This document shows, piece by piece, positions 1-64,000 of a stretch of 64,000 bases of DNA (position 1 is the stretch's first letter; the number at the start of each line of letters is the position of its first letter). Under the pieces are notes generated by a model. The model was given only the letters and a program-made list of their open reading frames with translations. It was not told where the DNA came from and made no database searches. Made by a program: the position numbers and the translations under genes. Origin of the DNA: an uncultured delta proteobacterium (GTDB lineage Bacteria; Desulfobacterota; Desulfobulbia; Desulfobulbales; Desulfocapsaceae); NCBI GenBank assembly GCA_903875445.1, contig CAIQWD010000107.1:1-64000 (forward strand), in the 5' to 3' direction.

Positions 1-111
1 GAAATGCCAAAGAAAAAGGAGGAAGAAGATATAGAAATTTACAACTACAAAAACAGGGAAGAAAATCAAACAGAGAAGAAAAGGCGCAACATAACTTTTC
101 TCGCAACATAA
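1..111 (+). CDS. Lys/Glu-rich reading frame at the left edge, possible C-terminal end of an upstream gene
   Basis: Frame 1 is open from the first base to a TAA at 109-111. It could be the tail of a gene that begins outside the window, or a 35-residue peptide starting at the ATG at position 4. The translation is rich in Lys, Glu and Asn and matches no family I know. There is no visible ribosome site for the internal ATG because the window starts there. The real nature cannot be decided without the upstream sequence. Confidence 0.2.
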   Translation, partial: EMPKKKEEEDIEIYNYKNREENQTEKKRRNITFLAT

Positions 112-225
112 TTTCTGATATGCCCATCCATGTCGCCGGCTACAAAACCTGTGAGTTTATCTTCTCTCTCGTTTCACAACCCGATTTGGTCAACGTGAGT
201 TAGGCAGTATATCTTCTTTCGACTA

Positions 226-972
226 TCAACCGATAGTTTCAATCCCCGCAAATTTCGGTTCATGCAGTGGGAGGATGATATCGGCCATATCCCTTACTTT
301 GATCATCATATTGTAGGCCTCATAGGTATTGATATGTGTCCCTGGTGGAATGACCTCCATTTCCATGGCCCTGATCTTGGCCGGCGGCTCAAAGTTTTCC
401 ATAATTACACAGAAACCAGTGATAGCAGCCGTTCCCTGCGCGGTATCGACAAAGACCGTCATCCCGCCAGGGGTGTGTATGGGCGTGTGCATAACGCGTA
501 TGCCTGGGAGGATCTCCCGATCTTCTCGTACGATCTCTATCTGATTGTTCTCCTCTATCTCCATGATAAAATCTTCCACATAGCGGAAATCGAGGGGATG
601 CGGGTTTTTGATGGAGACAAGTTCCTCTTCGCGGATAAAAAACCTGGCCTTGCTGCATTTGTAGTCATTTTCGCAGTGATCGGCATGGAGATGGGTGTGG
701 ATGACTATGTCGATATCTGCCGGAGTAAGATCGAATCGCGCCAGGCCTTCTTCGATGGTGGTGATCTTTCCTCCGATGGCCGCTTCTCTCTCGGCAGATT
801 GCACAGGATGCATTTCACCGGTATCTACTAAAATTTTCTTGTCTCCTCCTTCGAGGTACCAACTATAGATCGGAATGGTGAATGGAGTGCCATAGTCATG
901 CTGGTAGGTCATCATGCCTTTATCAAAGACTTTTGTACCTAAAACAATGGGATGGATTTTATAGGTGGTCAT
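226..972 (-). CDS. Metallo-beta-lactamase-fold hydrolase, N-acyl homoserine lactonase-like
   Basis: A 248-residue cytoplasmic protein with the dinuclear-zinc signature HTHLHADHC near residues 92-100 and a further His in HTPGG about 70 residues later. This pattern and length fit the AHL-lactonase-like branch of the metallo-beta-lactamase superfamily, which hydrolyses lactones or esters. The segment that usually supplies the bridging Asp (GD in AttM/AiiA-like enzymes) reads ITGFCVIMEN, so a canonical metal ligand seems absent or moved. I chose the ATG at 972 because GGAG lies 8 bases upstream; an upstream TTG at 978 is also in frame. It is monocistronic, with tRNA-Val on the other strand beyond its start. 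Substrate is unknown; quorum quenching is only one option. Confidence 0.88.
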   Translation of the reverse strand: MTTYKIHPIVLGTKVFDKGMMTYQHDYGTPFTIPIYSWYLEGGDKKILVDTGEMHPVQSAEREAAIGGKITTIEEGLARFDLTPADIDIVIHTHLHADHCENDYKCSKARFFIREEELVSIKNPHPLDFRYVEDFIMEIEENNQIEIVREDREILPGIRVMHTPIHTPGGMTVFVDTAQGTAAITGFCVIMENFEPPAKIRAMEMEVIPPGTHINTYEAYNMMIKVRDMADIILPLHEPKFAGIETIG

Positions 973-1186
973 GAACAATTCTCCCGGTTGATTGAATGCG
1001 GATACAGTTTTGCTTTATTGAAACGCTCTACTCGTAGGTTCACCTTCTTCCTAAATTTGCTTGTAAGCAACAATAACCGCCCCTTAATCCATAGCAAGTA
1101 AGATCTTCTCAACCTCTGGTTTGTTACCGAGCGGTCTTAAATCCCTTTGGAATGCCTTTTCGAAATGACAGCAACTGAAAATTCGC

Positions 1187-1216
1187 TTGATTTAACGTGT
1201 AATCTCCCTTTATATT
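1187..1216 (+). promoter_or_regulatory. Candidate sigma-70 promoter of tRNA-Val
   Basis: TTGATT at 1187-1192 and TATATT at 1211-1216 are separated by 18 bases and end 16 bases before the mature tRNA 5' end. This fits a housekeeping promoter with a short leader removed by RNase P. No other promoter is evident in the gap 973-1232. Confidence 0.5.
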
Positions 1217-1232
1217 TAAAAGATACTTTTCG

Positions 1233-1307
1233 GGGCGATTAACTCAGCGGGAGAGTGCCACCTTCACACGGTGGAAGTCACAGGTTCAAATCCTGTATCG
1301 CCCACCA
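1233..1307 (+). tRNA. tRNA-Val (anticodon CAC), CCA encoded
   Basis: The sequence folds into a full cloverleaf: a 7-bp acceptor stem (GGGCGAT with ATCGCCC), D stem ACTC/GAGT, anticodon stem CCACC/GGTGG with loop TTCACAC, and T stem ACAGG/CCTGT with loop TTCAAAT. Anticodon CAC reads GUG valine codons. The discriminator A is followed by an encoded CCA at 1305-1307. The gene stands alone, and the AT-rich stretch after it (to about 5.5 kb) resembles the kind of accessory DNA often found beside tRNA genes, but I found no duplicated 3' tRNA end that would mark an attachment site. Confidence 0.97.
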
Positions 1308-1401
1308 AATTTTTATCACTCACCAAACAGGAACCCGGCAGCGTTTAATTGATGCAATGCAGGCTGCTTCAACGTAAAGGTTTTCATGGAATCGGGTTAT
1401 T

Positions 1402-2010
1402 TCACTGCGATTTTTTCAGAACCTCTTTTATCGTTTTAACAAATTTGTGAAAAACTATCGTTTTCTTCCTTAACGAACGGTGACACAAATTATCAAACAT
1501 TTTTTCCCTTAATCCTCTTGAAATTTCAAGTTGGACTCCCTTTCCGCTCCTGCATCGATTGCAAATGTTCTCTGGTTTCATTCCTCGAAGTCCTGGGACT
1601 TCACTCACCACTGCATTAAACTCTGCCATCCTTAAGGCATGCATTATTTCCAGCTTGAGTTCCTGATTTTTTCCGCCAATTTGAACAAGTTCCGTTTTTT
1701 CTTGAGATCCGTGAATCGAAAGGACAATAAGGGCATTTTGCACAGCCTTTAAGGCTAACTCTTCGTCAAATGTGTTACTGCTTATGTGTAATATTTTGTT
1801 CCCCGTTTTTTTCAAACCTTTGAATGCATAAAACGAGTGATCGCACCCAGCTATCGCATCTGCGATATCAATAGTGCCAGGCTCTATGCCTCCCCCATGG
1901 GGGGCAATTATAGCAAATTGAGAATCAACTCCACGATAGAAGATCGTGTAGTCTTGATCCATTCTTTCGTTTTGTCGTAATTCACCAAAATTTGTATAGT
2001 GACCTACCAT
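1402..2010 (-). CDS. Poly-gamma-glutamate hydrolase family protein (phage PghP-like)
   Basis: This 202-residue protein carries the motifs of the PghP/YmaC/YoqZ-type family (PF05908 as I recall it): HGGGIE near residue 37 and IHGSQ near residue 99 as likely zinc-binding histidines, and GVQLEIS near residue 162. Family members are zinc-dependent amidases that cut gamma-linked polyglutamate, and many are carried by Bacillus phages. There is no signal peptide, so it acts in the cytoplasm or needs lysis for release. No clear ribosome site precedes the ATG at 2010; the Met 16 codons in is an alternative. The AT-rich composition and phage association suggest transfer. Whether the substrate here is polyglutamate is not shown. 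Confidence 0.8.
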   Translation of the reverse strand: MVGHYTNFGELRQNERMDQDYTIFYRGVDSQFAIIAPHGGGIEPGTIDIADAIAGCDHSFYAFKGLKKTGNKILHISSNTFDEELALKAVQNALIVLSIHGSQEKTELVQIGGKNQELKLEIMHALRMAEFNAVVSEVPGLRGMKPENICNRCRSGKGVQLEISRGLREKMFDNLCHRSLRKKTIVFHKFVKTIKEVLKKSQ

Positions 2011-2092
2011 AATTTGAGCATATGTGTCGTGTCCAGGGTTCTGAAAATATCTTCCCTAAGTATCAATGCGGTATCATGAGAGATGCAGCATC

Positions 2093-2641
2093 TCATACCA
2101 ACCGCTCCACTTGACACAAGATGTCAATGCAGGCAATGCAAAAATCAGGAAGGTCATCAGGCTTTCGGCTAGAAACAAAATTCCGATCGACGACGACGGA
2201 TGCATTTTCCCATATCGCACCTGCGTTGATTAAATCATCTTTTATTCCTAGTGATCCAGTTACATGGACATTTTTATAGACTCCCGCAGATATGGGCATC
2301 CATCCTCCATGACAGATTGCCGCAATCAGTTTGCCACCATCATTAAAGTCACGGATTAGCTGCAGGACCTTAGGATCACGTCGAAGTTTGTCCGGCATAA
2401 ACCCGCCCGGACAGAGCAGTCCATCGAAGTCAATGGCATTCATATCGTCAATCGCGACATCCGACCTGCATGGGTAACCATTTTTACCTCTATAGACGAT
2501 ATCAGCAGCTGGACCCGCCACTACAACTTTAGCACCAGCCTCGATAAATCGGAGTTTAGGGTACCAAAGTTCCAGATCTTCATAGATATCACCGACGAAA
2601 CTTAGGATATTCACGCCTGCCAGAGGTTTATGGTCTATCAT
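2093..2641 (-). CDS. DJ-1/PfpI family protein
   Basis: A 182-residue protein of the glutamine amidotransferase-like DJ-1/PfpI superfamily. The nucleophile elbow reads AAICHGGW near residues 107-114, with the reactive Cys followed by His as in PfpI-type proteases and glyoxalase III/deglycase members. The conserved acidic residue expected early in the fold is plausibly the Glu in the YEDLELWYP segment. The start at 2641 has AAGGA six bases upstream. It stands alone between the PGA hydrolase and an intergenic inverted repeat. Possible activities include general stress, deglycation or peptidase functions; the sequence does not separate them. Confidence 0.92.
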   Translation of the reverse strand: MIDHKPLAGVNILSFVGDIYEDLELWYPKLRFIEAGAKVVVAGPAADIVYRGKNGYPCRSDVAIDDMNAIDFDGLLCPGGFMPDKLRRDPKVLQLIRDFNDGGKLIAAICHGGWMPISAGVYKNVHVTGSLGIKDDLINAGAIWENASVVVDRNFVSSRKPDDLPDFCIACIDILCQVERLV

Positions 2642-2795
2642 GTTTATTCCTTGTCATATGATTGTTCAGGGATAGATCTTAATTGGATTGTACATAGTTT
2701 CTATTCTGGGAATACAGCAGGTTGCAATTGAAAGGATATGTTGACTCAGAATAATAGATATGGCTCCTTTTTGAGTCAATTTATTCTATGCTAAA

Positions 2796-2828
2796 ACATT
2801 AGACAAAATGAATTATTATGTCTAATGT
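2796..2828. repeat. 10-bp perfect inverted repeat with 13-base spacer
   Basis: ACATTAGACA at 2796-2805 is the exact reverse complement of TGTCTAATGT at 2819-2828. It lies in the 251-base gap between the DJ-1 gene and the unknown membrane-protein gene, both on the minus strand. The left arm and the bases after it (16 bp, 2796-2811) recur at 5310-5325. It may be an operator, a recombination site or the relic of a small mobile element. There is no T-run for a terminator on either strand. Confidence 0.5.
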
Positions 2829-2892
2829 CGTTTTTAGAAACAAACATGACCAGCTCTTCTTAAAAAAGTATTTGGTGAAGTGTCCATTTTTT

Positions 2893-3513
2893 TCACTCAG
2901 GAGGCTTATTGAGAAATCCAACATGGACCCAATGAATCCCGATTCCCATCAGATATATTGCGATCATAGGAACCGACCAGACTAGCAATCCTAACAATAT
3001 CGTTTGAAGCCGTGATCGCGTCTGCTGTTCCGTGAGATGGGACTTATACTTCTGATTAATTGCATCATATTCCTCAAACAACAATTTATCAAAAATGTCT
3101 GGCTTCTGATCCGTTGCTTTTATTGCTTGCTTTTGCAAGTATTCCAGGGTTTGGGTACTGACTTTTGCTAGGTTGCCGTCTTTTATATTTTCCAGGTCAG
3201 CAGTGGATATTTTGCTATAGTCAATACCTTTCTCGGTGGAGGATAAATCAAACCCACCAGATCGATCAGGCCTGAAGTTAATGATTTCTTCGTCCGATGC
3301 ATTCCCAAATCGTCGTTGACGATATTCAGCCGTGGATTCACTTTGTCCGTGAGACTTCTTAAGGATATCAATTTTCTCTTTTACCCACCGAGAGTTAATT
3401 TCCGATTTTTTCTCAGGCAACGCATTAATAGTGAATATAAGCACAAGGATTGCCCAAACTATTGAAAACATCACCCATAAGCGTTGCCATCCGTTCAAAT
3501 TATTGATATGCAT
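2893..3513 (-). CDS. Unknown protein with N- and C-terminal membrane helices
   Basis: I do not recognise this 206-residue protein. A hydrophobic helix occupies about residues 11-31 and a second lies near 170-195, leaving a hydrophilic, largely charged middle of about 135 residues rich in Lys, Glu and Asp that may be helical. Two helices would put both ends on the same side of the membrane. The start is well supported by AAGGAGG seven bases before the ATG at 3513. It lies in the AT-rich stretch with other orphan genes, so recent acquisition is likely. No function can be assigned. Confidence 0.75.
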   Translation of the reverse strand: MHINNLNGWQRLWVMFSIVWAILVLIFTINALPEKKSEINSRWVKEKIDILKKSHGQSESTAEYRQRRFGNASDEEIINFRPDRSGGFDLSSTEKGIDYSKISTADLENIKDGNLAKVSTQTLEYLQKQAIKATDQKPDIFDKLLFEEYDAINQKYKSHLTEQQTRSRLQTILLGLLVWSVPMIAIYLMGIGIHWVHVGFLNKPPE

Positions 3514-3592
3514 TTATTCGCCTCCTTTTCTTGGGAGTATAACTTTAATTACCCACCGTTTCGGGGGGCATAATTTCCTTTAGGTAAAACAG

Positions 3593-4267
3593 TTAATCTT
3601 GTAACGAGCAGATTGATCTACAATCTGCGAGTTTTAACGTTATATGGTCCTCAAGACCATGGTCCAGATGGTAAATCGGTGGGTTAAGTGTAGGCACTAA
3701 TTTAATTTTATTTTTGTCATCAGTGACTTCCCTTCTGTCGAATCTGCATTTTAATACGTATCGGTATTCCTTTTCTTCCTCAAAACTGTTATTTCCATTA
3801 TTCTTTGGTTTCTGTGAAAAGACGGGGGGAGGCGTAAAATATGGATTAGGTTCTTGTATATCATCTTTGTTACAATAAATTACGCGTGTTAATACAGCTG
3901 GATGGTTGTTGTCTTCAAAGGACAGTCGATGATTTTGCCACACGACATTAATCCATTCTAGTAACGAAGAGGGATCACTTATTTTGACAACAAATTGACC
4001 AAACTTTTCTTTCATTTTATCAATATCCACATCTGGGCCTGATGCACACAAAATGTAGTGCTCATGTATGGAAACTGTTGTCTGCGTAATATTACTATAC
4101 TTAATCCTTTGTAATCCTTCTGCCTTATCACCACGATTTTCTTCACAATTTCTGCAATATTTGAGAGATGGCAACCGTATATCTCCATTAATAAAGCAGA
4201 GAGCGTGGTCTCTTTTTTCGAAGAAACGGAAAAGATGCAATGGTATTTCGTTCATGATATTTTGCAT
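3593..4267 (-). CDS. Unknown protein, faintly DUF2971-like
   Basis: A 224-residue soluble protein. Its N-terminus (LFRFF near residue 12, then IRLPSLKYCRNCEENRGD) recalls the opening of DUF2971-type proteins, in which an Arg/Phe-rich start precedes a small loop, but the match is weak and from memory. Two Cys in the CRNC context could bind metal. The ATG at 4267 has no good ribosome site; a Met four codons in is an alternative. It is divergent from the lipoprotein gene with 39 bases between starts. The base composition is AT-rich like its neighbours. Confidence 0.7.
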   Translation of the reverse strand: MQNIMNEIPLHLFRFFEKRDHALCFINGDIRLPSLKYCRNCEENRGDKAEGLQRIKYSNITQTTVSIHEHYILCASGPDVDIDKMKEKFGQFVVKISDPSSLLEWINVVWQNHRLSFEDNNHPAVLTRVIYCNKDDIQEPNPYFTPPPVFSQKPKNNGNNSFEEEKEYRYVLKCRFDRREVTDDKNKIKLVPTLNPPIYHLDHGLEDHITLKLADCRSICSLQD

Positions 4268-4306
4268 TCTCGTAGGTTTACCTCTGAAGACAAAAGGAGT
4301 TTAACT

Positions 4307-4648
4307 ATGCGCTATTTTTCAGTTATGTTTTTTCTTGTTCTTTTGTTTGGATGTAAAGAATCATCAGACTTCACAAGTAACCAATATCAAATGTCAATCG
4401 CCCCTTCAGGGAAGATATACTTACTTAATCAAACAACAGGCGAAATCGCGGAAATCAAGAGCTGGGGGAAAGATCCATTCTCCCCGAAACACGTGACCAA
4501 CAAAGACATAACACATGGATTAAAAACCGCAAGTAACCAATATCAAATGTCAATTGCCCCTTCAGGGAAGATATACTTACTTAATCAAATAACAGGCGTT
4601 ATCGAGGAAATTTCCGAGAGTCCAACCGATACTGATCAAAAAAAATAA
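4307..4648 (+). CDS. Small lipoprotein with two 52-residue repeats
   Basis: A 113-residue protein. Residues 1-16 form a lipoprotein signal ending in a lipobox (LLFGC), so the mature protein should be a lipid-anchored 98-residue product starting at Cys16. The rest is built from two units that each begin SNQYQMSIAPSGKIYLLNQ and continue with TG-[EV]-I-[AE]-EI, offset by 52 residues. The SGKIYLLN.TTGEI pattern resembles a single beta-propeller blade or Trp/PQQ-type strand unit, but two blades are too few for a propeller. I chose the ATG at 4307 because AGGAG lies 7 bases upstream and the signal starts there; the frame is open further upstream. Confidence 0.8.
   Translation: MRYFSVMFFLVLLFGCKESSDFTSNQYQMSIAPSGKIYLLNQTTGEIAEIKSWGKDPFSPKHVTNKDITHGLKTASNQYQMSIAPSGKIYLLNQITGVIEEISESPTDTDQKK
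4374..4598. repeat. Intragenic direct repeat of about 69 bp (4374-4442 and 4530-4598)
   Basis: Two copies 156 bases apart, both inside the lipoprotein gene and in the same frame, differ at only two positions over about 69 bases. Both differences are transitions. Near-identity at the DNA level points to a recent duplication or ongoing gene conversion rather than an old protein repeat, and suggests that copy number can change. Confidence 0.85.
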
Positions 4649-4837
4649 TGTCTTTGATAAGGTGAAAAATCCAAAAAACATTCCATCAAAATGGTCCCTG
4701 CATGGGCGGCATACTATCTTGGAGAGATTATACGTTCACCAATCCGGCACGGTTCGAAAGTTGTGGCGGTAATGTTCTTTTTCTATTTCAAAGTGGTGGA
4801 TGAGGTGGAAAAGCAAGGCAGCGTTAATTTGTCGTTA

Positions 4838-5077
4838 CTACTCAACTTCCTTTAGAATATATTTCCTGTCAACGATATCTTGAGCCTCTCTTAATATTAA
4901 CGCACAAGATTTATCGTTTTTACGGAAACAAGTAGGCCTTTTGCCTTTGCGAAGCTCAGTTTCGAGTATCGGCACGACAGTGATCTTTTCTAAACCCCGA
5001 TCACTTGTTATCTTGTCTGCTTCCTCTTGGATTTTTTTATAATAGTCATCCACTGTAATTTCGGTTTTTCCTTGCAT
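4838..5077 (-). CDS. Small unknown charged protein
   Basis: A 79-residue protein, strongly charged and without a membrane segment. It has two Cys in a TCFRKNDKSC context near residues 49-58. A good ribosome site (AAGGGGG, 4-5 bases before the ATG at 5077) supports translation. I do not recognise a family. Its AT-rich codon use matches the neighbouring orphan genes. A lone small protein in accessory DNA could be anything from an antitoxin-like partner to a remnant; no toxin gene is adjacent. Confidence 0.55.
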   Translation of the reverse strand: MQGKTEITVDDYYKKIQEEADKITSDRGLEKITVVPILETELRKGKRPTCFRKNDKSCALILREAQDIVDRKYILKEVE

Positions 5078-5536
5078 AAAACCCCCTTGTTTTTTTTGCC
5101 TAAAATAATTCGGTAGAAATCCATCATATTATAAAGAAGTTTTTAAAAAACGCCTATTTCTTTTTGTCATGCTACGGGGGTGCGGCAATACATCACGGCC
5201 AGCCATGCAAAGGGCTACACAAAAACTCAGACAAAATAGATTATTCTGTCCCATGTTTCAAAAACCACCATTGAAATTTCAAGGGCTTATCTGCCATTTG
5301 AATAGCTCAACATTAGACAAAATGATGGACGGCAAAAACGCAACATTCTCTATACATAACAAAACTGGTCACCTTCCATAGTCAAGATCCAAAAAATCAT
5401 AACCCGAAAGTCAGGGAACAGGCATAGGATGTTTTCTGAACATTACAGGTTATTGATCTACTGGAATTATTCTTTCAACGAAAAGCTGCTTCAAGTCATG
5501 GTCGATTAACGATATCATCTTAGACTCGCATCCCAG
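5078..5536. other. Gene-free AT-rich gap
   Basis: No convincing gene lies here; the one frame on the plus strand (5169-5381) lacks a ribosome site and any family resemblance. Two repeats link it to other gaps: 5145-5165 (21 bases) is identical to 25410-25430, and 5310-5325 (16 bases) is identical to 2796-2811. The gap marks the boundary between AT-rich accessory DNA on the left and GC-rich DNA on the right. Confidence 0.6.
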
Positions 5537-6769
5537 TCAGGACTGCCCTTCTCTATCCGGGATTAGCCGCCGCCAGCCATGCAAGCCCCAGACAAGCGAC
5601 AACAAGCCTAACACGGTTAATGCCGACGAGGTCCAGGCAACCGCAGTAATCCCGCCAACCTGCCATAACCAGCCGCCAAGAAGCACCCCGACCATCCGGC
5701 CGACTCCGGAGCTGGCGTAGAAACCGGCCATCATCGTCGCCCTGGCGCCGGGCAGCAGTTCGGTACTGAGGGAAAAACTGGTGACGATGGTGAATTCAGA
5801 GGCGAAAAATATCAAGAACAGCCCAACCATCGCCAGCGGCAGGGACCTCCCGAGAAAGGGCAGCAACAGATAGGCGAGGCTTGCCAGGCAGAGCCCGAGA
5901 ATAATCGCCCTCTTCAGGCCCAACCGGTCGGCAAAGATCGCCGTCATCGATTCTCCGAGCAGTTCCGCTGCACCGATGGCCGCAGTGCCGAAACCGAGGG
6001 TGACGATACTGGTGAGAAAGGCCTGTTCGAACCAGGCGCCGTAGACGATGAAGAGACTGTCATTGGCGATGCTAATCCAAAAGCCGAACAGCAGCATGCC
6101 GACCGCCGGGCGTACCCGGATGAGCTGCGGCAGGGAGGCAAAGGGTGACACCCGGCCTTGTCCCGTAGCCTGGCCGGGATGATCGGCCGGGATAATGTGG
6201 CTGATGGTCAGCCAGCTGATCCCTCCGAGCAGGGTGAAAATCCAAAAGGAACTGGTCAGGCCGAAATGCTCGATGAGCAGGCCGAGGGCCGGAATTCCCA
6301 GGAGCGTCGAACCGGCCCAAGCCATTTCCACCGCCCCGATAACCCGGCCGCGCCGCTCGAAAGGCACTTTGCTGCCGATAAAGGCCTGAATCGCCGGATC
6401 AAAGACAATTTTCCCAAGACTTGCCACCAGCAGCCCGAGAAAAATCCACCAATAGCCCGGCGCGAGACCGCACAGCAGCATGCCGACGGCCAACATCCCG
6501 AGGCCTGCGCGCATCATCGCCCGGTAGCCGAAGCGGTCGGCCAGCGGCCCGCTGAAAAGTCCGAGCAGAGAGGCTATCTGGCAGGTTGCGAGAATGGCGG
6601 TGATAGCCGCCAGGGGCACATCAAGGCTCCGGCTGAAGGCCGGGGCAAAAGGATAAACAAAGCGCCGCCCGGTGTTGAGCAGCAGCCGAAAAAACATCAC
6701 CGCAACTATCTGGCGGATCAGGGGCGCCGGTTTTTTCTCGGCGGAATTCGGACAACTTGTTAAACGCAC
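5537..6769 (-). CDS. Major facilitator superfamily transporter
   Basis: A 410-residue inner-membrane protein with about 12 hydrophobic helices in two six-helix halves. The loop between helices 2 and 3 reads GPLADRFGYRAMM, the MFS signature (GxxxDRxGRR type), and a related copy (ADRLGLKRA) follows helix 8. This is the drug:H+ antiporter/uptake type of single-polypeptide carrier; substrate unknown. The start is a GTG at 6769 with AGGA seven bases upstream. It is divergent from the transglutaminase-like gene, with about 196 bases between starts that must hold both promoters. The GC-rich codon use contrasts with the genes to its left. Confidence 0.93.
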   Translation of the reverse strand: MRLTSCPNSAEKKPAPLIRQIVAVMFFRLLLNTGRRFVYPFAPAFSRSLDVPLAAITAILATCQIASLLGLFSGPLADRFGYRAMMRAGLGMLAVGMLLCGLAPGYWWIFLGLLVASLGKIVFDPAIQAFIGSKVPFERRGRVIGAVEMAWAGSTLLGIPALGLLIEHFGLTSSFWIFTLLGGISWLTISHIIPADHPGQATGQGRVSPFASLPQLIRVRPAVGMLLFGFWISIANDSLFIVYGAWFEQAFLTSIVTLGFGTAAIGAAELLGESMTAIFADRLGLKRAIILGLCLASLAYLLLPFLGRSLPLAMVGLFLIFFASEFTIVTSFSLSTELLPGARATMMAGFYASSGVGRMVGVLLGGWLWQVGGITAVAWTSSALTVLGLLSLVWGLHGWRRLIPDREGQS

Positions 6770-6965
6770 GGCACCATCCTTTTTCTAAGCCCGACACAGG
6801 GGACTCTTTGAATGCAGGGGGTCTTGCCACCCCAGAGTGTAGTATCGAAAAAGCGAGTCGACAAGAGAGCCATCGACAGGTTTTTCCAATTTGACATGTG
6901 CCCTTGTCCGTGTCAAAGATCAAGGTCCCTGATCTTAATAATTTTTTGCAGTTGGAGGCAGTCCC

Positions 6966-7982
6966 ATGAAAAAAGTGTTGTCGATTCTTGTCGTTCTCAT
7001 CCTCACCCAGATGACTTCCCTAGCCCTTGCGGCGCAAAGCCGTTCAGGTATTGTCACCCTGACCGTCGATCTCTCCGCCCAGGCGGCAGGCGAAGAGGCC
7101 AGGCTGTGGATTCCCTATCCGCTTTCCGATGCGCAGCAAGTGATCTCGGATATCAAAGTCAGCGGCGATTTTGCCTCTTCCGGGGTATATACCGATCGCC
7201 GTTTCGGCACCGCGATTCTCTACGCCGAGTGGCCGAAAGAGGTGAAAAGCCGGACGCTCACCTTCTCCTTTGCGGTGGAACGCCAGGAAATTCGCCAGAC
7301 CGGCCTGCCGACCGTCGAACCCGCCTGGAATCCGGCCGACTATGCCGAATATCTGCAACCCACCAGCCTCGGTCCCCTCGATGGCGAGGTAAAGAAACTG
7401 GCGGAATCGATTACCGCAAAGAAAAAAACCGTCCTGGAAAAGGCCAGGGCCATCTATGACTGGACCGTCGACAACATGTACCGCAATCCCGACACCCTCG
7501 GCTGCGGCAAGGGCGATGTCTGCCTGCTGCTGAAAAACCCCGGCGGGAAATGCACCGACATCTCCTCGGTGTACATTGCCCTGTGCCGCGCCGCAGGCGT
7601 CCCGGCCCGTGAGATATTCAGCATCCGGCTGGGCAAGAAGGCCGAAGAAGACATCACCACCTGGCAACACTGCTGGGCCGAATTTTTCCTGCCCGGCTAC
7701 GGCTGGGTAAGTGTCGATCCCGCCGATGTGCGCAAGGCCATGCTCACCGAGAAGCTCGACCTGGATAGCCCGAAGACCAAGGAGTATCGTGAGTTTTTCT
7801 GGGGCGGCATCGATCCTTACCGGGTGGCCATCGCCCGGGGACGCGACCTGGTGCTCAACCCGCCGCAATCCGGCCAGCCCCTCAATACTTTCGGCTATCC
7901 CTATGCCGAGGTGGGTGGCAAAGCCGTGGATTTTTACAATCCACAAGAGTTCGTCTACAGCTACACCTTCAAGGAAAAATAA
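6966..7982 (+). CDS. Secreted transglutaminase-like domain protein
   Basis: A 338-residue protein with a Sec signal peptide (about residues 1-22, cut near ALA-AQS). Residues about 140-260 form a transglutaminase-like core with a complete triad: Cys196 in GGKCTDIS, His235 in WQHCWAEF and Asp251 in SVDPAD. Bacterial members act in the periplasm as cysteine peptidases or amide-forming enzymes. A region rich in beta strands (about residues 25-120) precedes the core. GGAGG before the ATG at 6966 supports the start. The gene converges on the giant protein gene 8025-12062, which has a second candidate triad of the same type. Substrate unknown. Confidence 0.9.
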   Translation: MKKVLSILVVLILTQMTSLALAAQSRSGIVTLTVDLSAQAAGEEARLWIPYPLSDAQQVISDIKVSGDFASSGVYTDRRFGTAILYAEWPKEVKSRTLTFSFAVERQEIRQTGLPTVEPAWNPADYAEYLQPTSLGPLDGEVKKLAESITAKKKTVLEKARAIYDWTVDNMYRNPDTLGCGKGDVCLLLKNPGGKCTDISSVYIALCRAAGVPAREIFSIRLGKKAEEDITTWQHCWAEFFLPGYGWVSVDPADVRKAMLTEKLDLDSPKTKEYREFFWGGIDPYRVAIARGRDLVLNPPQSGQPLNTFGYPYAEVGGKAVDFYNPQEFVYSYTFKEK

Positions 7983-8024
7983 ATTCGCAACCGGCAGCAG
8001 CAGGACTGAAGAATCAAGCCCTGC

Positions 8025-11000
8025 TCAACCCCCGGCATACTTAGCCGTCCGGACTATTTCGCCGGCCTGGGTAATCTCCAGATAACCGAGACGCAACAAC
8101 AGCAGGGTGCCGGGAAAGATGTCCTCGCCGAAGGGCTTGCGGATGGCCCATTTCGCCCGGAACAGCGGGTCGGGCAATTCCTTCTGGTCGCTGTCGCATT
8201 GCAGGATCATCGGCAGAAAACTCTGCTGCTCGAATTTTTTGATGATTTTCAGTTCGAGTTCGCTTCGCACCATGGCGGTGCGCCGCAGCCAGTCCGGCAA
8301 TTGCCCCGGCAGGTTACGAAAATGCAGATAGCTGCTGAGAAGGATGTCGTTTCGGCCGCCCCAGTCGGCGGCATTGTGCAGGTCTTCGACGGTTTCCGGC
8401 GAGAAGAAAAACCCGGAATCGTTTTCTGTCAAATAGGGGAAATGCGGGGCGAAGAGGTATTGCCGCATGCCCTGATCGAGCAGGTTCATCCCCAGGTGTT
8501 TGCCGGTCACCGCCAAGGTCTCTTCCAAGGCCCTGCGAATGGCGGCAGGAGGGTTGTCGGGATTGAGGGCAAGCGTCAAAAGAGACATGTCCTGGCGGGT
8601 GATTTTTCGTTCCCCTTCAATCACCTGGAGCTTGGTCGGATCCTTGATAGCCGCAAGATCCTGGGTTTTCCTGAACCGCACCCCCCTGCCGCCATCCCCG
8701 CCCTCCTGGAGATAGGCGAGCATGGCAAAGGATTCGCGCACCCGGTCGTCGAGGTAGAAATCAACGACCGGATCCGTCCCCGCCGTGACCTTTGGCACTT
8801 GCTCGGCGGCATTGCCGGCAGGCGGCGATGCCTTGCTGATTCCACCAACTATCGGTGCTACACGACGATGGAGTTTCTCCAGATACCATTCCGCCTTAGT
8901 TTTCGGATTACCGGCAAACTGCTCGGCCGGCAGGCCGGAGAGCCGGCTGACCCCAGCGGCACCCAGCGAGAGCAGCATCCGGACAACAACATTGCCATCG
9001 CCGACAACCGCCTTTACCTCCCGCAGTGTCGCTGCCCCTTGGCCGGTCGATGAGCGCAGACGGTCAAGGCTTGCCATCTGGCCGGGAATAATGCCCCCGA
9101 GGGCGGCGGCGATGCCTTGGTCCCCGGCGATCTTAGTAACGGGGTCGAGCATCAGTTTGCCGATCGGGTTATCGGCGGCAAAGCGGATAAATTGCTGCAA
9201 CCAGGCGGCAGACAGCCGCTCGGCCTTCCGGTCTTTCTCGTTCCAGTCGACCTCCTCGGGTAAAAGGGCGAGGACCGTAAGTTTATTAAAAAGCAGACCC
9301 CAATCCGCGGCGGTTTTCACAACGCTTCCGGCCACCGCCTTGCTGCTGAAATCGCTCAGCAGGCTGTTGCCAAGACCGTCGTGCAGGGCCTGCCAGCTGG
9401 TTTTGTCAGGCAGTTGCTGCAGGGTTTGGACCATTTCCACAAGCTCGCCAAAAACTTGCCCTGAGGCTTCGCCGTCGCTTTGGCGGTCGGCGAATTTCGG
9501 CAGCCCAGCAAGAAGCAGACCGATTCGCGCACGCATAAAGCTGAAGGCATCTTCAGGGAGCAAGCCATACTGCAACAAGGCGAGGAGGTTCTCCGCCCGG
9601 TACACCTCGCTGCTTTTCAAATAGTCAAGAGCCAGGCGGGAGATTGCGGCTGCCGGCATGCCCTGCAATTTCGCACGATTCATGGCGGCGGCAAACTGCA
9701 GGGGCCGATCCTTGGTCGCATCCTGCAGTTCGGCGAGAAATTCCATCGCCTCCCCGCCGCCAAGGCTTGTCACCAACTGGGCCACCAACTCCTGGGCACG
9801 ATGGATCGACAGACGCAGATCGGTCCTTTTGCCGTAGTCGAGAAAGAGACTCCTCACCTGCCCCGGCCCAAGGAAGTCGGCAATATCCCACAAAAGCCCT
9901 CCGTTGATCCCGGTCCTACCGACTTCCGCCACTGTCTCCCGGACGCTGGGCTCCCCTGCCGTACTCGCCGGCGATTGCCTCCTGGCTAAGATGCCCAGCG
10001 CCTCGGAATTTTCGGCGCTACCGCTTACCAGCCGGGTCAGGGCCGCAGTCGTTGCTTCCAAGCGTTTTTCCCCTGCCAAGGGAAAAGGGCTAAGATTCCG
10101 CACTTCCGCCCGAGTATACAGCTCCCGTCGCAGCGAAGTTTGCCGACCGGCCACCTCTTCTTCCAGTGGTCCGAGCAGGGTGCGCTCGCCGTCCGGTGCC
10201 GGCACGGCCAGACAGTCATTGAGAATATTGCCGAGAAGATCTGCCCACTGCAGGCTTTCGTCCGGTGCCGGCAGAAAAAACAGGCCCGGTCCCTCGGGAG
10301 CCTTGAACAGGAAGCCGAGGATTCGGTCATCGAGCACCGCCCGCCCGGCACATTCCTGCCGTCCCGTTGCCGCATATGGGTCCTTGGCCTGTGCGGCAGC
10401 ATCCCGCAAGTCTTTGAGGAACCGCCCGTGGCTCTGCAGGCTCCGGAGAGGCACCGAGTTTTCGGCATCGACCTGAATAAAACCGGAGGCGTCGCTCTCG
10501 GCGGCAAGCAGACTGCCCGCCAGGTCGTCATAGGTGGCGAGGAATTCCGGCTGCCGCCACTGTGGCATGATCTGATTATCCCAGTACTGCAGGTCGGCGA
10601 GGTAATGGCCGATGAGGCTTTTCCGCTGTCTGCGGTCGATGGCGACAAAATTGCTGAACAGGTTGGTTCTGTCGATCTTGGTCGGATCGATGCGCGGATT
10701 GCAGCTGGGGATTTTGCTGCGCAGGAACTCATTTTCAATTCGTTGCGTGCGGATATTGGCAAGATCGTAAAACTGCTCGGCCAAAAGGGTGCTGCTTGCC
10801 CCGTAGCTCATCTTCAGCGGACTGTCGCTGGTCCCGACAATGCGCTTCGTCTCCTCCGCCCCCATTGCCGCCCCGCCTGGCAAACCGGCGGCGAGAGGCG
10901 TGCCGGCGACAATCTCCGGATAATAGCGAATAACAAAATCCTCCAGCGGAAAGACGTCGCCCGACCCATACGGCAGCACCGAGTTTAAACTCACCCTGGT

Positions 11001-12062
11001 GGTCTCGACGATCAGCCCCCGATCGTTTTCGAGGATTTTGCCGATGGCCGGACCGGGGCCGATGAAGACCTGCATATGGCCGATGAGTTCGCCGGTGGTC
11101 GTTTGCAGCATGCCCCGATTCGATCCCAGGCTGAGAGAGGGGTAGAGCGCCTGCAGGTAGGCGAGGATCTCCTTGGTACCACCCTCGCAATCGTTTTGAT
11201 CGTGGAACAGGGAATCGAGGAGCATGCCGCTGCCGTTGCCGGGATAAAACTTATTTTCGGCATACCGCTGCAACAGCATCACCAGCGAATAGCCGTCGAT
11301 CTCCTTCGGCAGCCCCTCGCCAACCCTTTGCAGGCGCTGGTTGTATCTGGCCAGAGCCTCCTCCAGGGTAAAGGACGGTTGCTGCCCGAGGACCATCAGG
11401 GCGCGACTGAGATGAAAATATTCGGCCGAGATAATAAAGGTGGAAAAGGCCATGTGCAGACGGCCATCGGCGATATCCTCGCGCAGGGCCTTGAGAAACT
11501 CCGCCTCGGCATGCAGCATGGCGGCATAGCCCGAAGTCGCCGGGACGGCGTCCTGAAAGACATTGCCGAGGAGAACCGCCTCGGCGTCCTCCGCAACCTC
11601 TTGATCCATGCTTTTGTCCGGTTTGGCGGGAATGGTTGACCCGGAAAAGTGCGGCGGTGCAAGCCTGGCAACGGCGGTCTGCCGCACCAGCGATCGATAC
11701 CCGACTTTTTCGGTGATCGACAGGGGAATCAAAGACGACATGGCAATACTGTACTGAGGCAGCTCCCATGCCGACGCTTTATGGCGCGCTGCACGCTGAT
11801 AGGGAATTGCCGTAGGGTCGGCGGGCGGCGCAGTCATCTGTTTGCTCGGCGGCTCGGCCGCGGCTGGGACCGCATCGGGTGCGTGCCCTGCCCCGGGGCT
11901 TTCTTGCATCTGCCCGCTTTCTTGTTCTATATCTCCGACAAAGGGAAAAAAATAGTTGCCGGGTGGTAAAACGGCGGTCTTGATCAGGAGCAGATGCAGT
12001 ACTGCCGTGAGAGTGAAGGCAACGAACAAATCATGAAGGGTCCGGGTAGGTTTCACGATCAT
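8025..12062 (-). CDS. Giant membrane-anchored protein with a candidate transglutaminase-like core
   Basis: A 1345-residue protein I do not recognise as a named family. One hydrophobic helix (about residues 12-33) would anchor it with the bulk outside the cytoplasm, followed by a Pro/Ala-rich linker to about residue 80. Residues about 280-360 contain NDCEGGTKEILAYLQAL (Cys292), GHMQVFIGPG (His329) and GLIVETT (Glu353), an order and context resembling transglutaminase-like cysteine peptidases (Cys-His-Asp/Glu). The remaining 980 residues are mostly predicted helix with many Ala and Leu and no motif I can name. The frame is intact with no stop over 4 kb. It is convergent with the secreted transglutaminase-like gene, 42 bases apart. 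A structural or cell-envelope role is possible but unproven. Confidence 0.85.
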   Translation of the reverse strand: MIVKPTRTLHDLFVAFTLTAVLHLLLIKTAVLPPGNYFFPFVGDIEQESGQMQESPGAGHAPDAVPAAAEPPSKQMTAPPADPTAIPYQRAARHKASAWELPQYSIAMSSLIPLSITEKVGYRSLVRQTAVARLAPPHFSGSTIPAKPDKSMDQEVAEDAEAVLLGNVFQDAVPATSGYAAMLHAEAEFLKALREDIADGRLHMAFSTFIISAEYFHLSRALMVLGQQPSFTLEEALARYNQRLQRVGEGLPKEIDGYSLVMLLQRYAENKFYPGNGSGMLLDSLFHDQNDCEGGTKEILAYLQALYPSLSLGSNRGMLQTTTGELIGHMQVFIGPGPAIGKILENDRGLIVETTRVSLNSVLPYGSGDVFPLEDFVIRYYPEIVAGTPLAAGLPGGAAMGAEETKRIVGTSDSPLKMSYGASSTLLAEQFYDLANIRTQRIENEFLRSKIPSCNPRIDPTKIDRTNLFSNFVAIDRRQRKSLIGHYLADLQYWDNQIMPQWRQPEFLATYDDLAGSLLAAESDASGFIQVDAENSVPLRSLQSHGRFLKDLRDAAAQAKDPYAATGRQECAGRAVLDDRILGFLFKAPEGPGLFFLPAPDESLQWADLLGNILNDCLAVPAPDGERTLLGPLEEEVAGRQTSLRRELYTRAEVRNLSPFPLAGEKRLEATTAALTRLVSGSAENSEALGILARRQSPASTAGEPSVRETVAEVGRTGINGGLLWDIADFLGPGQVRSLFLDYGKRTDLRLSIHRAQELVAQLVTSLGGGEAMEFLAELQDATKDRPLQFAAAMNRAKLQGMPAAAISRLALDYLKSSEVYRAENLLALLQYGLLPEDAFSFMRARIGLLLAGLPKFADRQSDGEASGQVFGELVEMVQTLQQLPDKTSWQALHDGLGNSLLSDFSSKAVAGSVVKTAADWGLLFNKLTVLALLPEEVDWNEKDRKAERLSAAWLQQFIRFAADNPIGKLMLDPVTKIAGDQGIAAALGGIIPGQMASLDRLRSSTGQGAATLREVKAVVGDGNVVVRMLLSLGAAGVSRLSGLPAEQFAGNPKTKAEWYLEKLHRRVAPIVGGISKASPPAGNAAEQVPKVTAGTDPVVDFYLDDRVRESFAMLAYLQEGGDGGRGVRFRKTQDLAAIKDPTKLQVIEGERKITRQDMSLLTLALNPDNPPAAIRRALEETLAVTGKHLGMNLLDQGMRQYLFAPHFPYLTENDSGFFFSPETVEDLHNAADWGGRNDILLSSYLHFRNLPGQLPDWLRRTAMVRSELELKIIKKFEQQSFLPMILQCDSDQKELPDPLFRAKWAIRKPFGEDIFPGTLLLLRLGYLEITQAGEIVRTAKYAGG

Positions 12063-12350
12063 GAGATTCTTGGCAGAAAAAAGGAAGTCTTACACAGCAG
12101 TCAGCACCTCGAGTTCTCGTTTGACGATAAGCATTGTCACCACCGATGGGAGGGGGGACATCCGGATCGCCAAAGTATCGCCCCCATAAAGGTCTCCTGC
12201 CCCCGCAAATAACGGTTGAAAGCAAGAGAGGACAGCCACTTTCTTCTTTTTTTCATTATTCTATGCTTTAATAGAAAAAGAAAAGAAAGATGGTTCTAGG
12301 GTTTTTCAACGGCGGGGCATTCTTGAAGACATCAAGGAGAAAGGCGAACC
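12063..12350. promoter_or_regulatory. Divergent intergenic region upstream of the binding-protein operon
   Basis: This 288-base gap separates the starts of the giant protein gene and the binding-protein/kinase operon. It contains an AT-rich imperfect inverted repeat (pyrimidine run near 12239-12256, purine run near 12277-12291) and an AAGGAG about 11 bases before the ATG at 12351. No gene or clear promoter hexamers stand out. Confidence 0.35.
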
Positions 12351-13565
12351 ATGAAAAAAATATCAAGCAGCTGCACAAGAAACCGTCCGTGCCTTCTCCC
12401 CTTAGCTTTTTTGCGGATACCGGTACTGCTGGGAGTGTCCGCCCTCCTGTTGCTGGCAGGTCTGGGCGCGCCAAGCACACCCCTCGCCCAGGAACCACCG
12501 ATAAAGATTGCCGCCATTTTCTCGGAAACCGGTATTGCCGCACCCCATAACCTGCCCCTCATCGAGATGACCAAGGTGGCGGTCGAGCACATCAACAGCC
12601 GGGGCGGCCTGCTCGGGCGGCAGGTGCAGCTGCTCCTTCTCGATAACGGCAGCACGCCGATCGGCTCGGCCCTGGCGGCGCAAAAGGCCATCGCCGAGAA
12701 CGTCACGGCGGTCATCGGCGCCCACTGGAGTTCCCATTCCCTGGCGATGGCGCCTCTTCTCCAGGAGGCGGGTATTCCGATGATCTCTCCCGGTTCGACC
12801 AACCCGGAGGTCACCCGCGGCAAAGACTATATCTTCCGGGCCTGTTTTATCGATTCCTTCCAAGGGCTGGCGATGGCCAAGTTCGCAATTCATGAACTCC
12901 ATGCCGGGACCGCCGCGGTAGTCACCAATATCGACGAGAATTATAGTACCATGCTCGGGCAGTTTTTCGGCAACGCCTTTGCCCAGGCCGGCGGCCGGCT
13001 GGTCGCCGAAATCGGCTATCGGGGGAATGCCACCGATTTCTCGGCGATCATCAAGGAAATCGAGGGCAAAAAACCGGACGTCGTCTATCTGCCCGGCTAC
13101 ACCAGGGACAGCGGTCTCTTCATCAAGCAGTCGGAGAAAATAGGACTGAAGGCAATCTTTCTTGGCGGCGACGCCTGGGATGAGATAGAAAAATATGCGG
13201 GAACGAGTATCGAAGGCAGTTTCCAATCCGCCCCGTGGCATCCGCAAGTGCCTTTTCCGGAAAGCGAGAAAATGAAAAAAATCTTTGCCGCCAAGCACGG
13301 CAGATCCATTGAAAATATCAGCTCACCGCTGGCCTACGATGCGGTTATGCTCCTCGCCGCAGCAATTACCCGCGCCGGCAGCCTCGACCGCCGGGCGATC
13401 CGCGATGCCCTGGCGGCAACGGTTGATTTTCCGGGGGCCACCGGACCGATCACCTTTGACGCCAATGGCGATCCGCAGAATAAGCCGATCATCATCATCG
13501 AATTTCGGGATGGAAAACGGCTTTTCCGCAACGTCATTTCCCCTCTGCCGGGAGTATCGCCATGA
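12351..13565 (+). CDS. Periplasmic type-I substrate-binding protein (Peripla_BP_6), first of two
   Basis: A 404-residue protein of the branched-chain amino acid (LivJ/LivK-like) binding family. A long signal sequence of about 45 residues with a hydrophobic core ends near PLAQEPP. The mature part starts with IKIAAIFSETG and has the family landmarks of a ligand pocket: GAHWSSHSLAM near residue 125, the ISPGSTNP segment, and FRACFIDSFQG near residue 162. It overlaps the next gene by 4 bases (ATGA) and is about 45% identical to it by eye. No permease or ATPase gene is adjacent, while a hybrid kinase follows, so it probably presents a ligand to the kinase. The ligand is unknown; amino acids or short-chain acids would fit the family. 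Confidence 0.93.
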   Translation: MKKISSSCTRNRPCLLPLAFLRIPVLLGVSALLLLAGLGAPSTPLAQEPPIKIAAIFSETGIAAPHNLPLIEMTKVAVEHINSRGGLLGRQVQLLLLDNGSTPIGSALAAQKAIAENVTAVIGAHWSSHSLAMAPLLQEAGIPMISPGSTNPEVTRGKDYIFRACFIDSFQGLAMAKFAIHELHAGTAAVVTNIDENYSTMLGQFFGNAFAQAGGRLVAEIGYRGNATDFSAIIKEIEGKKPDVVYLPGYTRDSGLFIKQSEKIGLKAIFLGGDAWDEIEKYAGTSIEGSFQSAPWHPQVPFPESEKMKKIFAAKHGRSIENISSPLAYDAVMLLAAAITRAGSLDRRAIRDALAATVDFPGATGPITFDANGDPQNKPIIIIEFRDGKRLFRNVISPLPGVSP

Positions 13566-14722
13566 AAGGTGTGATGCGGAAAGCCAGGGGCCACCAAAGA
13601 CCCCGCCACCTTGTCATCCTTGCCTGCCTGGGTCTCCTGTTGCTGGTTACCGGAGCTGCAGCAGCCGACGAACCGATTAAGATCGGGGCCATCTTCGCCC
13701 TCAGCGGCAAGGCAAAAAACTCCAATCAGCCGGCAGTCCTCGGGGTACAGCTGGCGGTCGAGGAAATTAACAGCGAGGGGGGCGTTCTCGGAAACCCTTT
13801 GGAACTTCTCTTGTTCGACAATGAAAGCACGCCCATCGGCTCCCATCTGGCCGCCGAAAAGGCCGCCCAAGAGGGGGTAACGGGGATCATCGGAGCCTCC
13901 TGGAGTTCCCATTCCCTGGCGATTGCCAAGGTTGCCCAGGAACGGAAAATCCCGATGATCTCGCCGATCTCCACCATTCCCTCCCTGACCGCCATCGGCG
14001 ACTATATCTTCCGGGTGTGCTACACCGATACCTTGCAGGGTGCGATCCTCGCCCAATTCGCCTACCGGGATCTTAAGGCCAGATCCGCCCTGATTTTTAT
14101 CGATATCTCCAGTGATTTCAGCCTCGACATAGCGCAGATCTTCAAAACCAACTTTACCGCCCTGGGCGGCACGGTAAGCCGGGAAATCGAATATAAAACC
14201 GGCCAATCAGATTATTCGCTACAGATCAGGCAGGCGCTTGCCGATACCAGCGACGTCGTCTTTCTCGCCGGTTACGACGAAAGCGGCTTCATCGCCGCCA
14301 AACTGCAGGAGGCGGGAGCCGGGGCCATTCCCATCGGCAGCGACGGCTGGGATGCCGACAGTTTTTTCACCCTCGGCGGCAACAAAATTCGCCTCGGCTA
14401 TTATGTGAACCATTGGTCTCCGGCGCACGAAGATCCCCTGTCCCGAGCATTTTCAGAAAAATACGGCAAGGATGGCGAAATCAAGGCGCCGACCGCCCTC
14501 GCCTATGATGCCGTCAATATCCTGGTTGCCGCCATCCGCCTGGCCGAATCCCCGGATCATGAAGCCGTCCGCCGCAGCCTTGCAGGCCTTCGCGGCTTCA
14601 AGGGAGTAACCGGAGAGATCGCCTTCGATGCCCGGGGCGATGCAGTGAAAAGTGCGTGTATTGTGGAAATCCGCGACGGCATCCCCCGCCATCGGAAATG
14701 CTACAATCAACAGCAACCCTAA
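13562..14722 (+). CDS. Periplasmic type-I substrate-binding protein, second of two
   Basis: A 386-residue paralogue of the preceding protein, with a signal peptide of about 35 residues (cut near AAAADEP), then IKIGAIFALSGKAKN, GASWSSHSLAIAK and FRVCYTDTLQG at equivalent places. The N-terminus reads GVMRKARGHQRPR before the hydrophobic core, a normal positive n-region. Translation is coupled to the upstream gene through ATGA, and the kinase gene starts 15 bases after its stop. Tandem duplication followed by divergence suggests that the two proteins recognise related ligands or form a heterodimeric input for the kinase. Transport is unlikely without a permease, unless one is elsewhere. Confidence 0.93.
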   Translation: MKGVMRKARGHQRPRHLVILACLGLLLLVTGAAAADEPIKIGAIFALSGKAKNSNQPAVLGVQLAVEEINSEGGVLGNPLELLLFDNESTPIGSHLAAEKAAQEGVTGIIGASWSSHSLAIAKVAQERKIPMISPISTIPSLTAIGDYIFRVCYTDTLQGAILAQFAYRDLKARSALIFIDISSDFSLDIAQIFKTNFTALGGTVSREIEYKTGQSDYSLQIRQALADTSDVVFLAGYDESGFIAAKLQEAGAGAIPIGSDGWDADSFFTLGGNKIRLGYYVNHWSPAHEDPLSRAFSEKYGKDGEIKAPTALAYDAVNILVAAIRLAESPDHEAVRRSLAGLRGFKGVTGEIAFDARGDAVKSACIVEIRDGIPRHRKCYNQQQP

Positions 14723-14737
14723 CGTAATCTTAGGCCT

Positions 14738-17527
14738 ATGAAATACCATAGCCTGCCTTTCAAGATAAACCTTACGACCATCGTCACCGTTTTTCTCGTG
14801 GCGTTTGTCTGCATCATCTTACAATACCCCATCGAACAGCGGCGCTTCAAAGGGCAGGCGGCTCGGATCGAGATACTTCTCAACACCATTTTCAAACAAA
14901 AAAAAGATGATCTGTCGAATGAACTGTTTGCCGGCCAGGAAAGAGCCTTACAATCCTCCCTGGAGGAAATCAAACAGGCCAGCGATGACATCACCCTGGT
15001 CTGCCTCTACCCCATACACGGCAACAAACGCCTGTGTTCCGGGGTCGATAACCGGCACCTTGTCATATTTTCGAAGATCCCCGAAGGCGGTCGCCACTCC
15101 TTCGAAGAACTCTCCCTCAATGATCGATGGACCGGCATTTATACGAGCGGCATCGAGGTGATCGGCGACAAGCTCGGCTACCTTGTCATCTATTATGATT
15201 TCGAAACCATTATCCGCGAGAACAGCCGCATCCTCCTCTACTTCGGTCTTGTCACCTTGATCGCCAGTATTGTCATTCTGATGCTGCTGAATATTTATCT
15301 GTTCCGTTCGATCATCGAGCCGCTCACAACCCTCAGGGATGCCATGCGCCGGGTGGAGAGCGGACAACTCGGGGCCACCATCGATCTGTCGCGCCAAGAT
15401 GAAATCGGCGAGATCGGTAAGGCCTTCAACGACATGTCCGGCAATCTCCTGAAGAGCCGCTCCGAACTGAAAAAACATCAAGAACACCTTGAAGAGCTGG
15501 TCAATGCCCGTACCGAGGAACTTACCCAGGCCAAGGAACTGGCGGAAAGCGCCAGCCGGGCGAAAAGCGAGTTTCTTGCCAATATGAGCCATGAGATCCG
15601 CACCCCGATGAACGGCGTGGTCGGCATCTCCACCCTCCTCGAAGATACCGATCTCGATGAAACCCAACGACACTATGTGGAAACCCTCAAGACCAGCGGC
15701 AAATCCCTGCTCACGGTTATTGACGACATCCTCGATTTTTCCAAGATCGAGGCCGGCAAGATGGAACTGGAGCGAGTCGATTTCAACCTCCGTGACCTCC
15801 TTGACGGCCTTTTGGATATGGTCAGTCTCAATGTGAAGGACAAGGATCTCGAACTGATCTGCAGCATTGCCCCCGGTACGCCGACGCAACTGGTCGGCGA
15901 CCCGGGACGGTTGCGGCAAATTTTGCTCAACCTCGTCGGCAATGCCTTTAAATTTACGAAAAAGGGAGAAATTTCCATCTCGGTTGTCGGCATGGAAGAA
16001 CAGGGCGGAGAAATCGTCCTGTGGTTTACCGTCAAAGATACCGGCATCGGTATCCCTGGGGATAAACAAGATTCGCTCTTTGAGTGCTTCACCCAGGCCG
16101 ACAGCTCGACCACCCGAAAATTCGGCGGAACCGGCCTGGGCCTTGCCATTTCGAAGAGACTGGTGCAGCTCATGCACGGCCAGGTCGGCATCCACAGCAT
16201 TGATGACGAAGGCTCGCTGTTCTGGTTTACCTGCCGCCTCGACAAACAGCTGAACCCCGAACCGGAACCGCAATTGCCTCGGCAGCTCAATGATCGACAG
16301 ATACTGGTAGTCGATGACAACAACACCTGTCGGGAGATCCTGGCCAGACAACTTGAATATTGGGGGGCGAGGGTAAGCAGCTGCGGCAGCGATCGGGAGG
16401 CGCTGAGGATCCAGAAAGAAATCGCCGATGGCGGCCATAGGCTCGATTTTGCTTTTATCGAACTGCAAACAGCCGACAGAGACGGCCCGGCACTTAGCCG
16501 AATGCTCAAGGAAAGTGGCCTTTCCCCCGACCTGCAACTGGTGCTCATGGTGCCTTTTTATCGTTTTGAGAGCAATGGCAACTCCTTCCGCCAGGACTTT
16601 GCCGCCTGCCTGAAAAAACCGATCCGCTATTGCGATCTGCTTGATACGGAAGGCATCCTGCTCTCCGGCCATCCCGTGCATGCAGCGAGACAGCCGGAAA
16701 CAGCGCCGCCCGGAGCTTACACGCCGCCGGGTCGAGATGAACCTATCCTTCTCGCCGAGGACAACCTCATCAACCAGCAGGTAGTAGCCGGCATCATGAA
16801 AAAACTCGGCTATCACCGGCTGGATATTGTCGGTAATGGCCGGGAAGCCATAACCGCCCTGCGGAATACCCCTTACAGCCTGGTCCTTATGGATATCCAG
16901 ATGCCCGAATTGGACGGCCTGCAGGCAGTAAATCACATCCGTTCCGGTGCGGCCGAGGTCCTTGATCCGCACATCCCGATTGTCGCCCTCACCGCCCATG
17001 CCATGAAAGGCGATAAGGAAAAATATCTTGCCTGCGGCATGGATGGCTATATCTCTAAACCCATCGATCCCCTTCTCCTGGCGGCAACCCTGGAACAGCT
17101 TTTGGCCCCGGCAAGAACCCGCCTTCTTGAGCGGCAGGCAGTAGCCGTAGAAGAACCGCCAACCGACACTTCAGAGCCGCCACTGATCGATTATCCGGCC
17201 TTCGTTGCCCGCTTGCTTGACGACAGGCAGGTGGCGGCACAGATCTTTGCCATGTTTATGCAAGATCTGCCGCTGCAGATGGAGCATCTCGGGGAGGTCA
17301 CCGATAAAAAAGATTTCTCCGCCATCGAGAACCAGGCACATAAACTCAAAGGCGCCACCGCTAATGTCTGCGCCCATCGCCTCAACAGGATAATGCGCCG
17401 ACTGGAGGCAGCCGCCAAAGCCGAGAATCTTGCGGAAGTGCAAAAGCTTCTTGCTTCAGCGCAACAAGTACGGATAATAATGCAAGAAACGGAAATTTAT
17501 CCTGACTCTGCAAAGCAGCCTATGTGA
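14738..17527 (+). CDS. Hybrid histidine kinase (HAMP-HisKA-HATPase-REC-REC-HPt)
   Basis: A 929-residue inner-membrane sensor of the BarA/EvgS style. Helices near residues 8-28 and 160-185 bracket a periplasmic domain of about 130 residues; HAMP follows (about 185-240), then a coiled coil. HisKA has the phospho-acceptor His285 in [11 protein letters not shown], and the ATPase N, G1 and G2 boxes lie near residues 390-480. The first receiver (about 520-640) keeps the DD pair and the KKP lysine but has Glu575 where the phospho-acceptor Asp should be, so it cannot be phosphorylated in the usual way. The second receiver is intact (Asp719), and HPt has His868 in QAHKLKGA. No separate response regulator is adjacent. 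The upstream binding proteins are likely input partners. Confidence 0.95.
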
Positions 17528-17959
17528 TTTTTTTTGTCGGAAAGAGACAGAATTCGCATGTTTTTTTATGCCCCCTAGATGAAAGGAGAAATATCAAGTA
17601 AATAGAGGTTCTTCCGGAAAGAACATGACAAGAAAACACGTCGCCGAAACCACACCTGACCTCAGGACGGAAGGTCTCGATACACCGAGGGCATTACCAA
17701 AGCACAGGGAATTATTACCAATCGACGATTTTATCCTCGTAACTCATTTTTCCCGGACCCTGGACACCCCACCATAGCTCATTGTTTTTACAGATATAAA
17801 TATTATTTTTAGCAGATATCCCGAGATCGTAAAAATCATATTGATAAACCCTTCGAAAAGGTGTAATCATCCCCGAAATTTGTTCATAAATTTGTTCTTA
17901 ATTTGTTTCCGTATCGTCAGTTGTTTTATCCCCTCTTTTTATTTGATAGGAAAATAGCC
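17528..17959. other. Gene-free gap upstream of the SET-domain gene
   Basis: I see no gene in these 432 bases. A short dyad (GTTCTT-N5-AAGAAC, near 17608-17624) and three 12-base direct repeats at 17876-17910 are the visible structures, the latter ending 49 bases before the SET-domain start. The region is AT-rich compared with the flanking genes and probably holds the promoter of the SET/decarboxylase pair. Confidence 0.55.
17876..17910 (+). repeat. Three iteron-like 12-base direct repeats
   Basis: AAATTTGTTCAT (17876-17887), AAATTTGTTCTT (17888-17899) and AATTTGTTTCC (17900-17910) follow each other without spacers. A near-helical period of 12 bases suggests a binding site for a regulator upstream of the SET-domain gene; slippage of a simple AT-rich sequence is the alternative. 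Confidence 0.55.
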
Positions 17960-18451
17960 ATGTATCCACCCCATTTTGGAAATAATCCGTTATTTCCCAG
18001 CAAGAACGACTTCAGAGTTGTATTGAAGAACCATGTCGCCGGCATGGGCGTTATGACGTACAAATTCATTGCCAAGGGAAGTCTGGTATGTGCTATTGCG
18101 GGGGATATCATTACCGATATTCGCCAACACACCCTGCAGATCGAAACTGACCTGCATCTTCACGATCTGTATTTTTCCGGTTATTTCCTCCATTCCTGCT
18201 CGCCGAATATTGAGCTGGACATGAAGAAATTGCTGGTGCACGCGGTGCAGGACATCCATCCCATGGACTATCTGACCATGGATTACGCCCAGACCGAGGA
18301 TATTCTCTACAAGCAGTTCCCCTGCGGTTGCGGCTCGGAAAACTGTCGGGGCTGGATCACCGGCAAAAAGGAATTGCCGGTTGCCGAAGCAGTCCTCGGT
18401 AACGGCTTCCGCGCGCCCGAAAAACAGTTCGAAGAGTGTCAAGGCATATGA
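17960..18451 (+). CDS. SET-domain protein (putative protein-lysine methyltransferase)
   Basis: A compact 163-residue SET protein. Visible parts are the N-terminal SET strand GMGVMTYKFIAKGSLV (28-43), the HSCSPN core motif (78-83; the usual preceding Asn is Leu77), LTMDYA (105-110) for the catalytic tyrosine region, and a post-SET cluster CGCGSENCRGW (122-132), where Cys122, 124 and 129 with Cys80 would bind zinc. SET enzymes transfer methyl from S-adenosylmethionine to protein lysines. There are no pre-SET or targeting domains. I chose the ATG at 17960, since the frame above it lacks a ribosome site. It shares ATGA with the decarboxylase gene that follows, so the two are translated together. 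The methylated target is unknown. Confidence 0.88.
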   Translation: MYPPHFGNNPLFPSKNDFRVVLKNHVAGMGVMTYKFIAKGSLVCAIAGDIITDIRQHTLQIETDLHLHDLYFSGYFLHSCSPNIELDMKKLLVHAVQDIHPMDYLTMDYAQTEDILYKQFPCGCGSENCRGWITGKKELPVAEAVLGNGFRAPEKQFEECQGI

Positions 18452-19647
18452 CGGAGTGGTGGGAACGGGATGATCTCCACTTCCGGGATGGCGTCCTGAT
18501 ATTTGCCGGCAGGCGGGTCGATGAGCTGGCGAGACAATTCGGGACGCCGGCCTTTTATTATAATGGTCGGCGGATGGTTGCCAATGTAGAGCGGTTGCGC
18601 GCAGCTTTGCAGGAGGCCGGTCTTGGCGATCGTTCCCGCATCAAGTATGCGATGAAAGCCAATCGCTTTGCACCGCTCCTCACCCATTTGCAGGGCACGG
18701 GCCTGGTCGGCATCGATGCCTGTTCGCCGAACGAGGTGGAGCATGCCATCGGCTGCGGCTTTTCGGCGGATGATATCTCCTTTACCGCCACCAGCCTGTC
18801 GAACCGCGATCTGGAGCGCTTGTCGCGCATCGAAGGCCTGTCGATGAATTGCGACTCGATCAGCGCCATCCGCCGCTGGGGAGAGCTCGGCCCAGGCCGG
18901 AGTATCGGCATCCGCGTCAATCCGGCGCTCGGCATCAGCCGGGCGCAGAACGAAAAGCTCCAGTACAGCGGCATCAATACCACCAAATTCGGTATCTACC
19001 GGGAGCAATTCGCCGAAGCGGTGGCGGTGGCCAAAGACTACAACTTGACCATCAAGAAAATCCATTTCCACACCGGCTGCGGCTACCTGACCGCCCAGCT
19101 GGGAATATGGGATTCGATAATCGACAGCTGCTTATGGTTTGTCGATCAGCTGGACACGGTCGAGGTGGTCAATGTCGGCGGCGGCCTGGGGGTGCCCCAC
19201 GTTGCCGAGGATGCACCGCTTGACCTGAGCCGCTGGGCGGGAATCCTCGCTCGCCATTTTCGTAACCGGTCGCAGTCCATCGAGATCGAACCGGGGGATT
19301 TTCTCGCCAAGGATACCGGCATCCTGCTCTTGACCGTCAATACCGTGGAAAAGAAAATGGAGACGGTATTTGTCGGGGTCGACGCCGGTTTCAACCTCGC
19401 CGTTGAACCTGCTGTCTACGGCCTGCCCTTTCATCCGGTGCCTGCCCTGCGCCTGCCCGGAGATAGCCGAACCGTGACCATCGTCGGCAATATCAACGAG
19501 GCCCTTGATGTCTGGTATGCCAATATCAGCATGCCGCCGCTTGCAGAAGGACAGACCCTGGCCCTGATCAATGCCGGTGCCTACTCCTCGGCCATGGCCT
19601 CGAACCATTGCCTGCGCGGCGAATTCAAGGAGTTTCTTCTGACCTAG
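18448..19647 (+). CDS. Diaminopimelate decarboxylase-like PLP enzyme
   Basis: A 399-residue fold-type III pyridoxal-phosphate enzyme. Lys70 in KYAMKAN should hold PLP; HFHTGCGY and VGGGLGVP are the phosphate-binding glycine segments; EPGDF occupies the place of the EPGR motif; and the C-terminal SMPPLAEGQTL and NAGAY follow the DapDC/ornithine decarboxylase pattern. EPG-D instead of EPG-R changes a residue that normally contacts substrate, so the substrate may not be meso-diaminopimelate. The ATG at 18448 overlaps the SET stop; an in-frame GTG 12 bases upstream is possible. Coupling with a SET methyltransferase hints at a shared pathway or at a modified lysine or peptide product, which is speculative. 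Confidence 0.88.
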   Translation: MTEWWERDDLHFRDGVLIFAGRRVDELARQFGTPAFYYNGRRMVANVERLRAALQEAGLGDRSRIKYAMKANRFAPLLTHLQGTGLVGIDACSPNEVEHAIGCGFSADDISFTATSLSNRDLERLSRIEGLSMNCDSISAIRRWGELGPGRSIGIRVNPALGISRAQNEKLQYSGINTTKFGIYREQFAEAVAVAKDYNLTIKKIHFHTGCGYLTAQLGIWDSIIDSCLWFVDQLDTVEVVNVGGGLGVPHVAEDAPLDLSRWAGILARHFRNRSQSIEIEPGDFLAKDTGILLLTVNTVEKKMETVFVGVDAGFNLAVEPAVYGLPFHPVPALRLPGDSRTVTIVGNINEALDVWYANISMPPLAEGQTLALINAGAYSSAMASNHCLRGEFKEFLLT

Positions 19648-19675
19648 GCGGCATGCAACAGCCGAAATGTTAGAC

Positions 19676-19709
19676 CGGGGTGAAAAAGCAATTTTTCACC
19701 CCGTTTTTA
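19676..19709 (+). terminator. Rho-independent terminator
   Basis: A perfect 12-bp stem (CGGGGTGAAAAA at 19676-19687 with its complement at 19692-19703), a GCAA tetraloop and a following TTTTTAT run form a textbook terminator 28 bases after the decarboxylase stop. It separates the SET/decarboxylase pair from ppnP. Confidence 0.95.
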
Positions 19710-19756
19710 TTGGTGCTGCAACCCTACTGAACTTTATTCAATAAAAGGACCATCCA

Positions 19757-20071
19757 ATGAGCAATTTCACCAATGTAACCATCACCAAGAAGGCCAATAT
19801 CTATTTTGACGGCAAGGTAACCAGCCGCACCATCACCTTTGCCGACGGTTCGAAGAAGACCCTCGGCATCATGCTCCCCGGTGAATACACCTTCAATACC
19901 GATGCGGCGGAGCTGATGGAAATTCTTGCCGGCAACCTGCAGGTGCAATTGCCGGGATCGGCGGAATGGCAAACCTATGGAGCCGGAAGCGCCTTCGAAG
20001 TTCCGGCTAAGTCGAGCTTCAGTCTGAAGGTGGCGGTGATTACCGACTATTGCTGCTCTTTTTTGAAATAA
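19757..20071 (+). CDS. ppnP: Pyrimidine/purine nucleoside phosphorylase PpnP
   Basis: This 104-residue protein matches the YaiE/PpnP family (formerly DUF1255) along its whole length: [19 protein letters not shown] at the start, [10 protein letters not shown] and [13 protein letters not shown] in the middle, and [16 protein letters not shown] at the end. It is a single cupin barrel that phosphorolyses several nucleosides to free base and ribose-1-phosphate for salvage. The start has AAGGA eight bases upstream. It sits alone after a strong terminator and converges on speB. Confidence 0.96.
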
Positions 20072-20089
20072 AGACGAGACAAATGGGCA

Positions 20090-20980
20090 TCACCGGCCGA
20101 GGTTGCGGCTAATGATCCCCATAACCGAATAAACCAGCTGGGCGGCGGCAAAATCGGAAACATGATCGCCGTCGCGCGGGGCCAGTTCGACCAGATCAAA
20201 ACCAAGTACCGTCCGCCCGGCTACCGCCCGCTCGATAAAGGTTAAAGTCTGGTGCCAGTTTGGCCCACCGGGCACCGGCGTGCCGGTGGCAGGGATAACG
20301 GAAGGATTGAGGCCGTCGACGTCGATGCTGAGATAAATATTTTTCGGAAAACTGCCCGGCAAGGCAAATTTCTTGAGATTTATGCCTGGGATGTCCCGGC
20401 CGTCGAGATGCTGAACCCGTTTTTCCTGCCGGTACTGCACCTCCTCCAGGCACAGCGCCCGCACGCCGAACTGCATGAGGGTGCAGCCGCACTCCTCCAG
20501 CGCCCGACGCATGACGCAGGCGTGGCTGAAGGGCGAACCCTCAAAACTTGCCCGCAGATCGGCATGGGCGTCGATCTGAATAATGCCGATCGGTTCGGGG
20601 AAACTCCCGGCCAGGACGCGAATCGGTGCAAGACTCACCGTATGCTCGCCGCCGAGGACCACGGGGAGAGATCGGCGGGCGATCACCGCCTGCACGGCTT
20701 TCTCTATTCGCCTGAGGACCGTTCCTATTTTGCCGCTGCAGTCAACCGCCGGACCGGTGGCGATACCGGCGCTGAGCGGCTCGGACAAGCCATCCCAGGC
20801 CTCAAGCTGCTGCGAGGCGGCAAGAATTGCCGCAGGTCCTGCGGCGGTGCCGCCGCCGTAGGACACACTTCTTTCCAGCGGCACGGGGATCACCGTAAAA
20901 AGTGGTTCAAGCTCTTCCCGCCCCTCTGCCTCCGACTGAAGAAATCCGGCGCTCTTCTCTCTTTGCAATGCCTGCTTCAT
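20090..20980 (-). CDS. speB: Agmatinase
   Basis: A 296-residue ureohydrolase that converts agmatine to putrescine and urea. Manganese-binding motifs are all present: GGEHTVSL, IDAHADLR, SHACVMRR and SIDVDGLNPS, the last with Asn where LDP is common. The pairing with SpeA in the same operon supports agmatine rather than arginine or guanidinobutyrate as the substrate. It is the last gene of the polyamine operon; its ATG directly follows the TAA of the decarboxylase gene (TAAATG), so translation is coupled. Formiminoglutamase-type activity is a less likely alternative. Confidence 0.95.
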   Translation of the reverse strand: MKQALQREKSAGFLQSEAEGREELEPLFTVIPVPLERSVSYGGGTAAGPAAILAASQQLEAWDGLSEPLSAGIATGPAVDCSGKIGTVLRRIEKAVQAVIARRSLPVVLGGEHTVSLAPIRVLAGSFPEPIGIIQIDAHADLRASFEGSPFSHACVMRRALEECGCTLMQFGVRALCLEEVQYRQEKRVQHLDGRDIPGINLKKFALPGSFPKNIYLSIDVDGLNPSVIPATGTPVPGGPNWHQTLTFIERAVAGRTVLGFDLVELAPRDGDHVSDFAAAQLVYSVMGIISRNLGR

Positions 20981-22153
20981 TTATGACAACCTGTTTTTAA
21001 AATCCTCGTAGCCAAAAGACCGCACACATTCATAGCTGTCGTCGCCGGGTTCGTAGAGGTACATGGCCGGCAAGCCGACCCCGTTAAAGGTATTATTCTT
21101 GACCATGGTGTAGATCGCCATATCGCTGAAAACCAGCTGATCGCCGATGGCTAAGGGCTGATCAAAGGAATAGATTCCGGCCACGTCACCAGCAAGACAC
21201 GACAGCCCGCCGATGCGGTAACTGTGGGCTTTTTCTCCTTCCAGTCCTGCGCCAACGATATGCGGCCGATAGGGCATCTCCAGAACATCGGGCATATGGG
21301 CGGGCACCGAGCTGTCGATGATGGCGATCGGCATATCGGCATGGGCGAGGTCGAGAACGGTGCTCACCAAATAGCCGCAATTGAGGGCCACCGCCTCGCC
21401 CGGTTCGAGATAGACCTGCACTCCCCATTTGTCTTTGAAGGCTTTGACGACCCGAATCAAGCGTTCGAGGTCATAGCCCGGACGGGTGATATGGTGGCCG
21501 CCGCCAAAATTGACGTAGCGCATCCGCCCAATCAGATCGCCGAAGCGCTCTTCCACCGCCGTGACCGTGCGCTCCAGGCAATCGGCATCCTGCTCGCAGA
21601 GATTATGCCAGTGCAGGCCGGTCACTCCGGCAAGGAGATCCATCCGCAGCTCGGCGCGACGGATGCCGAGACGCGAGCCGGAGGCACAGGGGTCGTACAT
21701 CGCCACCGTCCCCTCGCTGTGTTCCGGATTGATGCGGATGCCAAGCTCGATCATCTTGCCCGACCTGGCTGCATATTCTTCAATTACCGGCCGAAACCGT
21801 TCCAGCTGGCTCATCGAGTTAAAGAGAATATGGTCGGAGGTCCGGCACAGCTCCGCCATATCCGCCGCCGAATAGGCGGCGGCAAAGGTATGCACCTCTT
21901 TGCCGAACTCCTCATAACCCAGGCGCGCCTCGTTAGGCGAGCTGGCACAAACCCCGTCGAGGGTCTGTGCGATAAGCGGAAAGACCCGGAACATGGAAAA
22001 ACATTTCAGGGCAAGAAGAATCCGGCAACCGGTCCGCGCCTTGACCTCGGCGAGAATGCCAAGATTATGGCGGAGCAAACCGACATCGACCAGATAACAA
22101 GGCGTGGTCAACCGACCGGGGTCAAAGCGGTATTCAAGGCGACCGTTTATCAC
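20981..22153 (-). CDS. nspC: Carboxynorspermidine/carboxyspermidine decarboxylase
   Basis: A 390-residue fold-type III PLP decarboxylase of the NspC group. ILLALKCF carries the PLP lysine in the family's LALKC context instead of the DapDC YAVKAN; CASSPNEARLG and NFGGGHHITRPGYD are typical of NspC; and LEPGEAVA ends the barrel. It decarboxylates carboxyspermidine to spermidine (or carboxynorspermidine to norspermidine). The start is a GTG at 22153 that overlaps the dehydrogenase stop (GTGA). With SpeA/SpeB supplying putrescine, spermidine is the expected product. Confidence 0.95.
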   Translation of the reverse strand: MINGRLEYRFDPGRLTTPCYLVDVGLLRHNLGILAEVKARTGCRILLALKCFSMFRVFPLIAQTLDGVCASSPNEARLGYEEFGKEVHTFAAAYSAADMAELCRTSDHILFNSMSQLERFRPVIEEYAARSGKMIELGIRINPEHSEGTVAMYDPCASGSRLGIRRAELRMDLLAGVTGLHWHNLCEQDADCLERTVTAVEERFGDLIGRMRYVNFGGGHHITRPGYDLERLIRVVKAFKDKWGVQVYLEPGEAVALNCGYLVSTVLDLAHADMPIAIIDSSVPAHMPDVLEMPYRPHIVGAGLEGEKAHSYRIGGLSCLAGDVAGIYSFDQPLAIGDQLVFSDMAIYTMVKNNTFNGVGLPAMYLYEPGDDSYECVRSFGYEDFKNRLS

Positions 22154-23340
22154 AGCTCGACTACCACCCAGGGCAGGCCGTAGCGGTTCAGGTCGGCCAT
22201 AAAGGGATCGGGGTCCATCTGCTCCATGTGCCAGACACCAGGCCTTCGCCAGGTCTTCTCAAGGATCAGTTTGGCGCCGATCATCGCCGGTACGCCGGTG
22301 GTATAACTGATCGCCTGGGAACCGACCTCACGGTACGATGCCTCATGGCTGCAGATATTGTAGACGAAGATCTTTTTACTCTTGCCGTCCTTCACCCCTT
22401 TCAGCAGGCAACCGATGCAGGTCTTGCCCTTGGTCAGCGGTCCAAGCGACGAGGGTTCGGGCAGCACCTTTTTCAGAAACTGGATGGGGATGATCTGCTG
22501 CCCGCCGAACTCCACCGGATCGATACGGGTCATGCCGACGTTTTCCAGGACCCGCAGATGGGTCAGATACTGCTCGCCGAAGGTCATCCAGAACCGCGCC
22601 CGCTTGAGGCCCTTCAAATGCAGGACCAACGACTCCAACTCCTCATGGTACATGAGAAAACATTTCTTCGGGCCGATACCGTCCGGGAAGTCGTACATCA
22701 TCGACCAGGACAGCGGGTCGGTATCCACCCACTCGCCGTGCTCCCAGTAGCGGCCGCGCTGGGTGATCTCGCGGATGTTGATTTCCGGATTGAAATTGGT
22801 GGCGAAATGCTGACCGTGATCGCCGGCATTGCAGTCGATGATATCCAGTTCGTGGATCTCGTCGAAATGGTGCTTCTGCGCCCATGCAGAGAAGACGTTG
22901 GTCACCCCCGGATCAAAGCCGGAGCCAAGCAAGGCCATGAGTCCGGCCTTTTCAAAACGTTCACGGTAGGCCCATTGCCATTTGTACTCGAATTTGGCCT
23001 CGTCCAGCGGCTCGTAGTTGGCCGTATCGAGATAATCGACCCCGGTTACAAGACAAGCGTCCATCAGCGTCAAGTCCTGGTAGGGCAGCGCCAGATTGAC
23101 GAGCAAATCCGGCCGCACATCGCGGATCAAGGCCACAGTCTCGGCGACATTGTCGGCATCGACCTGCCGAACCTCAATGGTTCTACCCGTCCGTTCTTTG
23201 ATACTTGCGGCGATTGCCTGACATTTCGAAAGAGTCCTGCTGGCCAGCACGATCTCCGCAAAACTTTCCGCCAGAAAAGCGCATTTGTGAGCGGTAACCC
23301 CGGCCACCCCGCCTGCGCCGATTATCAATACCTTTGCCAT
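22150..23340 (-). CDS. Carboxyspermidine synthase (saccharopine dehydrogenase family)
   Basis: A 396-residue NADPH-dependent reductase. KVLIIGAGGVAGVTAHKCA is the N-terminal Rossmann dinucleotide-binding turn, and the rest follows the saccharopine dehydrogenase-like/CANSDH pattern. It condenses aspartate beta-semialdehyde with putrescine (or diaminopropane) and reduces the Schiff base. GGAGG six bases before the ATG at 23340 supports the start. It is the second gene of the polyamine operon, separated from speA by 62 bases that carry the C-rich repeat, and coupled to nspC. Saccharopine metabolism is unlikely because both partners belong to the spermidine route. Confidence 0.95.
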   Translation of the reverse strand: MAKVLIIGAGGVAGVTAHKCAFLAESFAEIVLASRTLSKCQAIAASIKERTGRTIEVRQVDADNVAETVALIRDVRPDLLVNLALPYQDLTLMDACLVTGVDYLDTANYEPLDEAKFEYKWQWAYRERFEKAGLMALLGSGFDPGVTNVFSAWAQKHHFDEIHELDIIDCNAGDHGQHFATNFNPEINIREITQRGRYWEHGEWVDTDPLSWSMMYDFPDGIGPKKCFLMYHEELESLVLHLKGLKRARFWMTFGEQYLTHLRVLENVGMTRIDPVEFGGQQIIPIQFLKKVLPEPSSLGPLTKGKTCIGCLLKGVKDGKSKKIFVYNICSHEASYREVGSQAISYTTGVPAMIGAKLILEKTWRRPGVWHMEQMDPDPFMADLNRYGLPWVVVEL

Positions 23341-23370
23341 CTCAACCTCCCAAAATCCATCGATCTTTTA

Positions 23371-23407
23371 CCCCTAACCCCTCACCCCTAACGCCTAACC
23401 CCTCACC
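23371..23407 (-). repeat. Telomere-like C-rich repeat, potential G-quadruplex on the coding strand
   Basis: On the plus strand four CCCC runs lie at 23371-23374, 23378-23381, 23385-23388 and 23399-23402, separated by TAA, TCA and a 10-base loop. On the minus strand, which is the sense strand of the spermidine operon, these are four G4 runs in the intergenic mRNA between speA and the dehydrogenase gene. The last bases overlap the speA stop region. This could fold in RNA and tune expression. Confidence 0.6.
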
Positions 23408-25328
23408 TTTCAAAATAAGTATACCCCCGCAGCCCGGCCTCATAAACCTGCATCACCGTCTTCCGTTCAAGCGGCGAAATCAGACCCTCCTTGACCGCAA
23501 GCTCGGCGGTTTTGCGGAATTTCATCAGCAACCGTTTCGGATCGTATTCCACATAGGACAAGATATCGGCAACCGTATCGCCTTCCAGTTCGCCGGAAAA
23601 ATCGAACTTGCCGTCTTCATGCAGGCTGACCGTCACCACGTTGGTGTCGCCCAGCAGGTTATGGAGATCGCCGAGGGTCTCTTGATAGGCGCCGACGAGA
23701 AAGACCCCGAGATAGTATTCCTCCGACTCCTTCAGCTCGTGCAGCGGCAAGAAGCGCTTGGCGCCGAACCGGTCGACAAAACTGTCGATCTTGCCGTCGC
23801 AGTCGCAGGTGATGTCGGCGAGGATGGCGTTGCGGGTCGGCCTTTCGTTGAGGCGATGGATAGGCATGACCGGGAACAACTGATCGATTGCCCAGCTGTC
23901 CGGAAGCGATTGAAACAGACTGAAATTGCAGTAGTAGATATCGGAGAGCAAACGCTCGATCTCGGAGATCTCAGCCGGAGCGTTTTTCATTTGCTTGGTT
24001 GTCTGGAGAATACGGTTGAGAGTCGTCCAGAAGATATTTTCACCAAGGGAGCGTTCCCTGAGGCTTATCTTGCCGTGGTTGAACAGCTGTCGGACCTCGT
24101 CACGGTAGAAGATGGTATCGTTGAGGGTTTCCTGGATATTGCGAATCGAAAGACCATTCAGCGATTCGAGCATATTGGCAAGCTGCGGATGGCACCCCCC
24201 CGGTAATTCGCTGGGCAGGGGGTCGGGCTCAAAGACCGTGCGGTCGAGGACGTTGAACAGCAGCACCGAATAGTAGGCGACCAGCGCCCGGCCGGTTTCG
24301 GTGATGATGATCGGGTGGTCGATGCCCTGCTCGTCAAGAGTCGTCATCACCGCTTCGCAGATATCGGTACAGTACTCGTTGAGGGAGTAGTTGCGGCTGG
24401 AAAGAAAGTTCGACTGCGAGCCGTCGTAATCGACCGCCAGGCCGCCGCCGAGATCGAGGTATTTCATGGCCGCGCCCTCCTTGACAAGGCCGGCGTAGAC
24501 CCGGCAGGCCTCGTTGACCGCGGTACGGATCTCACGGATATTGGAGATCTGCGAACCAAGGTGGTAATGGACCATCTGCAGACAGTGCAGCATGCCTTCC
24601 GCCACCAGAAGGTCGACGGCATCGATCAACTGGGTGGTGTTCAGACCGAAGATGGAGCGCTCGCCGCCCGATTCGGCCCAGTGGCCACCGGCCTGGCTGG
24701 ACAGCTTGATCCGCACTCCAAGGACAGGTGTGGCGCCAAGGGCGCGCGACCGCTCGATGATCAGCGGCAGTTCGCTCGGCATCTCCACCACCAAAATGCA
24801 GCGGAAGCCGAGTTTCACGGCGGTGAGCGCCAGATCGATGAATTCTTCATCCTTGTAGCCGTTGCAGACGAGGGGCGCTTCCTTATCGACCATCATCCCC
24901 ATGGCGGCGATCAGCTCAGCCTTGCTGCCGGCCTCAAGACCATGGTGGTAGGGCCCGCCGTAGTGCACCATGGCGTCGATGACCTGTTTCTGTTGGTTTA
25001 CCTTGATCGGGTAGGCGCCGAGGAAACTCCCTTTATAACCGAGATTTTTCATGGCGGCGATAAAGGTTTCATTGAGCTGCGAGATCTGGGCGTCGAGGAT
25101 GTTCTCAATGCGCAGCAACACCGGCATATCAAGGCCACGCTCTTTCAAGCCCTCGACGATTGCCGGTATCGACACGGCTCGGTCGGGGGCGTTCGGCGAA
25201 GGCTGAACCAACATATCGCCCTTGTCCGAAACCCGGAAATAACCGCCACTCCATTCCGCCACCCGATACAGTTCGGACGATTTTTCAACACCCCAGCGCT
25301 CTAATAAATCGGACAATTCATTCACCAC
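23403..25328 (-). CDS. speA: Biosynthetic arginine decarboxylase
   Basis: A 641-residue PLP enzyme of the fold-type III arginine decarboxylase family; length and layout match SpeA (about 630-660). GAYPIKVNQQK holds the PLP lysine near residue 105, LDLGGGLAVDYDGS is the glycine-rich phosphate site, and ITETGRALVAYY is the EPGR-equivalent. It converts arginine to agmatine, the first step of the operon. The start is a GTG at 25328 without a strong ribosome site; no ATG is near in frame. A long divergent gap upstream should hold the operon promoter. Confidence 0.96.
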   Translation of the reverse strand: MVNELSDLLERWGVEKSSELYRVAEWSGGYFRVSDKGDMLVQPSPNAPDRAVSIPAIVEGLKERGLDMPVLLRIENILDAQISQLNETFIAAMKNLGYKGSFLGAYPIKVNQQKQVIDAMVHYGGPYHHGLEAGSKAELIAAMGMMVDKEAPLVCNGYKDEEFIDLALTAVKLGFRCILVVEMPSELPLIIERSRALGATPVLGVRIKLSSQAGGHWAESGGERSIFGLNTTQLIDAVDLLVAEGMLHCLQMVHYHLGSQISNIREIRTAVNEACRVYAGLVKEGAAMKYLDLGGGLAVDYDGSQSNFLSSRNYSLNEYCTDICEAVMTTLDEQGIDHPIIITETGRALVAYYSVLLFNVLDRTVFEPDPLPSELPGGCHPQLANMLESLNGLSIRNIQETLNDTIFYRDEVRQLFNHGKISLRERSLGENIFWTTLNRILQTTKQMKNAPAEISEIERLLSDIYYCNFSLFQSLPDSWAIDQLFPVMPIHRLNERPTRNAILADITCDCDGKIDSFVDRFGAKRFLPLHELKESEEYYLGVFLVGAYQETLGDLHNLLGDTNVVTVSLHEDGKFDFSGELEGDTVADILSYVEYDPKRLLMKFRKTAELAVKEGLISPLERKTVMQVYEAGLRGYTYFER

Positions 25329-25653
25329 CTTGGTAGAATAATGACATACGCCTCCACCCGAAAATGGGGTGAAACCGCAAGACCTTCCTGATAGTATAGG
25401 TTCTTGGCGAAAAAACGCCTATTTCTTTTTCAAAAGGTTTTTACCGTACTCGACTTTATGCCGTCAATACATTCTCAAATGCTCATCATTAAATAATATT
25501 TTACATTGGAGACACTCCATCAAACAACTCAAATACCTTTGGAAAGGAAAATGTCCCCCCAAGTAACCCCAGCCCTCTTTACATCGCTGCACCGATGTTT
25601 ATGTTCTCGCCCGGTATCGTAGCAGCAAAAAATCATAAAATCGGGTGCTATCC
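25329..25653. promoter_or_regulatory. Divergent gap between speA and a small unknown gene
   Basis: No gene is visible. A short hairpin GGCG-AAAAAA-CGCC (25406-25419) is followed by a T-rich run; part of it belongs to the 21-base repeat at 25410-25430 shared with 5145-5165. Read on the plus strand this hairpin plus T-run resembles a small terminator. Promoters for speA (minus) and the 25654 gene (plus) must lie here, but I cannot place them. Confidence 0.45.
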
Positions 25654-26025
25654 ATGACGAAGAAAAAAGCGCTTGCCGGCTCCGGCAAAACCGTGGCAAA
25701 GATGAAGGAAAAGAAAGTGAGTAGAGCAGAACCGGCCCATGATCCGATGCTCCAGGCCATGGTTTGGTATAAGGAAGAGAATTACCAAAAGCTGCTCGCG
25801 CTTTTTGATGACGCCGAACTGCTGCCGCCGACCTATGGCGACTGGCTGGCCAGGGCCGAGGAGAAAAAGGCCGAGGTCGAGGCCGCCGGCGACCAGGTGA
25901 TGAAGGTCTTTATCGACCCCGAGACCTTCCCGGAATGGTGCGAAAAAAAGAATCTGCCTAAAGATGCCAATTCGCGGACCGAGCTGGCCCTTGAGGTCGC
26001 GCAGGCAAAATCATTCAGCTTGTAG
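25654..26025 (+). CDS. Unknown small protein with basic N-terminus
   Basis: A 123-residue soluble protein. The first 30 residues are Lys-rich and likely disordered; the rest (WYKEENYQKLLALFDDAELLPPTYGDWLARAEE, positions about 40-75, and a C-terminal acidic part) looks like a compact helical domain that I recognise only as a common unnamed protein of this lineage. I chose the ATG at 25654; a GTG 9 bases upstream is also in frame, and neither has a good ribosome site. GC-rich codon use fits the host. It lies between speA and the aldolase gene, apparently alone. Confidence 0.75.
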   Translation: MTKKKALAGSGKTVAKMKEKKVSRAEPAHDPMLQAMVWYKEENYQKLLALFDDAELLPPTYGDWLARAEEKKAEVEAAGDQVMKVFIDPETFPEWCEKKNLPKDANSRTELALEVAQAKSFSL

Positions 26026-26278
26026 ATCTGGAAGTGTTCCCTCTATTCGGCTTTCTCTTCCTGAGGTAATAATGGCCAAATTGTTTCGTAATGTTTTCTA
26101 AAAACATCGCTTAACCGAGGTTTTATTCGGCAAGGTGTTGAATGTTCCTTATTTTCCTGTTAGATAATGCACAATTTTTTACATTAGGCAGGTTTTTAAA
26201 AACATCGGACCGTCCGGAGATCCCTTTTCCAGGTTTCCCCAAGCAGGCGAGTAGAACCATCAAGATGAGGAGCGAAAA

Positions 26279-27229
26279 ATGTTCAAAGAAGAAATCAAGG
26301 TTATCGATTGTACGGTCCGAGACGGTGGATTGATGAATCAATGGCAGTTCAGCGAAAAATTCGTGCGAAATGTCTACACTGCCCTGTCCGATGCCGGAGT
26401 AGACTACATGGAAATCGGCTATCTCAGCTCCCAGGACGCCTTCGATGCCAAAAAGTTCGGGCCCTGGAAATTTTGCCAGGAGAGGGATCTCAAAAAAATA
26501 GTCGGCGATGGTGAGAAAAGGATAAAACTGTCTGCCATGGCCGATATCGGCAGAATCGAAGAGCGCGATATCCCGCCGGCAACAGAGAGTTCTCTCGACA
26601 TGATCCGGATTGCCTGCTATGTCCACCAGATTGACGCTGCCATCGCTCTTGCCCATCATTGCCAAGGGAAGGGTTATGAAACGACCATAAATCTTATGGC
26701 GGTTTCAACTGTGGGACTGCGGGAACTCAATGAATGTCTTGAAGACCTCAATAAAAGCAAAGTTCCGATTATTTATCTGGTTGATTCTTTCGGTGCTTTC
26801 TACTCTGAAGATATCGACACTCTGGCCCAAAAATATATGGAACGGCTGCCGGGAAAGACTATCGGTGCCCATTTCCATAATAACCAGCAGCTGGCTTTCG
26901 CCAACACCATTTCGGCGATAATCAATGGGGTTAACTACCTCGATGCCACGCTCTACGGTATCGGCCGTGGTGCCGGCAATTGTCCTTTGGAGCTGCTCCT
27001 CTCCTTCTTGAAAAACCCTAAATTCCGGGTTCGACCAATCATTCAATGCATTGAAGAGGAGATTTTCCCGTGGAGTAAGAAAATCGATTGGGGTTATTCT
27101 ATTCCCTATATGGTCACCGGCACCATGAACCAGCATCCGAGAACCGCCATGGCCGTGATGGAATCCGAGACCAAGGATAATATCCTGGAATATTACGATA
27201 CAATCTGCAATGTAGTCGGTTCGGTTTAA
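26279..27229 (+). CDS. HMGL-like aldolase (DRE-TIM metallolyase family)
   Basis: A 316-residue TIM-barrel protein. VIDCTVRDGGLMNQWQFS near residues 8-25 is the DRE-TIM signature in the form DCTxRDGG, and GAHFHNNQQLAFANT near residue 197 supplies the metal-binding HxH. Similar proteins are annotated as 4-hydroxy-2-oxovalerate aldolase-like or simply aldolase catalytic domain proteins. It lacks the C-terminal domain of isopropylmalate/citramalate synthases, so an acyl-CoA condensation is less likely than a retro-aldol cleavage. GAGGAG six bases before the ATG at 26279 fixes the start. It is apparently monocistronic. Substrate unknown. Confidence 0.92.
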   Translation: MFKEEIKVIDCTVRDGGLMNQWQFSEKFVRNVYTALSDAGVDYMEIGYLSSQDAFDAKKFGPWKFCQERDLKKIVGDGEKRIKLSAMADIGRIEERDIPPATESSLDMIRIACYVHQIDAAIALAHHCQGKGYETTINLMAVSTVGLRELNECLEDLNKSKVPIIYLVDSFGAFYSEDIDTLAQKYMERLPGKTIGAHFHNNQQLAFANTISAIINGVNYLDATLYGIGRGAGNCPLELLLSFLKNPKFRVRPIIQCIEEEIFPWSKKIDWGYSIPYMVTGTMNQHPRTAMAVMESETKDNILEYYDTICNVVGSV

Positions 27230-27274
27230 GCCTTTTCCAAGCACCGCCGAGCAGTAAAGGTACTTCTGCCACGA

Positions 27275-27303
27275 GCCGAAACCAACTATCGGCATATTTT
27301 TTT
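27275..27303 (+). terminator. Weak candidate terminator after the aldolase gene
   Basis: GCCGA at 27275-27279 pairs with TCGGC at 27289-27293, followed by ATATTTTTTT. A 5-bp stem is short, but the T-run and the position 46 bases after the stop make termination plausible. Confidence 0.35.
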
Positions 27304-27438
27304 AGCCGCGGCAGGCCCATGGTTGTTGCCTGCATAAATGCCGAAACCGACAGCCGGAAAATCGTACTGGTGAGGCCAATTTTCGCTGGCCCGGTCTTCT
27401 TCATTTCTGTTTGCAATCTTTTGTTCATCGATTGGTGG

Positions 27439-29826
27439 TTAGAGTTCCAATTTTTCGAGGGTGTCGATGACCTGTTGATGACATTTGACAAAGGCGTCTA
27501 TCGACGGCTTTAGAGCGCTTGTCGAATTTTCCGCAAGGTGGCGTTCCAAATCGATGGCCGCCGCATACAATGAGTGGGCACTTATATTACCGGCAATTCC
27601 TTTCTGGGTGTGGATCAGTCTTCTCGCCTCTTGCAGGTTCCCCTGCGCCAGATTTTGTACGAGCCTCTGACCGGCATCCGCATGTTGTTCGAGAAAACTT
27701 CGCAAAACGTCGCGCAGCAATCCCGTATTCCCGCCGATGCGTTGCAATACTTCGGGCAGGTTGATCTCGGCAATCTCGGCCGGCATTCCCGGCCATGGTT
27801 GCAAATCCTGGACTCGCGCTATTCCCTCGGTCGGCTGCGACAGTTCCGGTTGTGCAAGCGATGCAATATGCTTGACCAGGATTCTTCGCAACTTGTGTTC
27901 ATCAATCGGTTTGGGAAGATAATCATCCATTCCGGCGTCCAGACATTTCTGCTCGATACCGGTCAGAGCATGGGCAGTCATGGCAATGACCGGCAGGGAC
28001 CTGAAGTAAGAATCTGAGCGAATGATCCGCGTCGCCGTGTAACCATCAATAATCGGCATCTCAATATCCATGAGAACGGCATCGTAGAGAGCCTCTCCAT
28101 CGCGACTGCCCTCCTGAAGGCGTTGGATTGCCTCCTTGCCATTGCCGGCCACATCGACCCGGAGCCCCATGATAGTCAGCAGCGCCACGGCAAATTTCCT
28201 ATTGAGCTCATTATCTTCGACCAACAATATCCGGGCACCTCGAATCTTATTCAAATCGATCTCCTCCCGATCCAACATACTGTCCGGCAAAGACAAGAAA
28301 ACCGCTTCCTGATCGGGTTGGAGCTTGAGCGACACGGTAAAATAAAAGGTTGTACCCTCATCGACACGGGTCGTGAGCCAGATTTTTCCCTCCATCAATT
28401 CGACAAGCCGTTGGCAGATGGTCAGACCAAGTCCGGTGCCTTCATGCTGACGGGTACTCGATCCATCGACCTGCATGAACGGTTGAAACAACTCCTGGAC
28501 TTTATCTTCCGGGATTCCCACTCCGGTGTCCTGAACTGAGAACAACAACCGGATATTGCAACTATTTTCCTCAGTCTTGATGTCACCTGTCTCGCCTGTC
28601 ACCTTGACAATTATTGCCCCGTGTTCGGTGAACTTGATGGCGTTGTCAACGAGGTTGATCAATATCTGGCCGACTCGGCCCGGATCACCTTGCAAACCAT
28701 GGAGTGGAACGGAAGTATCGACAATAAAAATGAGTTCGATTCCCTTTTCGTCCGCCTTAACCCGAAACATATCGACCAGTTGACCGAAAACACTCTGCAC
28801 CGAAAACGGCTGGTTCGAAAGCTCGAACTTACCGGCCTCTATTTTCGAGAAATCTAGGATATCATTGATAATACCGAGCAGGTGCTGGGAAGCCTTTTGA
28901 ACATCATTCAGATAATTCCTCTGGCTCGGGTTTAATTCGGTCTTGAGGGTCAGGTTGGTCAGGCCGATGACGGCATTCATCGGGGTACGAATCTCATGGC
29001 TCATCCTGGCCAGGAAATCACTTTTTGCCCGTGTTGCCGATTCCGCCTCTTCTTTAGCCTGTGCTAGTTCCCTGGTCCGCTCCAGGACGATTTCTTCCAG
29101 ATGTTTATTCAACTGTTCCCGAGAAGCCATCATGGCGCCGATTGCATCGCTCAGGTATTCGACTTCATAGACCCCTTTATATGTCGGCTTATCACCAACT
29201 TGCAAATGACGAATTATCCTGCTGATGGGAAAATTGACAAACCGGTAGATGAGGAACATGATGATGACGACAGCCACAAAAAGTGCCGCGCCGGTTGCAA
29301 GATATACTATGACCATGCGGGAACTAAACTCCGCATAAGCGCCCGCCGGTTTGATCAAGGTAATGTCCCAACCCCATGGATCAAAGTGCGCAAACGAGCA
29401 ATAGTACATGTTGTGTTCGAACTGCAAGGTGGTGATTTTATATTCGACAGTAACTTTTGCCGCAAGATCCAGAAGTGCCGGAGGAAGATCGGTTACTAAA
29501 AGGACTGTGCCGTTATCGGCACGGACAAAGCCGTTCACCTTGAATTCGCGCAAAAACCCTTCGATCTCAAGAAGGGCACGATTTTGATGAATCCTCGAAT
29601 AATTTCGGTTGGCCGTCAGTCCGGTTTTCAGAAGTTTATCGAACGTTGTGTTGCAGATGCTCATGGTTTCGCGGGAAAGCCACACCATGTCATCCTGAAT
29701 GGCGGCGTACAAAAAATCGGAAGCAGCACTTTTTACAAAAGAGTAGAGCAGCAGGCTGAGAATCAGCCAGATGAGAATGATAGGAGCGGTTATCCTGAAA
29801 GCAAGACGTCTGGTGATTTGCCTCAT
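27439..29826 (-). CDS. Hybrid histidine kinase (HisKA-HATPase-REC-HPt), second module
   Basis: A 795-residue inner-membrane kinase. Helices near residues 10-32 and 175-200 bound a periplasmic region of about 145 residues; a coiled coil leads to HisKA with His277 in [11 protein letters not shown]. The ATPase domain covers about residues 385-500, with an intact receiver (Asp587 in [12 protein letters not shown] lysine present) and a C-terminal HPt with His739 in IHTQKGIAG. It shares its layout with the 14738-17527 kinase but has a single receiver. It lies 42 bases after a periplasmic binding-protein gene on the same strand, the same order as in the first module. No DNA-binding regulator is adjacent, so its output partner is elsewhere. 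Confidence 0.95.
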
Positions 29827-29868
29827 ATTTCATCCCAGGTGGATGGCTCGTGGAAACTCCCTCTCATC

Positions 29869-31020
29869 TCATTGAAATAAGGGGGCGGTGGTGCTCAGTT
29901 CACTCGGCCATACAACCTCCTGTCGGCCATTGATCCATTGGATGATCAGGGAAAAATGCCGGATCTGCACCCCTGTTCTGTCCACCCCATAACGCCCCAA
30001 CATGGTCATCATGTCCATGGAAGCCAAGGCATCCCTGATTCTTTTCCGGTCAAGACTGCCGGTTTTTTGTACAGCCTGGGTCAAAAGAACTCCGACGGCA
30101 TACGCCGCGGCCGCATGATATGTCGGTTCGACATTATACGTGGCGAGGAAACTTTGATGAAAGGCTTTTCCTCCAGGAAAGGGCAACTTGTCGTAGTACA
30201 TCCATTGGGTCGAGGAAAAGGTGTTTTCCGCTTTATCGCCGAGCCGATCATAATACGTCTGCAGAACCGGTCCCACCGAGGCATAATATGCCTTGGGATA
30301 CCACCCTATGTTCTGCAACGCCTGGCGCATGTTGACGGCCTCATCGAAATGGCCGCAGACGATCAGGGCTTCTGCTCCTGAAATCTTTACGCTTTCTGCG
30401 ATCGGGTCGAGGTTTACCATATCATTTTTGAACGTTTTTCGAAAAACCACTTGCAGACCAAGCCGGTCGGCCCATTTGTCAGTACCCTTGGCAAGACTTT
30501 CGGAAAAGGGATCATCTGCGGTAACAATTGCCAGCTTCGTTAAGTCTTGAGCAAGGGCCATTTCCACAAATCCCAAGGTATACATGCTGGCCGGGGAATA
30601 GACACCAAAAACATACCGATATCCATGCATCCAGATGCTGTCGGCCGATGCCCCTGCGGCAAGAAGCGGATATCCATATTTTTCGGCGATGGGAGCGATG
30701 GCATCGGTGAGATCGCTGGAGTACGGCGAGAACAGCAGATCCATGTTTTCCTCATCGATCATCCGTTCGTATATTTTTTGGGCGAGGCCCGCATCACCCT
30801 GATCATCATGAATGACCAACTGGATCTTCCGACCTAAAAGGCCGCCGGCGTCATTCGTATGAGTTTCCCATAGCCGGTAAGCCTGTTCCTGCATTTTGGC
30901 TAGGGGGGCGTATTTTCCGGTCAACCCCAGAGAAAGACCGATTCGCACGGGTGCTGCTTGACTGACGCCCCCAATGAAGAGCAGAATGACAAACCCCAAC
31001 AGCAACTTTCCGATCGCCAT
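29869..31020 (-). CDS. Periplasmic type-I substrate-binding protein paired with a kinase
   Basis: A 383-residue LivJ/LivK-like protein. The signal peptide covers residues 1-22 (cut near SQA-APV), then VRIGLSLGLTGKYAPLAK opens the first lobe. I chose the ATG at 31020 because AGGAGG lies seven bases upstream; the in-frame extension above it has no ribosome site. The protein is directly upstream of the hybrid kinase and no permease or ATPase is nearby, so ligand-dependent signalling is the likely job. Aromatic residues in SIWMHGYRYVFG may line the pocket. The ligand is unknown. Confidence 0.93.
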   Translation of the reverse strand: MAIGKLLLGFVILLFIGGVSQAAPVRIGLSLGLTGKYAPLAKMQEQAYRLWETHTNDAGGLLGRKIQLVIHDDQGDAGLAQKIYERMIDEENMDLLFSPYSSDLTDAIAPIAEKYGYPLLAAGASADSIWMHGYRYVFGVYSPASMYTLGFVEMALAQDLTKLAIVTADDPFSESLAKGTDKWADRLGLQVVFRKTFKNDMVNLDPIAESVKISGAEALIVCGHFDEAVNMRQALQNIGWYPKAYYASVGPVLQTYYDRLGDKAENTFSSTQWMYYDKLPFPGGKAFHQSFLATYNVEPTYHAAAAYAVGVLLTQAVQKTGSLDRKRIRDALASMDMMTMLGRYGVDRTGVQIRHFSLIIQWINGRQEVVWPSELSTTAPLFQ

Positions 31021-31422
31021 ATCTTTTCCTCCTGGTTTTCCGTTCCAGGCATGCCTTCGGCCCATATTTTTTACAACGGCTTAAACGGCCGTTTCCGTTC
31101 CTACAAAGAATACTATCACAGGCGATAGGTGATAAGTAGTTGCTTTTTTATGGTGTCCTAAAAAGTGGCCATTCCAGCCGAGGGCCACTTCAATCCGGCG
31201 GAAAAAACGTGCTATTACCGGGTTGTTACTTTCTTTATCATTACACCTCGGGACCATTTATCCATGGTTTCGTCGAAAGTTGTTCCACCAGGCCAAGGGG
31301 GCTCGTTGCAGGAAAAGAATCTTGCAAAAGGGAATAGTTGCGGTAAAAATTCCAGGAATTGTTATAAAAAAGGTAATATTGAGATATATAAAACTCCCTT
31401 CTCACACTACCATTGTGTTTCC
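31021..31422. other. Gap between the binding-protein gene and the MscS-type channel gene
   Basis: No supported gene lies in these 402 bases. Visible structures are a 12-base palindrome AAACGGCCGTTT (31083-31094), a dyad TATCAC...GTGATA (31113-31133) that could be an operator, and AAGTGGCC...GGCCACTT (31163-31170 and 31183-31190) followed by CCGGCG. The last resembles ends of IS21-type elements as I remember them and may be a relic. The plus frame open from 31165 into the channel gene has no ribosome site. Confidence 0.45.
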
Positions 31423-33768
31423 ATGACTAAAAAAACTAAATTGCGGCCCTTCCTTCTTTGTTTGCTCATTTTCATTATTGCCGGAGTGCCCTCTGCCTGG
31501 GGTGCCGATCCTGTACCGCAGCCTTTCAATTTTGAAAAAACCCAGGCGAGGATCAAGGAAATCTCTCGACAGATCAAAGAGGGACAGATTTCCCAACAAC
31601 AACTTGAAACCGCCAAGCAGCAGGCCGAACAATTCACCCGGGCGGCCAACACCTGCATTGACACGACCACCAGCCAGATCAGTCGTCTTGAACAGGAAAT
31701 AACCTCCTTGGGTCCTGCCGCCGAGCTCGATCCCGCGGAAATAGTCAAAGAACGCAAGAACCTCCAGAAACAAAAACAGGCCCTTCTGGTAACTCTTTCG
31801 GAATGCCGCTTTGCCGCCACCCTGACAACACGTCTGGAAAACGAGATGGCCGATCAGAACAAGCTCTTGCAGGCGGCCAGTATTTTTTTAAGATCTCAGA
31901 ACTTTTTTGGCCACCTGAGCGCAACTCTCCGGACAGCAAAGGCATTTTCCAGTCAATTTGGAGAATATGCGATGGAGCGGTCCGGGATGCGTGACCTGAC
32001 CCCGCCCATGTTTCTTATTCTCGCGCTTCTTATGGTCGGCGGGGCATTCGCCGGTCTCAAACTTTTCCGGACCTTGCAGCGGCAGATTATCTCCTCCCAT
32101 GGCAATCGGGACGGAGAACGAAGCCCTGCCGTGCAGGGTGTCCTGGCCTTGCCGATTGCCATGGCGACGCTTTTCGGCGGCGGCTATCTCCTGCACGCCA
32201 ATCTCGACTCCCAACCCCCGGTTTTTGGTCCATGGCTGTGCTTTTCAGTGAGCCTCTATTGCCTGTCGCTGCCGCTGTTTCATCTCCGCCGCCACCTGCA
32301 GACGGCACCAGCCATTACTCCTTCGGCCACCATCCCGCAGAAACGTTTCAACGTGCTTGCATTTCTCGCTGCACTTTTGTTTTTTTTCACCCGCCTCGAC
32401 CTCCTCGCCGATTTTGATTTTTCCGCCCTCGCCGCCCTCCTGGAGCTTGTCCAGTCCGTCGTCATATGCACTATCTGTATTCTTGGCGTGTGGTGTCTTT
32501 GGCCGATAAAACTGCCCGAGGCTCTTGCCCGACTTGAGAAATCGAGGCGGGTGGGGATCATCCTGACAGCGATCCTGATAAGCATCATCGAACTCTCAGG
32601 CTATCGGAATTTATCGCTCTTTATCCTAGTCGGCCTGCTCGGCACCTTTCTCCTCTCAACTTTACTGACACTCAGCCTCTTCTTTATCGACCAGAGCATC
32701 GGCGGCTTTTTTACCGGCAAATATCGCTGGCAACAGGGACTGCGCCACAGACTCGGCCTTGCCGCCAAGGATAATCTGACCGGGATGACCTGGATACGGA
32801 TTATTTTTAAGCTCCTTGCCTGGTCCGTCGGCTTTTTGCTTTTCCTGCAACTCTGGGGACTTCCCGATGCACAAGAGAAGAAGATCCACGACTATCTGCT
32901 GGATGGCTTTAATCTCGGCGGGCTTGTTATCGCCCCGGCCCGAATACTCTTCGGCGTTTTTATCTTCGCCTGCGGCTGGACCTTCATCTCCTGGGTCAAG
33001 ATGCAGATGGAAAAAAGATGGCTGCGACAGGCCGGTTTTTCTCTCAGCGCCCAGGAAACACTGGTAACCATAACCGGCTACTGCGGTTTTTCCCTGGCCG
33101 TGATCGTCGGCCTGTCCTTTGCCGGCTTCAGCTTCTCCAGCCTGGCGGTGATTGCCGGAGCACTGTCGGTGGGTATCGGTTTCGGTATGCAGAATATCGT
33201 CAACAACTTCGTCTCCGGGCTGATCATCCTCTTCGAGCGACCGGTGAAGCGGGGGGATTGGATCAAAATCGGTACAACCGAAGGCTATGTCCAGAAGATC
33301 AGCGTCCGCTCGACGCTGATCCAGACCTTCGACCGCTCCGACGTCATTGTTCCCAACTCGGAACTGATCTCCAACCAGGTCACCAACATGATGTTGAACG
33401 ACAACTTCGGTCGTCTCATCGTGCCGATCGGTGTTGCCTACGGCAGCGATACCGAACTGGTGCGTACCATTCTCCTGAAAATCGCCACCGACAACGAGGA
33501 GGTCATTAACGACGGTTCGGCCCCGAAACCTCTTGTCCTGTTTATCGCTTTCGGGGATAACTCCCTGAATTTTGAACTACGTTGCCATCTCGCCAATATC
33601 GATAAACGGCTGCTCGTCAAAAGTGCCATCAATTACCAGATCGACCGGGCCTTCCGCGAGCACAATATCTCCATGCCTTTCCCGCAGCGCGATCTGTATA
33701 TCAAGGAATTTCCCGTTGCAAGCCACCTGGCAACGAAGCAAGACGCTGATACGGGCAACAAATCTTGA
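31423..33768 (+). CDS. MscS-family mechanosensitive channel with large N-terminal region
   Basis: A 781-residue protein of the MscK/MscM-like class. A signal peptide (about residues 1-26, cut near AWG-ADP) leads to a periplasmic coiled-coil-rich domain of about 160 residues, then about ten membrane helices. The pore segment AGALSVGIGFGMQNIVNNFVSG near residues 582-603 and RGDWIKIGTTEGYV with the following beta and cytoplasmic domain are diagnostic of MscS. It releases solutes under membrane tension. I chose the ATG at 31423 because the signal peptide starts there; the frame is open for 86 more codons upstream with unlikely composition. The ribosome site is weak. Confidence 0.93.
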   Translation: MTKKTKLRPFLLCLLIFIIAGVPSAWGADPVPQPFNFEKTQARIKEISRQIKEGQISQQQLETAKQQAEQFTRAANTCIDTTTSQISRLEQEITSLGPAAELDPAEIVKERKNLQKQKQALLVTLSECRFAATLTTRLENEMADQNKLLQAASIFLRSQNFFGHLSATLRTAKAFSSQFGEYAMERSGMRDLTPPMFLILALLMVGGAFAGLKLFRTLQRQIISSHGNRDGERSPAVQGVLALPIAMATLFGGGYLLHANLDSQPPVFGPWLCFSVSLYCLSLPLFHLRRHLQTAPAITPSATIPQKRFNVLAFLAALLFFFTRLDLLADFDFSALAALLELVQSVVICTICILGVWCLWPIKLPEALARLEKSRRVGIILTAILISIIELSGYRNLSLFILVGLLGTFLLSTLLTLSLFFIDQSIGGFFTGKYRWQQGLRHRLGLAAKDNLTGMTWIRIIFKLLAWSVGFLLFLQLWGLPDAQEKKIHDYLLDGFNLGGLVIAPARILFGVFIFACGWTFISWVKMQMEKRWLRQAGFSLSAQETLVTITGYCGFSLAVIVGLSFAGFSFSSLAVIAGALSVGIGFGMQNIVNNFVSGLIILFERPVKRGDWIKIGTTEGYVQKISVRSTLIQTFDRSDVIVPNSELISNQVTNMMLNDNFGRLIVPIGVAYGSDTELVRTILLKIATDNEEVINDGSAPKPLVLFIAFGDNSLNFELRCHLANIDKRLLVKSAINYQIDRAFREHNISMPFPQRDLYIKEFPVASHLATKQDADTGNKS

Positions 33769-33820
33769 TGGTGGAGCCTGATTCCCGAGAAGTATCCGCC
33801 TGGTCCCATTGCCAGGACTG

Positions 33821-34843
33821 TCAGGGTTTTGCGGTTACGCGCCGGGTCCAGGCGGCAAGAATCTGCTGCCGCTCTGCACCAATTGTATTGATATCCGCAG
33901 AAATCAAATCCTCCAGGACAACGCCGTCCATCTCCTTGGGAATGGCAATTTCCGGACGAACCATGATCCGCGGGTCTTTCCCCTGGATTATTTTCTGTCC
34001 TTCAACACTCAAGGCCCAATCGACAAAGGCCTTGGCGGCGGTTGGATTCCTGGCGTTCTTGAAAATCGCCACCGCCGACGGCATCCAAGGAATTCCGTCT
34101 TTCGGAAAAATCGCCTGAACCGGCGACTTGGTCTTCAAGGTGATCAAATCCTTCGACAAAGGGACAATGGACACGGCCATCTCACCGTTCACCACTTTCT
34201 TCTGCGGATCGCTGCTGCTTTTCGTGAAAAACGGGACATTTTTACCGAGGGCCTCGAAGTATTTCCACCCTTCTTCCTGCCCCATCTTCTGGAGAAGGCA
34301 GGCGGCAACGGTAAAGGTGGTGGCGGAGATGGCCGGGTCGGCTACCAGCACCGCATCCTTATATTCGGGTTTGATGAGATCGGCCCAGATCTGTGGAACC
34401 GGCAGGTTCTTTTCGGCGAGCACATCGGTGTTGACAAGGAGCCCGGCCAAAACCAGCGACACGCCGGTCCAGTAACCGTCCGGATCTTTGTATTGGGCTG
34501 GAACGGCCTCCGCCTCCGGCGACCGATAGGCCTCCAGCAGTCCCTCCTCCCTGGCCTTGATGAAACTGTCCGCCGCACCACCAAACCACAGATCGGCCAG
34601 AGGTTTGCCACCTTCTGCTTCCGTTCTGGCAAGAACCTCCCCGGAAGACATATCGAGGAAATAGATAAGAATCCCGGTTTTTTTGTGGAATTCGGTGAAA
34701 ATCTCGCCCTTGCCGTCATAGGCGGCAACCACGGTAAGCGTTGGCTGCTCGGCTGACACCGCCACGGTAGCCCCCAGGTCGCAGAGGAAAACGATGAGAC
34801 TAACAAACCCGATAGCTTTACCGAAACGGAGTACATGCGGCAT
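33821..34843 (-). CDS. Periplasmic iron/polyamine-type (family 1) substrate-binding protein
   Basis: A 340-residue binding protein of the FbpA/AfuA/PhnS-like group. The signal peptide covers about residues 1-28. LTVVAAYDGKGEIFTEFHKKTG opens the fold; DLWFGGAADSF, YKDPDGYWTGVSLVLAG and ALVADPAISATTFTVAA follow the family order. Such proteins bind Fe3+, sulfonates, phosphonates or spermidine. The ATG at 34843 has AGGAG six bases upstream; the ATG two codons earlier abuts that site and is less likely. No permease or ATPase gene is adjacent, so it is another orphan binding protein. The ligand cannot be told from the sequence. Confidence 0.92.
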   Translation of the reverse strand: MPHVLRFGKAIGFVSLIVFLCDLGATVAVSAEQPTLTVVAAYDGKGEIFTEFHKKTGILIYFLDMSSGEVLARTEAEGGKPLADLWFGGAADSFIKAREEGLLEAYRSPEAEAVPAQYKDPDGYWTGVSLVLAGLLVNTDVLAEKNLPVPQIWADLIKPEYKDAVLVADPAISATTFTVAACLLQKMGQEEGWKYFEALGKNVPFFTKSSSDPQKKVVNGEMAVSIVPLSKDLITLKTKSPVQAIFPKDGIPWMPSAVAIFKNARNPTAAKAFVDWALSVEGQKIIQGKDPRIMVRPEIAIPKEMDGVVLEDLISADINTIGAERQQILAAWTRRVTAKP

Positions 34844-35028
34844 GGTCATCTCCTTTTATTCATTACCTGCGCTGTGATTTCTATAGCAACCGCCGGGGCG
34901 AGTGTCAATACCGATTGCGGGCTCTCTTCCTATGCATTACCTTGTGGGCTGATAACACTGTGAACGAAGCAAGGAGGCCCGGGAACATTACCCCGAAGAT
35001 CACTATTTAATACAAAGGAGAACAAACC

Positions 35029-35157
35029 ATGTCCAAGGAAAAAAGCAGCAAAAAAGAGGAAAAGAAGAAACCGGCAATGACGCAAAAAGAAAAAAAGGCA
35101 GCAAAGAAGAGCAAAAACGAGTCCAGCGATTTCTCTATCACCGACAAAAAAAAGTAA
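35029..35157 (+). CDS. 42-residue lysine-rich peptide
   Basis: An ATG at 35029 with AAAGGAG eight bases upstream opens a 42-residue frame ending at TAA 35155-35157. The peptide has 16 Lys, several Glu and Ser, one Phe and no Cys, so it is very basic and probably disordered; the end reads DFSITDKKK. It sits 46 bases before the pseudouridine synthase gene and may be co-transcribed with it. The strong ribosome site and clean start and stop argue that it is real. A ribosome- or nucleic-acid-associated role fits the charge but is only a guess. Confidence 0.6.
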   Translation: MSKEKSSKKEEKKKPAMTQKEKKAAKKSKNESSDFSITDKKK

Positions 35158-35203
35158 CCTGCAAGACTTCGCAAGAGTCCTGCATTGAACCTTAGGTGGT
35201 ATT

Positions 35204-36094
35204 TTGGCTATTGCCTTGGGGCCATCGGTTGTTTACCTGCCGGACACGGGCGCTCCGTATCCGACTCTGCTCGGTTTTCTTGCCGGGCGATTTCCGAAAA
35301 TCCCGCATAAGACCTGGATTGAACGGATTACCGCCGGCAAGGTGCTGAGCGAAGAGGGGCAGCCGATTACCCTGGAAACCGCCTATCTGCCGGACAAACG
35401 ACTGCTCTATTTTCGGGAGGTGGCCGAAGAACCGGTTATTCCCTTGCAGGAACAGATCCTTTTTCAAAACGATCATCTGCTGGTAGCCTGCAAGCCCCCT
35501 TTTCTGCCGGTCACCCCAACCGGGCCCTATGTCCGGGAAACACTACTCCACAGGCTCAAGGAACGGACCGGCAACCCGTTCCTGTCGCCGATCAACAGGA
35601 TTGACAGGGAAACCTCGGGACTCGTACTCATCTCGACCAATAAAAACAGCCGCGGGGCATACCAGCGGCTGTTCATGGAGGGGCAGGTTCGCAAGACCTA
35701 TGCGGCGGTTACCGATTTCCTTGGGGATTCTAGGCGCACCGAATGGCTGGTGGAAAACCGCATCGAAGCAGGCGAGCCATGGTTTCGGATGCGCACCTGC
35801 CGCGGCACGGTCAATGCCCGAAGCCTGATCCGTCTGGTGCAGGCCAATGGCCACCGGGCCCTCTTTGAACTCCAGCCGCTTACCGGCAAGAAACATCAGC
35901 TGCGCCTGCACCTAAGCGGCCTCGGCTTCCCCATCCGGAACGACCGCTGCTACCCGACGCTCCTCGCCAAAAGACCGGACGACTTCAACCGGCCGCTGCA
36001 GCTTTTATCGCGAAAAATCGAGTTCCGAGATCCGCTAAGCGGCAAGGAGGTGGTCTTTGAAACGGCGAGGGTTTTGGCGCCTCTTGAAGATTAG
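35204..36094 (+). CDS. RluA-family pseudouridine synthase
   Basis: A 296-residue enzyme that isomerises uridine in rRNA or tRNA. The catalytic segment INRIDRETSGLVLIS near residues 126-140 carries the essential Asp (family motif HRLDxxTSGL, His here replaced by Asn). An S4-like N-terminal region (about residues 20-75) precedes it. Conserved NDHLLVACKPP is the family's entry strand. The start appears to be a TTG at 35204 with AGGTGG five bases upstream; no ATG is placed better. It converges on the homocysteine methyltransferase gene and overlaps its end by 4 bases. The exact RNA position modified is unknown. Confidence 0.9.
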   Translation: MAIALGPSVVYLPDTGAPYPTLLGFLAGRFPKIPHKTWIERITAGKVLSEEGQPITLETAYLPDKRLLYFREVAEEPVIPLQEQILFQNDHLLVACKPPFLPVTPTGPYVRETLLHRLKERTGNPFLSPINRIDRETSGLVLISTNKNSRGAYQRLFMEGQVRKTYAAVTDFLGDSRRTEWLVENRIEAGEPWFRMRTCRGTVNARSLIRLVQANGHRALFELQPLTGKKHQLRLHLSGLGFPIRNDRCYPTLLAKRPDDFNRPLQLLSRKIEFRDPLSGKEVVFETARVLAPLED

Positions 36095-36999
36095 AAACCA
36101 CACCTCTTTTTCAATTCCCCGATATGCGCCGGGCCGATACCGCAGCAGCCACCGATGATTTGTGCCCCCATTTCCAGCCAGACACCGGCTTCCAGGGCAT
36201 ATTCTTCCGGAGAAATGACGTCGTTGAATTGCCAGTTGGGCATGACAAAGACACCGGAATGGGCATAAATGCCGAGGGTACCGGACCAGGCTTTCTTTAG
36301 TTCGGCAAAGGCCAGAGTGGCATCGACCACGTCGGTATGCATGATGAACGCCGCAGAGCCACCGATTTTGCCGATAGCGTCAACCCCTTCGCTAAGCGTA
36401 TGACCGCGATCCCAGAGCATGAGCCGTCCGGCCGCCGTTCTCCGGCAGCTGAAACCGAGCCATACGGGCAGGCCGGTGCCGCAGGCAGCCTGCACCGCCA
36501 GACTGCCCTGCTCGATATCGCTGATCATTTCAATGATCAGGAGATCGACGCCCGCCTGGCAAAGAATTTCTGCCTGTTCGGCATACCCGGCAAATGCCTC
36601 GGCTCGTTGCAGATAACCTTTCGCCGGCTCGAGACAGAAGGTCGTGGGCGCAATCGATCCGGCTATGGCCACCGGGGTGGTTGCCGCCTGGGCACGGGCC
36701 TCGATGGCGAGACGCACCGCCGCCTCGTTCAATTGCCGGAACTGCCCGGATAAACCAGCGAAAAGGAGCATATGCTTGGCGAGGGAAAAAGAGTTGACGG
36801 TGATCACCTCGGCACCGGCGAGAATATAATCGCGGTGAACCGCCTGGACGACCTCGGGGCAGGAAAAAACTGCTTCCGCCGTCCAGGCACGGCTGTTCAT
36901 CGGCACGCCCCGTTTCTCCAGTTCGGTTCCGGTAGCACCATCGAGGAGGACCGTTTGTCCTGCCTGTAATTTTTGCTCAAGAAACGTGTAAATTCCCAT
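36091..36999 (-). CDS. Homocysteine S-methyltransferase family protein
   Basis: A 302-residue TIM-barrel zinc methyltransferase of the MmuM/BHMT family. LLDGATGTELEKRG opens the barrel; Cys in GFSCR and the Cys-Cys pair in GGCCGIGPAHI are the zinc ligands. It methylates homocysteine to methionine, using S-methylmethionine, betaine or a related donor. It is shorter than MetH and lacks B12 domains. The ATG at 36999 lacks a strong ribosome site. It overlaps the end of the pseudouridine synthase gene by 4 bases on the opposite strand. The methyl donor is not shown. Confidence 0.93.
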   Translation of the reverse strand: MGIYTFLEQKLQAGQTVLLDGATGTELEKRGVPMNSRAWTAEAVFSCPEVVQAVHRDYILAGAEVITVNSFSLAKHMLLFAGLSGQFRQLNEAAVRLAIEARAQAATTPVAIAGSIAPTTFCLEPAKGYLQRAEAFAGYAEQAEILCQAGVDLLIIEMISDIEQGSLAVQAACGTGLPVWLGFSCRRTAAGRLMLWDRGHTLSEGVDAIGKIGGSAAFIMHTDVVDATLAFAELKKAWSGTLGIYAHSGVFVMPNWQFNDVISPEEYALEAGVWLEMGAQIIGGCCGIGPAHIGELKKRCGF

Positions 37000-37104
37000 T
37001 GTTCTTTTCAGAGAAAAAGTGGTTTATTCTTGCATTCTTCGGGTGAAAGCAATACCTTGATCTGGAAAAATAATCAACAGCCTCCGACCGCCATAAGAGA
37101 ACCC

Positions 37105-38124
37105 ATGAGATCCGATCAGGCCGTCTTTCTATCAAGCAATATCCCAGTCCGGCTATCCTATACCATTGTCTTTTTGGGCTTGGCCTTCGTCGGTTTGCTG
37201 GATCTGACCACCCTCCTCCTCACCGGCCTGTTCACCATCTTCGCCCTGAGGAAATTCTGTTTCGGGGGCCGTAAATGGCTGGCTATTATTCTCGGGGCCA
37301 TCCTGCTGACCGCCTTTGGTGCAGGGCTTTATCTTTTTTTACGTACCGCTGTGACAGAGGTGCCGGAGATTGCCCGACGTTCCATTCCTGTCGTTATCGA
37401 ATACGCCGAGAAGCTCGGCATCGACCCATGGTTCGCCGATTTCGCCGAGTTAAAAAGCAAGGCCCTGGAATTCGCCATGGATAAGCTGCGCGATATCGGC
37501 AAATACACCCAATTCATCCTGGTGCATGTCGTCACCTTTCTTATCGGACTGGTCATTGCCGTCGGCGCCTTTATCAATAGTCGCTCCCCCGAGGACCAGG
37601 AACCGATCGTGGTCCGTAATAACCTCTATGATCGAACCTTCGCCGAACTGATGGCCAGGGCCACTACCTTTTACCTCAGTTTTGCCACGGTCCTGGGGGC
37701 ACAGATCGTCATTTCCTCCATCAATACCACTTTAACCTGCATCTTTCTCTTCTGGAACCACTATCCTTTTGCCATGGTCATCACCGGCCTGACCTTCGTT
37801 TTCGGGCTGATGCCCATCGTCGGCAACCTCATCAGCAATACCATCATCGTCAGTGTCGGCCTGACCATATCACCGCACATGGCCCTTTGGGCTCTTGCCT
37901 TTCTGGTGTTTGTTCACAAACTGGAATTTTTCCTGAACAGCAAGATTATCGGTGACCGCATTAAGAATCCGATGTGGCTGACCTTACTCGGTCTGCTTCT
38001 CGGTGAAAAACTCATGGGAATTCCAGGAATGATACTGGCCCCGGTCCTCTTGCACTATATCAAAGTCGAGGCGTCGCGCAATACCCTGGAGGATGTGCCC
38101 GTTCCAACCGCAGACGAGCACTGA
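37105..38124 (+). CDS. AI-2E/PerM-family membrane permease
   Basis: A 339-residue inner-membrane protein with about eight helices in the PF01594 arrangement: two N-terminal hairpins, a soluble middle (VPEIARRSIPVVIEYAEKLG...), and a C-terminal block with the family motifs FGLMPIVGNLIS, KLEFFLNSKIIGDRIKNP and GEKLMGIPGMILAPV. Relatives include the AI-2 exporter TqsA and Na+/H+ antiporter-like PerM proteins. I chose the ATG at 37105, since the upstream extension is hydrophilic and lacks a ribosome site. It appears to be a single gene, convergent with the hydrolase gene. Substrate unknown. Confidence 0.9.
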   Translation: MRSDQAVFLSSNIPVRLSYTIVFLGLAFVGLLDLTTLLLTGLFTIFALRKFCFGGRKWLAIILGAILLTAFGAGLYLFLRTAVTEVPEIARRSIPVVIEYAEKLGIDPWFADFAELKSKALEFAMDKLRDIGKYTQFILVHVVTFLIGLVIAVGAFINSRSPEDQEPIVVRNNLYDRTFAELMARATTFYLSFATVLGAQIVISSINTTLTCIFLFWNHYPFAMVITGLTFVFGLMPIVGNLISNTIIVSVGLTISPHMALWALAFLVFVHKLEFFLNSKIIGDRIKNPMWLTLLGLLLGEKLMGIPGMILAPVLLHYIKVEASRNTLEDVPVPTADEH

Positions 38125-38151
38125 TCGAAAGTCTTTTCCGTGGGACAGGGA

Positions 38152-38961
38152 CTAACCCGTCAGACTTCTCTCCGCCATCGGCCCGGCTGATTTTACCGTA
38201 GCCCGCAAATAGTCCGTCAGAATCTGCAAAACCTTGTCCGGCTGCTGTCGATGCGGTGCATGCCCACAATTTTCGAGGAACACGGGCACGGCACGGCCGG
38301 AGGCTTTTGCCACAATCGCCTCCACCTGCCGGTCGGTGCCATACTCATCCCGGCTGCCTTGCAGGACAAGGAGAGGGCAGGCAATCGACGGCAAGAGATC
38401 TTCGATATTCCAAGATCTAAACGGCTCGCTGCGCCAGGTGTCGGCCCATGCCTTGAAGAGGATGTCGGTTTTTTCCCCGTGATATTTGCAAAGACCGCGA
38501 AAATGCCCTCTCTCGTAGGCGTCAACAGCAGCCTCTATTCCCCTTATGGTTTCCGGCTCGACAAAAACATGGGCCGCCTCGGTGATAATCGCCTTAAGGT
38601 TGGCCGGTTTTTCGGCACCGAAGATAAGGCTGATGCTGCCGCCATCGGAATGGCCGATCAACACGAAAGGTCTGTCACCAATTGTCTTTAGAAGGACCGC
38701 CGGCAGTTCGTTCAGGGCATAATCGTGGAGATAGCGAACGGTCCGTGGACCTTGTAAAGGTGAGGATTTTCCATACCCCGACCGGTCATAAACAAGGCTC
38801 GGGCACCGAGTCGCCTGACAAAGTCGATCCGGAAAATCCCTCCACATGGCGGTGCAACCCAGCCCTTCGTGGAGAAACACCAGGCAGGGCTGGGTTGTAT
38901 TGCCTTCGATAAATCGATAATAAATATCATCGCCACTTGCTAAGTGGATGATGTCGTTCAT
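38152..38961 (-). CDS. Alpha/beta hydrolase
   Basis: A 269-residue alpha/beta-fold hydrolase. The oxyanion region is HEGLGCTAMWRDFP, the nucleophile elbow is GHSDGG (Ser near residue 109), the acid is probably in GSRDEYG (near residue 212) and the His is in ENCGHAPHRQQP (near residue 245), so a full triad is visible. Such proteins include esterases, haloperoxidase-like and C-C bond hydrolases. It shares ATGA with the upstream unknown gene, so the two are co-translated. Substrate unknown. Confidence 0.93.
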   Translation of the reverse strand: MNDIIHLASGDDIYYRFIEGNTTQPCLVFLHEGLGCTAMWRDFPDRLCQATRCPSLVYDRSGYGKSSPLQGPRTVRYLHDYALNELPAVLLKTIGDRPFVLIGHSDGGSISLIFGAEKPANLKAIITEAAHVFVEPETIRGIEAAVDAYERGHFRGLCKYHGEKTDILFKAWADTWRSEPFRSWNIEDLLPSIACPLLVLQGSRDEYGTDRQVEAIVAKASGRAVPVFLENCGHAPHRQQPDKVLQILTDYLRATVKSAGPMAERSLTG

Positions 38962-39377
38962 GGAAAAGTAATGGTGATGCGATCATCGCCGCCTTCATGC
39001 CGTGATTTGATCTTCAGATCCATGCTGTTGTTGCGAATGCCGAAGGCAAGGGTCATTGTCTCCTTATGCTTTTCAATATGCGTCATCGCCCGCATCGCCT
39101 CGATGACCTTCTTGCCGACGGCCGGCCCAGGGGAAGGCAATTCACCTTTGCGATATTCGGCACTCACCCGGACTTTGCCATCGCTGGTGGTCGTCAGGGA
39201 AATCTTTTCGGCATTGCTGTTGATGCCGTGCAAAACAGCGAGGGCAATCCACTTTAGGGCCGCCTCATCCTCCTCGGGAACACGTCCGATATCGGACATC
39301 CCCTTGAGCGGGTCGGTGCTGGCAAAACAATCGCAGAGTTCTTGAACTTTCAAATGGATATTGGCAGTGTCTTTCAT
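38958..39377 (-). CDS. Unknown protein coupled to the hydrolase
   Basis: A 139-residue soluble protein that I do not recognise. It has an acidic N-terminal helix region (LKVQELCDCFASTDPLKG, residues about 9-26) and a beta-rich end rich in Arg, Lys, Asp and Thr (DDRITITFP). I chose the ATG at 39377, with GGAG seven bases upstream; the frame extends further up without one. It overlaps the hydrolase start (ATGA), so a functional link is likely. No membrane segment or signal is present. Confidence 0.78.
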   Translation of the reverse strand: MKDTANIHLKVQELCDCFASTDPLKGMSDIGRVPEEDEAALKWIALAVLHGINSNAEKISLTTTSDGKVRVSAEYRKGELPSPGPAVGKKVIEAMRAMTHIEKHKETMTLAFGIRNNSMDLKIKSRHEGGDDRITITFP

Positions 39378-39607
39378 GACGCTTCTCCTTGTTTTGTTGA
39401 GTCCCAGAGGCTGATAGATACAACCTGGATGTGTCTTCTGAAGCAGATGCGGGACCTTTTCTTGTAGGATAAACACCTTTTCACCTAACGCAATATCTCC
39501 TCTTGCCTTATCGTTTTTCTGGAGAAAACACTTGAAATATGCATTCTTGCGGCGGATACACGGAAGTATATCCGAGACGTTTAGCCATTGGTAACGGTTT
39601 GCGGGTC

Positions 39608-40441
39608 TTATAAATTCGCTTCGGCCGACAACATGCTCCAAGGGATGACCTTGTTGCGACCGGTTTGCTTGGCGTGATACAGGGCCTTGTCGGCACGGTT
39701 GGTCAAATCTTCGAGGGTGTCGTTATCCTTATACTGAGCAAGGCCGATGGAGATGGTCATCGAGAACGGCAGATCGGGATTGAGTTCGGTTTGAATGCCG
39801 AGTCTGATCCGTTCGGAAAAGTGGATGGCGGCCGGTTCATCGGTGGCCCGAAGAAGGATGATAAATTCTTCCCCACCCCAGCGAACCACGGTGTCATAGG
39901 GGCGGCACTGCTCTTTGAGAAACCTGCTGGTTTCCTGCAAAGCTATATCGCCGAAATGATGGCCATGATCGTCATTGACCCTCTTAAAGTGATCGAGATC
40001 AAGGAACAGCAGGGTTAGAGCCTCCTGTCGCCGCAGACTGCGGGCGCATTCCTCATGAAAAATATGGGTAAAATAGCGACGATTCTTGAGCCCGGTGAGC
40101 GGATCGTGGATGGACAGCTCCTGGAGCTGCTCGACCATTTCCTTGATTTTCCTTTCTTTATCGTATCTAATGGTGCCGAGAATGCCGAAAATAATGGCGA
40201 ACACAAAGGGATGAGCGAGAAAAAACCACTGCAACGGGCTGCTCAGAATATCTCCCCATAGCCGCCCTTCAAGAACCTTCGAGTCAAGGAAATGCGCATG
40301 CATGAGGATCGTCACCAGAGGGATCGGCAGACCCCACAAGACCCCGAACCAAATATAGATATTTTCCCGAAGGTTATAGCTGAAAGGCTGGCGCGCTGCC
40401 GCGCCGAATTCCTTGATCTGTTTCCCTATGGTGTTTGGCAT
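39608..40441 (-). CDS. Membrane-bound diguanylate cyclase (GGDEF)
   Basis: A 277-residue protein with two membrane helices near residues 30-47 and 75-95, a short linker, and a GGDEF domain (about 110-275). The active-site loop is RWGGEEFI (GGEEF, the active variant), preceded by the DPLTGLKNRR entry motif and LFLDLDHFKRVND metal site. It makes cyclic-di-GMP; an inhibitory RxxD site was not evident just upstream of GGEEF. It is monocistronic and divergent from the sigma-54 activator gene. Confidence 0.94.
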   Translation of the reverse strand: MPNTIGKQIKEFGAAARQPFSYNLRENIYIWFGVLWGLPIPLVTILMHAHFLDSKVLEGRLWGDILSSPLQWFFLAHPFVFAIIFGILGTIRYDKERKIKEMVEQLQELSIHDPLTGLKNRRYFTHIFHEECARSLRRQEALTLLFLDLDHFKRVNDDHGHHFGDIALQETSRFLKEQCRPYDTVVRWGGEEFIILLRATDEPAAIHFSERIRLGIQTELNPDLPFSMTISIGLAQYKDNDTLEDLTNRADKALYHAKQTGRNKVIPWSMLSAEANL

Positions 40442-40778
40442 GCCCGGTTGCCTTTAAAGATTGCGGTGGCTGCGGTCTGGTCTTGGTTGCAAATTACCGC
40501 CGGTTTTTTCAGCTGCAGGTGGCGATTTCTCTCTACTGTGAATGATACCTGCTGAACTATCAGGAGTCACGGCAAATCTCAACTTCTCGGGCAAGCAAAG
40601 AGGCGGCAGCACTGGCAACAAGCAGCTTGGCTGAGAGGTGCCTTTGGTTATTCTCGGTAAGTTTGCCGTAAAACAACAATTTTCCATTGACCGGAAAAAT
40701 CATCCCTCATTAAGATTACCCAAGAGTCGTAAGCAGGCAGATCAAAAGTCCCTCCACCGGTAACAGAGGTGTTCGTCA
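40442..40778. promoter_or_regulatory. Divergent gap between the GGDEF and sigma-54 activator genes
   Basis: I see no gene, strong promoter or repeat in these 337 bases. GAGGTG about seven bases before 40779 is the ribosome site of the activator gene. Promoters for both divergent genes must be here. Confidence 0.4.
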
Positions 40779-42797
40779 ATGAATTTTCATATCCCGGCAA
40801 TCCATGCTCCGATCGATGCCCAGTGGCTGAGCTTCGTCGATGGCAGCAGCAGCGATGTCGGCAGAGTCCGAGAGGTGATCCTCAGTTCCTGGAAGAGGTG
40901 CCATACGACCGGCGTCAACCCCTATGACAACAGTATCCACCCGCACCTGCAGGGCGAAGGACTGAACCGGGCCTTGAATCGTCGTGAACGCCTGCTGGCC
41001 GTAGCCCACCCCTTTATGACCGACCTCTACGCCATTGTCAGGGGCACCGGATTCGTGGTTGTCCTCACCAACGAGGACGGCTACATCCTCGAACTGTTCG
41101 GCGACGAGGGTGCAGACGAGACACCGATGACCAGCAATTTCTTCGTCGGCGCCTCCTGGCACGAACGGGACGCCGGCACCAACGCCATCGGCACCGCTTT
41201 AGAGGAGCAGAAGCCGGTCCAGGTGACCGGGCCGGAACACTACTGCCGCAAACACCACTGCCTCACCTGCTCGGCCGCGCCACTCTTCGACCCGGACGAC
41301 CGGGTGATCGGCATCCTCGATATCTCCGGCTCCTTCCAGGGTGCGCACCTGCATACCCTCGGCATGGTGGTGGCCGCAGCCAAAGCGATCAGTGCCCAGC
41401 TGCGTATTCGCATGAAAAATCATCAGCTGGCGGTGGCCAACAAAAAGCTGGTCAGCTTCTTCAATATGGTCTCGGACGGCCTGCTGATCCTCGACCAGGA
41501 CGGCACGATCACCGAACTGAATCCGGCGGCGGAACGGATCTTCGGTCGGATACGGTCGGAATTGACCGGCATCAAACTCGCACTGCTCCTCATCGGCGAC
41601 AGCCCGGAAAAAAGAAACGGTCTTCATCTGACCAAGTGGCAGGGAGAAAAGGAGATCCTCCTCGACACCGGCAACGGCCCCTGCCAGTGCCTGGCCTCCG
41701 CCGAATCCTTCGTCGACGAAGGGGAAACGGTGACCGGTAGCTTTATCACCCTCAGACCGATCAAGGCGGTGCAGAATTTAGTGCACCGCTATAGCGGCTA
41801 CTCCGCCTCCCTGCAATTCTCCGACATCATCGGCAACAGCCGGGAGATGCAGGAGGCAGTCGATCTCGCCAAGCTCTCGGCGCAGAGCGCCTCAAATGTC
41901 CTGTTGCAGGGGGAATCCGGCACCGGCAAGGAGATCTTCGCCCAGGCCATCCATAACCAGGGCTGCCGCCATGCCGCACCCTTCATCCCCCTCAATTGCG
42001 GCGCCATCCCCAGGGAACTGGTGGGCAGCGAACTGTTCGGCTATGAAGACGGGGCTTTTACCGGGGCATGCCGGGGCGGCAAGCCCGGCAAGTTCGAACT
42101 TGCCTCCGGCGGCACCCTCTTTCTCGACGAGATCGGCGACATGCCGCTTGAGCAGCAGGCGGTGTTGCTGCGAGTCATCCAGGAAAAGCGTATGACCCGC
42201 ATCGGCGGCATTAAGGTCATCCCGGTGGACGTCCGGTTGATCTGCGCCACCCATAAAAATCTTTTGGAGAAAGTGCGTGAGGGTACCTTCCGCCAGGATC
42301 TCTACTACCGCCTCAACGTCATGTCCATCACCATCCCGCCGCTCCGCGAACGGCTGGACGATATCCTGCCGCTGTTTCGATATTTTCTCGACAAACTGGG
42401 CCGCGACCGGGGGCACAAGCTGACGGTCGACCGCGATGTCATGCATTATCTCTACGCCTATCCCTGGCCGGGCAATGTCCGGGAATTGCAGAACGTCGTC
42501 GAACGAGCCACCAATCTGGCCGTGAGCGGTGCCGTCACCGTCCATCAACTGCCGACGGAGATTGTCGGCTGGCAGGATGGCATCCCATCGAATTCTAACG
42601 GTTTTCCGCCAGCCGCTGACATCCCGCAACCGGTCAATCGCCAGCAGAGAATAGGGCAACGCAAGGATCGGGAAAAGAACCAGCTCCTGCACCTGCTCAA
42701 TACCCACGACGGCAACATCACCCGGGTCGCGCGGGAACTTGGGGTCTCCCGCAAGACCATCTATAACCGGATGCATCGATTCGCCATTGCCCAATGA
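40779..42797 (+). CDS. Sigma-54-dependent activator (GAF-PAS-AAA+-HTH), AcoR-like
   Basis: A 672-residue enhancer-binding protein. The N-terminal sensor (about residues 20-210) ends with the GAF-like segment GASWHERDAGTNAIGTAL, a Cys-rich HYCRKHHCLTC and SAAPLFD, as in AcoR-type regulators of acetoin and aldehyde use. A PAS domain covers about 225-330. The AAA+ domain (about 345-575) has Walker A GESGTGKE near 378, the sigma-54 contact loop GAFTGA near 424 and Walker B LFLDEIGD. A Fis-type HTH ends it (VARELGVSRKTIYNRMHRF). It lies directly upstream of a sigma-54 promoter and mop, so it most likely controls that operon. The inducer is unknown; aldehydes are a fair guess. Confidence 0.95.
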   Translation: MNFHIPAIHAPIDAQWLSFVDGSSSDVGRVREVILSSWKRCHTTGVNPYDNSIHPHLQGEGLNRALNRRERLLAVAHPFMTDLYAIVRGTGFVVVLTNEDGYILELFGDEGADETPMTSNFFVGASWHERDAGTNAIGTALEEQKPVQVTGPEHYCRKHHCLTCSAAPLFDPDDRVIGILDISGSFQGAHLHTLGMVVAAAKAISAQLRIRMKNHQLAVANKKLVSFFNMVSDGLLILDQDGTITELNPAAERIFGRIRSELTGIKLALLLIGDSPEKRNGLHLTKWQGEKEILLDTGNGPCQCLASAESFVDEGETVTGSFITLRPIKAVQNLVHRYSGYSASLQFSDIIGNSREMQEAVDLAKLSAQSASNVLLQGESGTGKEIFAQAIHNQGCRHAAPFIPLNCGAIPRELVGSELFGYEDGAFTGACRGGKPGKFELASGGTLFLDEIGDMPLEQQAVLLRVIQEKRMTRIGGIKVIPVDVRLICATHKNLLEKVREGTFRQDLYYRLNVMSITIPPLRERLDDILPLFRYFLDKLGRDRGHKLTVDRDVMHYLYAYPWPGNVRELQNVVERATNLAVSGAVTVHQLPTEIVGWQDGIPSNSNGFPPAADIPQPVNRQQRIGQRKDREKNQLLHLLNTHDGNITRVARELGVSRKTIYNRMHRFAIAQ

Positions 42798-42813
42798 GTG
42801 CTTGCCCACCAAG

Positions 42814-42874
42814 TGTGAATGTGTTGTGAATGTTGCGGCGCAAAAGGTTACACTTTGTTCACACTCTCTTCACA
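42814..42874. promoter_or_regulatory. Paired inverted upstream activator sites
   Basis: TGTGAA occurs at 42814-42819 and 42825-42830, and its complement TTCACA at 42858-42863 and 42869-42874. Each pair is spaced by 11 bases (one helical turn) and the whole is a symmetric dyad centred near 42844, about 140 bases before the -24 box. This is where an enhancer-binding protein of the AcoR kind should bind; the activator gene ends 16 bases upstream. Confidence 0.75.
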
Positions 42875-42985
42875 GCAATCCGCGATTCGGCGTCGTTACC
42901 GCACTCATCACACTTCTGCGCTCTCTCAATAACGAAAGGCCTTTATGGCCTTTGCCAAAACTATCAGCTCTCTTCATCCTCCCCT

Positions 42986-43000
42986 TGGCACACAATTTGC
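42986..43000 (+). promoter_or_regulatory. Sigma-54 (-24/-12) promoter of mop
   Basis: TGGCAC-N5-TTGC matches the sigma-54 consensus exactly, with GG and GC separated by ten bases. It lies 140 bases before the mop start and downstream of the paired inverted sites. Transcription would begin near 43012. Confidence 0.9.
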
Positions 43001-43139
43001 CTAACCCTCTCTACCAAGAAAGACAGTTCACGCAAGATTTCCTGCCGCGCACAGCGGTAAATAAGTCCGGAGACGTCCAGCCACTTCGCTGCTCGGAGGC
43101 TGGGTCACGTTCGCCGACACATCCCATGGAGGAATGGCT

Positions 43140-45854
43140 ATGATTAAAAAAGAGATAGTTGTCAACGGCATCCCGAGACGCCTGGTGGTTAGCGGCGAGG
43201 ACACCCTGGCCACGGTACTGCGGGCCAACCTGGGGCTGACCGGCACCAAGGTCGGCTGCGGCGAGGGCCAGTGCGGGGCCTGCAGCGTCCTGATCGACGG
43301 CAAGGTGACCCGCTCCTGCGCTACCAAGATGCGCCGGCTTGCCGACGGGGCTAAGATCACCACCATCGAGGGCATCGGCTGCCCCGACAACCTCCATCCC
43401 CTGCAGGTCGCCTGGATGGTGCACGGCGGCGCCCAGTGCGGCTTCTGCAGTCCCGGCTTCATCGTTTCGGCCAAGGGGCTCCTCGACACTAACCAAAAAC
43501 CGAGCCGTGACGAGGTACGTGACTGGTTCCAGAAACATCGCAACGCCTGCCGCTGCACCGGCTACAAGCAGCTGGTCGATGCGGTGCTGGATGCGGCCAA
43601 GGTGCTGCGCGGCGAGATGAGCCTTGATCAATTGTGCTTTAAGATCCCTGCGGACGGGCGGATCTGGGGCACCAAATTTCCCCGCCCATCGGCCCTTGCC
43701 AAGGTCACCGGTACCTGCGACTACGGCGCCGATCTCGGTTTGAAACTGCCGGAAGACACCTTGCAACTCGCCCTGGTCCAGGCGAAAGTCTCGCACGCCA
43801 AGATCAAATCCATCGACACCATGGAAGCGGCACTCATGCCCGGCGTGGTGAAGATCGTCACCCATAAGGACATAAAAGGCAAGAACCGCATCACCGGCCT
43901 GATCACCTTCCCAAGCAATAAAGGCGACGGCTGGGATCGACCGATCCTCTGCGATGAGAAGGTCTTTCAGTTCGGCGACGCCATCGCCATCGTCTGCGCC
44001 GCCACCAAAAAACAGGCCGAGGCGGCCGCCGAAAAGGTCAAGGTCGTGCTGGAGGAGCTACCCGCCTATATGAGCGCTCCGGCTGCCATGGCCGAGGACG
44101 CCATCGAGATCCATCCAGGTACCCCGAATATCTACTTCGAGCAGCGCATCGCCAAGGGCGAGGAGACCGCGCAGGTATTTGCTAAGGCCGCTGCCGTCGT
44201 CGAGGACGATTTCTATGTCGGTCGTCAACCGCATATGCCGATTGAGCCGGATGTCGGTTTTGCCTATATCAACGACGACAAGAAGTTGGTCATCCATTCC
44301 AAATCGATCGGCCTGCACCTGCACCTGTATATGATCGCTCCCGGACTCGGGGTTGAGCCGGAAAACCTGGTCATGGTGCAGAACCCGGCCGGCGGCACCT
44401 TCGGCTATAAGTTCAGCCCGACCATGGAGGCCCTGGTGGGCGCGGCGGCACTTGCCACCGGCCGGCCGGTCTTCCTCGGCTACAACTACTTCCAGCAGCA
44501 GACCTATACCGGCAAGCGTTCGCCGTTCTTCATCAATCTGAAACTGGCCGCCGACAAAGACGGCAAGCTGCTCGGCATGGAATCCGACTGGTCGGTCGAT
44601 CACGGCCCCTATTCGGAGTTCGGCGACCTCTTGACCCTGCGCGGCGCCCAATTCATCGGCTCCGGCTACGATATCGCCAGCATCCGCGGCATGGGCCGCA
44701 CCGTCTGCACCAACCACAGCTGGGGTTCGGCCTTCCGCGCCTACGGCTCGCCACAGTCGGAATTCGCCTCCGAGGTGCTGATGGACGAGTTGGCCGAAAA
44801 ACTCGGCATCGACCCCCTCGAATTGCGCTATAAAAACGTCTACCGGAAGGGATCAACCACCCCGACCGGTCAGATTCCCGAGGTCCTCAGCCTGCCCGAA
44901 CTCCTTGACACCCTGCGGCCCAAATACCAGGCGGCCTTGCAAAAGGCCAAGACGGCTTCCACCGCCGAGATGAAGCGCGGCGTCGGCATTGCTCTCGGCG
45001 TCTACGGCAGCGGTCTCGACGGCCCGGACAGCGCCGAGGTCGACGCCGAACTGAACGCCGACGGGACGGTATCGATATTCACCACCTGGCATGACCATGG
45101 CCAGGGCGCCGATATGGGGGCGCTGGCTACCGCCCACGAGGCCCTGCGGTCGCTCGGCATCGCCCCGGACAAGATCAAACTCTGCCTCAACGACACCGCC
45201 ATCTGCCCGAACGGCGGCCCCGCCGGCGGCAGCCGCTCACAGGTGGTTGTCGGTCAGGCGATCAAAGCCGCCTGCGACATGCTGATGGCCGGGATGAAAA
45301 AGGCCTCCGGCTACCGTAGTTTCGACGAAATGGTGGCCGAGAAGATCCCCACCAAGTACCGCGGCAAGTGGACCGCTCCGGCCAACGCCTGCGACGGCAA
45401 CGGCCAGGGAAGCCCCTTCGCCTGCTATATGTACGGCGTGTTTATGGCCGAAGTGGCAGTAAATACCGCGACCGGCGTTACCGCCGTCCTGAAGATGACG
45501 CTCATTGCCGATATCGGCAAAATCGCCAACCGGCTGGTGGTCGACGGCCAGATGTACGGCGGTATGGCGCAAGGAATCGGCCTTGCTCTTACCGAGGATT
45601 TCGAGGATATTAAGAAACACTCGACCTTGCTCGGTGCCGGTTTCCCGTATATCAAACAGATCCCCGACGAAATGGAACTGGTCTATGTCGAGAGTGATCG
45701 TCCCGACGGCCCGTTCGGCGCCTCCGGCGTCGGCGAACTGCCGCTGACCTGCCCGCATGCGGCGGTCATCAACGGTATCTACAACGCCTGCGGGGTGCGA
45801 ATCACCCGGCTGCCGGCCCTGCCTGAAAAGGTCCTGGCCGGATTGAAGAAGTAG
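43140..45854 (+). CDS. mop: Molybdenum aldehyde oxidoreductase (xanthine oxidase family)
   Basis: A 904-residue single-chain enzyme (D. gigas Mop is 907) that oxidises aldehydes to acids. The first 2Fe-2S cluster uses GCGEGQCGACS (near residue 40); the second uses CGFCSPG and CRCTGY (near 100-140). Molybdopterin-binding segments include GGTFGYKFSPT, RAYGSPQ and GGSRSQVV; the catalytic Glu lies in GASGVGELPLT near the end. By eye it follows D. gigas Mop, a molybdopterin-cytosine-dinucleotide enzyme, almost throughout. I chose the ATG at 43140 because GGAGG is best spaced there; an ATG two codons up is in frame. It is the first gene after the sigma-54 promoter. Confidence 0.97.
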   Translation: MIKKEIVVNGIPRRLVVSGEDTLATVLRANLGLTGTKVGCGEGQCGACSVLIDGKVTRSCATKMRRLADGAKITTIEGIGCPDNLHPLQVAWMVHGGAQCGFCSPGFIVSAKGLLDTNQKPSRDEVRDWFQKHRNACRCTGYKQLVDAVLDAAKVLRGEMSLDQLCFKIPADGRIWGTKFPRPSALAKVTGTCDYGADLGLKLPEDTLQLALVQAKVSHAKIKSIDTMEAALMPGVVKIVTHKDIKGKNRITGLITFPSNKGDGWDRPILCDEKVFQFGDAIAIVCAATKKQAEAAAEKVKVVLEELPAYMSAPAAMAEDAIEIHPGTPNIYFEQRIAKGEETAQVFAKAAAVVEDDFYVGRQPHMPIEPDVGFAYINDDKKLVIHSKSIGLHLHLYMIAPGLGVEPENLVMVQNPAGGTFGYKFSPTMEALVGAAALATGRPVFLGYNYFQQQTYTGKRSPFFINLKLAADKDGKLLGMESDWSVDHGPYSEFGDLLTLRGAQFIGSGYDIASIRGMGRTVCTNHSWGSAFRAYGSPQSEFASEVLMDELAEKLGIDPLELRYKNVYRKGSTTPTGQIPEVLSLPELLDTLRPKYQAALQKAKTASTAEMKRGVGIALGVYGSGLDGPDSAEVDAELNADGTVSIFTTWHDHGQGADMGALATAHEALRSLGIAPDKIKLCLNDTAICPNGGPAGGSRSQVVVGQAIKAACDMLMAGMKKASGYRSFDEMVAEKIPTKYRGKWTAPANACDGNGQGSPFACYMYGVFMAEVAVNTATGVTAVLKMTLIADIGKIANRLVVDGQMYGGMAQGIGLALTEDFEDIKKHSTLLGAGFPYIKQIPDEMELVYVESDRPDGPFGASGVGELPLTCPHAAVINGIYNACGVRITRLPALPEKVLAGLKK

Positions 45855-45860
45855 CACCGG

Positions 45861-45895
45861 CCCCCTCCGGGCAGCTACAGGCCCGGAGGGGGTTT
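45861..45895 (+). terminator. Strong intercistronic hairpin after mop
   Basis: CCCCCTCCGGG (45861-45871) pairs perfectly with 45882-45892 across a 10-base loop; only TTT follows. It could stop most transcripts after mop or protect its 3' end, giving much more Mop than maturation proteins from one promoter. A full terminator is uncertain because the T-run is short. Confidence 0.6.
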
Positions 45896-45908
45896 AAAGC
45901 GAGAAAGA

Positions 45909-48170
45909 ATGGAACAACAGGAACTGCGCCACTGGGAAGCCCGATGTATTCAGGAAGAGCCTCCGCTCTGTCGTGCCGGCTGTCCGCTCGGGGTCGATGG
46001 CCGGAGCTTTGCCCGCACCATGGCCCGGGAGGATCTGGCCGGGGCTCGGGCGATCCTCGAAAAGACCATGCCGCTTATCGGCATTGTCGGCCGTCTCTGC
46101 GAGGCGCCATGTGAGCAGTATTGTCTGCGGCGGGAGTTCGGAGGCTCCATCGCCCTGGGCGGTCTGGAGCGCCTCTGCCTGTCCTCGGTTCCGGGGCGGG
46201 GCAAGATTCTTCGCCTGCCGGCGCGCCCCAAAAAAGTACGGATCCTCGGTTCCGGCCCGAGCAGTCTGACCGTCGCTTTCGATCTTGCCAAAAAAGGTTA
46301 TCCGGTAGTCCTTCTACACCTGGCGGATGGCCCGGGGGCCTGGTTGCGGGACCTGCCCGAATCGGCACTTCCGACCTCGGTATTGCAGGAGGAACTGGCG
46401 CGTCTGGTCACCCTCGGGGTGACATTCCAGCCGGTTGCCGACCTGGATGCGTCACTTTATGCCACCGATGCGGGCGACGCCTGCTATATCGGCCAGGATG
46501 ATGCCCTGACTCCCGACCTGAGAACCATGCTCGAAGCTCCTGACCCGATGACCTTTGCCCTCGCCGGGCCCGGACTTTTCACCGGTGGTCTTTGTTCCGT
46601 AGGCCACCCTTACCGGCTGATCACCGATGTGTCCCAGGGCCGGGAGGCAGCGGTCTCCATCGACCGCTATCTGCAAGGCGCCTCGCTCACCGCCAGCCGT
46701 GTCCCCCTGCGGCATGGGCAAACCGATCTCTTCACCGAAACCAAAGATGTTGCTGTGAAGATGCGGATTGTCGCCGCCGACCCCGCCAATTTCACCCGGC
46801 AGGAAGCAGTTGCCGAGGCCGACCGCTGTCTCGACTGTCAATGCCTGGAATGTGTCAAACACTGCGTCTATCTGGCGGAATACGGCGCCTATCCGAAGAC
46901 CTACGCCCGGCGGGTATATAACAATTCGGCAATCGTCAAGGGCATCCATCAGGCCAACCGCTTCATCAACAGCTGTGCGCTCTGCGGCCAATGCGAGACC
47001 CTTTGCCCGAAGAATTTCTCCATGGCCGAACTCTGTCTTGACGCTCGCCGCCTGATGGTCCGGGAAAATCGCATGCCCGCCTCGGCCCATTGGTTCGCCC
47101 TGCTGGAGATGCGGGCCGCCGCGAGTGAAACCGCCCTGGTTCGTCATGCACCCGATAAGACCTCAAGTCAGGTGATTTTTTTCCCCGGTTGCCAGCTGGC
47201 CGGCATCCGGCCTGACCAAACCTTACGCCTCTATGCCCGCCTCCGCGAACTGCAAGCCGAAACCGGCATCTGGCTCGACTGTTGCGGCGCCCCAGCTCAT
47301 TGGGCCGGCCGGGAAGAGGAGTTCTCCCAGTTTCGTGATCGCCTGGCAGGAATCTGGGACAGCATGGGTCGTCCCCAGGTGTTGACCGCCTGTTCGACCT
47401 GCCTGAAGATTTTCCGCGAGCACCTGCCGGAAATTACCGTTGCCTCGGTATGGACACTACCTCTTACGACCGGTGCCAAAGGCGTTTCCCGCCCTGCCCT
47501 GGCCCTTACCGATCCGTGTACCTCCCGCCACGACCCTGCGACCCGTCAGGCGGTGCGCGCCCTCCTTACGGCCATGGGCCAGGAACTCGCTCCGCTTGCC
47601 ATGTCCGGAGAACTCACCGAATGCTGTGGTTTCGGCGGTCTGATGGAAGGCGCCGACCCTGCCCTTGCCCGTAAGGTGACGGCGGCACGGGTGGCACAAG
47701 CGAACGGCGTTTTTTTGACCTATTGCGCCATGTGCCGAGACCAGCTGGCCAAGACCGGCAAGCCGGTACTGCATCTCCTCGATCTCCTTTTCGCCGACAC
47801 CACCCATCCGGCAGACGAAGCCCCGGCCTCGCTTTCAGCCCGCAGAGCGGGTAGACGCCTCTTGAAGGCTAAGTCCCTGGAAGAACTTCCGACGGACGAG
47901 CCGTGGGAGAAACTGTCTCTGACCATTGCCGCGCCGGTGGCGGCCCTTCTTGAGGAACGGCGCATCCTTGTCGACGATATCCGCCAGGTGCTTTTTCATG
48001 CCGCCGGTGGGGGTGCCTCCTTCGAACACGGTGCCGATGGCCGCAGACTCGCCTCGGCGCGCCTTGGCGAGGTCACCTTTTGGGTGGAATACCGGCTGGT
48101 GAGTGAATCGTATCACATCGAGCGGTGTTGGAGCCATCGTATGACCATCGGCGGGGGAGGCGAATCATGA
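45909..48170 (+). CDS. Pyridine-nucleotide/Fe-S oxidoreductase with CCG domains
   Basis: A 753-residue soluble multidomain protein. A GltD-like N-terminal Cys region (CRAGCP near 21, CEAPCEQYC near 63) leads to a Rossmann-type segment (RILGSGPSSL near 110), two ferredoxin-like clusters (CLDCQCLECVKHC near 307; CALCGQCETLCP near 356) and a heterodisulfide-reductase-like end with CCGAPAHW, CSTCLKI and CCGFGG motifs. It could move electrons between NAD(P)H and Mop or a thiol partner. The central part is shorter than in GltD, so FAD binding is uncertain. It is the first gene after the mop hairpin and shares ATGA with the next gene. A similar protein lies beside Mop in Desulfovibrio as I recall. 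Confidence 0.9.
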   Translation: MEQQELRHWEARCIQEEPPLCRAGCPLGVDGRSFARTMAREDLAGARAILEKTMPLIGIVGRLCEAPCEQYCLRREFGGSIALGGLERLCLSSVPGRGKILRLPARPKKVRILGSGPSSLTVAFDLAKKGYPVVLLHLADGPGAWLRDLPESALPTSVLQEELARLVTLGVTFQPVADLDASLYATDAGDACYIGQDDALTPDLRTMLEAPDPMTFALAGPGLFTGGLCSVGHPYRLITDVSQGREAAVSIDRYLQGASLTASRVPLRHGQTDLFTETKDVAVKMRIVAADPANFTRQEAVAEADRCLDCQCLECVKHCVYLAEYGAYPKTYARRVYNNSAIVKGIHQANRFINSCALCGQCETLCPKNFSMAELCLDARRLMVRENRMPASAHWFALLEMRAAASETALVRHAPDKTSSQVIFFPGCQLAGIRPDQTLRLYARLRELQAETGIWLDCCGAPAHWAGREEEFSQFRDRLAGIWDSMGRPQVLTACSTCLKIFREHLPEITVASVWTLPLTTGAKGVSRPALALTDPCTSRHDPATRQAVRALLTAMGQELAPLAMSGELTECCGFGGLMEGADPALARKVTAARVAQANGVFLTYCAMCRDQLAKTGKPVLHLLDLLFADTTHPADEAPASLSARRAGRRLLKAKSLEELPTDEPWEKLSLTIAAPVAALLEERRILVDDIRQVLFHAAGGGASFEHGADGRRLASARLGEVTFWVEYRLVSESYHIERCWSHRMTIGGGGES

Positions 48171-48376
48171 GTCTTCGTTTTCTGCCGCAGGATATGAACT
48201 GGATCTGCCGGCCCTGCCGGGAGCCCCTGCAACCGGGCATGGTTGAGCTGCACTATATGGGCAATGTCTTCAAAGTCGAGTTGCCGGTCTGCCCAAAATG
48301 CGGAGCCGTCCTGATTGCCGAAGAGTTGGCCTTGGGGCGGATGCTCGAAGTGGAGCAGCTCCTCGAAGACAAATGA
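48167..48376 (+). CDS. Small zinc-ribbon-like redox protein
   Basis: A 69-residue protein with two Cys pairs, CRPC (near residue 11) and CPKCG (near 40), the layout of a rubredoxin-like or zinc-ribbon knuckle. It carries no signal. It overlaps its neighbours by ATGA at both ends, so it is made in fixed ratio with the oxidoreductase and methyltransferase. I recall a matching small protein (DVU_1557) near Mop in Desulfovibrio vulgaris, which I could not check. A metal- or cluster-binding electron carrier or scaffold is the likely role. Confidence 0.85.
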   Translation: MSLRFLPQDMNWICRPCREPLQPGMVELHYMGNVFKVELPVCPKCGAVLIAEELALGRMLEVEQLLEDK

Positions 48377-49068
48377 AACCGCTCTATCTGTCCACTGCCG
48401 TCCGCGCGGGGCTTGGGTCCGCGTTGCGGCCCGGCGGGACGACGCTGACCAAACGCATTCTCGACCTCGCCGCCCCGACCGCGAACAGCATGGTTGTCGA
48501 TGCCGGTTGCGGATCGGGGGCAAGTATGGAACTGCTTAAAGATTACGGGATTCGAAGGATTGTCGGCTTCGATATCGATCCGCAGCTTGCCGGTGAGGCT
48601 CGACAAAAAGGCCTCGACATCGCCCTGGCCGATCTGGCCCGGCTGCCTCTGCCGGATAGCTGCCTCGACCTGGTACTCTGCGAGTGCGTGTGGAATCTCA
48701 CCGATAAAAAAAGGGTGACGTCCGAGTTTGCCAGGGTCCTGCGACCGGGCGGCTACCTTGCCCTGACCGATATTTATAGCCGTACCGGCAAAACCGCAAC
48801 ATGGCCCCTGCCCTGCTGTTTTGCCGGGGCAACCGATCTGGCAACGGTTACGAATCTCTTTACCGAGGCCGGATTTACCGTGGAACTACTCGAAGACCAC
48901 AGCCCCTTGCTTAACAAGACCGCCGCCGAGTTCGTCTTCACCCACGGCTCCCTGCAAGGTTTCTGGCAGGCGGTTACCGGCGATGCACACCTTGCAACCG
49001 CCGCCTGTTCGGCTGCCGCCGCCAGCCGTCCCGGGCTTTTTCTCCTTCTTGCGAGGCGTAGAGAATAG
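48373..49068 (+). CDS. Class I SAM-dependent methyltransferase
   Basis: A 231-residue methyltransferase. VVDAGCGSGASMELL near residues 41-55 is the SAM-binding motif I; FDIDP follows as motif II, and DLVLCECVWNLTDKKRV with RVLRPGGYLAL as motifs IV-VI. The fold resembles UbiE/COQ5-type enzymes. The start at 48373 overlaps the redox protein stop (ATGA). Its substrate is unknown; the neighbouring radical SAM/ligase fusion and Cys protein suggest that it methylates a cofactor precursor or peptide within this pathway. Confidence 0.93.
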   Translation: MKPLYLSTAVRAGLGSALRPGGTTLTKRILDLAAPTANSMVVDAGCGSGASMELLKDYGIRRIVGFDIDPQLAGEARQKGLDIALADLARLPLPDSCLDLVLCECVWNLTDKKRVTSEFARVLRPGGYLALTDIYSRTGKTATWPLPCCFAGATDLATVTNLFTEAGFTVELLEDHSPLLNKTAAEFVFTHGSLQGFWQAVTGDAHLATAACSAAAASRPGLFLLLARRRE

Positions 49069-49070
49069 TC

Positions 49071-49523
49071 ATGAACGAGTATGACCTTGATATCCTGAAG
49101 CTTGCCCGTCAGGGCTATTGTTGCAGTCAGATTGTTCTTCACCTGGCCCTCGATCTGCAGGGGCAAGAGAATCCCGGCCTTATTCGGGCTATGTCCGGGC
49201 TATGCCACGGCTTTTTTGCCGGCAAGGGGGGGGCATGCGGCGCCCTGACCGGGGCGGCCTGCCTCCTGGCCTATTATGCCGGCAAAGGCCGAGCGGACGA
49301 GGAGGCGCACGAACGGCTGCCGCTGATGCAGAGCGAGCTTGCCGAGTGGTTTGAGGACTACGCCACAACCCGTTTCGGCGGCATCAACTGCAGCGATATC
49401 GTCAGTGACGGTCGGCCTGATACCTCTGTCTGCGGTGGTCTGGTCTCCGAATGTTACGGTCGGGCCATGACCATCCTCGTCGAAAACGGTTTCGATCCGG
49501 CTGGCGACATCCATGACGACTGA
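49071..49523 (+). CDS. C_GCAxxG_C_C family protein
   Basis: A 150-residue protein with the conserved Cys pattern of this family: GYCCSQ near residue 16, GACGALTG near 58, INCSD near 106 and VCGG near 121. The family is common in anaerobes and of unknown function; the spacing suggests metal or cluster binding. Its ATG lies two bases after the methyltransferase stop, and its end overlaps the radical SAM gene by 11 bases, so translation is coupled. It may be a substrate or scaffold of the neighbouring enzymes. Confidence 0.9.
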   Translation: MNEYDLDILKLARQGYCCSQIVLHLALDLQGQENPGLIRAMSGLCHGFFAGKGGACGALTGAACLLAYYAGKGRADEEAHERLPLMQSELAEWFEDYATTRFGGINCSDIVSDGRPDTSVCGGLVSECYGRAMTILVENGFDPAGDIHDD

Positions 49524-52176
49524 AGATTTGGGGGAGGTGGAAAGCGTCTGCCCGGAGTGTCTCGGCCGCCTGACCGGCCGCCTGGTCCGCGATGACGACT
49601 GCGTCCGACTGAAAAAACGCTGTCCGCAGCACGGTCCCTTTTCGGCGGTCGTGTGGCGGGGCGAGCCTGCCTTTGCCTCCTGGTATCGCCCGAAACTGCC
49701 CTATGACGGCGGCAATCGCCTGGTCAAGGACAAGGGTTGTCCGTTTGACTGTGGCCTGTGCGAGAACCATGAACAACGCACCTGCACGGCCCTGGTGGAA
49801 ATCACCTCGCGCTGCAATCTCCATTGCCCGGTCTGCTTCGCCGACAGCGGTGCCGGCGGTGCCGATCCGGATTTGCAGGCCTTGGCCCGGATGTTTACCG
49901 GTATCCTGGCCGATACCGGCAGTTGCAATCTCCAACTCTCCGGCGGCGAGCCAACCCTGCGGACCGACCTAACGGAGATCGTCCGAGCGGCAGAAAGGGC
50001 GGGATTCACCTTTATTCAACTGAACAGCAACGGCCTGAGGTTTGCCCAAGACCCGGACCTTGCCCGGCGATTGCGGGGCGAGGGGCTCTCGTCGGTCTTT
50101 CTCCAGTTCGACGGGCTGGACGACCGGGTGTTTACCACTCTTCGCGGTCGTGCGCTGTTTGCCGAGAAATGCCGGTCCATCGACAATTTGGCGGAAGCCG
50201 GCCTCGGCATCGTCCTGGTGCCGACGCTGGTGCGAGGTGTCAATACCGACCAGCTATGGCAGATAGTGCGCTTTGCCCTTGCCAGGCAACCGGCCGTACG
50301 CGGCGTGCATTTCCAGCCGATGTGCTATTTCGGCAGGTTTCCGCAAAGTTTTACCCCCGACCACGTAACCCTGCCGGAAATCATGCAGGCCCTCGAAGAC
50401 CAGAGTGAGGGGCGGGTAAAGACCGGCGATTTCCGGCCGCCGGGCTGCGAACACGCCCTTTGCTCCTTTTCCGCCAAATACCTGGTGGAGAAGGATGGCG
50501 GACTGACCCGACTTGGAGGCGGCGCCTGCGACTGCACCCCCACACCGGCCGAGGACGGGGCGCGGGTCGCCATTGCCGCCACCGCCCGCCGCTGGGCCGC
50601 CATTCCCATGTACGCTCAGCCGGTTACGCCCCAACCGGCGGACGAACTCGACCTCTTCCTGCAACGCGCCCGCAGTCACACCTTCGCCCTCTCGGCCATG
50701 GCCTTCCAGGACGCATGGAACCTCAGCCTCGAACGCCTGCGCGGCTGCTGCATCCATGTCGCACGCCCTGACGGTCGTCTCATCCCCTTTTGCAGCTTCA
50801 ACCTCACCGCCCGTGACGGTCGGGCCTTGCACCGGCCGCGTCCGGCCGAGAAAGTAAGCTACCCGACGCCGGTCGATGCGCTCTCCGCCCGGCGACTGGG
50901 GATTGCCGGACCGCTTTCCCGGGAAAAGATCGAGCAGGCGCAGATGGCCGCCCTCAGGCAAACCCTGCAGCATGCCACCGCCAACAGCCTGCTGTATCGG
51001 CAGCGCCTGGCCGGCATCGATATCCGGGGAATCCAAACCCTCGCCGACCTGGGCCGCCTGCCTCTCCTCACAAGCGTTGAGCTTGCTGCCGATGGCTTGC
51101 GTCTGCTCGCCGTCTCGCAAAGCCGGGTGGCCCGTATTATTACCATGCAGACCTCGGGCAGCACCGGACCCGCCAAACGCTTATGCTTTACGGCGGCGGA
51201 CCTGGCCGCGACCTTGGAGTTTTTTTTCGAGGGCATGTCGAGTCTCATCGGCACAGAGGACCGGGTGTTGGTGCTCCTGCCCTTTGCCCAGCCGGATTCG
51301 GTGGGCGATTTGCTGCTCCGCGCCCTCCGCGACGGCGGCATTAAGGCTAGCGGTCTTTGGCCGCCGACGGAAGAGACAGCCGGAACCATTCGCCACGACC
51401 GGCCGACCTGCCTGGTCGGCCTGCCGCAACACCTTCTCGCCCTGGCCGAGGAGATCGGGCCGGGATTGGTGCACTCGATGCTGCTCTGCTCCGATTACGC
51501 CGCCCCCGCCCTGCGCCGGCGGATTGAGGCCGCCTGCGGCTGCGCCACCTTTCTCCATTATGGCGCCACCGAGACCGGCCTCGGCGGCGGAGTGGAATGC
51601 GCAGCCCATAATGGTTGTCACCTCCGCGAGTCGGATCTTCTCGTTGAGATCGTCGAACCGCAGACTGGCAGCCCATTGCCGGACGGTGAAATCGGCGAGG
51701 TGGTGATCACTACCCTTGATCGCGAGGCCATGCCGCTTATCCGCTACCGGACCGGCGACAGCGCCCGGCTCGACCGCTCACCCTGCGCCTGCGGCGGACT
51801 GACCGCCCGGCTGGTCGATATTCGGGGGCGTCTTGACGGCTGCCTTCTGCCGGTCGGCGGCATGCTGCACAGCCAGGATCTGGATGATCATCTTTACCTC
51901 ATCCCCGGCCTGCTCGACTACCGGATCATCCTCGATAAAGATGGTCCCGACCGGCTGCATGCGGAGTTGCTGGCGACAGGTGATGAGATCGCCATTCTCG
52001 ACCACTTCCGCCAAAAACTTTTGCTGATTCCGGCGATCCGTGCTAGTCTCGCCGATGGCCGATTGCTCCTCGGAACGATTCGCCGGGTGACGGGTTTTGC
52101 CGCCACCCATACCATCAAACGAACCATCCTCGACCTGCGCACGAAAGGAGAAAGATATGCGGCATGTTCTCGATAA
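49513..52176 (+). CDS. Radical SAM enzyme fused to an AMP-dependent ligase
   Basis: An 887-residue fusion. The first 60 residues hold a Cys-rich entry (CPECL near 13, CPQHG near 36); the radical SAM core follows with the cluster motif CNLHCPVC (Cys101, 105, 108) and LSGGEPTLR as the SAM-binding GGE strand; extra Cys lie in CDCTPT and CEHALCS near residues 315-340. From about residue 470 the protein is a phenylacetate-CoA-ligase-like adenylate-forming domain: TSGSTGPAKR (near 547), GATETGLGG and YRTGD. I recall separate genes for the two halves beside Mop in Desulfovibrio, so the fusion would link a radical reaction to carboxylate activation. Product unknown. Confidence 0.92.
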   Translation: MTTEDLGEVESVCPECLGRLTGRLVRDDDCVRLKKRCPQHGPFSAVVWRGEPAFASWYRPKLPYDGGNRLVKDKGCPFDCGLCENHEQRTCTALVEITSRCNLHCPVCFADSGAGGADPDLQALARMFTGILADTGSCNLQLSGGEPTLRTDLTEIVRAAERAGFTFIQLNSNGLRFAQDPDLARRLRGEGLSSVFLQFDGLDDRVFTTLRGRALFAEKCRSIDNLAEAGLGIVLVPTLVRGVNTDQLWQIVRFALARQPAVRGVHFQPMCYFGRFPQSFTPDHVTLPEIMQALEDQSEGRVKTGDFRPPGCEHALCSFSAKYLVEKDGGLTRLGGGACDCTPTPAEDGARVAIAATARRWAAIPMYAQPVTPQPADELDLFLQRARSHTFALSAMAFQDAWNLSLERLRGCCIHVARPDGRLIPFCSFNLTARDGRALHRPRPAEKVSYPTPVDALSARRLGIAGPLSREKIEQAQMAALRQTLQHATANSLLYRQRLAGIDIRGIQTLADLGRLPLLTSVELAADGLRLLAVSQSRVARIITMQTSGSTGPAKRLCFTAADLAATLEFFFEGMSSLIGTEDRVLVLLPFAQPDSVGDLLLRALRDGGIKASGLWPPTEETAGTIRHDRPTCLVGLPQHLLALAEEIGPGLVHSMLLCSDYAAPALRRRIEAACGCATFLHYGATETGLGGGVECAAHNGCHLRESDLLVEIVEPQTGSPLPDGEIGEVVITTLDREAMPLIRYRTGDSARLDRSPCACGGLTARLVDIRGRLDGCLLPVGGMLHSQDLDDHLYLIPGLLDYRIILDKDGPDRLHAELLATGDEIAILDHFRQKLLLIPAIRASLADGRLLLGTIRRVTGFAATHTIKRTILDLRTKGERYAACSR

Positions 52177-53170
52177 ACTTACCCGCACCCTGCAACTCAA
52201 ACAGCCTGCGGTTCTTTGCGGCATTGTCCGCAACTCCGGCTCGGCACCTAGGACCTCGGGCGCCCGGATGGTGGTGGTAAGCGACGGCAGCATCGCCGGC
52301 AGCGTCGGCGGCGGCGCCCTTGAGGGCGCTTGTCAGGCCAAGGCCCGGGAACTTTTCCGGGGCCCGGCGACCTTTGCCGAGCTGGACTTTCAACTGACTG
52401 CCGCCTCCGCCGCCGAAGAGGGCATGGCCTGCGGCGGCTCGGCCACGGTACTGCTGCAACGCCTCGAACCGGAGATGCTGCCGTTTATAGAGCGCTTGCA
52501 AAAAGAGTACCTTGGTGGCCAACGACCAATGCTGTTGACCATTTTGCCTAAAAAGGAGGAGCCGCCCCGCCTGCTCCTCCTCGATTCGCAGCAAAATCCC
52601 GAGGTGGCGACCGACCTGCGCCTGGAGATCACCCGCAAGGGCCGACGGGCGCCCTTTCTTCTCGACCACCGGGGGCGGGAGATCTTCGTCGAACCGCTGG
52701 TCCATCCCGGCACCGTCCACCTGGCCGGAGCCGGACACGTTGCTCTCGCCGTCGCCGAACTAGCGGCCTTCGTCGACTTTGAGGTCGTGGTTATGGACGA
52801 CCGGCGGGAATTCGCCAACCCGGAACGATATCCAAAGGCGAGGGAAGTGCGTGTTCTCAATTCTTTTGCCGCCTGCCTAACCGGCCTCGGCCCGGACGAC
52901 TACGTGGTCATCGTCACCCGCGGTCATCTCCACGACCGCGAGGTCCTCGCCCAGGCCCTCAGCACCAATGCCGGTTATATCGGCATGATCGGCAGCCGGA
53001 GAAAGCGGGCGGCGGTCTATGAATCGCTGCGCGGCGAAGGGGTCACCGACTCGGAACTGGCCCGCTGTCACTGCCCCATTGGTCTCGCCATCGACGCCGA
53101 CACCCCGGAGGAGATTGCCCTCAGCATCGTCGCCGAGATGGTCCAGGTCCGCGCCAAAATGGCAACATGA
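52157..53170 (+). CDS. XdhC/CoxI family molybdenum cofactor maturation protein
   Basis: A 337-residue protein with the two XdhC parts: an N-terminal XdhC/CoxI domain (AVLCGIVRNSGSAPRTSG; GGALEGACQ; CGGSATVLLQ) and a Rossmann domain (HLAGAGHVALAVAELA near residues 190-205; IGSRRKRA; CPIGLAIDADTPEEIA). XdhC proteins bind molybdenum cofactor and help insert the sulfurated form into xanthine-oxidase-family enzymes. GGAG before the ATG at 52157 fixes the start within the end of the ligase gene (20-base overlap). It shares ATGA with the next gene. It should serve Mop. Confidence 0.95.
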   Translation: MRHVLDKLTRTLQLKQPAVLCGIVRNSGSAPRTSGARMVVVSDGSIAGSVGGGALEGACQAKARELFRGPATFAELDFQLTAASAAEEGMACGGSATVLLQRLEPEMLPFIERLQKEYLGGQRPMLLTILPKKEEPPRLLLLDSQQNPEVATDLRLEITRKGRRAPFLLDHRGREIFVEPLVHPGTVHLAGAGHVALAVAELAAFVDFEVVVMDDRREFANPERYPKAREVRVLNSFAACLTGLGPDDYVVIVTRGHLHDREVLAQALSTNAGYIGMIGSRRKRAAVYESLRGEGVTDSELARCHCPIGLAIDADTPEEIALSIVAEMVQVRAKMAT

Positions 53171-54279
53171 AGCTTGCGGCCATCCTTCTCGCCGCCGGCC
53201 TTTCCTCACGAATGGGGGATTTCAAACCCCTTATGCGGCTTGGCGGCGAGACCCTCCTTGCCCACTTAGCCGCCCTCTTTCGCCAGGCAAAAGTTCGTCG
53301 GATCATGGTGGTGACCGGCCACCGTCATGAAGAGGTGGAGGTCGAGGCCCGGCGCCTGGGTCTTACCTCTGTGCATAACCCGGATTATGCCCGGGGCATG
53401 TACACCTCAATTCGGACAGGGGTACAAGGCCTTCCCAAGGTTGACGGCTTTTTCCTCCTGCCCGTGGATATCCCCCTCGTCCGACCGGCGACCCTTGCCG
53501 CCCTCACCGCCGCCTTCGACGGGCAAATGGCGATCCTGCCCCGTTTCACCGAAAAAAACGGCCATCCGCCCCTTCTCCCGTCTCATCTGATCCCTGCCAT
53601 CCTCGACTACGACGGCCAGGACGGTCTGCAGGGCTTGCTCGCAGGCTGCAAGTCAAAAGAGGTGAAGGAATTGCCGGTCTGGGACAAAGGCGTACTGCTT
53701 GATGCCGACACGCCGGAGGACTTCGCCGTTCTTACCGCGCGTATGGCCCGCTTGCCAATTGGCGAACGGGTCGAGGCCCTAGCCCTGGCAGAACTCCTGA
53801 TGCCGGAGAAAGGGCGGGTGCACGGTCTGGCCGTTGCCCGGGTCGCCGAAGCCCTCGGCCTGGAGCTGGGTCGCAACGGTTGCAAACTCGATACCGACCT
53901 CCTCTATAACAGCGCCCTCCTCCACGACGTCGCCAAGGGCCGGACACGACACGAGGCGGCCGGGGCCAAACTCCTCGCGGGCCTCGGCCTCGGCCGGCTG
54001 GCGGAGGTTGTCGCCGTCCACCGCGATGCCCCGCCACCCTCTACCGGCATCCTCTCGGAAAAGGAGGTGGTCTGCCTCGCCGATAAACTGGTCAGGGGAC
54101 AGTACCGCGTTCCGGTGCGCCGGCGCTTTACGGAAAAACTGGAACTGTACGCCGGCAACAAGGCGGCCTGCCGCGCCATCAGGAGGCGCATGCATAACGC
54201 CCTTGCCCTGCAGGAGATGGTGGAGCTGGCGACGGGAAAGACAATCGAGGCAATCCTTGGCAATGGGCAGAACCAATGA
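53167..54279 (+). CDS. MocA-like nucleotidyltransferase fused to an HD-like domain
   Basis: A 370-residue protein. Residues 1-195 form a MobA/MocA-type nucleotidyltransferase: AAILLAAGLSSRMG with the metal-binding region near 95-100 (PVDIPLV). MocA adds CMP to molybdopterin to make the cytosine dinucleotide form used by D. gigas Mop. Residues about 205-320 are HD-like: LLYNSALLHDVAKGRTRHEAAGAKLL, with a later AVHRDAPPPS. The pairing could couple cofactor synthesis with a phosphohydrolase step. ATGA overlaps link it to xdhC-like and phosphatase genes. I recall a matching fused NTP transferase (DVU_1551 type), unchecked. Confidence 0.92.
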   Translation: MKLAAILLAAGLSSRMGDFKPLMRLGGETLLAHLAALFRQAKVRRIMVVTGHRHEEVEVEARRLGLTSVHNPDYARGMYTSIRTGVQGLPKVDGFFLLPVDIPLVRPATLAALTAAFDGQMAILPRFTEKNGHPPLLPSHLIPAILDYDGQDGLQGLLAGCKSKEVKELPVWDKGVLLDADTPEDFAVLTARMARLPIGERVEALALAELLMPEKGRVHGLAVARVAEALGLELGRNGCKLDTDLLYNSALLHDVAKGRTRHEAAGAKLLAGLGLGRLAEVVAVHRDAPPPSTGILSEKEVVCLADKLVRGQYRVPVRRRFTEKLELYAGNKAACRAIRRRMHNALALQEMVELATGKTIEAILGNGQNQ

Positions 54280-54899
54280 GCACCCTGTACCTCATCCGCC
54301 ACGGGGAGATAACCGCCCGCTCAGAACAGCACCGTTTTATCGGCCAACTGGATCTCCCCTTAAGCGAACACGGCCGACAACAGATGCGCGGCTTCGCCTG
54401 CCACCCCACCCTGCAAACCGTTGAAAAAGTACTTACCAGCCCGCTTATCCGATGCCGGGAAAGCGCCGCCATTCTCACGGCCCACCTGGGATGCAGCGCC
54501 GCCGAAGTAGTCCCTGATCTCGCCGAGATTAATCTGGGGGAGTGGGAAGGCTTGACCGTCGCCGAGGTCAAGGATCGTTTTCCTGGAGAATATGCCGCGA
54601 GGGGCAACGACCTCGCCGGTTTCCGGCCCGTAGGCGGCGAAAGCTTTGCCGACGTCCTTCGCCGCTCCTGGCCGGTATTCGAACGTGCAGCCGGCTGTGG
54701 GGTCGATCGTGTTGCCCTGGTGTCTCATGCCGGGGTGAATCGGGTGCTTCTTTGCAGGATCCTCGGTATGCCGCTCAACAACCTGTTTCGTCTGCAACAA
54801 GACTATGCCTGCTGCAATATTATCCACTGCGACGGGGCAAGATACCGGCTGGAATGTCTCAACCTTCGTCCCGAATGTTGTTCTTCCCATACCGGTTAA
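54276..54899 (+). CDS. Histidine phosphatase family protein
   Basis: A 207-residue phosphoglycerate-mutase-like enzyme. LIRHGEI (catalytic His near residue 8) and LVSHAGVNR (second catalytic His near residue 151) form the active site, with RCRESA and the acidic ELxLGEWEG-type segment (INLGEWEG) between. The family includes alpha-ribazole phosphatase and broad phosphatases. As the last gene of the coupled chain, it may remove a phosphate in cofactor maturation. It shares ATGA with the nucleotidyltransferase gene. Confidence 0.93.
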   Translation: MSTLYLIRHGEITARSEQHRFIGQLDLPLSEHGRQQMRGFACHPTLQTVEKVLTSPLIRCRESAAILTAHLGCSAAEVVPDLAEINLGEWEGLTVAEVKDRFPGEYAARGNDLAGFRPVGGESFADVLRRSWPVFERAAGCGVDRVALVSHAGVNRVLLCRILGMPLNNLFRLQQDYACCNIIHCDGARYRLECLNLRPECCSSHTG

Positions 54900-54950
54900 A
54901 AGCAGATACATTAACGGAATTTGCAAAACCTTAAAAAAAGGGGGTAGCAC

Positions 54951-55352
54951 ATGCGTGGCGCAGGGGGTACGGATGGCGGCGTTGGCCGTTTTTTCCTCGG
55001 ATTTATCATGATGATCGGCGGCGGATATCTCTTTCTTAGCAACATTCACGTCACAACAGGTTTTGGTTTCGGTTATGCTATCTGGAATGTCTGGGGCATC
55101 GGTATTACCAGTGGGATGGTGCTCATTCCCTTTATCTTCGGGGTAGGCATCATTTTCTACAACGGCAGCAACCCCCTCGGCTGGATCCTCGCCATCGCCT
55201 CCTTGGCCATGCTCGGTTTTGGGGTCATCAGCCAGATGCACTTTCAGTTTAATAACATGTCAGCCTTTGACCTGATAACGATTCTCGTCCTTTTGGTCGG
55301 CGGCATCGGCCTTTTTCTCAGTTCTTTACGCTCAAGCGGCAGAAGTTTTTAA
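54951..55352 (+). CDS. Small unknown membrane protein with four helices
   Basis: A 133-residue hydrophobic protein with helices near residues 14-31, 50-70, 75-95 and 105-125 and little else. It is Gly-rich at the start (RGAGGTDGGVGRF). I do not recognise a family. GGGGG nine bases before the ATG at 54951 is a usable ribosome site. It is 51 bases after the phosphatase gene and 22 before the hydantoinase-family gene, so it could belong to either transcript. Confidence 0.75.
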   Translation: MRGAGGTDGGVGRFFLGFIMMIGGGYLFLSNIHVTTGFGFGYAIWNVWGIGITSGMVLIPFIFGVGIIFYNGSNPLGWILAIASLAMLGFGVISQMHFQFNNMSAFDLITILVLLVGGIGLFLSSLRSSGRSF

Positions 55353-55374
55353 TTCAGCAAGGAAAGGTGCGGGC

Positions 55375-57015
55375 ATGATTATCGGGATAGATGTCGGCGG
55401 AACCCATGCCGATGGGGTGTTACTCGATGGCGACACCTTGGTGGCAAAACATAAGGTCAGCGTCGCCCAGCAGCATCTCAGCGATGTCATCATTACCCTG
55501 CTGCAGCATCTGGTGCCCGGTGACCGCAGCACACTGCAGAGGATTCACCTGAGCAGCACCCTCTGCACCAACGCCATTGTCACCGGCGCCCTCGATCCTG
55601 TCGGTATGTTGCTCCAGGCCGGACCGGGAATGAATCCCGATTTTTTCGCCAAGAGCTGCCCGACCTGGTTCCTCGACGGGGCCATCGACCACCGCGGCCA
55701 GATTCTCCGCGACCCCGATCCGGGGAAGATAGATGCCGCTGCCCTAGCCATGCGCCGCGAGGGCATTAACTCCATCGGAATAGTCACCAAATTTTCCCAT
55801 CGCAACAACCGCCACGAGCAGCAGGTAGCCGCGCAGCTAGTCGGGCGCTTTGCCCATGTCAGCCTCGGCCACCGGATCTCCGGCCTGCCCAACTTTCCGC
55901 GCCGGGTGTATTCGACCTGGTTGAATGCGGCATTGGCATCGCAGTTCTCACTTTTTAAAAACGCCTTGGAAGAAGGTCTTGCGCATCTTGGCATCACCTG
56001 CCCCTGCCATGTGCTGAAGGCCGACGGCGGCACCATCCCTTTCTCCCGGGCCTGCGAATTTCCCTGTGAAAGCGTGCACTCGGGGCCGTCGGCAAGCGTT
56101 ATGGGATGCCTGGCCCTGGCGGCCCAAACCGATGATGCGATTCTCCTCGATATCGGCGGCACCACCACCGATATTGCCCTGCTGGTCGACGGCGCCCCCC
56201 TTCTTGAACCCTACGGCGTCAACGTTGCCGGCCGTCCCACCCTGATCCGAGCCCTGAAGACAACAAGCATCGGTCTCGGCGGTGACAGCAGGGTCGCCTG
56301 GCACAACGGCACTTTTCGTATCGGCCCGGAACGGCAGGGGACATCGATGGCCGAGGGCGGGACGGCACCGACCCCCACCGATGCCATGGTGGTCCTCGGT
56401 AAACTGGCCGTCGGTTCGCAGCAACAGGCGGCAATGGCAATGCTGGCACTCTGCCCCAAGGAATCGCCGGAGTACACGGCAACCCTCTTGCTCGAATCCT
56501 TTGTCGAGCATATCCGCCTGGCGGTCGAGGCGATGATCGAAGAGGTTTTCGCAAGACCTGTGTATACCGTCGCCGCCCTCCTCCATCGCCGCCGCATCCA
56601 GCCGAAACGGATTGTCGCCATCGGCGGCCCGGCCGCGGCCCTGCAATCGTTCCTCGGTCAGGCCCTGTTTCTGCCCTGCACCGTGCCCGCCAATTACGAG
56701 GTCGCCAACGCCATCGGTGCCGCCCGCGCCAGGCTGACCGTGCAGGCAAGCCTCTATGCCGATACCGGCGACGGGCGCCTCAGCATCCCCGAACTCTCCT
56801 GTCTGGAAACCATCTCTTCCCGCTACTCCATGCCCGACGCCGAAAAACGCCTCAAGGGCGCGGTTTCCATGATGGTTGCCGAAATGGGCATGAAGTCCTG
56901 CCCGGAGATTGATTTTCTCGAGCGCCTGGAAATGAATGTGGTTCGCGGCTTTGCAACCTCGGGAAAAATCCTGACCCTCAAGGCCCAGATCAGGCCCGGC
57001 CTTACCACCATCTGA
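55375..57015 (+). CDS. Hydantoinase/oxoprolinase family protein (HyuA-like)
   Basis: A 546-residue ASKHA-fold protein, shorter than typical HyuA (near 680-700). IGIDVGGTHADGVLL at the start and LLDIGGTTTDIALL near residue 265 are the two ATP/phosphate-binding glycine motifs. AIGGPAAALQSFLGQ near residue 420 is the second nucleotide-binding region. HyuA proteins use ATP to open 5-oxoproline or hydantoin rings, or help carboxylate acetone. No HyuB partner is adjacent. AAGGAAAGG precedes the ATG at 55375. The HDAC-family gene follows 10 bases downstream, so both probably act in one pathway. Confidence 0.9.
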   Translation: MIIGIDVGGTHADGVLLDGDTLVAKHKVSVAQQHLSDVIITLLQHLVPGDRSTLQRIHLSSTLCTNAIVTGALDPVGMLLQAGPGMNPDFFAKSCPTWFLDGAIDHRGQILRDPDPGKIDAAALAMRREGINSIGIVTKFSHRNNRHEQQVAAQLVGRFAHVSLGHRISGLPNFPRRVYSTWLNAALASQFSLFKNALEEGLAHLGITCPCHVLKADGGTIPFSRACEFPCESVHSGPSASVMGCLALAAQTDDAILLDIGGTTTDIALLVDGAPLLEPYGVNVAGRPTLIRALKTTSIGLGGDSRVAWHNGTFRIGPERQGTSMAEGGTAPTPTDAMVVLGKLAVGSQQQAAMAMLALCPKESPEYTATLLLESFVEHIRLAVEAMIEEVFARPVYTVAALLHRRRIQPKRIVAIGGPAAALQSFLGQALFLPCTVPANYEVANAIGAARARLTVQASLYADTGDGRLSIPELSCLETISSRYSMPDAEKRLKGAVSMMVAEMGMKSCPEIDFLERLEMNVVRGFATSGKILTLKAQIRPGLTTI

Positions 57016-57025
57016 GGAACTGCCC

Positions 57026-58342
57026 ATGTCTTCCTTTATGCCCCATGCCCTGCACAAAACCGCTTTAATCCTCTTTCCGGCCTTCGACTGGTGCATCAGC
57101 CCCAATCATCCGGAGCGCGAGGAACGCCTCCTCTACACCAGGGACCAACTTATCGAAGAAGGCCTTGAAGATGTCGAGAATATTCTCTTTTTCAATCCCG
57201 AATTGGCGACCTTCCATGATATCAACCGCGTCCACCTTTCGGTACCCTCGGCGGAAAAACTGCTCACCGAATCGCACCTGATCTCCGCCGGCGGCACCCT
57301 GCGCGCCGCTCGGGCGGTCATGGAAAAGGAGGCGGAAAAGGCCTTCGCCATCGTCCGACCTCCCGGCCATCACGCCATGCAGACGGTCTTCGGCGACCGC
57401 GGCTTTTGCGTCATCAATATCGAGGCGATCATGGTGGAATATATCCGCCGCCATTACGGGGTGCGAAAAATCGCCATTGTCGATACCGATTGCCATCACG
57501 GCGACGGCACCCAGGACATTTTTTACAACGATCCCGACACCCTTTTCATCTCCCTGCACCAGGACGGCCGCACCCTCTATCCCGGCAGCGGCTTTCTCCA
57601 CGAGTCGGGCGGTCCGGCAGCGGAGGGTTACACCATCAACCTGCCGCTACCGCCGAACACCTGCGACGAAGGCTTCGACATGGTCATGGAACGGGTGGTC
57701 ATGCCCATCCTCGATGAATTCGAGCCGGAACTCATCATCAATTCCGCAGGCCAAGACAACCACTATACCGATCCGATCACCAATATGAATTTCACCGCCC
57801 AGGGTTATGCCCGGCTCAACCGCCTGCTCAACCCGGATATCTGCGTACTGGAGGGCGGCTACTCCATCGAAGGCGCCCTGCCCTATACCAACCTCGGCAT
57901 TATTCTCGCCATGGCCGGCATGGATTTCTCCCAGGTCCGGGAACCCGACTACGATCCGAGCAGATTCACTCAACCACCGGAAATGACCAAATATATCGAG
58001 GCGCTGTGCAGCAAGGCACTTGGGGTGTTTGCCGGCCGGGGATCAAGAAGGGCCGAGGCGCAACAGCGACGGATCGTTACCAACCAAAAAAATATCTTTT
58101 ATGACACCACCGGTTTTCACGTCCAAGAGAGAACCAGCTACCACCTTTGCCCCAAATGTCCGGGCTATTCGGAGATAAAGGCTACCGGTCACAACCGGCA
58201 TATCCATGCCTACACCGTGCCTTTCAATGCCTGTCGCGGGTGTCAGGGCGAGGCCAAGGATATGTTCCAGAAGGGTAAACCGGAATCGGGGACAATTATC
58301 GCCCTCCAGGACCGGATTGAGGATATCTACGAGACCAAGTAG
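57026..58342 (+). CDS. Histone deacetylase family protein with Cys-rich tail
   Basis: A 438-residue deacetylase of the acetoin-utilisation/acetylpolyamine amidohydrolase branch. GHHAM near residue 115, VDTDCHHGDG near 152, SAGQDNHYTDP near 246 and LEGGYS near 278 are the zinc and catalytic motifs in order. After the core (about residue 330) lies an extension with CPKCPG and CRGCQGE, a likely zinc knuckle, which is unusual. Substrates might be acetyl-lysine, acetylpolyamines or another amide. GAGGAA before the ATG at 57026 fits the start. It follows the HyuA-like gene closely. Confidence 0.93.
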   Translation: MSSFMPHALHKTALILFPAFDWCISPNHPEREERLLYTRDQLIEEGLEDVENILFFNPELATFHDINRVHLSVPSAEKLLTESHLISAGGTLRAARAVMEKEAEKAFAIVRPPGHHAMQTVFGDRGFCVINIEAIMVEYIRRHYGVRKIAIVDTDCHHGDGTQDIFYNDPDTLFISLHQDGRTLYPGSGFLHESGGPAAEGYTINLPLPPNTCDEGFDMVMERVVMPILDEFEPELIINSAGQDNHYTDPITNMNFTAQGYARLNRLLNPDICVLEGGYSIEGALPYTNLGIILAMAGMDFSQVREPDYDPSRFTQPPEMTKYIEALCSKALGVFAGRGSRRAEAQQRRIVTNQKNIFYDTTGFHVQERTSYHLCPKCPGYSEIKATGHNRHIHAYTVPFNACRGCQGEAKDMFQKGKPESGTIIALQDRIEDIYETK

Positions 58343-58355
58343 GCCGTTAAGCAAA

Positions 58356-58448
58356 AATAACTCGAACCATCTCGCTAAAAGCGGCATAAGGAGCCGTAAC
58401 GAAATGGAGTAAATGTTCAAGTTATTTCGTAACGGCTCCTAAGCCGCT
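58356..58448 (+). repeat. Nested, mutually exclusive inverted repeats
   Basis: A 26-base arm (58380-58405) pairs with 58424-58448 with one internal mismatch and a bulge. An overlapping pair, 58356-58368 with 58415-58427, matches with one mismatch. Because 58424-58427 belong to both, the two hairpins compete. The element lies just after the HDAC-family gene and before the TetR promoter. It could be a terminator/attenuator, a small MITE-like element or a structured RNA; no U-run follows. Confidence 0.6.
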
Positions 58449-58476
58449 CCTCCGCTCAAGCCACACGCATTTTTCC

Positions 58477-58520
58477 TTGACTGATTATTTTTGATATTGT
58501 ACTAACTGATCGATCAGTCA
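58477..58520 (+). promoter_or_regulatory. Promoter and palindromic operator of the TetR gene
   Basis: TTGACT (58477-58482) and TACTAA (58500-58505) are 17 bases apart, a fair sigma-70 promoter. ACTGATCGATCAGT (58505-58518) is a perfect palindrome starting at the end of the -10 box, and an outer pair TGACTGAT/ATCAGTCA spans 58478-58520. This fits self-repression by the TetR protein encoded 35 bases downstream. Confidence 0.7.
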
Positions 58521-58554
58521 GTATTACGTGGGTTCTTCTCCAAGGGAAATGGGC

Positions 58555-59148
58555 ATGCCGAAGAAATCGAAAAAAGCCGACATTATCGATACGGCCACCG
58601 TATTGTTTGCCGGCAAAGGCTTTGCCAACACCTCCATGGCCGAGGTGGCCAGCCTCACCGGCATTGCCGGGGCAACGATCTTCTATCATTTCAAGACCAA
58701 GGAGGAACTTTTCGTCTCGGTGCTTGAAAACGTCAAAACCGGGCTGGTCCAGGCATTTTCTCTCTATTTCCAGGAAGAACACTTTCCCACCGGACTCGAA
58801 AGACTGCTCGGGGCGGTCGCCTACCATCTCCATCTCTCGGAGACCAAAAAAGAGTGGTTCCTCCTTTTGCGCCGTCATTATACCCACGAACTTGCGGCGG
58901 TACACCCGGCCTGCCGCCGGCACCTCGAAGTCGTCTATACCTGCCTGGTCGAGATCTTTGAAAAGGCCCTGACCATCGGCCAGGAGGATGGCTCGATCGG
59001 ACCGCTGTCAGCCAAGAAGACCGCCCTGATCATCCTCGCCATGGTCGATGGAATTTTGCAGTTGGAAAGCAATAATTTATATAATGCAGGCACGCTCTAC
59101 AGCGAACTGTTGGCGTCCTGCCGGAGAATGGTGGAAAACAAACAATAA
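58555..59148 (+). CDS. TetR/AcrR family transcriptional regulator
   Basis: A 197-residue regulator. Residues about 8-55 form the TetR HTH: IIDTATVLFAGKGFANTSM, then AEVASLTGIAGATIFYHFKTKEELF. The C-terminal part is an unclassified helical ligand domain. I chose the ATG at 58555 because AAGGG is eight bases upstream; an ATG two codons earlier is too close to it. It has its own palindromic operator and is followed by the SulP gene 13 bases later, which it likely represses. The ligand is unknown. Confidence 0.92.
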   Translation: MPKKSKKADIIDTATVLFAGKGFANTSMAEVASLTGIAGATIFYHFKTKEELFVSVLENVKTGLVQAFSLYFQEEHFPTGLERLLGAVAYHLHLSETKKEWFLLLRRHYTHELAAVHPACRRHLEVVYTCLVEIFEKALTIGQEDGSIGPLSAKKTALIILAMVDGILQLESNNLYNAGTLYSELLASCRRMVENKQ

Positions 59149-59161
59149 ATAGGTGGAGTGC

Positions 59162-61324
59162 ATGCTGACAAAAATCTTTCCGTTTCTCAGTTGGATGAAG
59201 GGCTACAACACAAACAGCTTCCGGCAGGACTTCATTGCCGGACTGACGGTCGCCCTGGTTCTTATCCCGCAGTCGATGGCCTATGCCCAATTGGCCGGGA
59301 TGCCCCCGTATTACGGGCTGTATGCGGCCTTTCTGCCGCCGATGATCGCCGCCCTGTTCGGTTCCAGCCGCCAGTTGGCAACCGGGCCGGTGGCGGTGGT
59401 TTCCCTTATGACCGCCGCCTCCCTTGCCCCCCTGGCGACCGCCGGCAGTGAAGGGTACATCGCCTACGCCCTGCTGCTGTCGCTGATCGTCGGCACCTTC
59501 CAGTTCCTCCTCGGCGCCCTGCGTCTCGGCCTGGTCGTCAACTTCCTGTCGCATCCGGTGGTCAACGGCTTCACCAATGCCGGTGCCATCATCATCTTCA
59601 CCTCGCAGCTGGAAAAGATGTTCGGCGTCTATGTCGACGGCAAAGAGCACCACTATGAAACCATCATCGAAGTCTGCAAGAGTGCGGTGCACTACACCCA
59701 TTGGCCCTCCTTTATCATCGGCATCGGCGCCTTCATTCTCATGTTCGCCCTGAAGAAGCTGGCACCGAAAGTACCGAACGTCCTGGTGGCGGTGGCTCTG
59801 ACCACGGTCATCTCCTGGGCGATAGGCTTCCAACATGATACCAAGGCGGATATAACCTCTATCCACTCCGACAAGACCAAAGAACTGATCACCGCCTTTA
59901 ATACGGCAATGAAGGCCAAACCGGAACTGGAGAAAAAGCAGACCGAGGTGAGTAAGAGTCTCGACGAGGCGAAAAAGGCCCACGATACCATGGCAATGCT
60001 CAAGGCCGAACACGAAGTCAAAACCATCCAGTTCGGCCTTGAAGAGTTGAGCAGCAAAGCCGCCCAACTCCGCAAGGAACTGCGCGATGTCTTGCTGCAG
60101 GCCGTCACCTATGAAAATGGTAAACTCGCCTTTTATGAAGCCGGCGGGAAAAATGGTCAAATCACCTTCTATCCTGCAGGGGAGTTTCCGGACGGCGCCA
60201 AAAATGACGGACGCACCTGGCGGCTGAAGGTCGGCAACAGTGTCCTGAAAACCGAGGGCTTGACCATGATGGGCGGTGGTGCGGTAGTTGGAGATATCCC
60301 TAAGGGACTGCCGGGTTTTTCCGTGCCGCCGCTGGACATGCGGGCTATTTCCCATCTCCTGTCAGCCGCAATTATCATTTCTCTCCTTGGTTTTATGGAG
60401 GCGATCTCCATTGCCAAGGCCATGGCCGCCAAGACCGGCCAGCGACTTGATCCCAATCAAGAATTGATCGGCCAGGGCCTTGCCAACATTATCGGCTCAA
60501 TGACCAATGCCTACCCAGCCTCCGGCTCTTTTTCCCGTTCGGCGGTCAACCTCCAGGCCGGAGCGGTCAGCGGTATGTCCAGCCTTTTTACCAGCGTCAC
60601 CGTCGGTCTGGTCCTGCTGTTTTTCACCCCACTGCTCTACCATCTGCCGCAATCGGTGTTGGCGGCGGTTATCATGATGGCGGTCATCGGCCTGATCAAC
60701 GCCTCCGGTTTTATTCATGCCTGGCATGCGAAAAAATACGACGGTGCCATTTCCATCTTCTCCTTTCTCATGACCCTCGCGTTCGCCCCACACCTCGACA
60801 AGGGTATCATGATCGGTGTTTTTCTCTCACTCGCGGTCTTTCTTTACAAGAGCATGCGCCCGAATGTCTCGACCCTTTCCCGGCATGATGATGATTCCCT
60901 CAAAAATTCGGTTGTCCATGGCCTGAAAGAATGTCAGTACATCGACATGATCCGCTTTGAAGGACCATTGTTTTTCGCCAACGCCAGTTATCTCGAAGAC
61001 AAGATAACCGACCGGATGTTGAATAAAAAAAGCCTGAAACACATCGTCATTGTTGCCAACGGCATGAATGATATCGATGCCTCCGGTGAGGAGGTCTTAT
61101 CCCTCGTCGTCTCGACGGTGCGAAGCGCCGGCCTGGATATCTCCTTCTGTGGGGTTAACGAATCGGTTATGGAGGTCCTTGAGAGAACCCATCTGATTGA
61201 AAAAATCGGCCGAGATCATGTCTACTCAACCATGGAAAAGGCAATTTGCGCGGTACACGATACAGCCCACAAGAAATCTGAAGAAAACCAGTGCCCGCTT
61301 ACCAATGTGTGCTATATTTCTTAA
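59162..61324 (+). CDS. SulP-family anion transporter with STAS domain and a large insertion
   Basis: A 720-residue inner-membrane SLC26/SulP transporter. The signature segment LVLIPQSMAYAQLAGMPPYYG opens the first hairpin; the STAS domain (about residues 590-700, with DIDASGEEV) ends the protein. Residues about 224-374, between a membrane helix and the IPKGLPGF motif, hold about 150 extra residues, including a Glu/Lys coiled coil (about 240-313). Typical SulP proteins have a short loop here. By the 14-helix fold this loop should face outside; I infer that only. Substrates may be sulfate, bicarbonate or others. The start is the ATG at 59162, with AGGTGGAG upstream. It is probably co-transcribed with the TetR gene. 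Confidence 0.94.
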   Translation: MLTKIFPFLSWMKGYNTNSFRQDFIAGLTVALVLIPQSMAYAQLAGMPPYYGLYAAFLPPMIAALFGSSRQLATGPVAVVSLMTAASLAPLATAGSEGYIAYALLLSLIVGTFQFLLGALRLGLVVNFLSHPVVNGFTNAGAIIIFTSQLEKMFGVYVDGKEHHYETIIEVCKSAVHYTHWPSFIIGIGAFILMFALKKLAPKVPNVLVAVALTTVISWAIGFQHDTKADITSIHSDKTKELITAFNTAMKAKPELEKKQTEVSKSLDEAKKAHDTMAMLKAEHEVKTIQFGLEELSSKAAQLRKELRDVLLQAVTYENGKLAFYEAGGKNGQITFYPAGEFPDGAKNDGRTWRLKVGNSVLKTEGLTMMGGGAVVGDIPKGLPGFSVPPLDMRAISHLLSAAIIISLLGFMEAISIAKAMAAKTGQRLDPNQELIGQGLANIIGSMTNAYPASGSFSRSAVNLQAGAVSGMSSLFTSVTVGLVLLFFTPLLYHLPQSVLAAVIMMAVIGLINASGFIHAWHAKKYDGAISIFSFLMTLAFAPHLDKGIMIGVFLSLAVFLYKSMRPNVSTLSRHDDDSLKNSVVHGLKECQYIDMIRFEGPLFFANASYLEDKITDRMLNKKSLKHIVIVANGMNDIDASGEEVLSLVVSTVRSAGLDISFCGVNESVMEVLERTHLIEKIGRDHVYSTMEKAICAVHDTAHKKSEENQCPLTNVCYIS

Positions 61325-61369
61325 AATTGATAAACCGGATACAGCGAGTTAGTCCAAAAAGGAGATTCT

Positions 61370-62593
61370 ATGTCTGTCATAACAATAGTCGGAGCAGCCT
61401 TCAGTAACAAATCAGCGGTTATCAAGGAACTCACCGCCACGTCCAGATACAAGGCAATCGACCTGGGGAAGATCGTTGCCGGCGCGGTGACAAGCTCGGG
61501 AATGAACGAACACAAAATCCTCGGTGCCTTTTCCGCCAAGACCTCGGTCTTTAACCGTTTCACCCATGACAAAGAACGCTCGGTGGCCCACCTGCGCCTG
61601 GCCCTGGCCAACCTCATGAGCGAAGATCAACTGTTGATCACCGGTCCGGTCAGTTTTCTTATTCCCGACAAAATCAGCCACGTACTTCGAGTCTGCCTGG
61701 TCGCCGAGTTGAGATTTCGCATCCATGAAGCCATGCAACGGGAAGGGATCGCCGAAAAGAATGCCCTGCAGCAGATCCGTCAGCAGGATGAAGATCTTGC
61801 CGCCTGGCTGAAGATGCTTAAAAGAGGTGAAGACCCGTGGGCGACCGGTCTGTACGATATCGTTGTGCCGATGGATAAAACCAACATTGCCGCCGCCGCC
61901 GCCCTGGTCCTGGAAAAAGCCGGCAGCGACGTGGTCGCCAAAACCGCCCACTCCCAGTCCGCCCTCGGGGATTTCCTGCTGGCTGCCCAAGTCGATGTGA
62001 AACTCGCCCAGGAAGGACACAATGTCTCCGTCGATGCCCGCAAGGGTGCCATAACACTCACCATCAACAAAAACGTTCTGATGCTTTCCCGACTTGAGGA
62101 AGATCTAAAATCGATCGTCGAGAAGGTGCCCGGAGTCGAGTCGATAACCACCCGTATCGGCGAGGGTTTCCATCAACCGGACATTTACCGCCGCTACGAT
62201 TTCGAAATGCCGTCGAAGGTCCTGTTGGTCGATGACGAACGCGACTTTGTCCAGACCCTTTCCGAGCGTCTAATCATGCGCGATATGGGCTCCGCCGTGG
62301 CCTATGACGGCGAATCGGCCCTGACCATGATTGCCGATGAAGAGCCGGAAGTCATGATCCTCGACCTGAGAATGCCGGGCATCGACGGCATCGAGGTACT
62401 GCGCCAGGTAAAGACCACCAACCCGGACATTGAGGTCATTGTTCTCACCGGTCACGGCACGGAAAAGGACAAGGATCTTTGCATGGATCTGGGGGCCTTC
62501 GCCTTCCTTCAGAAACCCGTTGATATTCAGCTGCTCAGCAAGACCCTGATGCAGGCCAACGAGAAGGTTAGGAGCAAAAAAAACCAGGCATAA
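61370..62593 (+). CDS. Response regulator fused to a cytidylate-kinase-like domain
   Basis: A 407-residue fusion. Residues about 1-190 match the cytidylate-kinase-like family (P-loop region degenerate: GAAFSNKS), including HVLRVCLVAELRFRIHEAM and EDPWATGLYDIVVPMDKT. Residues about 200-270 look like a BON-type domain. Residues about 280-395 form a receiver with Asp332 in MILDLRMPG and the KPVD lysine. No DNA-binding domain follows. Such a protein could respond to nucleotide or phosphorylation and partner with the sensor kinase that starts at 62657. AAGGAG before the ATG supports the start. Confidence 0.9.
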   Translation: MSVITIVGAAFSNKSAVIKELTATSRYKAIDLGKIVAGAVTSSGMNEHKILGAFSAKTSVFNRFTHDKERSVAHLRLALANLMSEDQLLITGPVSFLIPDKISHVLRVCLVAELRFRIHEAMQREGIAEKNALQQIRQQDEDLAAWLKMLKRGEDPWATGLYDIVVPMDKTNIAAAAALVLEKAGSDVVAKTAHSQSALGDFLLAAQVDVKLAQEGHNVSVDARKGAITLTINKNVLMLSRLEEDLKSIVEKVPGVESITTRIGEGFHQPDIYRRYDFEMPSKVLLVDDERDFVQTLSERLIMRDMGSAVAYDGESALTMIADEEPEVMILDLRMPGIDGIEVLRQVKTTNPDIEVIVLTGHGTEKDKDLCMDLGAFAFLQKPVDIQLLSKTLMQANEKVRSKKNQA

Positions 62594-62603
62594 TGCCCCG
62601 AAC

Positions 62604-62628
62604 GGGACGCAGGCATTGCCTGCGTCCC
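62604..62628 (+). other. Perfect hairpin between the regulator and kinase genes
   Basis: GGGACGCAGGC (62604-62614) pairs perfectly with 62618-62628 across ATT. No U-run follows, so it is not a plain terminator. It may stabilise or separate the two coding parts of one mRNA. Confidence 0.5.
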
Positions 62629-62656
62629 GAAGGCAGAGGAGCACTTGAGGCCGTCG

Positions 62657-64000
62657 ATGTCGCTATTGAACCATTTCAAACCAGCATTTTGGCAAAAAAG
62701 TGAACTCTCCACCGGTCCGTTCCGGCAGATGTTCAATTTCCGGCGCATCTGGAAAATTGCCGTTCTCGCAACCTCTCTCGTCACCCTCATCCCCCTCATT
62801 TTTATAACCAGTATCGATTATAACTATACCCAGAAATCGATCGAATCGGAAAACCTGCTCCGCACCCTGCGCATCGGCTCAAATGCCAGACGCTCGATAT
62901 CTTTTTTCCTCAGCGAACGACTGTCGGCCCTGACGTTTGTCGTCCGGGAAAATCACATAGAAAACTTGACCCGACCGGAGAAGCTGGACTCCATTCTCAC
63001 CAATCTGCGGGCCAGTTTCAATGGTTTCGTCGATCTCGGGGTAATTGATCAAAACGGCGTGCAGATCAATTACGTGGGGCCATATTCCCTGGAAGGCAAG
63101 GATTACAGCAGCCAGGAATGGTTCAAGGAGATTCAGGGAAGAGGCTTTTATATCAGTGAGGTTTTCCTCGGCTTCCGCAATGTCCCGCACCTTATCATTG
63201 CCGTCAAATACACCATGCCGGACGGCTCGTTCTATGTGCTGCGGTCGGCGCTCGATACTACCCGCTTCAATGAACTGCTGAGTGGGTTGGAGTTGAGCGG
63301 GCGAGGCGATGCCTTTCTCATCAACCATGGAGGTGTCATTCAAACCCCGACCCTCTACCACAACCAGGTGTTCGAAAAGATTCCCTACGCCGTACCGGAA
63401 TACTCGGAGCATACGGAAATTCGCGAAGAGAGAAACAAAGCCGGCGAGAATCTTATTATTTGTTCGGCGTATATCCCCGATTCTCCATACATCCTCATTA
63501 TCGTCAAGGAAAAGGACGAGCTGATGAAACCGTGGCGGGATACCCGCTTCATACTCATCGGCTTCCTGATCATCAGTATGACAGTCATTCTCGTGGTTAT
63601 CCTCGGCTTCTCAACCTATATGGTCAACAGCATGTACCTCCTTGACCAACGGCGTTTGAGCAGCCTGCACCAAGTCGAGTATTCCAACAAACTGGCATCG
63701 ATCGGTCGGCTGGCCGCGGGTGTCGCCCATGAAATCAACAACCCCCTGGCAATCATCAATGAAAAGGCCGGCCTGATCAAGGATATCTTCACCTATACCG
63801 ACACCTGCCCGCAGAATTCGAGAATCATTGACCTTATCGATTCGGTTTTGGCTTCCGTCGAACGGTGCGGCAAAATCACCAAACGGTTGCTCGGCTTCGC
63901 CCGCCACATCGACAGCGCCATAGAAAACGTCCAACTTGGCAATATCATTTCCGAAGTACTCGGTTTCCTCAATAAGGAAGCAGAGTATCGCAACATCTCG
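62657..64000 (+). CDS. Sensor histidine kinase, cut by the window edge
   Basis: The frame is open from the ATG at 62657 to the last base (448 codons) without a stop. A membrane helix lies near residues 36-55, then a periplasmic dCache-like domain to about residue 285, a second helix near 295-318, and a HisKA segment with His358 in GVAHEINNPLAI. The ATPase part has just begun. The start choice is tentative; TTGAGG nine bases upstream is only a weak ribosome site. It is the probable partner of the preceding response regulator. Confidence 0.93.
   Translation, partial: MSLLNHFKPAFWQKSELSTGPFRQMFNFRRIWKIAVLATSLVTLIPLIFITSIDYNYTQKSIESENLLRTLRIGSNARRSISFFLSERLSALTFVVRENHIENLTRPEKLDSILTNLRASFNGFVDLGVIDQNGVQINYVGPYSLEGKDYSSQEWFKEIQGRGFYISEVFLGFRNVPHLIIAVKYTMPDGSFYVLRSALDTTRFNELLSGLELSGRGDAFLINHGGVIQTPTLYHNQVFEKIPYAVPEYSEHTEIREERNKAGENLIICSAYIPDSPYILIIVKEKDELMKPWRDTRFILIGFLIISMTVILVVILGFSTYMVNSMYLLDQRRLSSLHQVEYSNKLASIGRLAAGVAHEINNPLAIINEKAGLIKDIFTYTDTCPQNSRIIDLIDSVLASVERCGKITKRLLGFARHIDSAIENVQLGNIISEVLGFLNKEAEYRNIS

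Follow-up and report, generated by a model that had tools for sequence, protein, structure and literature searches.

A TrsS-family radical SAM enzyme fused to a DVU_1553-family AMP-dependent ligase in a Mop operon

The closest solved relative of the radical SAM half of the protein described here is the tetraether synthase Tes (GDGT-MAS, MJ0619; PDB 7tol and 7tom), for which the ligands of the metal sites, including a labile Met, have been named (PMC9433317). The aldehyde oxidoreductase Mop of D. gigas, on which structural work on xanthine oxidase was modelled (PMC10223205), contains an ordinary pyranopterin cytidine dinucleotide as isolated (PMC3877041). The two halves belong to families that have already been named, TrsS (NF045646) and the DVU_1553 family of AMP-dependent CoA ligases (NF045666), and only their fusion is new to the literature searched. 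The name TrsS carries no function, and the literature searched yielded none for TrsS or its partners, although a review lists TrsS as a selenoprotein. A search for DVU1553-1557 found nothing, whereas DVU1559 does appear in the literature; DVU1551-1554 go unmentioned in the main text of a mutant-fitness study of D. vulgaris. Judged from titles and abstracts, the search for a TrsS-ligase fusion returned nothing relevant.

The fused gene and its operon

The window, by which we mean the whole stretch of 64,000 nucleotides analysed, contains an open frame of 887 amino acids at 49513-52176 on the + strand. Residues 8-441 match the TrsS model of NCBIfam over positions 2-441 of 441 (622.1 bits; cut-off 490), and residues 452-774 match the DVU_1553 AMP-ligase model over positions 1-331 of 331 (395.3 bits; cut-off 300). 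The TrsS half (residues 1-441; 49513..50835, +) has the radical SAM motif C101-C105-C108. The PaaK-like ligase half with its C-terminal lid (residues 452-887; 50866..52176, +) has the motifs TSGSTG, YGATE and RYRTGD. Between them lies a linker of about residues 442-451 (50836..50865, +), and no in-frame ATG, GTG or TTG was found between codons 439 and 478. An AlphaFold model shows two well-folded domains (mean pLDDT 92.1) separated by a loose segment at residues 445-450 (pLDDT below 50), with a pTM of 0.73 that leaves their mutual orientation uncertain. Both halves are complete and keep their signature residues, and the genome has no further copy of either half over the cut-offs. The initial annotation had read the frame as a CxxxCxxC radical SAM core joined to a ligase-like domain, beside Mop, a methyltransferase and a C_GCAxxG_C_C protein. 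The curated cut-offs, the model and the family searches of the neighbours bear this out.

These neighbours all lie on the + strand. Furthest upstream is a sigma-54-dependent transcriptional activator with GAF, PAS, AAA and Fis HTH domains (40779..42797; Pfam PF00158, 229 bits). A possible sigma-54 (-24/-12) promoter with one mismatch to the pattern is found before mop at 42986..43001; with up to two mismatches the pattern occurs 28 times in the window against 30.3 expected and is not enriched, so it is position that speaks for this candidate. Mop, the molybdopterin-dependent aldehyde oxidoreductase (43134..45854; NF045668, 1683 bits, cut-off 1100), has as its best PDB match 1sij, identical in sequence to 1vlb. 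It is followed by a pyridine nucleotide-disulfide oxidoreductase/dicluster protein with CCG domains and a C-terminal domain of about 90 residues (45909..48170; NF045663, 887 bits, cut-off 530; PF02754), a DVU_1556 family class I methyltransferase (48298..49068; NF045667, 208 bits, cut-off 155) and a DVU_1555 family C-GCAxxG-C-C protein (49071..49523; NF045669, 178 bits, cut-off 103), the gene of which overlaps the fusion gene by 11 nt. On the downstream side, the XdhC family aldehyde oxidoreductase maturation factor (52157..53170; NF045664, 392 bits, cut-off 350) probably starts at the ATG at 52157, behind GGAG, a start that overlaps the end of the fusion gene by 20 nt. A DVU_1551 family NTP transferase (MocA-like) with an HD domain (53167..54279; NF045665, 401 bits, cut-off 315; PF01966) and a histidine phosphatase resembling alpha-ribazole phosphatase (54276..54899; PF00300, 175 bits; TIGR03162, 149 bits, below its cut-off of 162.9) complete the set.

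The two halves compared with Tes and PaaK

The TrsS half matches Tes with 270 bits and superimposes on 7tom with a Z-score of 47.1 and an rmsd of 1.9 over 392 residues. It shares with Tes the fold, the rubredoxin-like site, the N-terminal cluster site and the labile Met. Conservation was assessed in 113 TrsS rows, which remained when 147 TrsS loci had been merged to 125 by near-identical cores and 12 archaeal/Tes-like outgroup rows set aside. The Cys/His columns of the rubredoxin-like, N-auxiliary and radical SAM sites are kept in 112-113 of these 113 rows, and the labile Met in all 107 that have a residue there. Cys317, Cys412 and Cys427, candidate cysteines of the C-terminal cluster, are kept in 112, 108 and 107 rows, the rest being gaps. 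TrsS nevertheless departs from Tes in three respects. The window's protein scores 321.9 bits against the Tes tetraether synthase model NF045702, for which the cut-off is 450. In the window Val stands in place of Tes Tyr459, and none of the 108 rows without a gap in this column has Tyr (V 72, E 15, I 11, T 5, Q 2, C 1, S 1, A 1, gap 5), which means that the reaction of Tes cannot be assigned to TrsS as it stands. Cys91 is present in all 113 TrsS rows compared to 6 of the 12 outgroup rows. Judged by sequence, TrsS is Tes-like but not Tes, and would mark a group of Tes-fold enzymes that should not make tetraethers.

In ANL acyl-CoA ligases a lysine in the C-terminal lid is catalytic. The ligase half superimposes on PaaK1 (2y27_A) with a Z-score of 38.5 and an rmsd of 3.1 over 400 residues, and shares the fold and the ATP-site motifs of the phenylacetate-CoA ligase PaaK (2y27, 4r1l), with P-loop, YGxTE and RTGD all present in the window. 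It differs in scoring 114 bits with the PaaK model, for which the cut-off is 646, and in carrying K[RK]x[ILVF] instead of the lid motif GKA. Both the RTGD type and the YGxTE type are found in 96 of 101 ligase relatives; the regular expression used for the P-loop matched 87 of 101, but is too strict to measure losses. The window's lid carries IKRTIL, which resembles a lid-lysine motif. Near the end of the 80 lid-bearing relatives, K[RK]x[ILVF] is present in 75 and GKA/GKG in none, and the former is shifted by one residue against GKA when aligned. The same genome also encodes PaaK-like paralogues, which carry GKA, SKG or GKR. Loss of the lid lysine, as the count for GKA/GKG alone might have implied, is improbable in view of these 75 relatives. 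Their motif strengthens the carboxylate activation step, and adenylation of a carboxylate by the ligase half is plausible. Sixteen of 96 relatives have fewer than 100 residues after the RTGD motif and hence little or no lid.

Fused and separate genes across genomes

The fusion is real. It is present in 5 of the 16 TrsS-bearing genomes of the window's family, and the four further fused proteins are 57-69% identical to that of the window, which excludes the assembly error or frameshift that the initial annotation had raised as an objection. Among the 113 TrsS rows, 5 are fused, 92 have the two genes adjacent in the same direction and 4 have them further apart, while in 12 a ligase match is absent from the stretch examined. 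Relatives of the DVU_1553 half are thus mostly encoded by a separate gene, usually directly behind trsS, and the window differs from the rest of the TrsS family in that the product of the next gene has been joined on. This is the natural Rosetta-stone relationship that had been proposed. Separate halves near Mop in Desulfovibrio, as the initial annotation had them, are seen as well: the genome taken as D. gigas from its Mop (G498) has a split trsS/ligase pair behind the structurally solved Mop. There the order Mop, dicluster protein, methyltransferase, C-GCAxxG-C-C (CGA) protein, TrsS, ligase, XdhC and phosphatase is identical to that of the window, but trsS and the ligase gene are separate and an NTP transferase match is absent from the stretch examined.

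Among 395 genomes of the phylum, 43 have a TrsS above the cut-off and 43 such a DVU_1553, with both in 41; the remaining two TrsS genomes (G219, G262) have a DVU_1553 match below the cut-off. Gene order around trsS is conserved among relatives, and most of them have the same operon partners. TrsS and its partners are found in Thermodesulfobacteriota, in Bacillota such as Acetobacterium and Sporomusa, in Chloroflexota and in some Alphaproteobacteria; of 379 confirmed matches, the named collection holds the best 80. TrsS is also fused to an NTP transferase (L097, both parts above their cut-offs), to a methyltransferase (L128, TrsS over its cut-off and the methyltransferase part at 77 bits by blastp) and to DUF5714 (L108, with L151 looking alike).

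A tree of 124 rows, one row having been left out as too short, requires two changes on the best trees, and a single clade is not rejected (p-AU 0.187); the fusion may have had two origins, or one lineage may have lost it. At a locus of the same genus (L071) both genes lie in one frame with a stop codon between them. The four fused genes other than that of the window have an in-frame GTG (L065, L066, L068) or TTG (L070) near the ligase start, from which the ligase could still be translated as a protein of its own. A selenocysteine in the TrsS of L161 was considered and rejected, as TAA and TAG stops close the frame, which looks broken rather than selenium-coding.

Relation to Mop and possible roles

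Of the 395 genomes, 34 have a Mop above its cut-off, and 32 of these have TrsS over its cut-off. The other two are G330, with a TrsS below cut-off at a contig end, and G241, with none at 1e-100. Where only a below-cut-off Mop-like match exists (17 genomes), 3 have a TrsS that passes the cut-off, including G104 with a partial Mop. TrsS is not found only with Mop, since 11 of its 43 genomes have no Mop over cut-off, among them G104 and two with below-cut-off Mop-like matches (G306, G358). Gene context was counted in 98 of the 113 rows, those with short stretches being dropped, and 55 of the 98 have long flanks. Nine of these 55 have no Mop, XdhC or NTP transferase within the stretch examined, compared with 7 of 46 Mop loci that have neither XdhC nor NTP transferase. 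A genome-wide check for Mop covered five of the nine Mop-free loci; Mop over cut-off is absent from G131, G152, G306 and G342, and the TrsS of L124 is the same sequence as in G340, which has Mop on another contig, so that the weight of the Mop-free loci falls by one. Two loci, L177 (G241) and L178 (G372), carry Mop and the ligase without TrsS between them. The earlier suggestion of an unknown modification or cofactor pathway stands in part: the setting looks like one of maturation or cofactor synthesis, but the tie to Mop is partial. A modification of Mop itself is made less probable by the plain cofactor of the D. gigas enzyme and by the core genes in Mop-free loci, and a visible change of the molybdenum cofactor of Mop is probably not the product of the pathway.

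For the genuine fusion of trsS and DVU_1553 we lean, with somewhat better than even confidence, towards a reading in which the two partners handle one intermediate of a cofactor-type pathway. It is likely that they catalyze two steps of one such pathway with TrsS as its hub, the set comprising the methyltransferase, TrsS, DVU_1553, the dicluster/CCG redox protein and usually the C-GCAxxG-C-C protein. TrsS, through its Tes-like metal sites, would abstract hydrogen from a carbon that is not activated, and a C-terminal 4Fe-4S cluster with a labile Met ligand would trap or guide the resulting carbon radical. The PaaK-like half would bind ATP together with the carboxylate group of this intermediate, activating it as an adenylate; relatives without a lid may perhaps only bind the intermediate or hand it over. 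Fusion would hold the intermediate between the two sites, and the product would most likely be a small cofactor or carrier for dicluster redox work, and for Mop where present. The five fused genomes, the 92 rows with adjacent genes, the 41 genomes with both families, the conserved order, the other TrsS fusions, the retained Tes and PaaK features, the core genes in Mop-free loci and the ordinary D. gigas cofactor all count for a shared pathway. The absence of the Tes tyrosine, the lid-poor relatives, the Mop-TrsS co-occurrence, the Mop on another contig of G340 and the uncertain domain orientation count against it. The fusion itself suggests that the two proteins work together; that they act on one molecule does not follow.

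The presence of TrsS in 32 of 34 Mop genomes suits a Mop-serving role, and a dedicated maturase that modifies Mop or its cofactor or aids insertion, together with XdhC and the NTP transferase, would also agree with the scarcity of TrsS beside mere Mop-like matches and with the NTP transferase-TrsS fusion. We regard it as doubtful given the nine loci devoid of all three genes, four of them in genomes free of Mop over its cut-off and one in a genome that has it, the plain D. gigas cofactor and the two loci in which Mop and ligase do without an intervening TrsS. A bacterial enzyme of Tes type, with TrsS coupling alkyl chains and the ligase providing fatty acids in activated form for membrane-spanning or modified lipids, is quite improbable: the Tes cut-off is missed, the tyrosine is replaced throughout and a lipid-synthesis family is absent from the operon's family matches, even though Tes is the best solved relative, the named ligand sets and the Met are kept, and the authors of PMC8941075 proposed a lipid role for bacterial Tes homologues. 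The fusion could also be a neutral accident of tightly packed genes that means nothing beyond co-expression, as the stop codon at L071, the possible double origin or loss and the alternative start codons would allow; its retention in five genomes at such divergence, with both halves complete, and the lack of an internal start in the window's gene make this unlikely. Similarly unlikely, in our estimate, is a multi-enzyme assembly with TrsS as its hub that makes a novel redox cofactor in anaerobes by setting sulfur or a new C-C bond onto an unactivated carbon of the acid that the ligase half holds and activates; this cofactor would be used by the CCG-type (HdrB-like) dicluster protein and, in genomes that have it, by Mop. 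Such a hub would account for TrsS being fused to up to four partners across lineages (ligase, NTP transferase, methyltransferase and the DUF5714 Cys-rich domain), and might draw on the chemistry of Tes, in which a carbon of the substrate becomes bonded to a sulfur of the cluster.

The fusion points to which two proteins should be studied together and offers a single-chain protein for expression. TrsS loci often lie beside the aldehyde oxidoreductase Mop, and the existence of Mop-free loci suggests that experiments on the pathway need not involve molybdenum.

In 16 Mop-free or odd loci, the core genes and the 90-residue domain aside, no neighbour recurs in more than four. TRAP-transport-like genes are found in three to four of them and genes read as a CoA-dehydratase-like protein and its activator in three; a corrinoid protein and RACo are among the genes tested at L167.

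A single-frame TrsS–ligase fusion

The open frame at window 49513-52176 encodes an 887-residue protein. Residues 8-441 score 622.1 bits with the NCBIfam model for TrsS, a family of radical SAM (seleno)proteins (cut-off 490), and residues 452-774 score 395.3 bits with that for the DVU_1553 AMP-dependent CoA ligases (cut-off 300); each match spans practically the entire model. The AlphaFold model, based on an input alignment of 69 sequences, has a mean pLDDT of 92.1 and a pTM of 0.73, with residues 445-450 loose. Superposition with VIA-align 2 places residues 2-444 on the archaeal tetraether lipid synthase Tes (7tom; Z 47.1, rmsd 1.9, 392 residues) and residues 453-877 on the phenylacetate-CoA ligase PaaK1 (2y27; Z 38.5, rmsd 3.1, 400 residues).

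TrsS matches at 1e-100 occur in 51 of the 395 genomes in our phylum sample, and the match in the window is the sole one found in an open frame of more than 700 residues. In the family sample TrsS is present in 16 of 93 genomes, and in five of them the frame is 878 to 1078 residues long. These five, the window and genomes G439, G452, G453 and G464, carry both halves in one frame, and the four additional proteins exceed both family cut-offs. The fusion proposed in the initial annotation is thus genuine. The window gene has no in-frame start from codon 439 to 478; of the four fused genes from other genomes, three have an in-frame GTG close to where the ligase begins and the remaining one has a TTG.

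The arrangement was compared across 113 different TrsS rows (loci after merging near-identical ones), excluding 12 archaeal or Tes-like outgroup rows. The halves are fused in 5 rows; the ligase gene lies directly behind trsS in the same direction in 92 and farther away in 4, and the stretch examined contains no ligase in 12. Two of these 12 do have one, approximately 1.7 kb downstream in G131 and on another contig in G075. In locus L071, from a member of the same genus, trsS and the ligase gene are in frame with each other but separated by a stop codon. All five fused rows fall inside one supported 12-row clade, which also holds split genes, for example in Desulfogranum marinum (L082); the G464 TrsS collapses as a duplicate of that of Desulfobulbaceae bacterium SZUA-575 (L083). 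The best trees require two changes of fusion state, and a single origin is not rejected (p-AU 0.187). Since the halves are mostly separate adjoining genes elsewhere, the expectation of a natural Rosetta-stone fusion holds: the window gene is a real, functional-looking fusion of two named, uncharacterised families, not reported in the literature searched.

The TrsS and ligase halves

The Tes study (PMC9433317) names a rubredoxin-like site, an N-terminal cluster with one His and three Cys ligands, the CX3CX2C motif, a labile Met439 and Tyr459, and describes a reaction proceeding via a bond between a substrate carbon and a cluster sulfur. TrsS columns were matched to these residues via alignment, partly counted by hand. 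The Tes ligand columns are conserved in 112-113 of the 113 TrsS rows, and the labile Met column is Met in all 107 rows with a residue there. The Tyr459 column is Tyr in none of 108 TrsS rows with a residue there; the 12 outgroup rows have Tyr in 6 and Met in 6. Cys317, 412 and 427, candidates for a C-terminal cluster, are conserved in every TrsS row with a residue there. The fusion protein falls below the NCBIfam cut-off for Tes. TrsS could share the Tes step in which a substrate carbon becomes bonded to cluster sulfur.

In the ligase half the ATP-site motifs are conserved. None of 80 relatives with a long tail has a GKA/GKG lid motif; 75 of them carry K[RK]x[ILVF] near the C-terminal end, in some cases as GKR, so the lid lysine is probably retained in an altered setting. 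The motif is one residue out of register compared to PaaK-like paralogues of the same genome. In 16 of 96 relatives fewer than 100 residues follow RTGD, leaving little or no lid. The structures 3hgv and 3l2k of EhpF, a lid-less relative, align to fusion residues 459-774. Adenylation by the window's ligase half is plausible. For the fusion as a whole we propose, with moderate confidence, a mechanism in which a Tes-like radical step in the TrsS half would be paired with acid activation in the ligase half.

Operon and association with Mop

The window's operon encodes, in order, Mop (molybdopterin-dependent aldehyde oxidoreductase), a dicluster/CCG redox protein, the DVU_1556 methyltransferase, the DVU_1555 C-GCAxxG-C-C protein, the fusion, XdhC, the DVU_1551 NTP transferase and a histidine phosphatase. 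Genes 1-7 exceed NCBIfam cut-offs and the phosphatase falls below; the fusion gene overlaps both neighbours. Upstream of the operon is a gene for a sigma-54 activator. A candidate -24/-12 site with one mismatch precedes mop, but the window contains no excess of such sites over shuffled sequence. The C-terminal domain of about 90 residues in the dicluster protein (window 45909-48170) is encoded on its own in several Mop-free loci, by genes of 84-92 aa such as L162:5274-5549. A 133-aa open frame after the phosphatase gene (window 54951-55352) has no match in Pfam or NCBIfam, and a 1345-aa frame at window 8025-12062 (minus strand) has no Pfam match at 1e-10.

Among the 395 genomes, 43 have TrsS and 43 the ligase over their own cut-offs, 41 having both. 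Mop exceeds its cut-off in 34 genomes, 32 of which have TrsS over cut-off, and such a Mop is missing from 11 of the 43 TrsS genomes; Mop is thus nearly always accompanied by TrsS, and the converse is weaker. These 11 include G104, whose Mop is partial, and G306 and G358, whose Mop-like genes score below cut-off. In 17 genomes the sole Mop-like match is below cut-off, and 3 of these have TrsS. The window's genome holds a second Mop-like gene (contig C68:15680-18325; 771 bits, below cut-off).

Mop is present in 46 of 55 TrsS loci with long flanks. The 9 Mop-free loci contain the methyltransferase (8), the ligase (8) and dicluster parts (7), with neither XdhC nor the NTP transferase in any; both are also missing from 7 of the 46 Mop-bearing loci. 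Mop was looked for genome-wide for five of the 9: four belong to genomes entirely without Mop over cut-off (G131, G152, G306, G342), and the fifth, L124, matches in TrsS sequence G340, which has Mop on another contig. Mop loci L177 (G241) and L178 (G372) have the ligase and C-GCAxxG-C-C genes with no TrsS between them; searching all of G241 for TrsS gave no match at 1e-100.

The Mop of genome G498 is identical to PDB chain 1sij across the 206 residues queried, 1sij and 1vlb being one sequence of the D. gigas enzyme, and we therefore take G498 as D. gigas. Its Mop is followed by the dicluster protein, methyltransferase, C-GCAxxG-C-C protein, TrsS, ligase, XdhC and phosphatase, with TrsS and ligase as separate genes, each over cut-off. 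In its published structures (PMC3877041), D. gigas Mop contains pyranopterin cytidine dinucleotide, with oxo replacing the sulfido ligand. This ordinary cofactor makes a lasting change by TrsS unlikely; TrsS may have a transient role.

Further TrsS fusions

TrsS is also joined to other partners. L097:3897-6395, from a MAG, encodes a TrsS–NTP transferase fusion with both parts above cut-off, and L128:9980-11956 (Ohessyouella blattaphilus) combines TrsS, over cut-off, with a methyltransferase part (77 bits, blastp). In L108:9965-12142 (Desulfosporosinus BRH_c37) TrsS is fused to DUF5714, which the TrsS C-terminus of L151:6303-8369 resembles by look. We read these gene fusions as pointing to TrsS as a putative hub of a multi-protein assembly.

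At L095:5624-7390 the NTP transferase and histidine phosphatase share one 588-aa frame (blastp). In L161 (G039) the TrsS frame is interrupted by TAA and TAG stops ahead of the C-terminal cluster motif.
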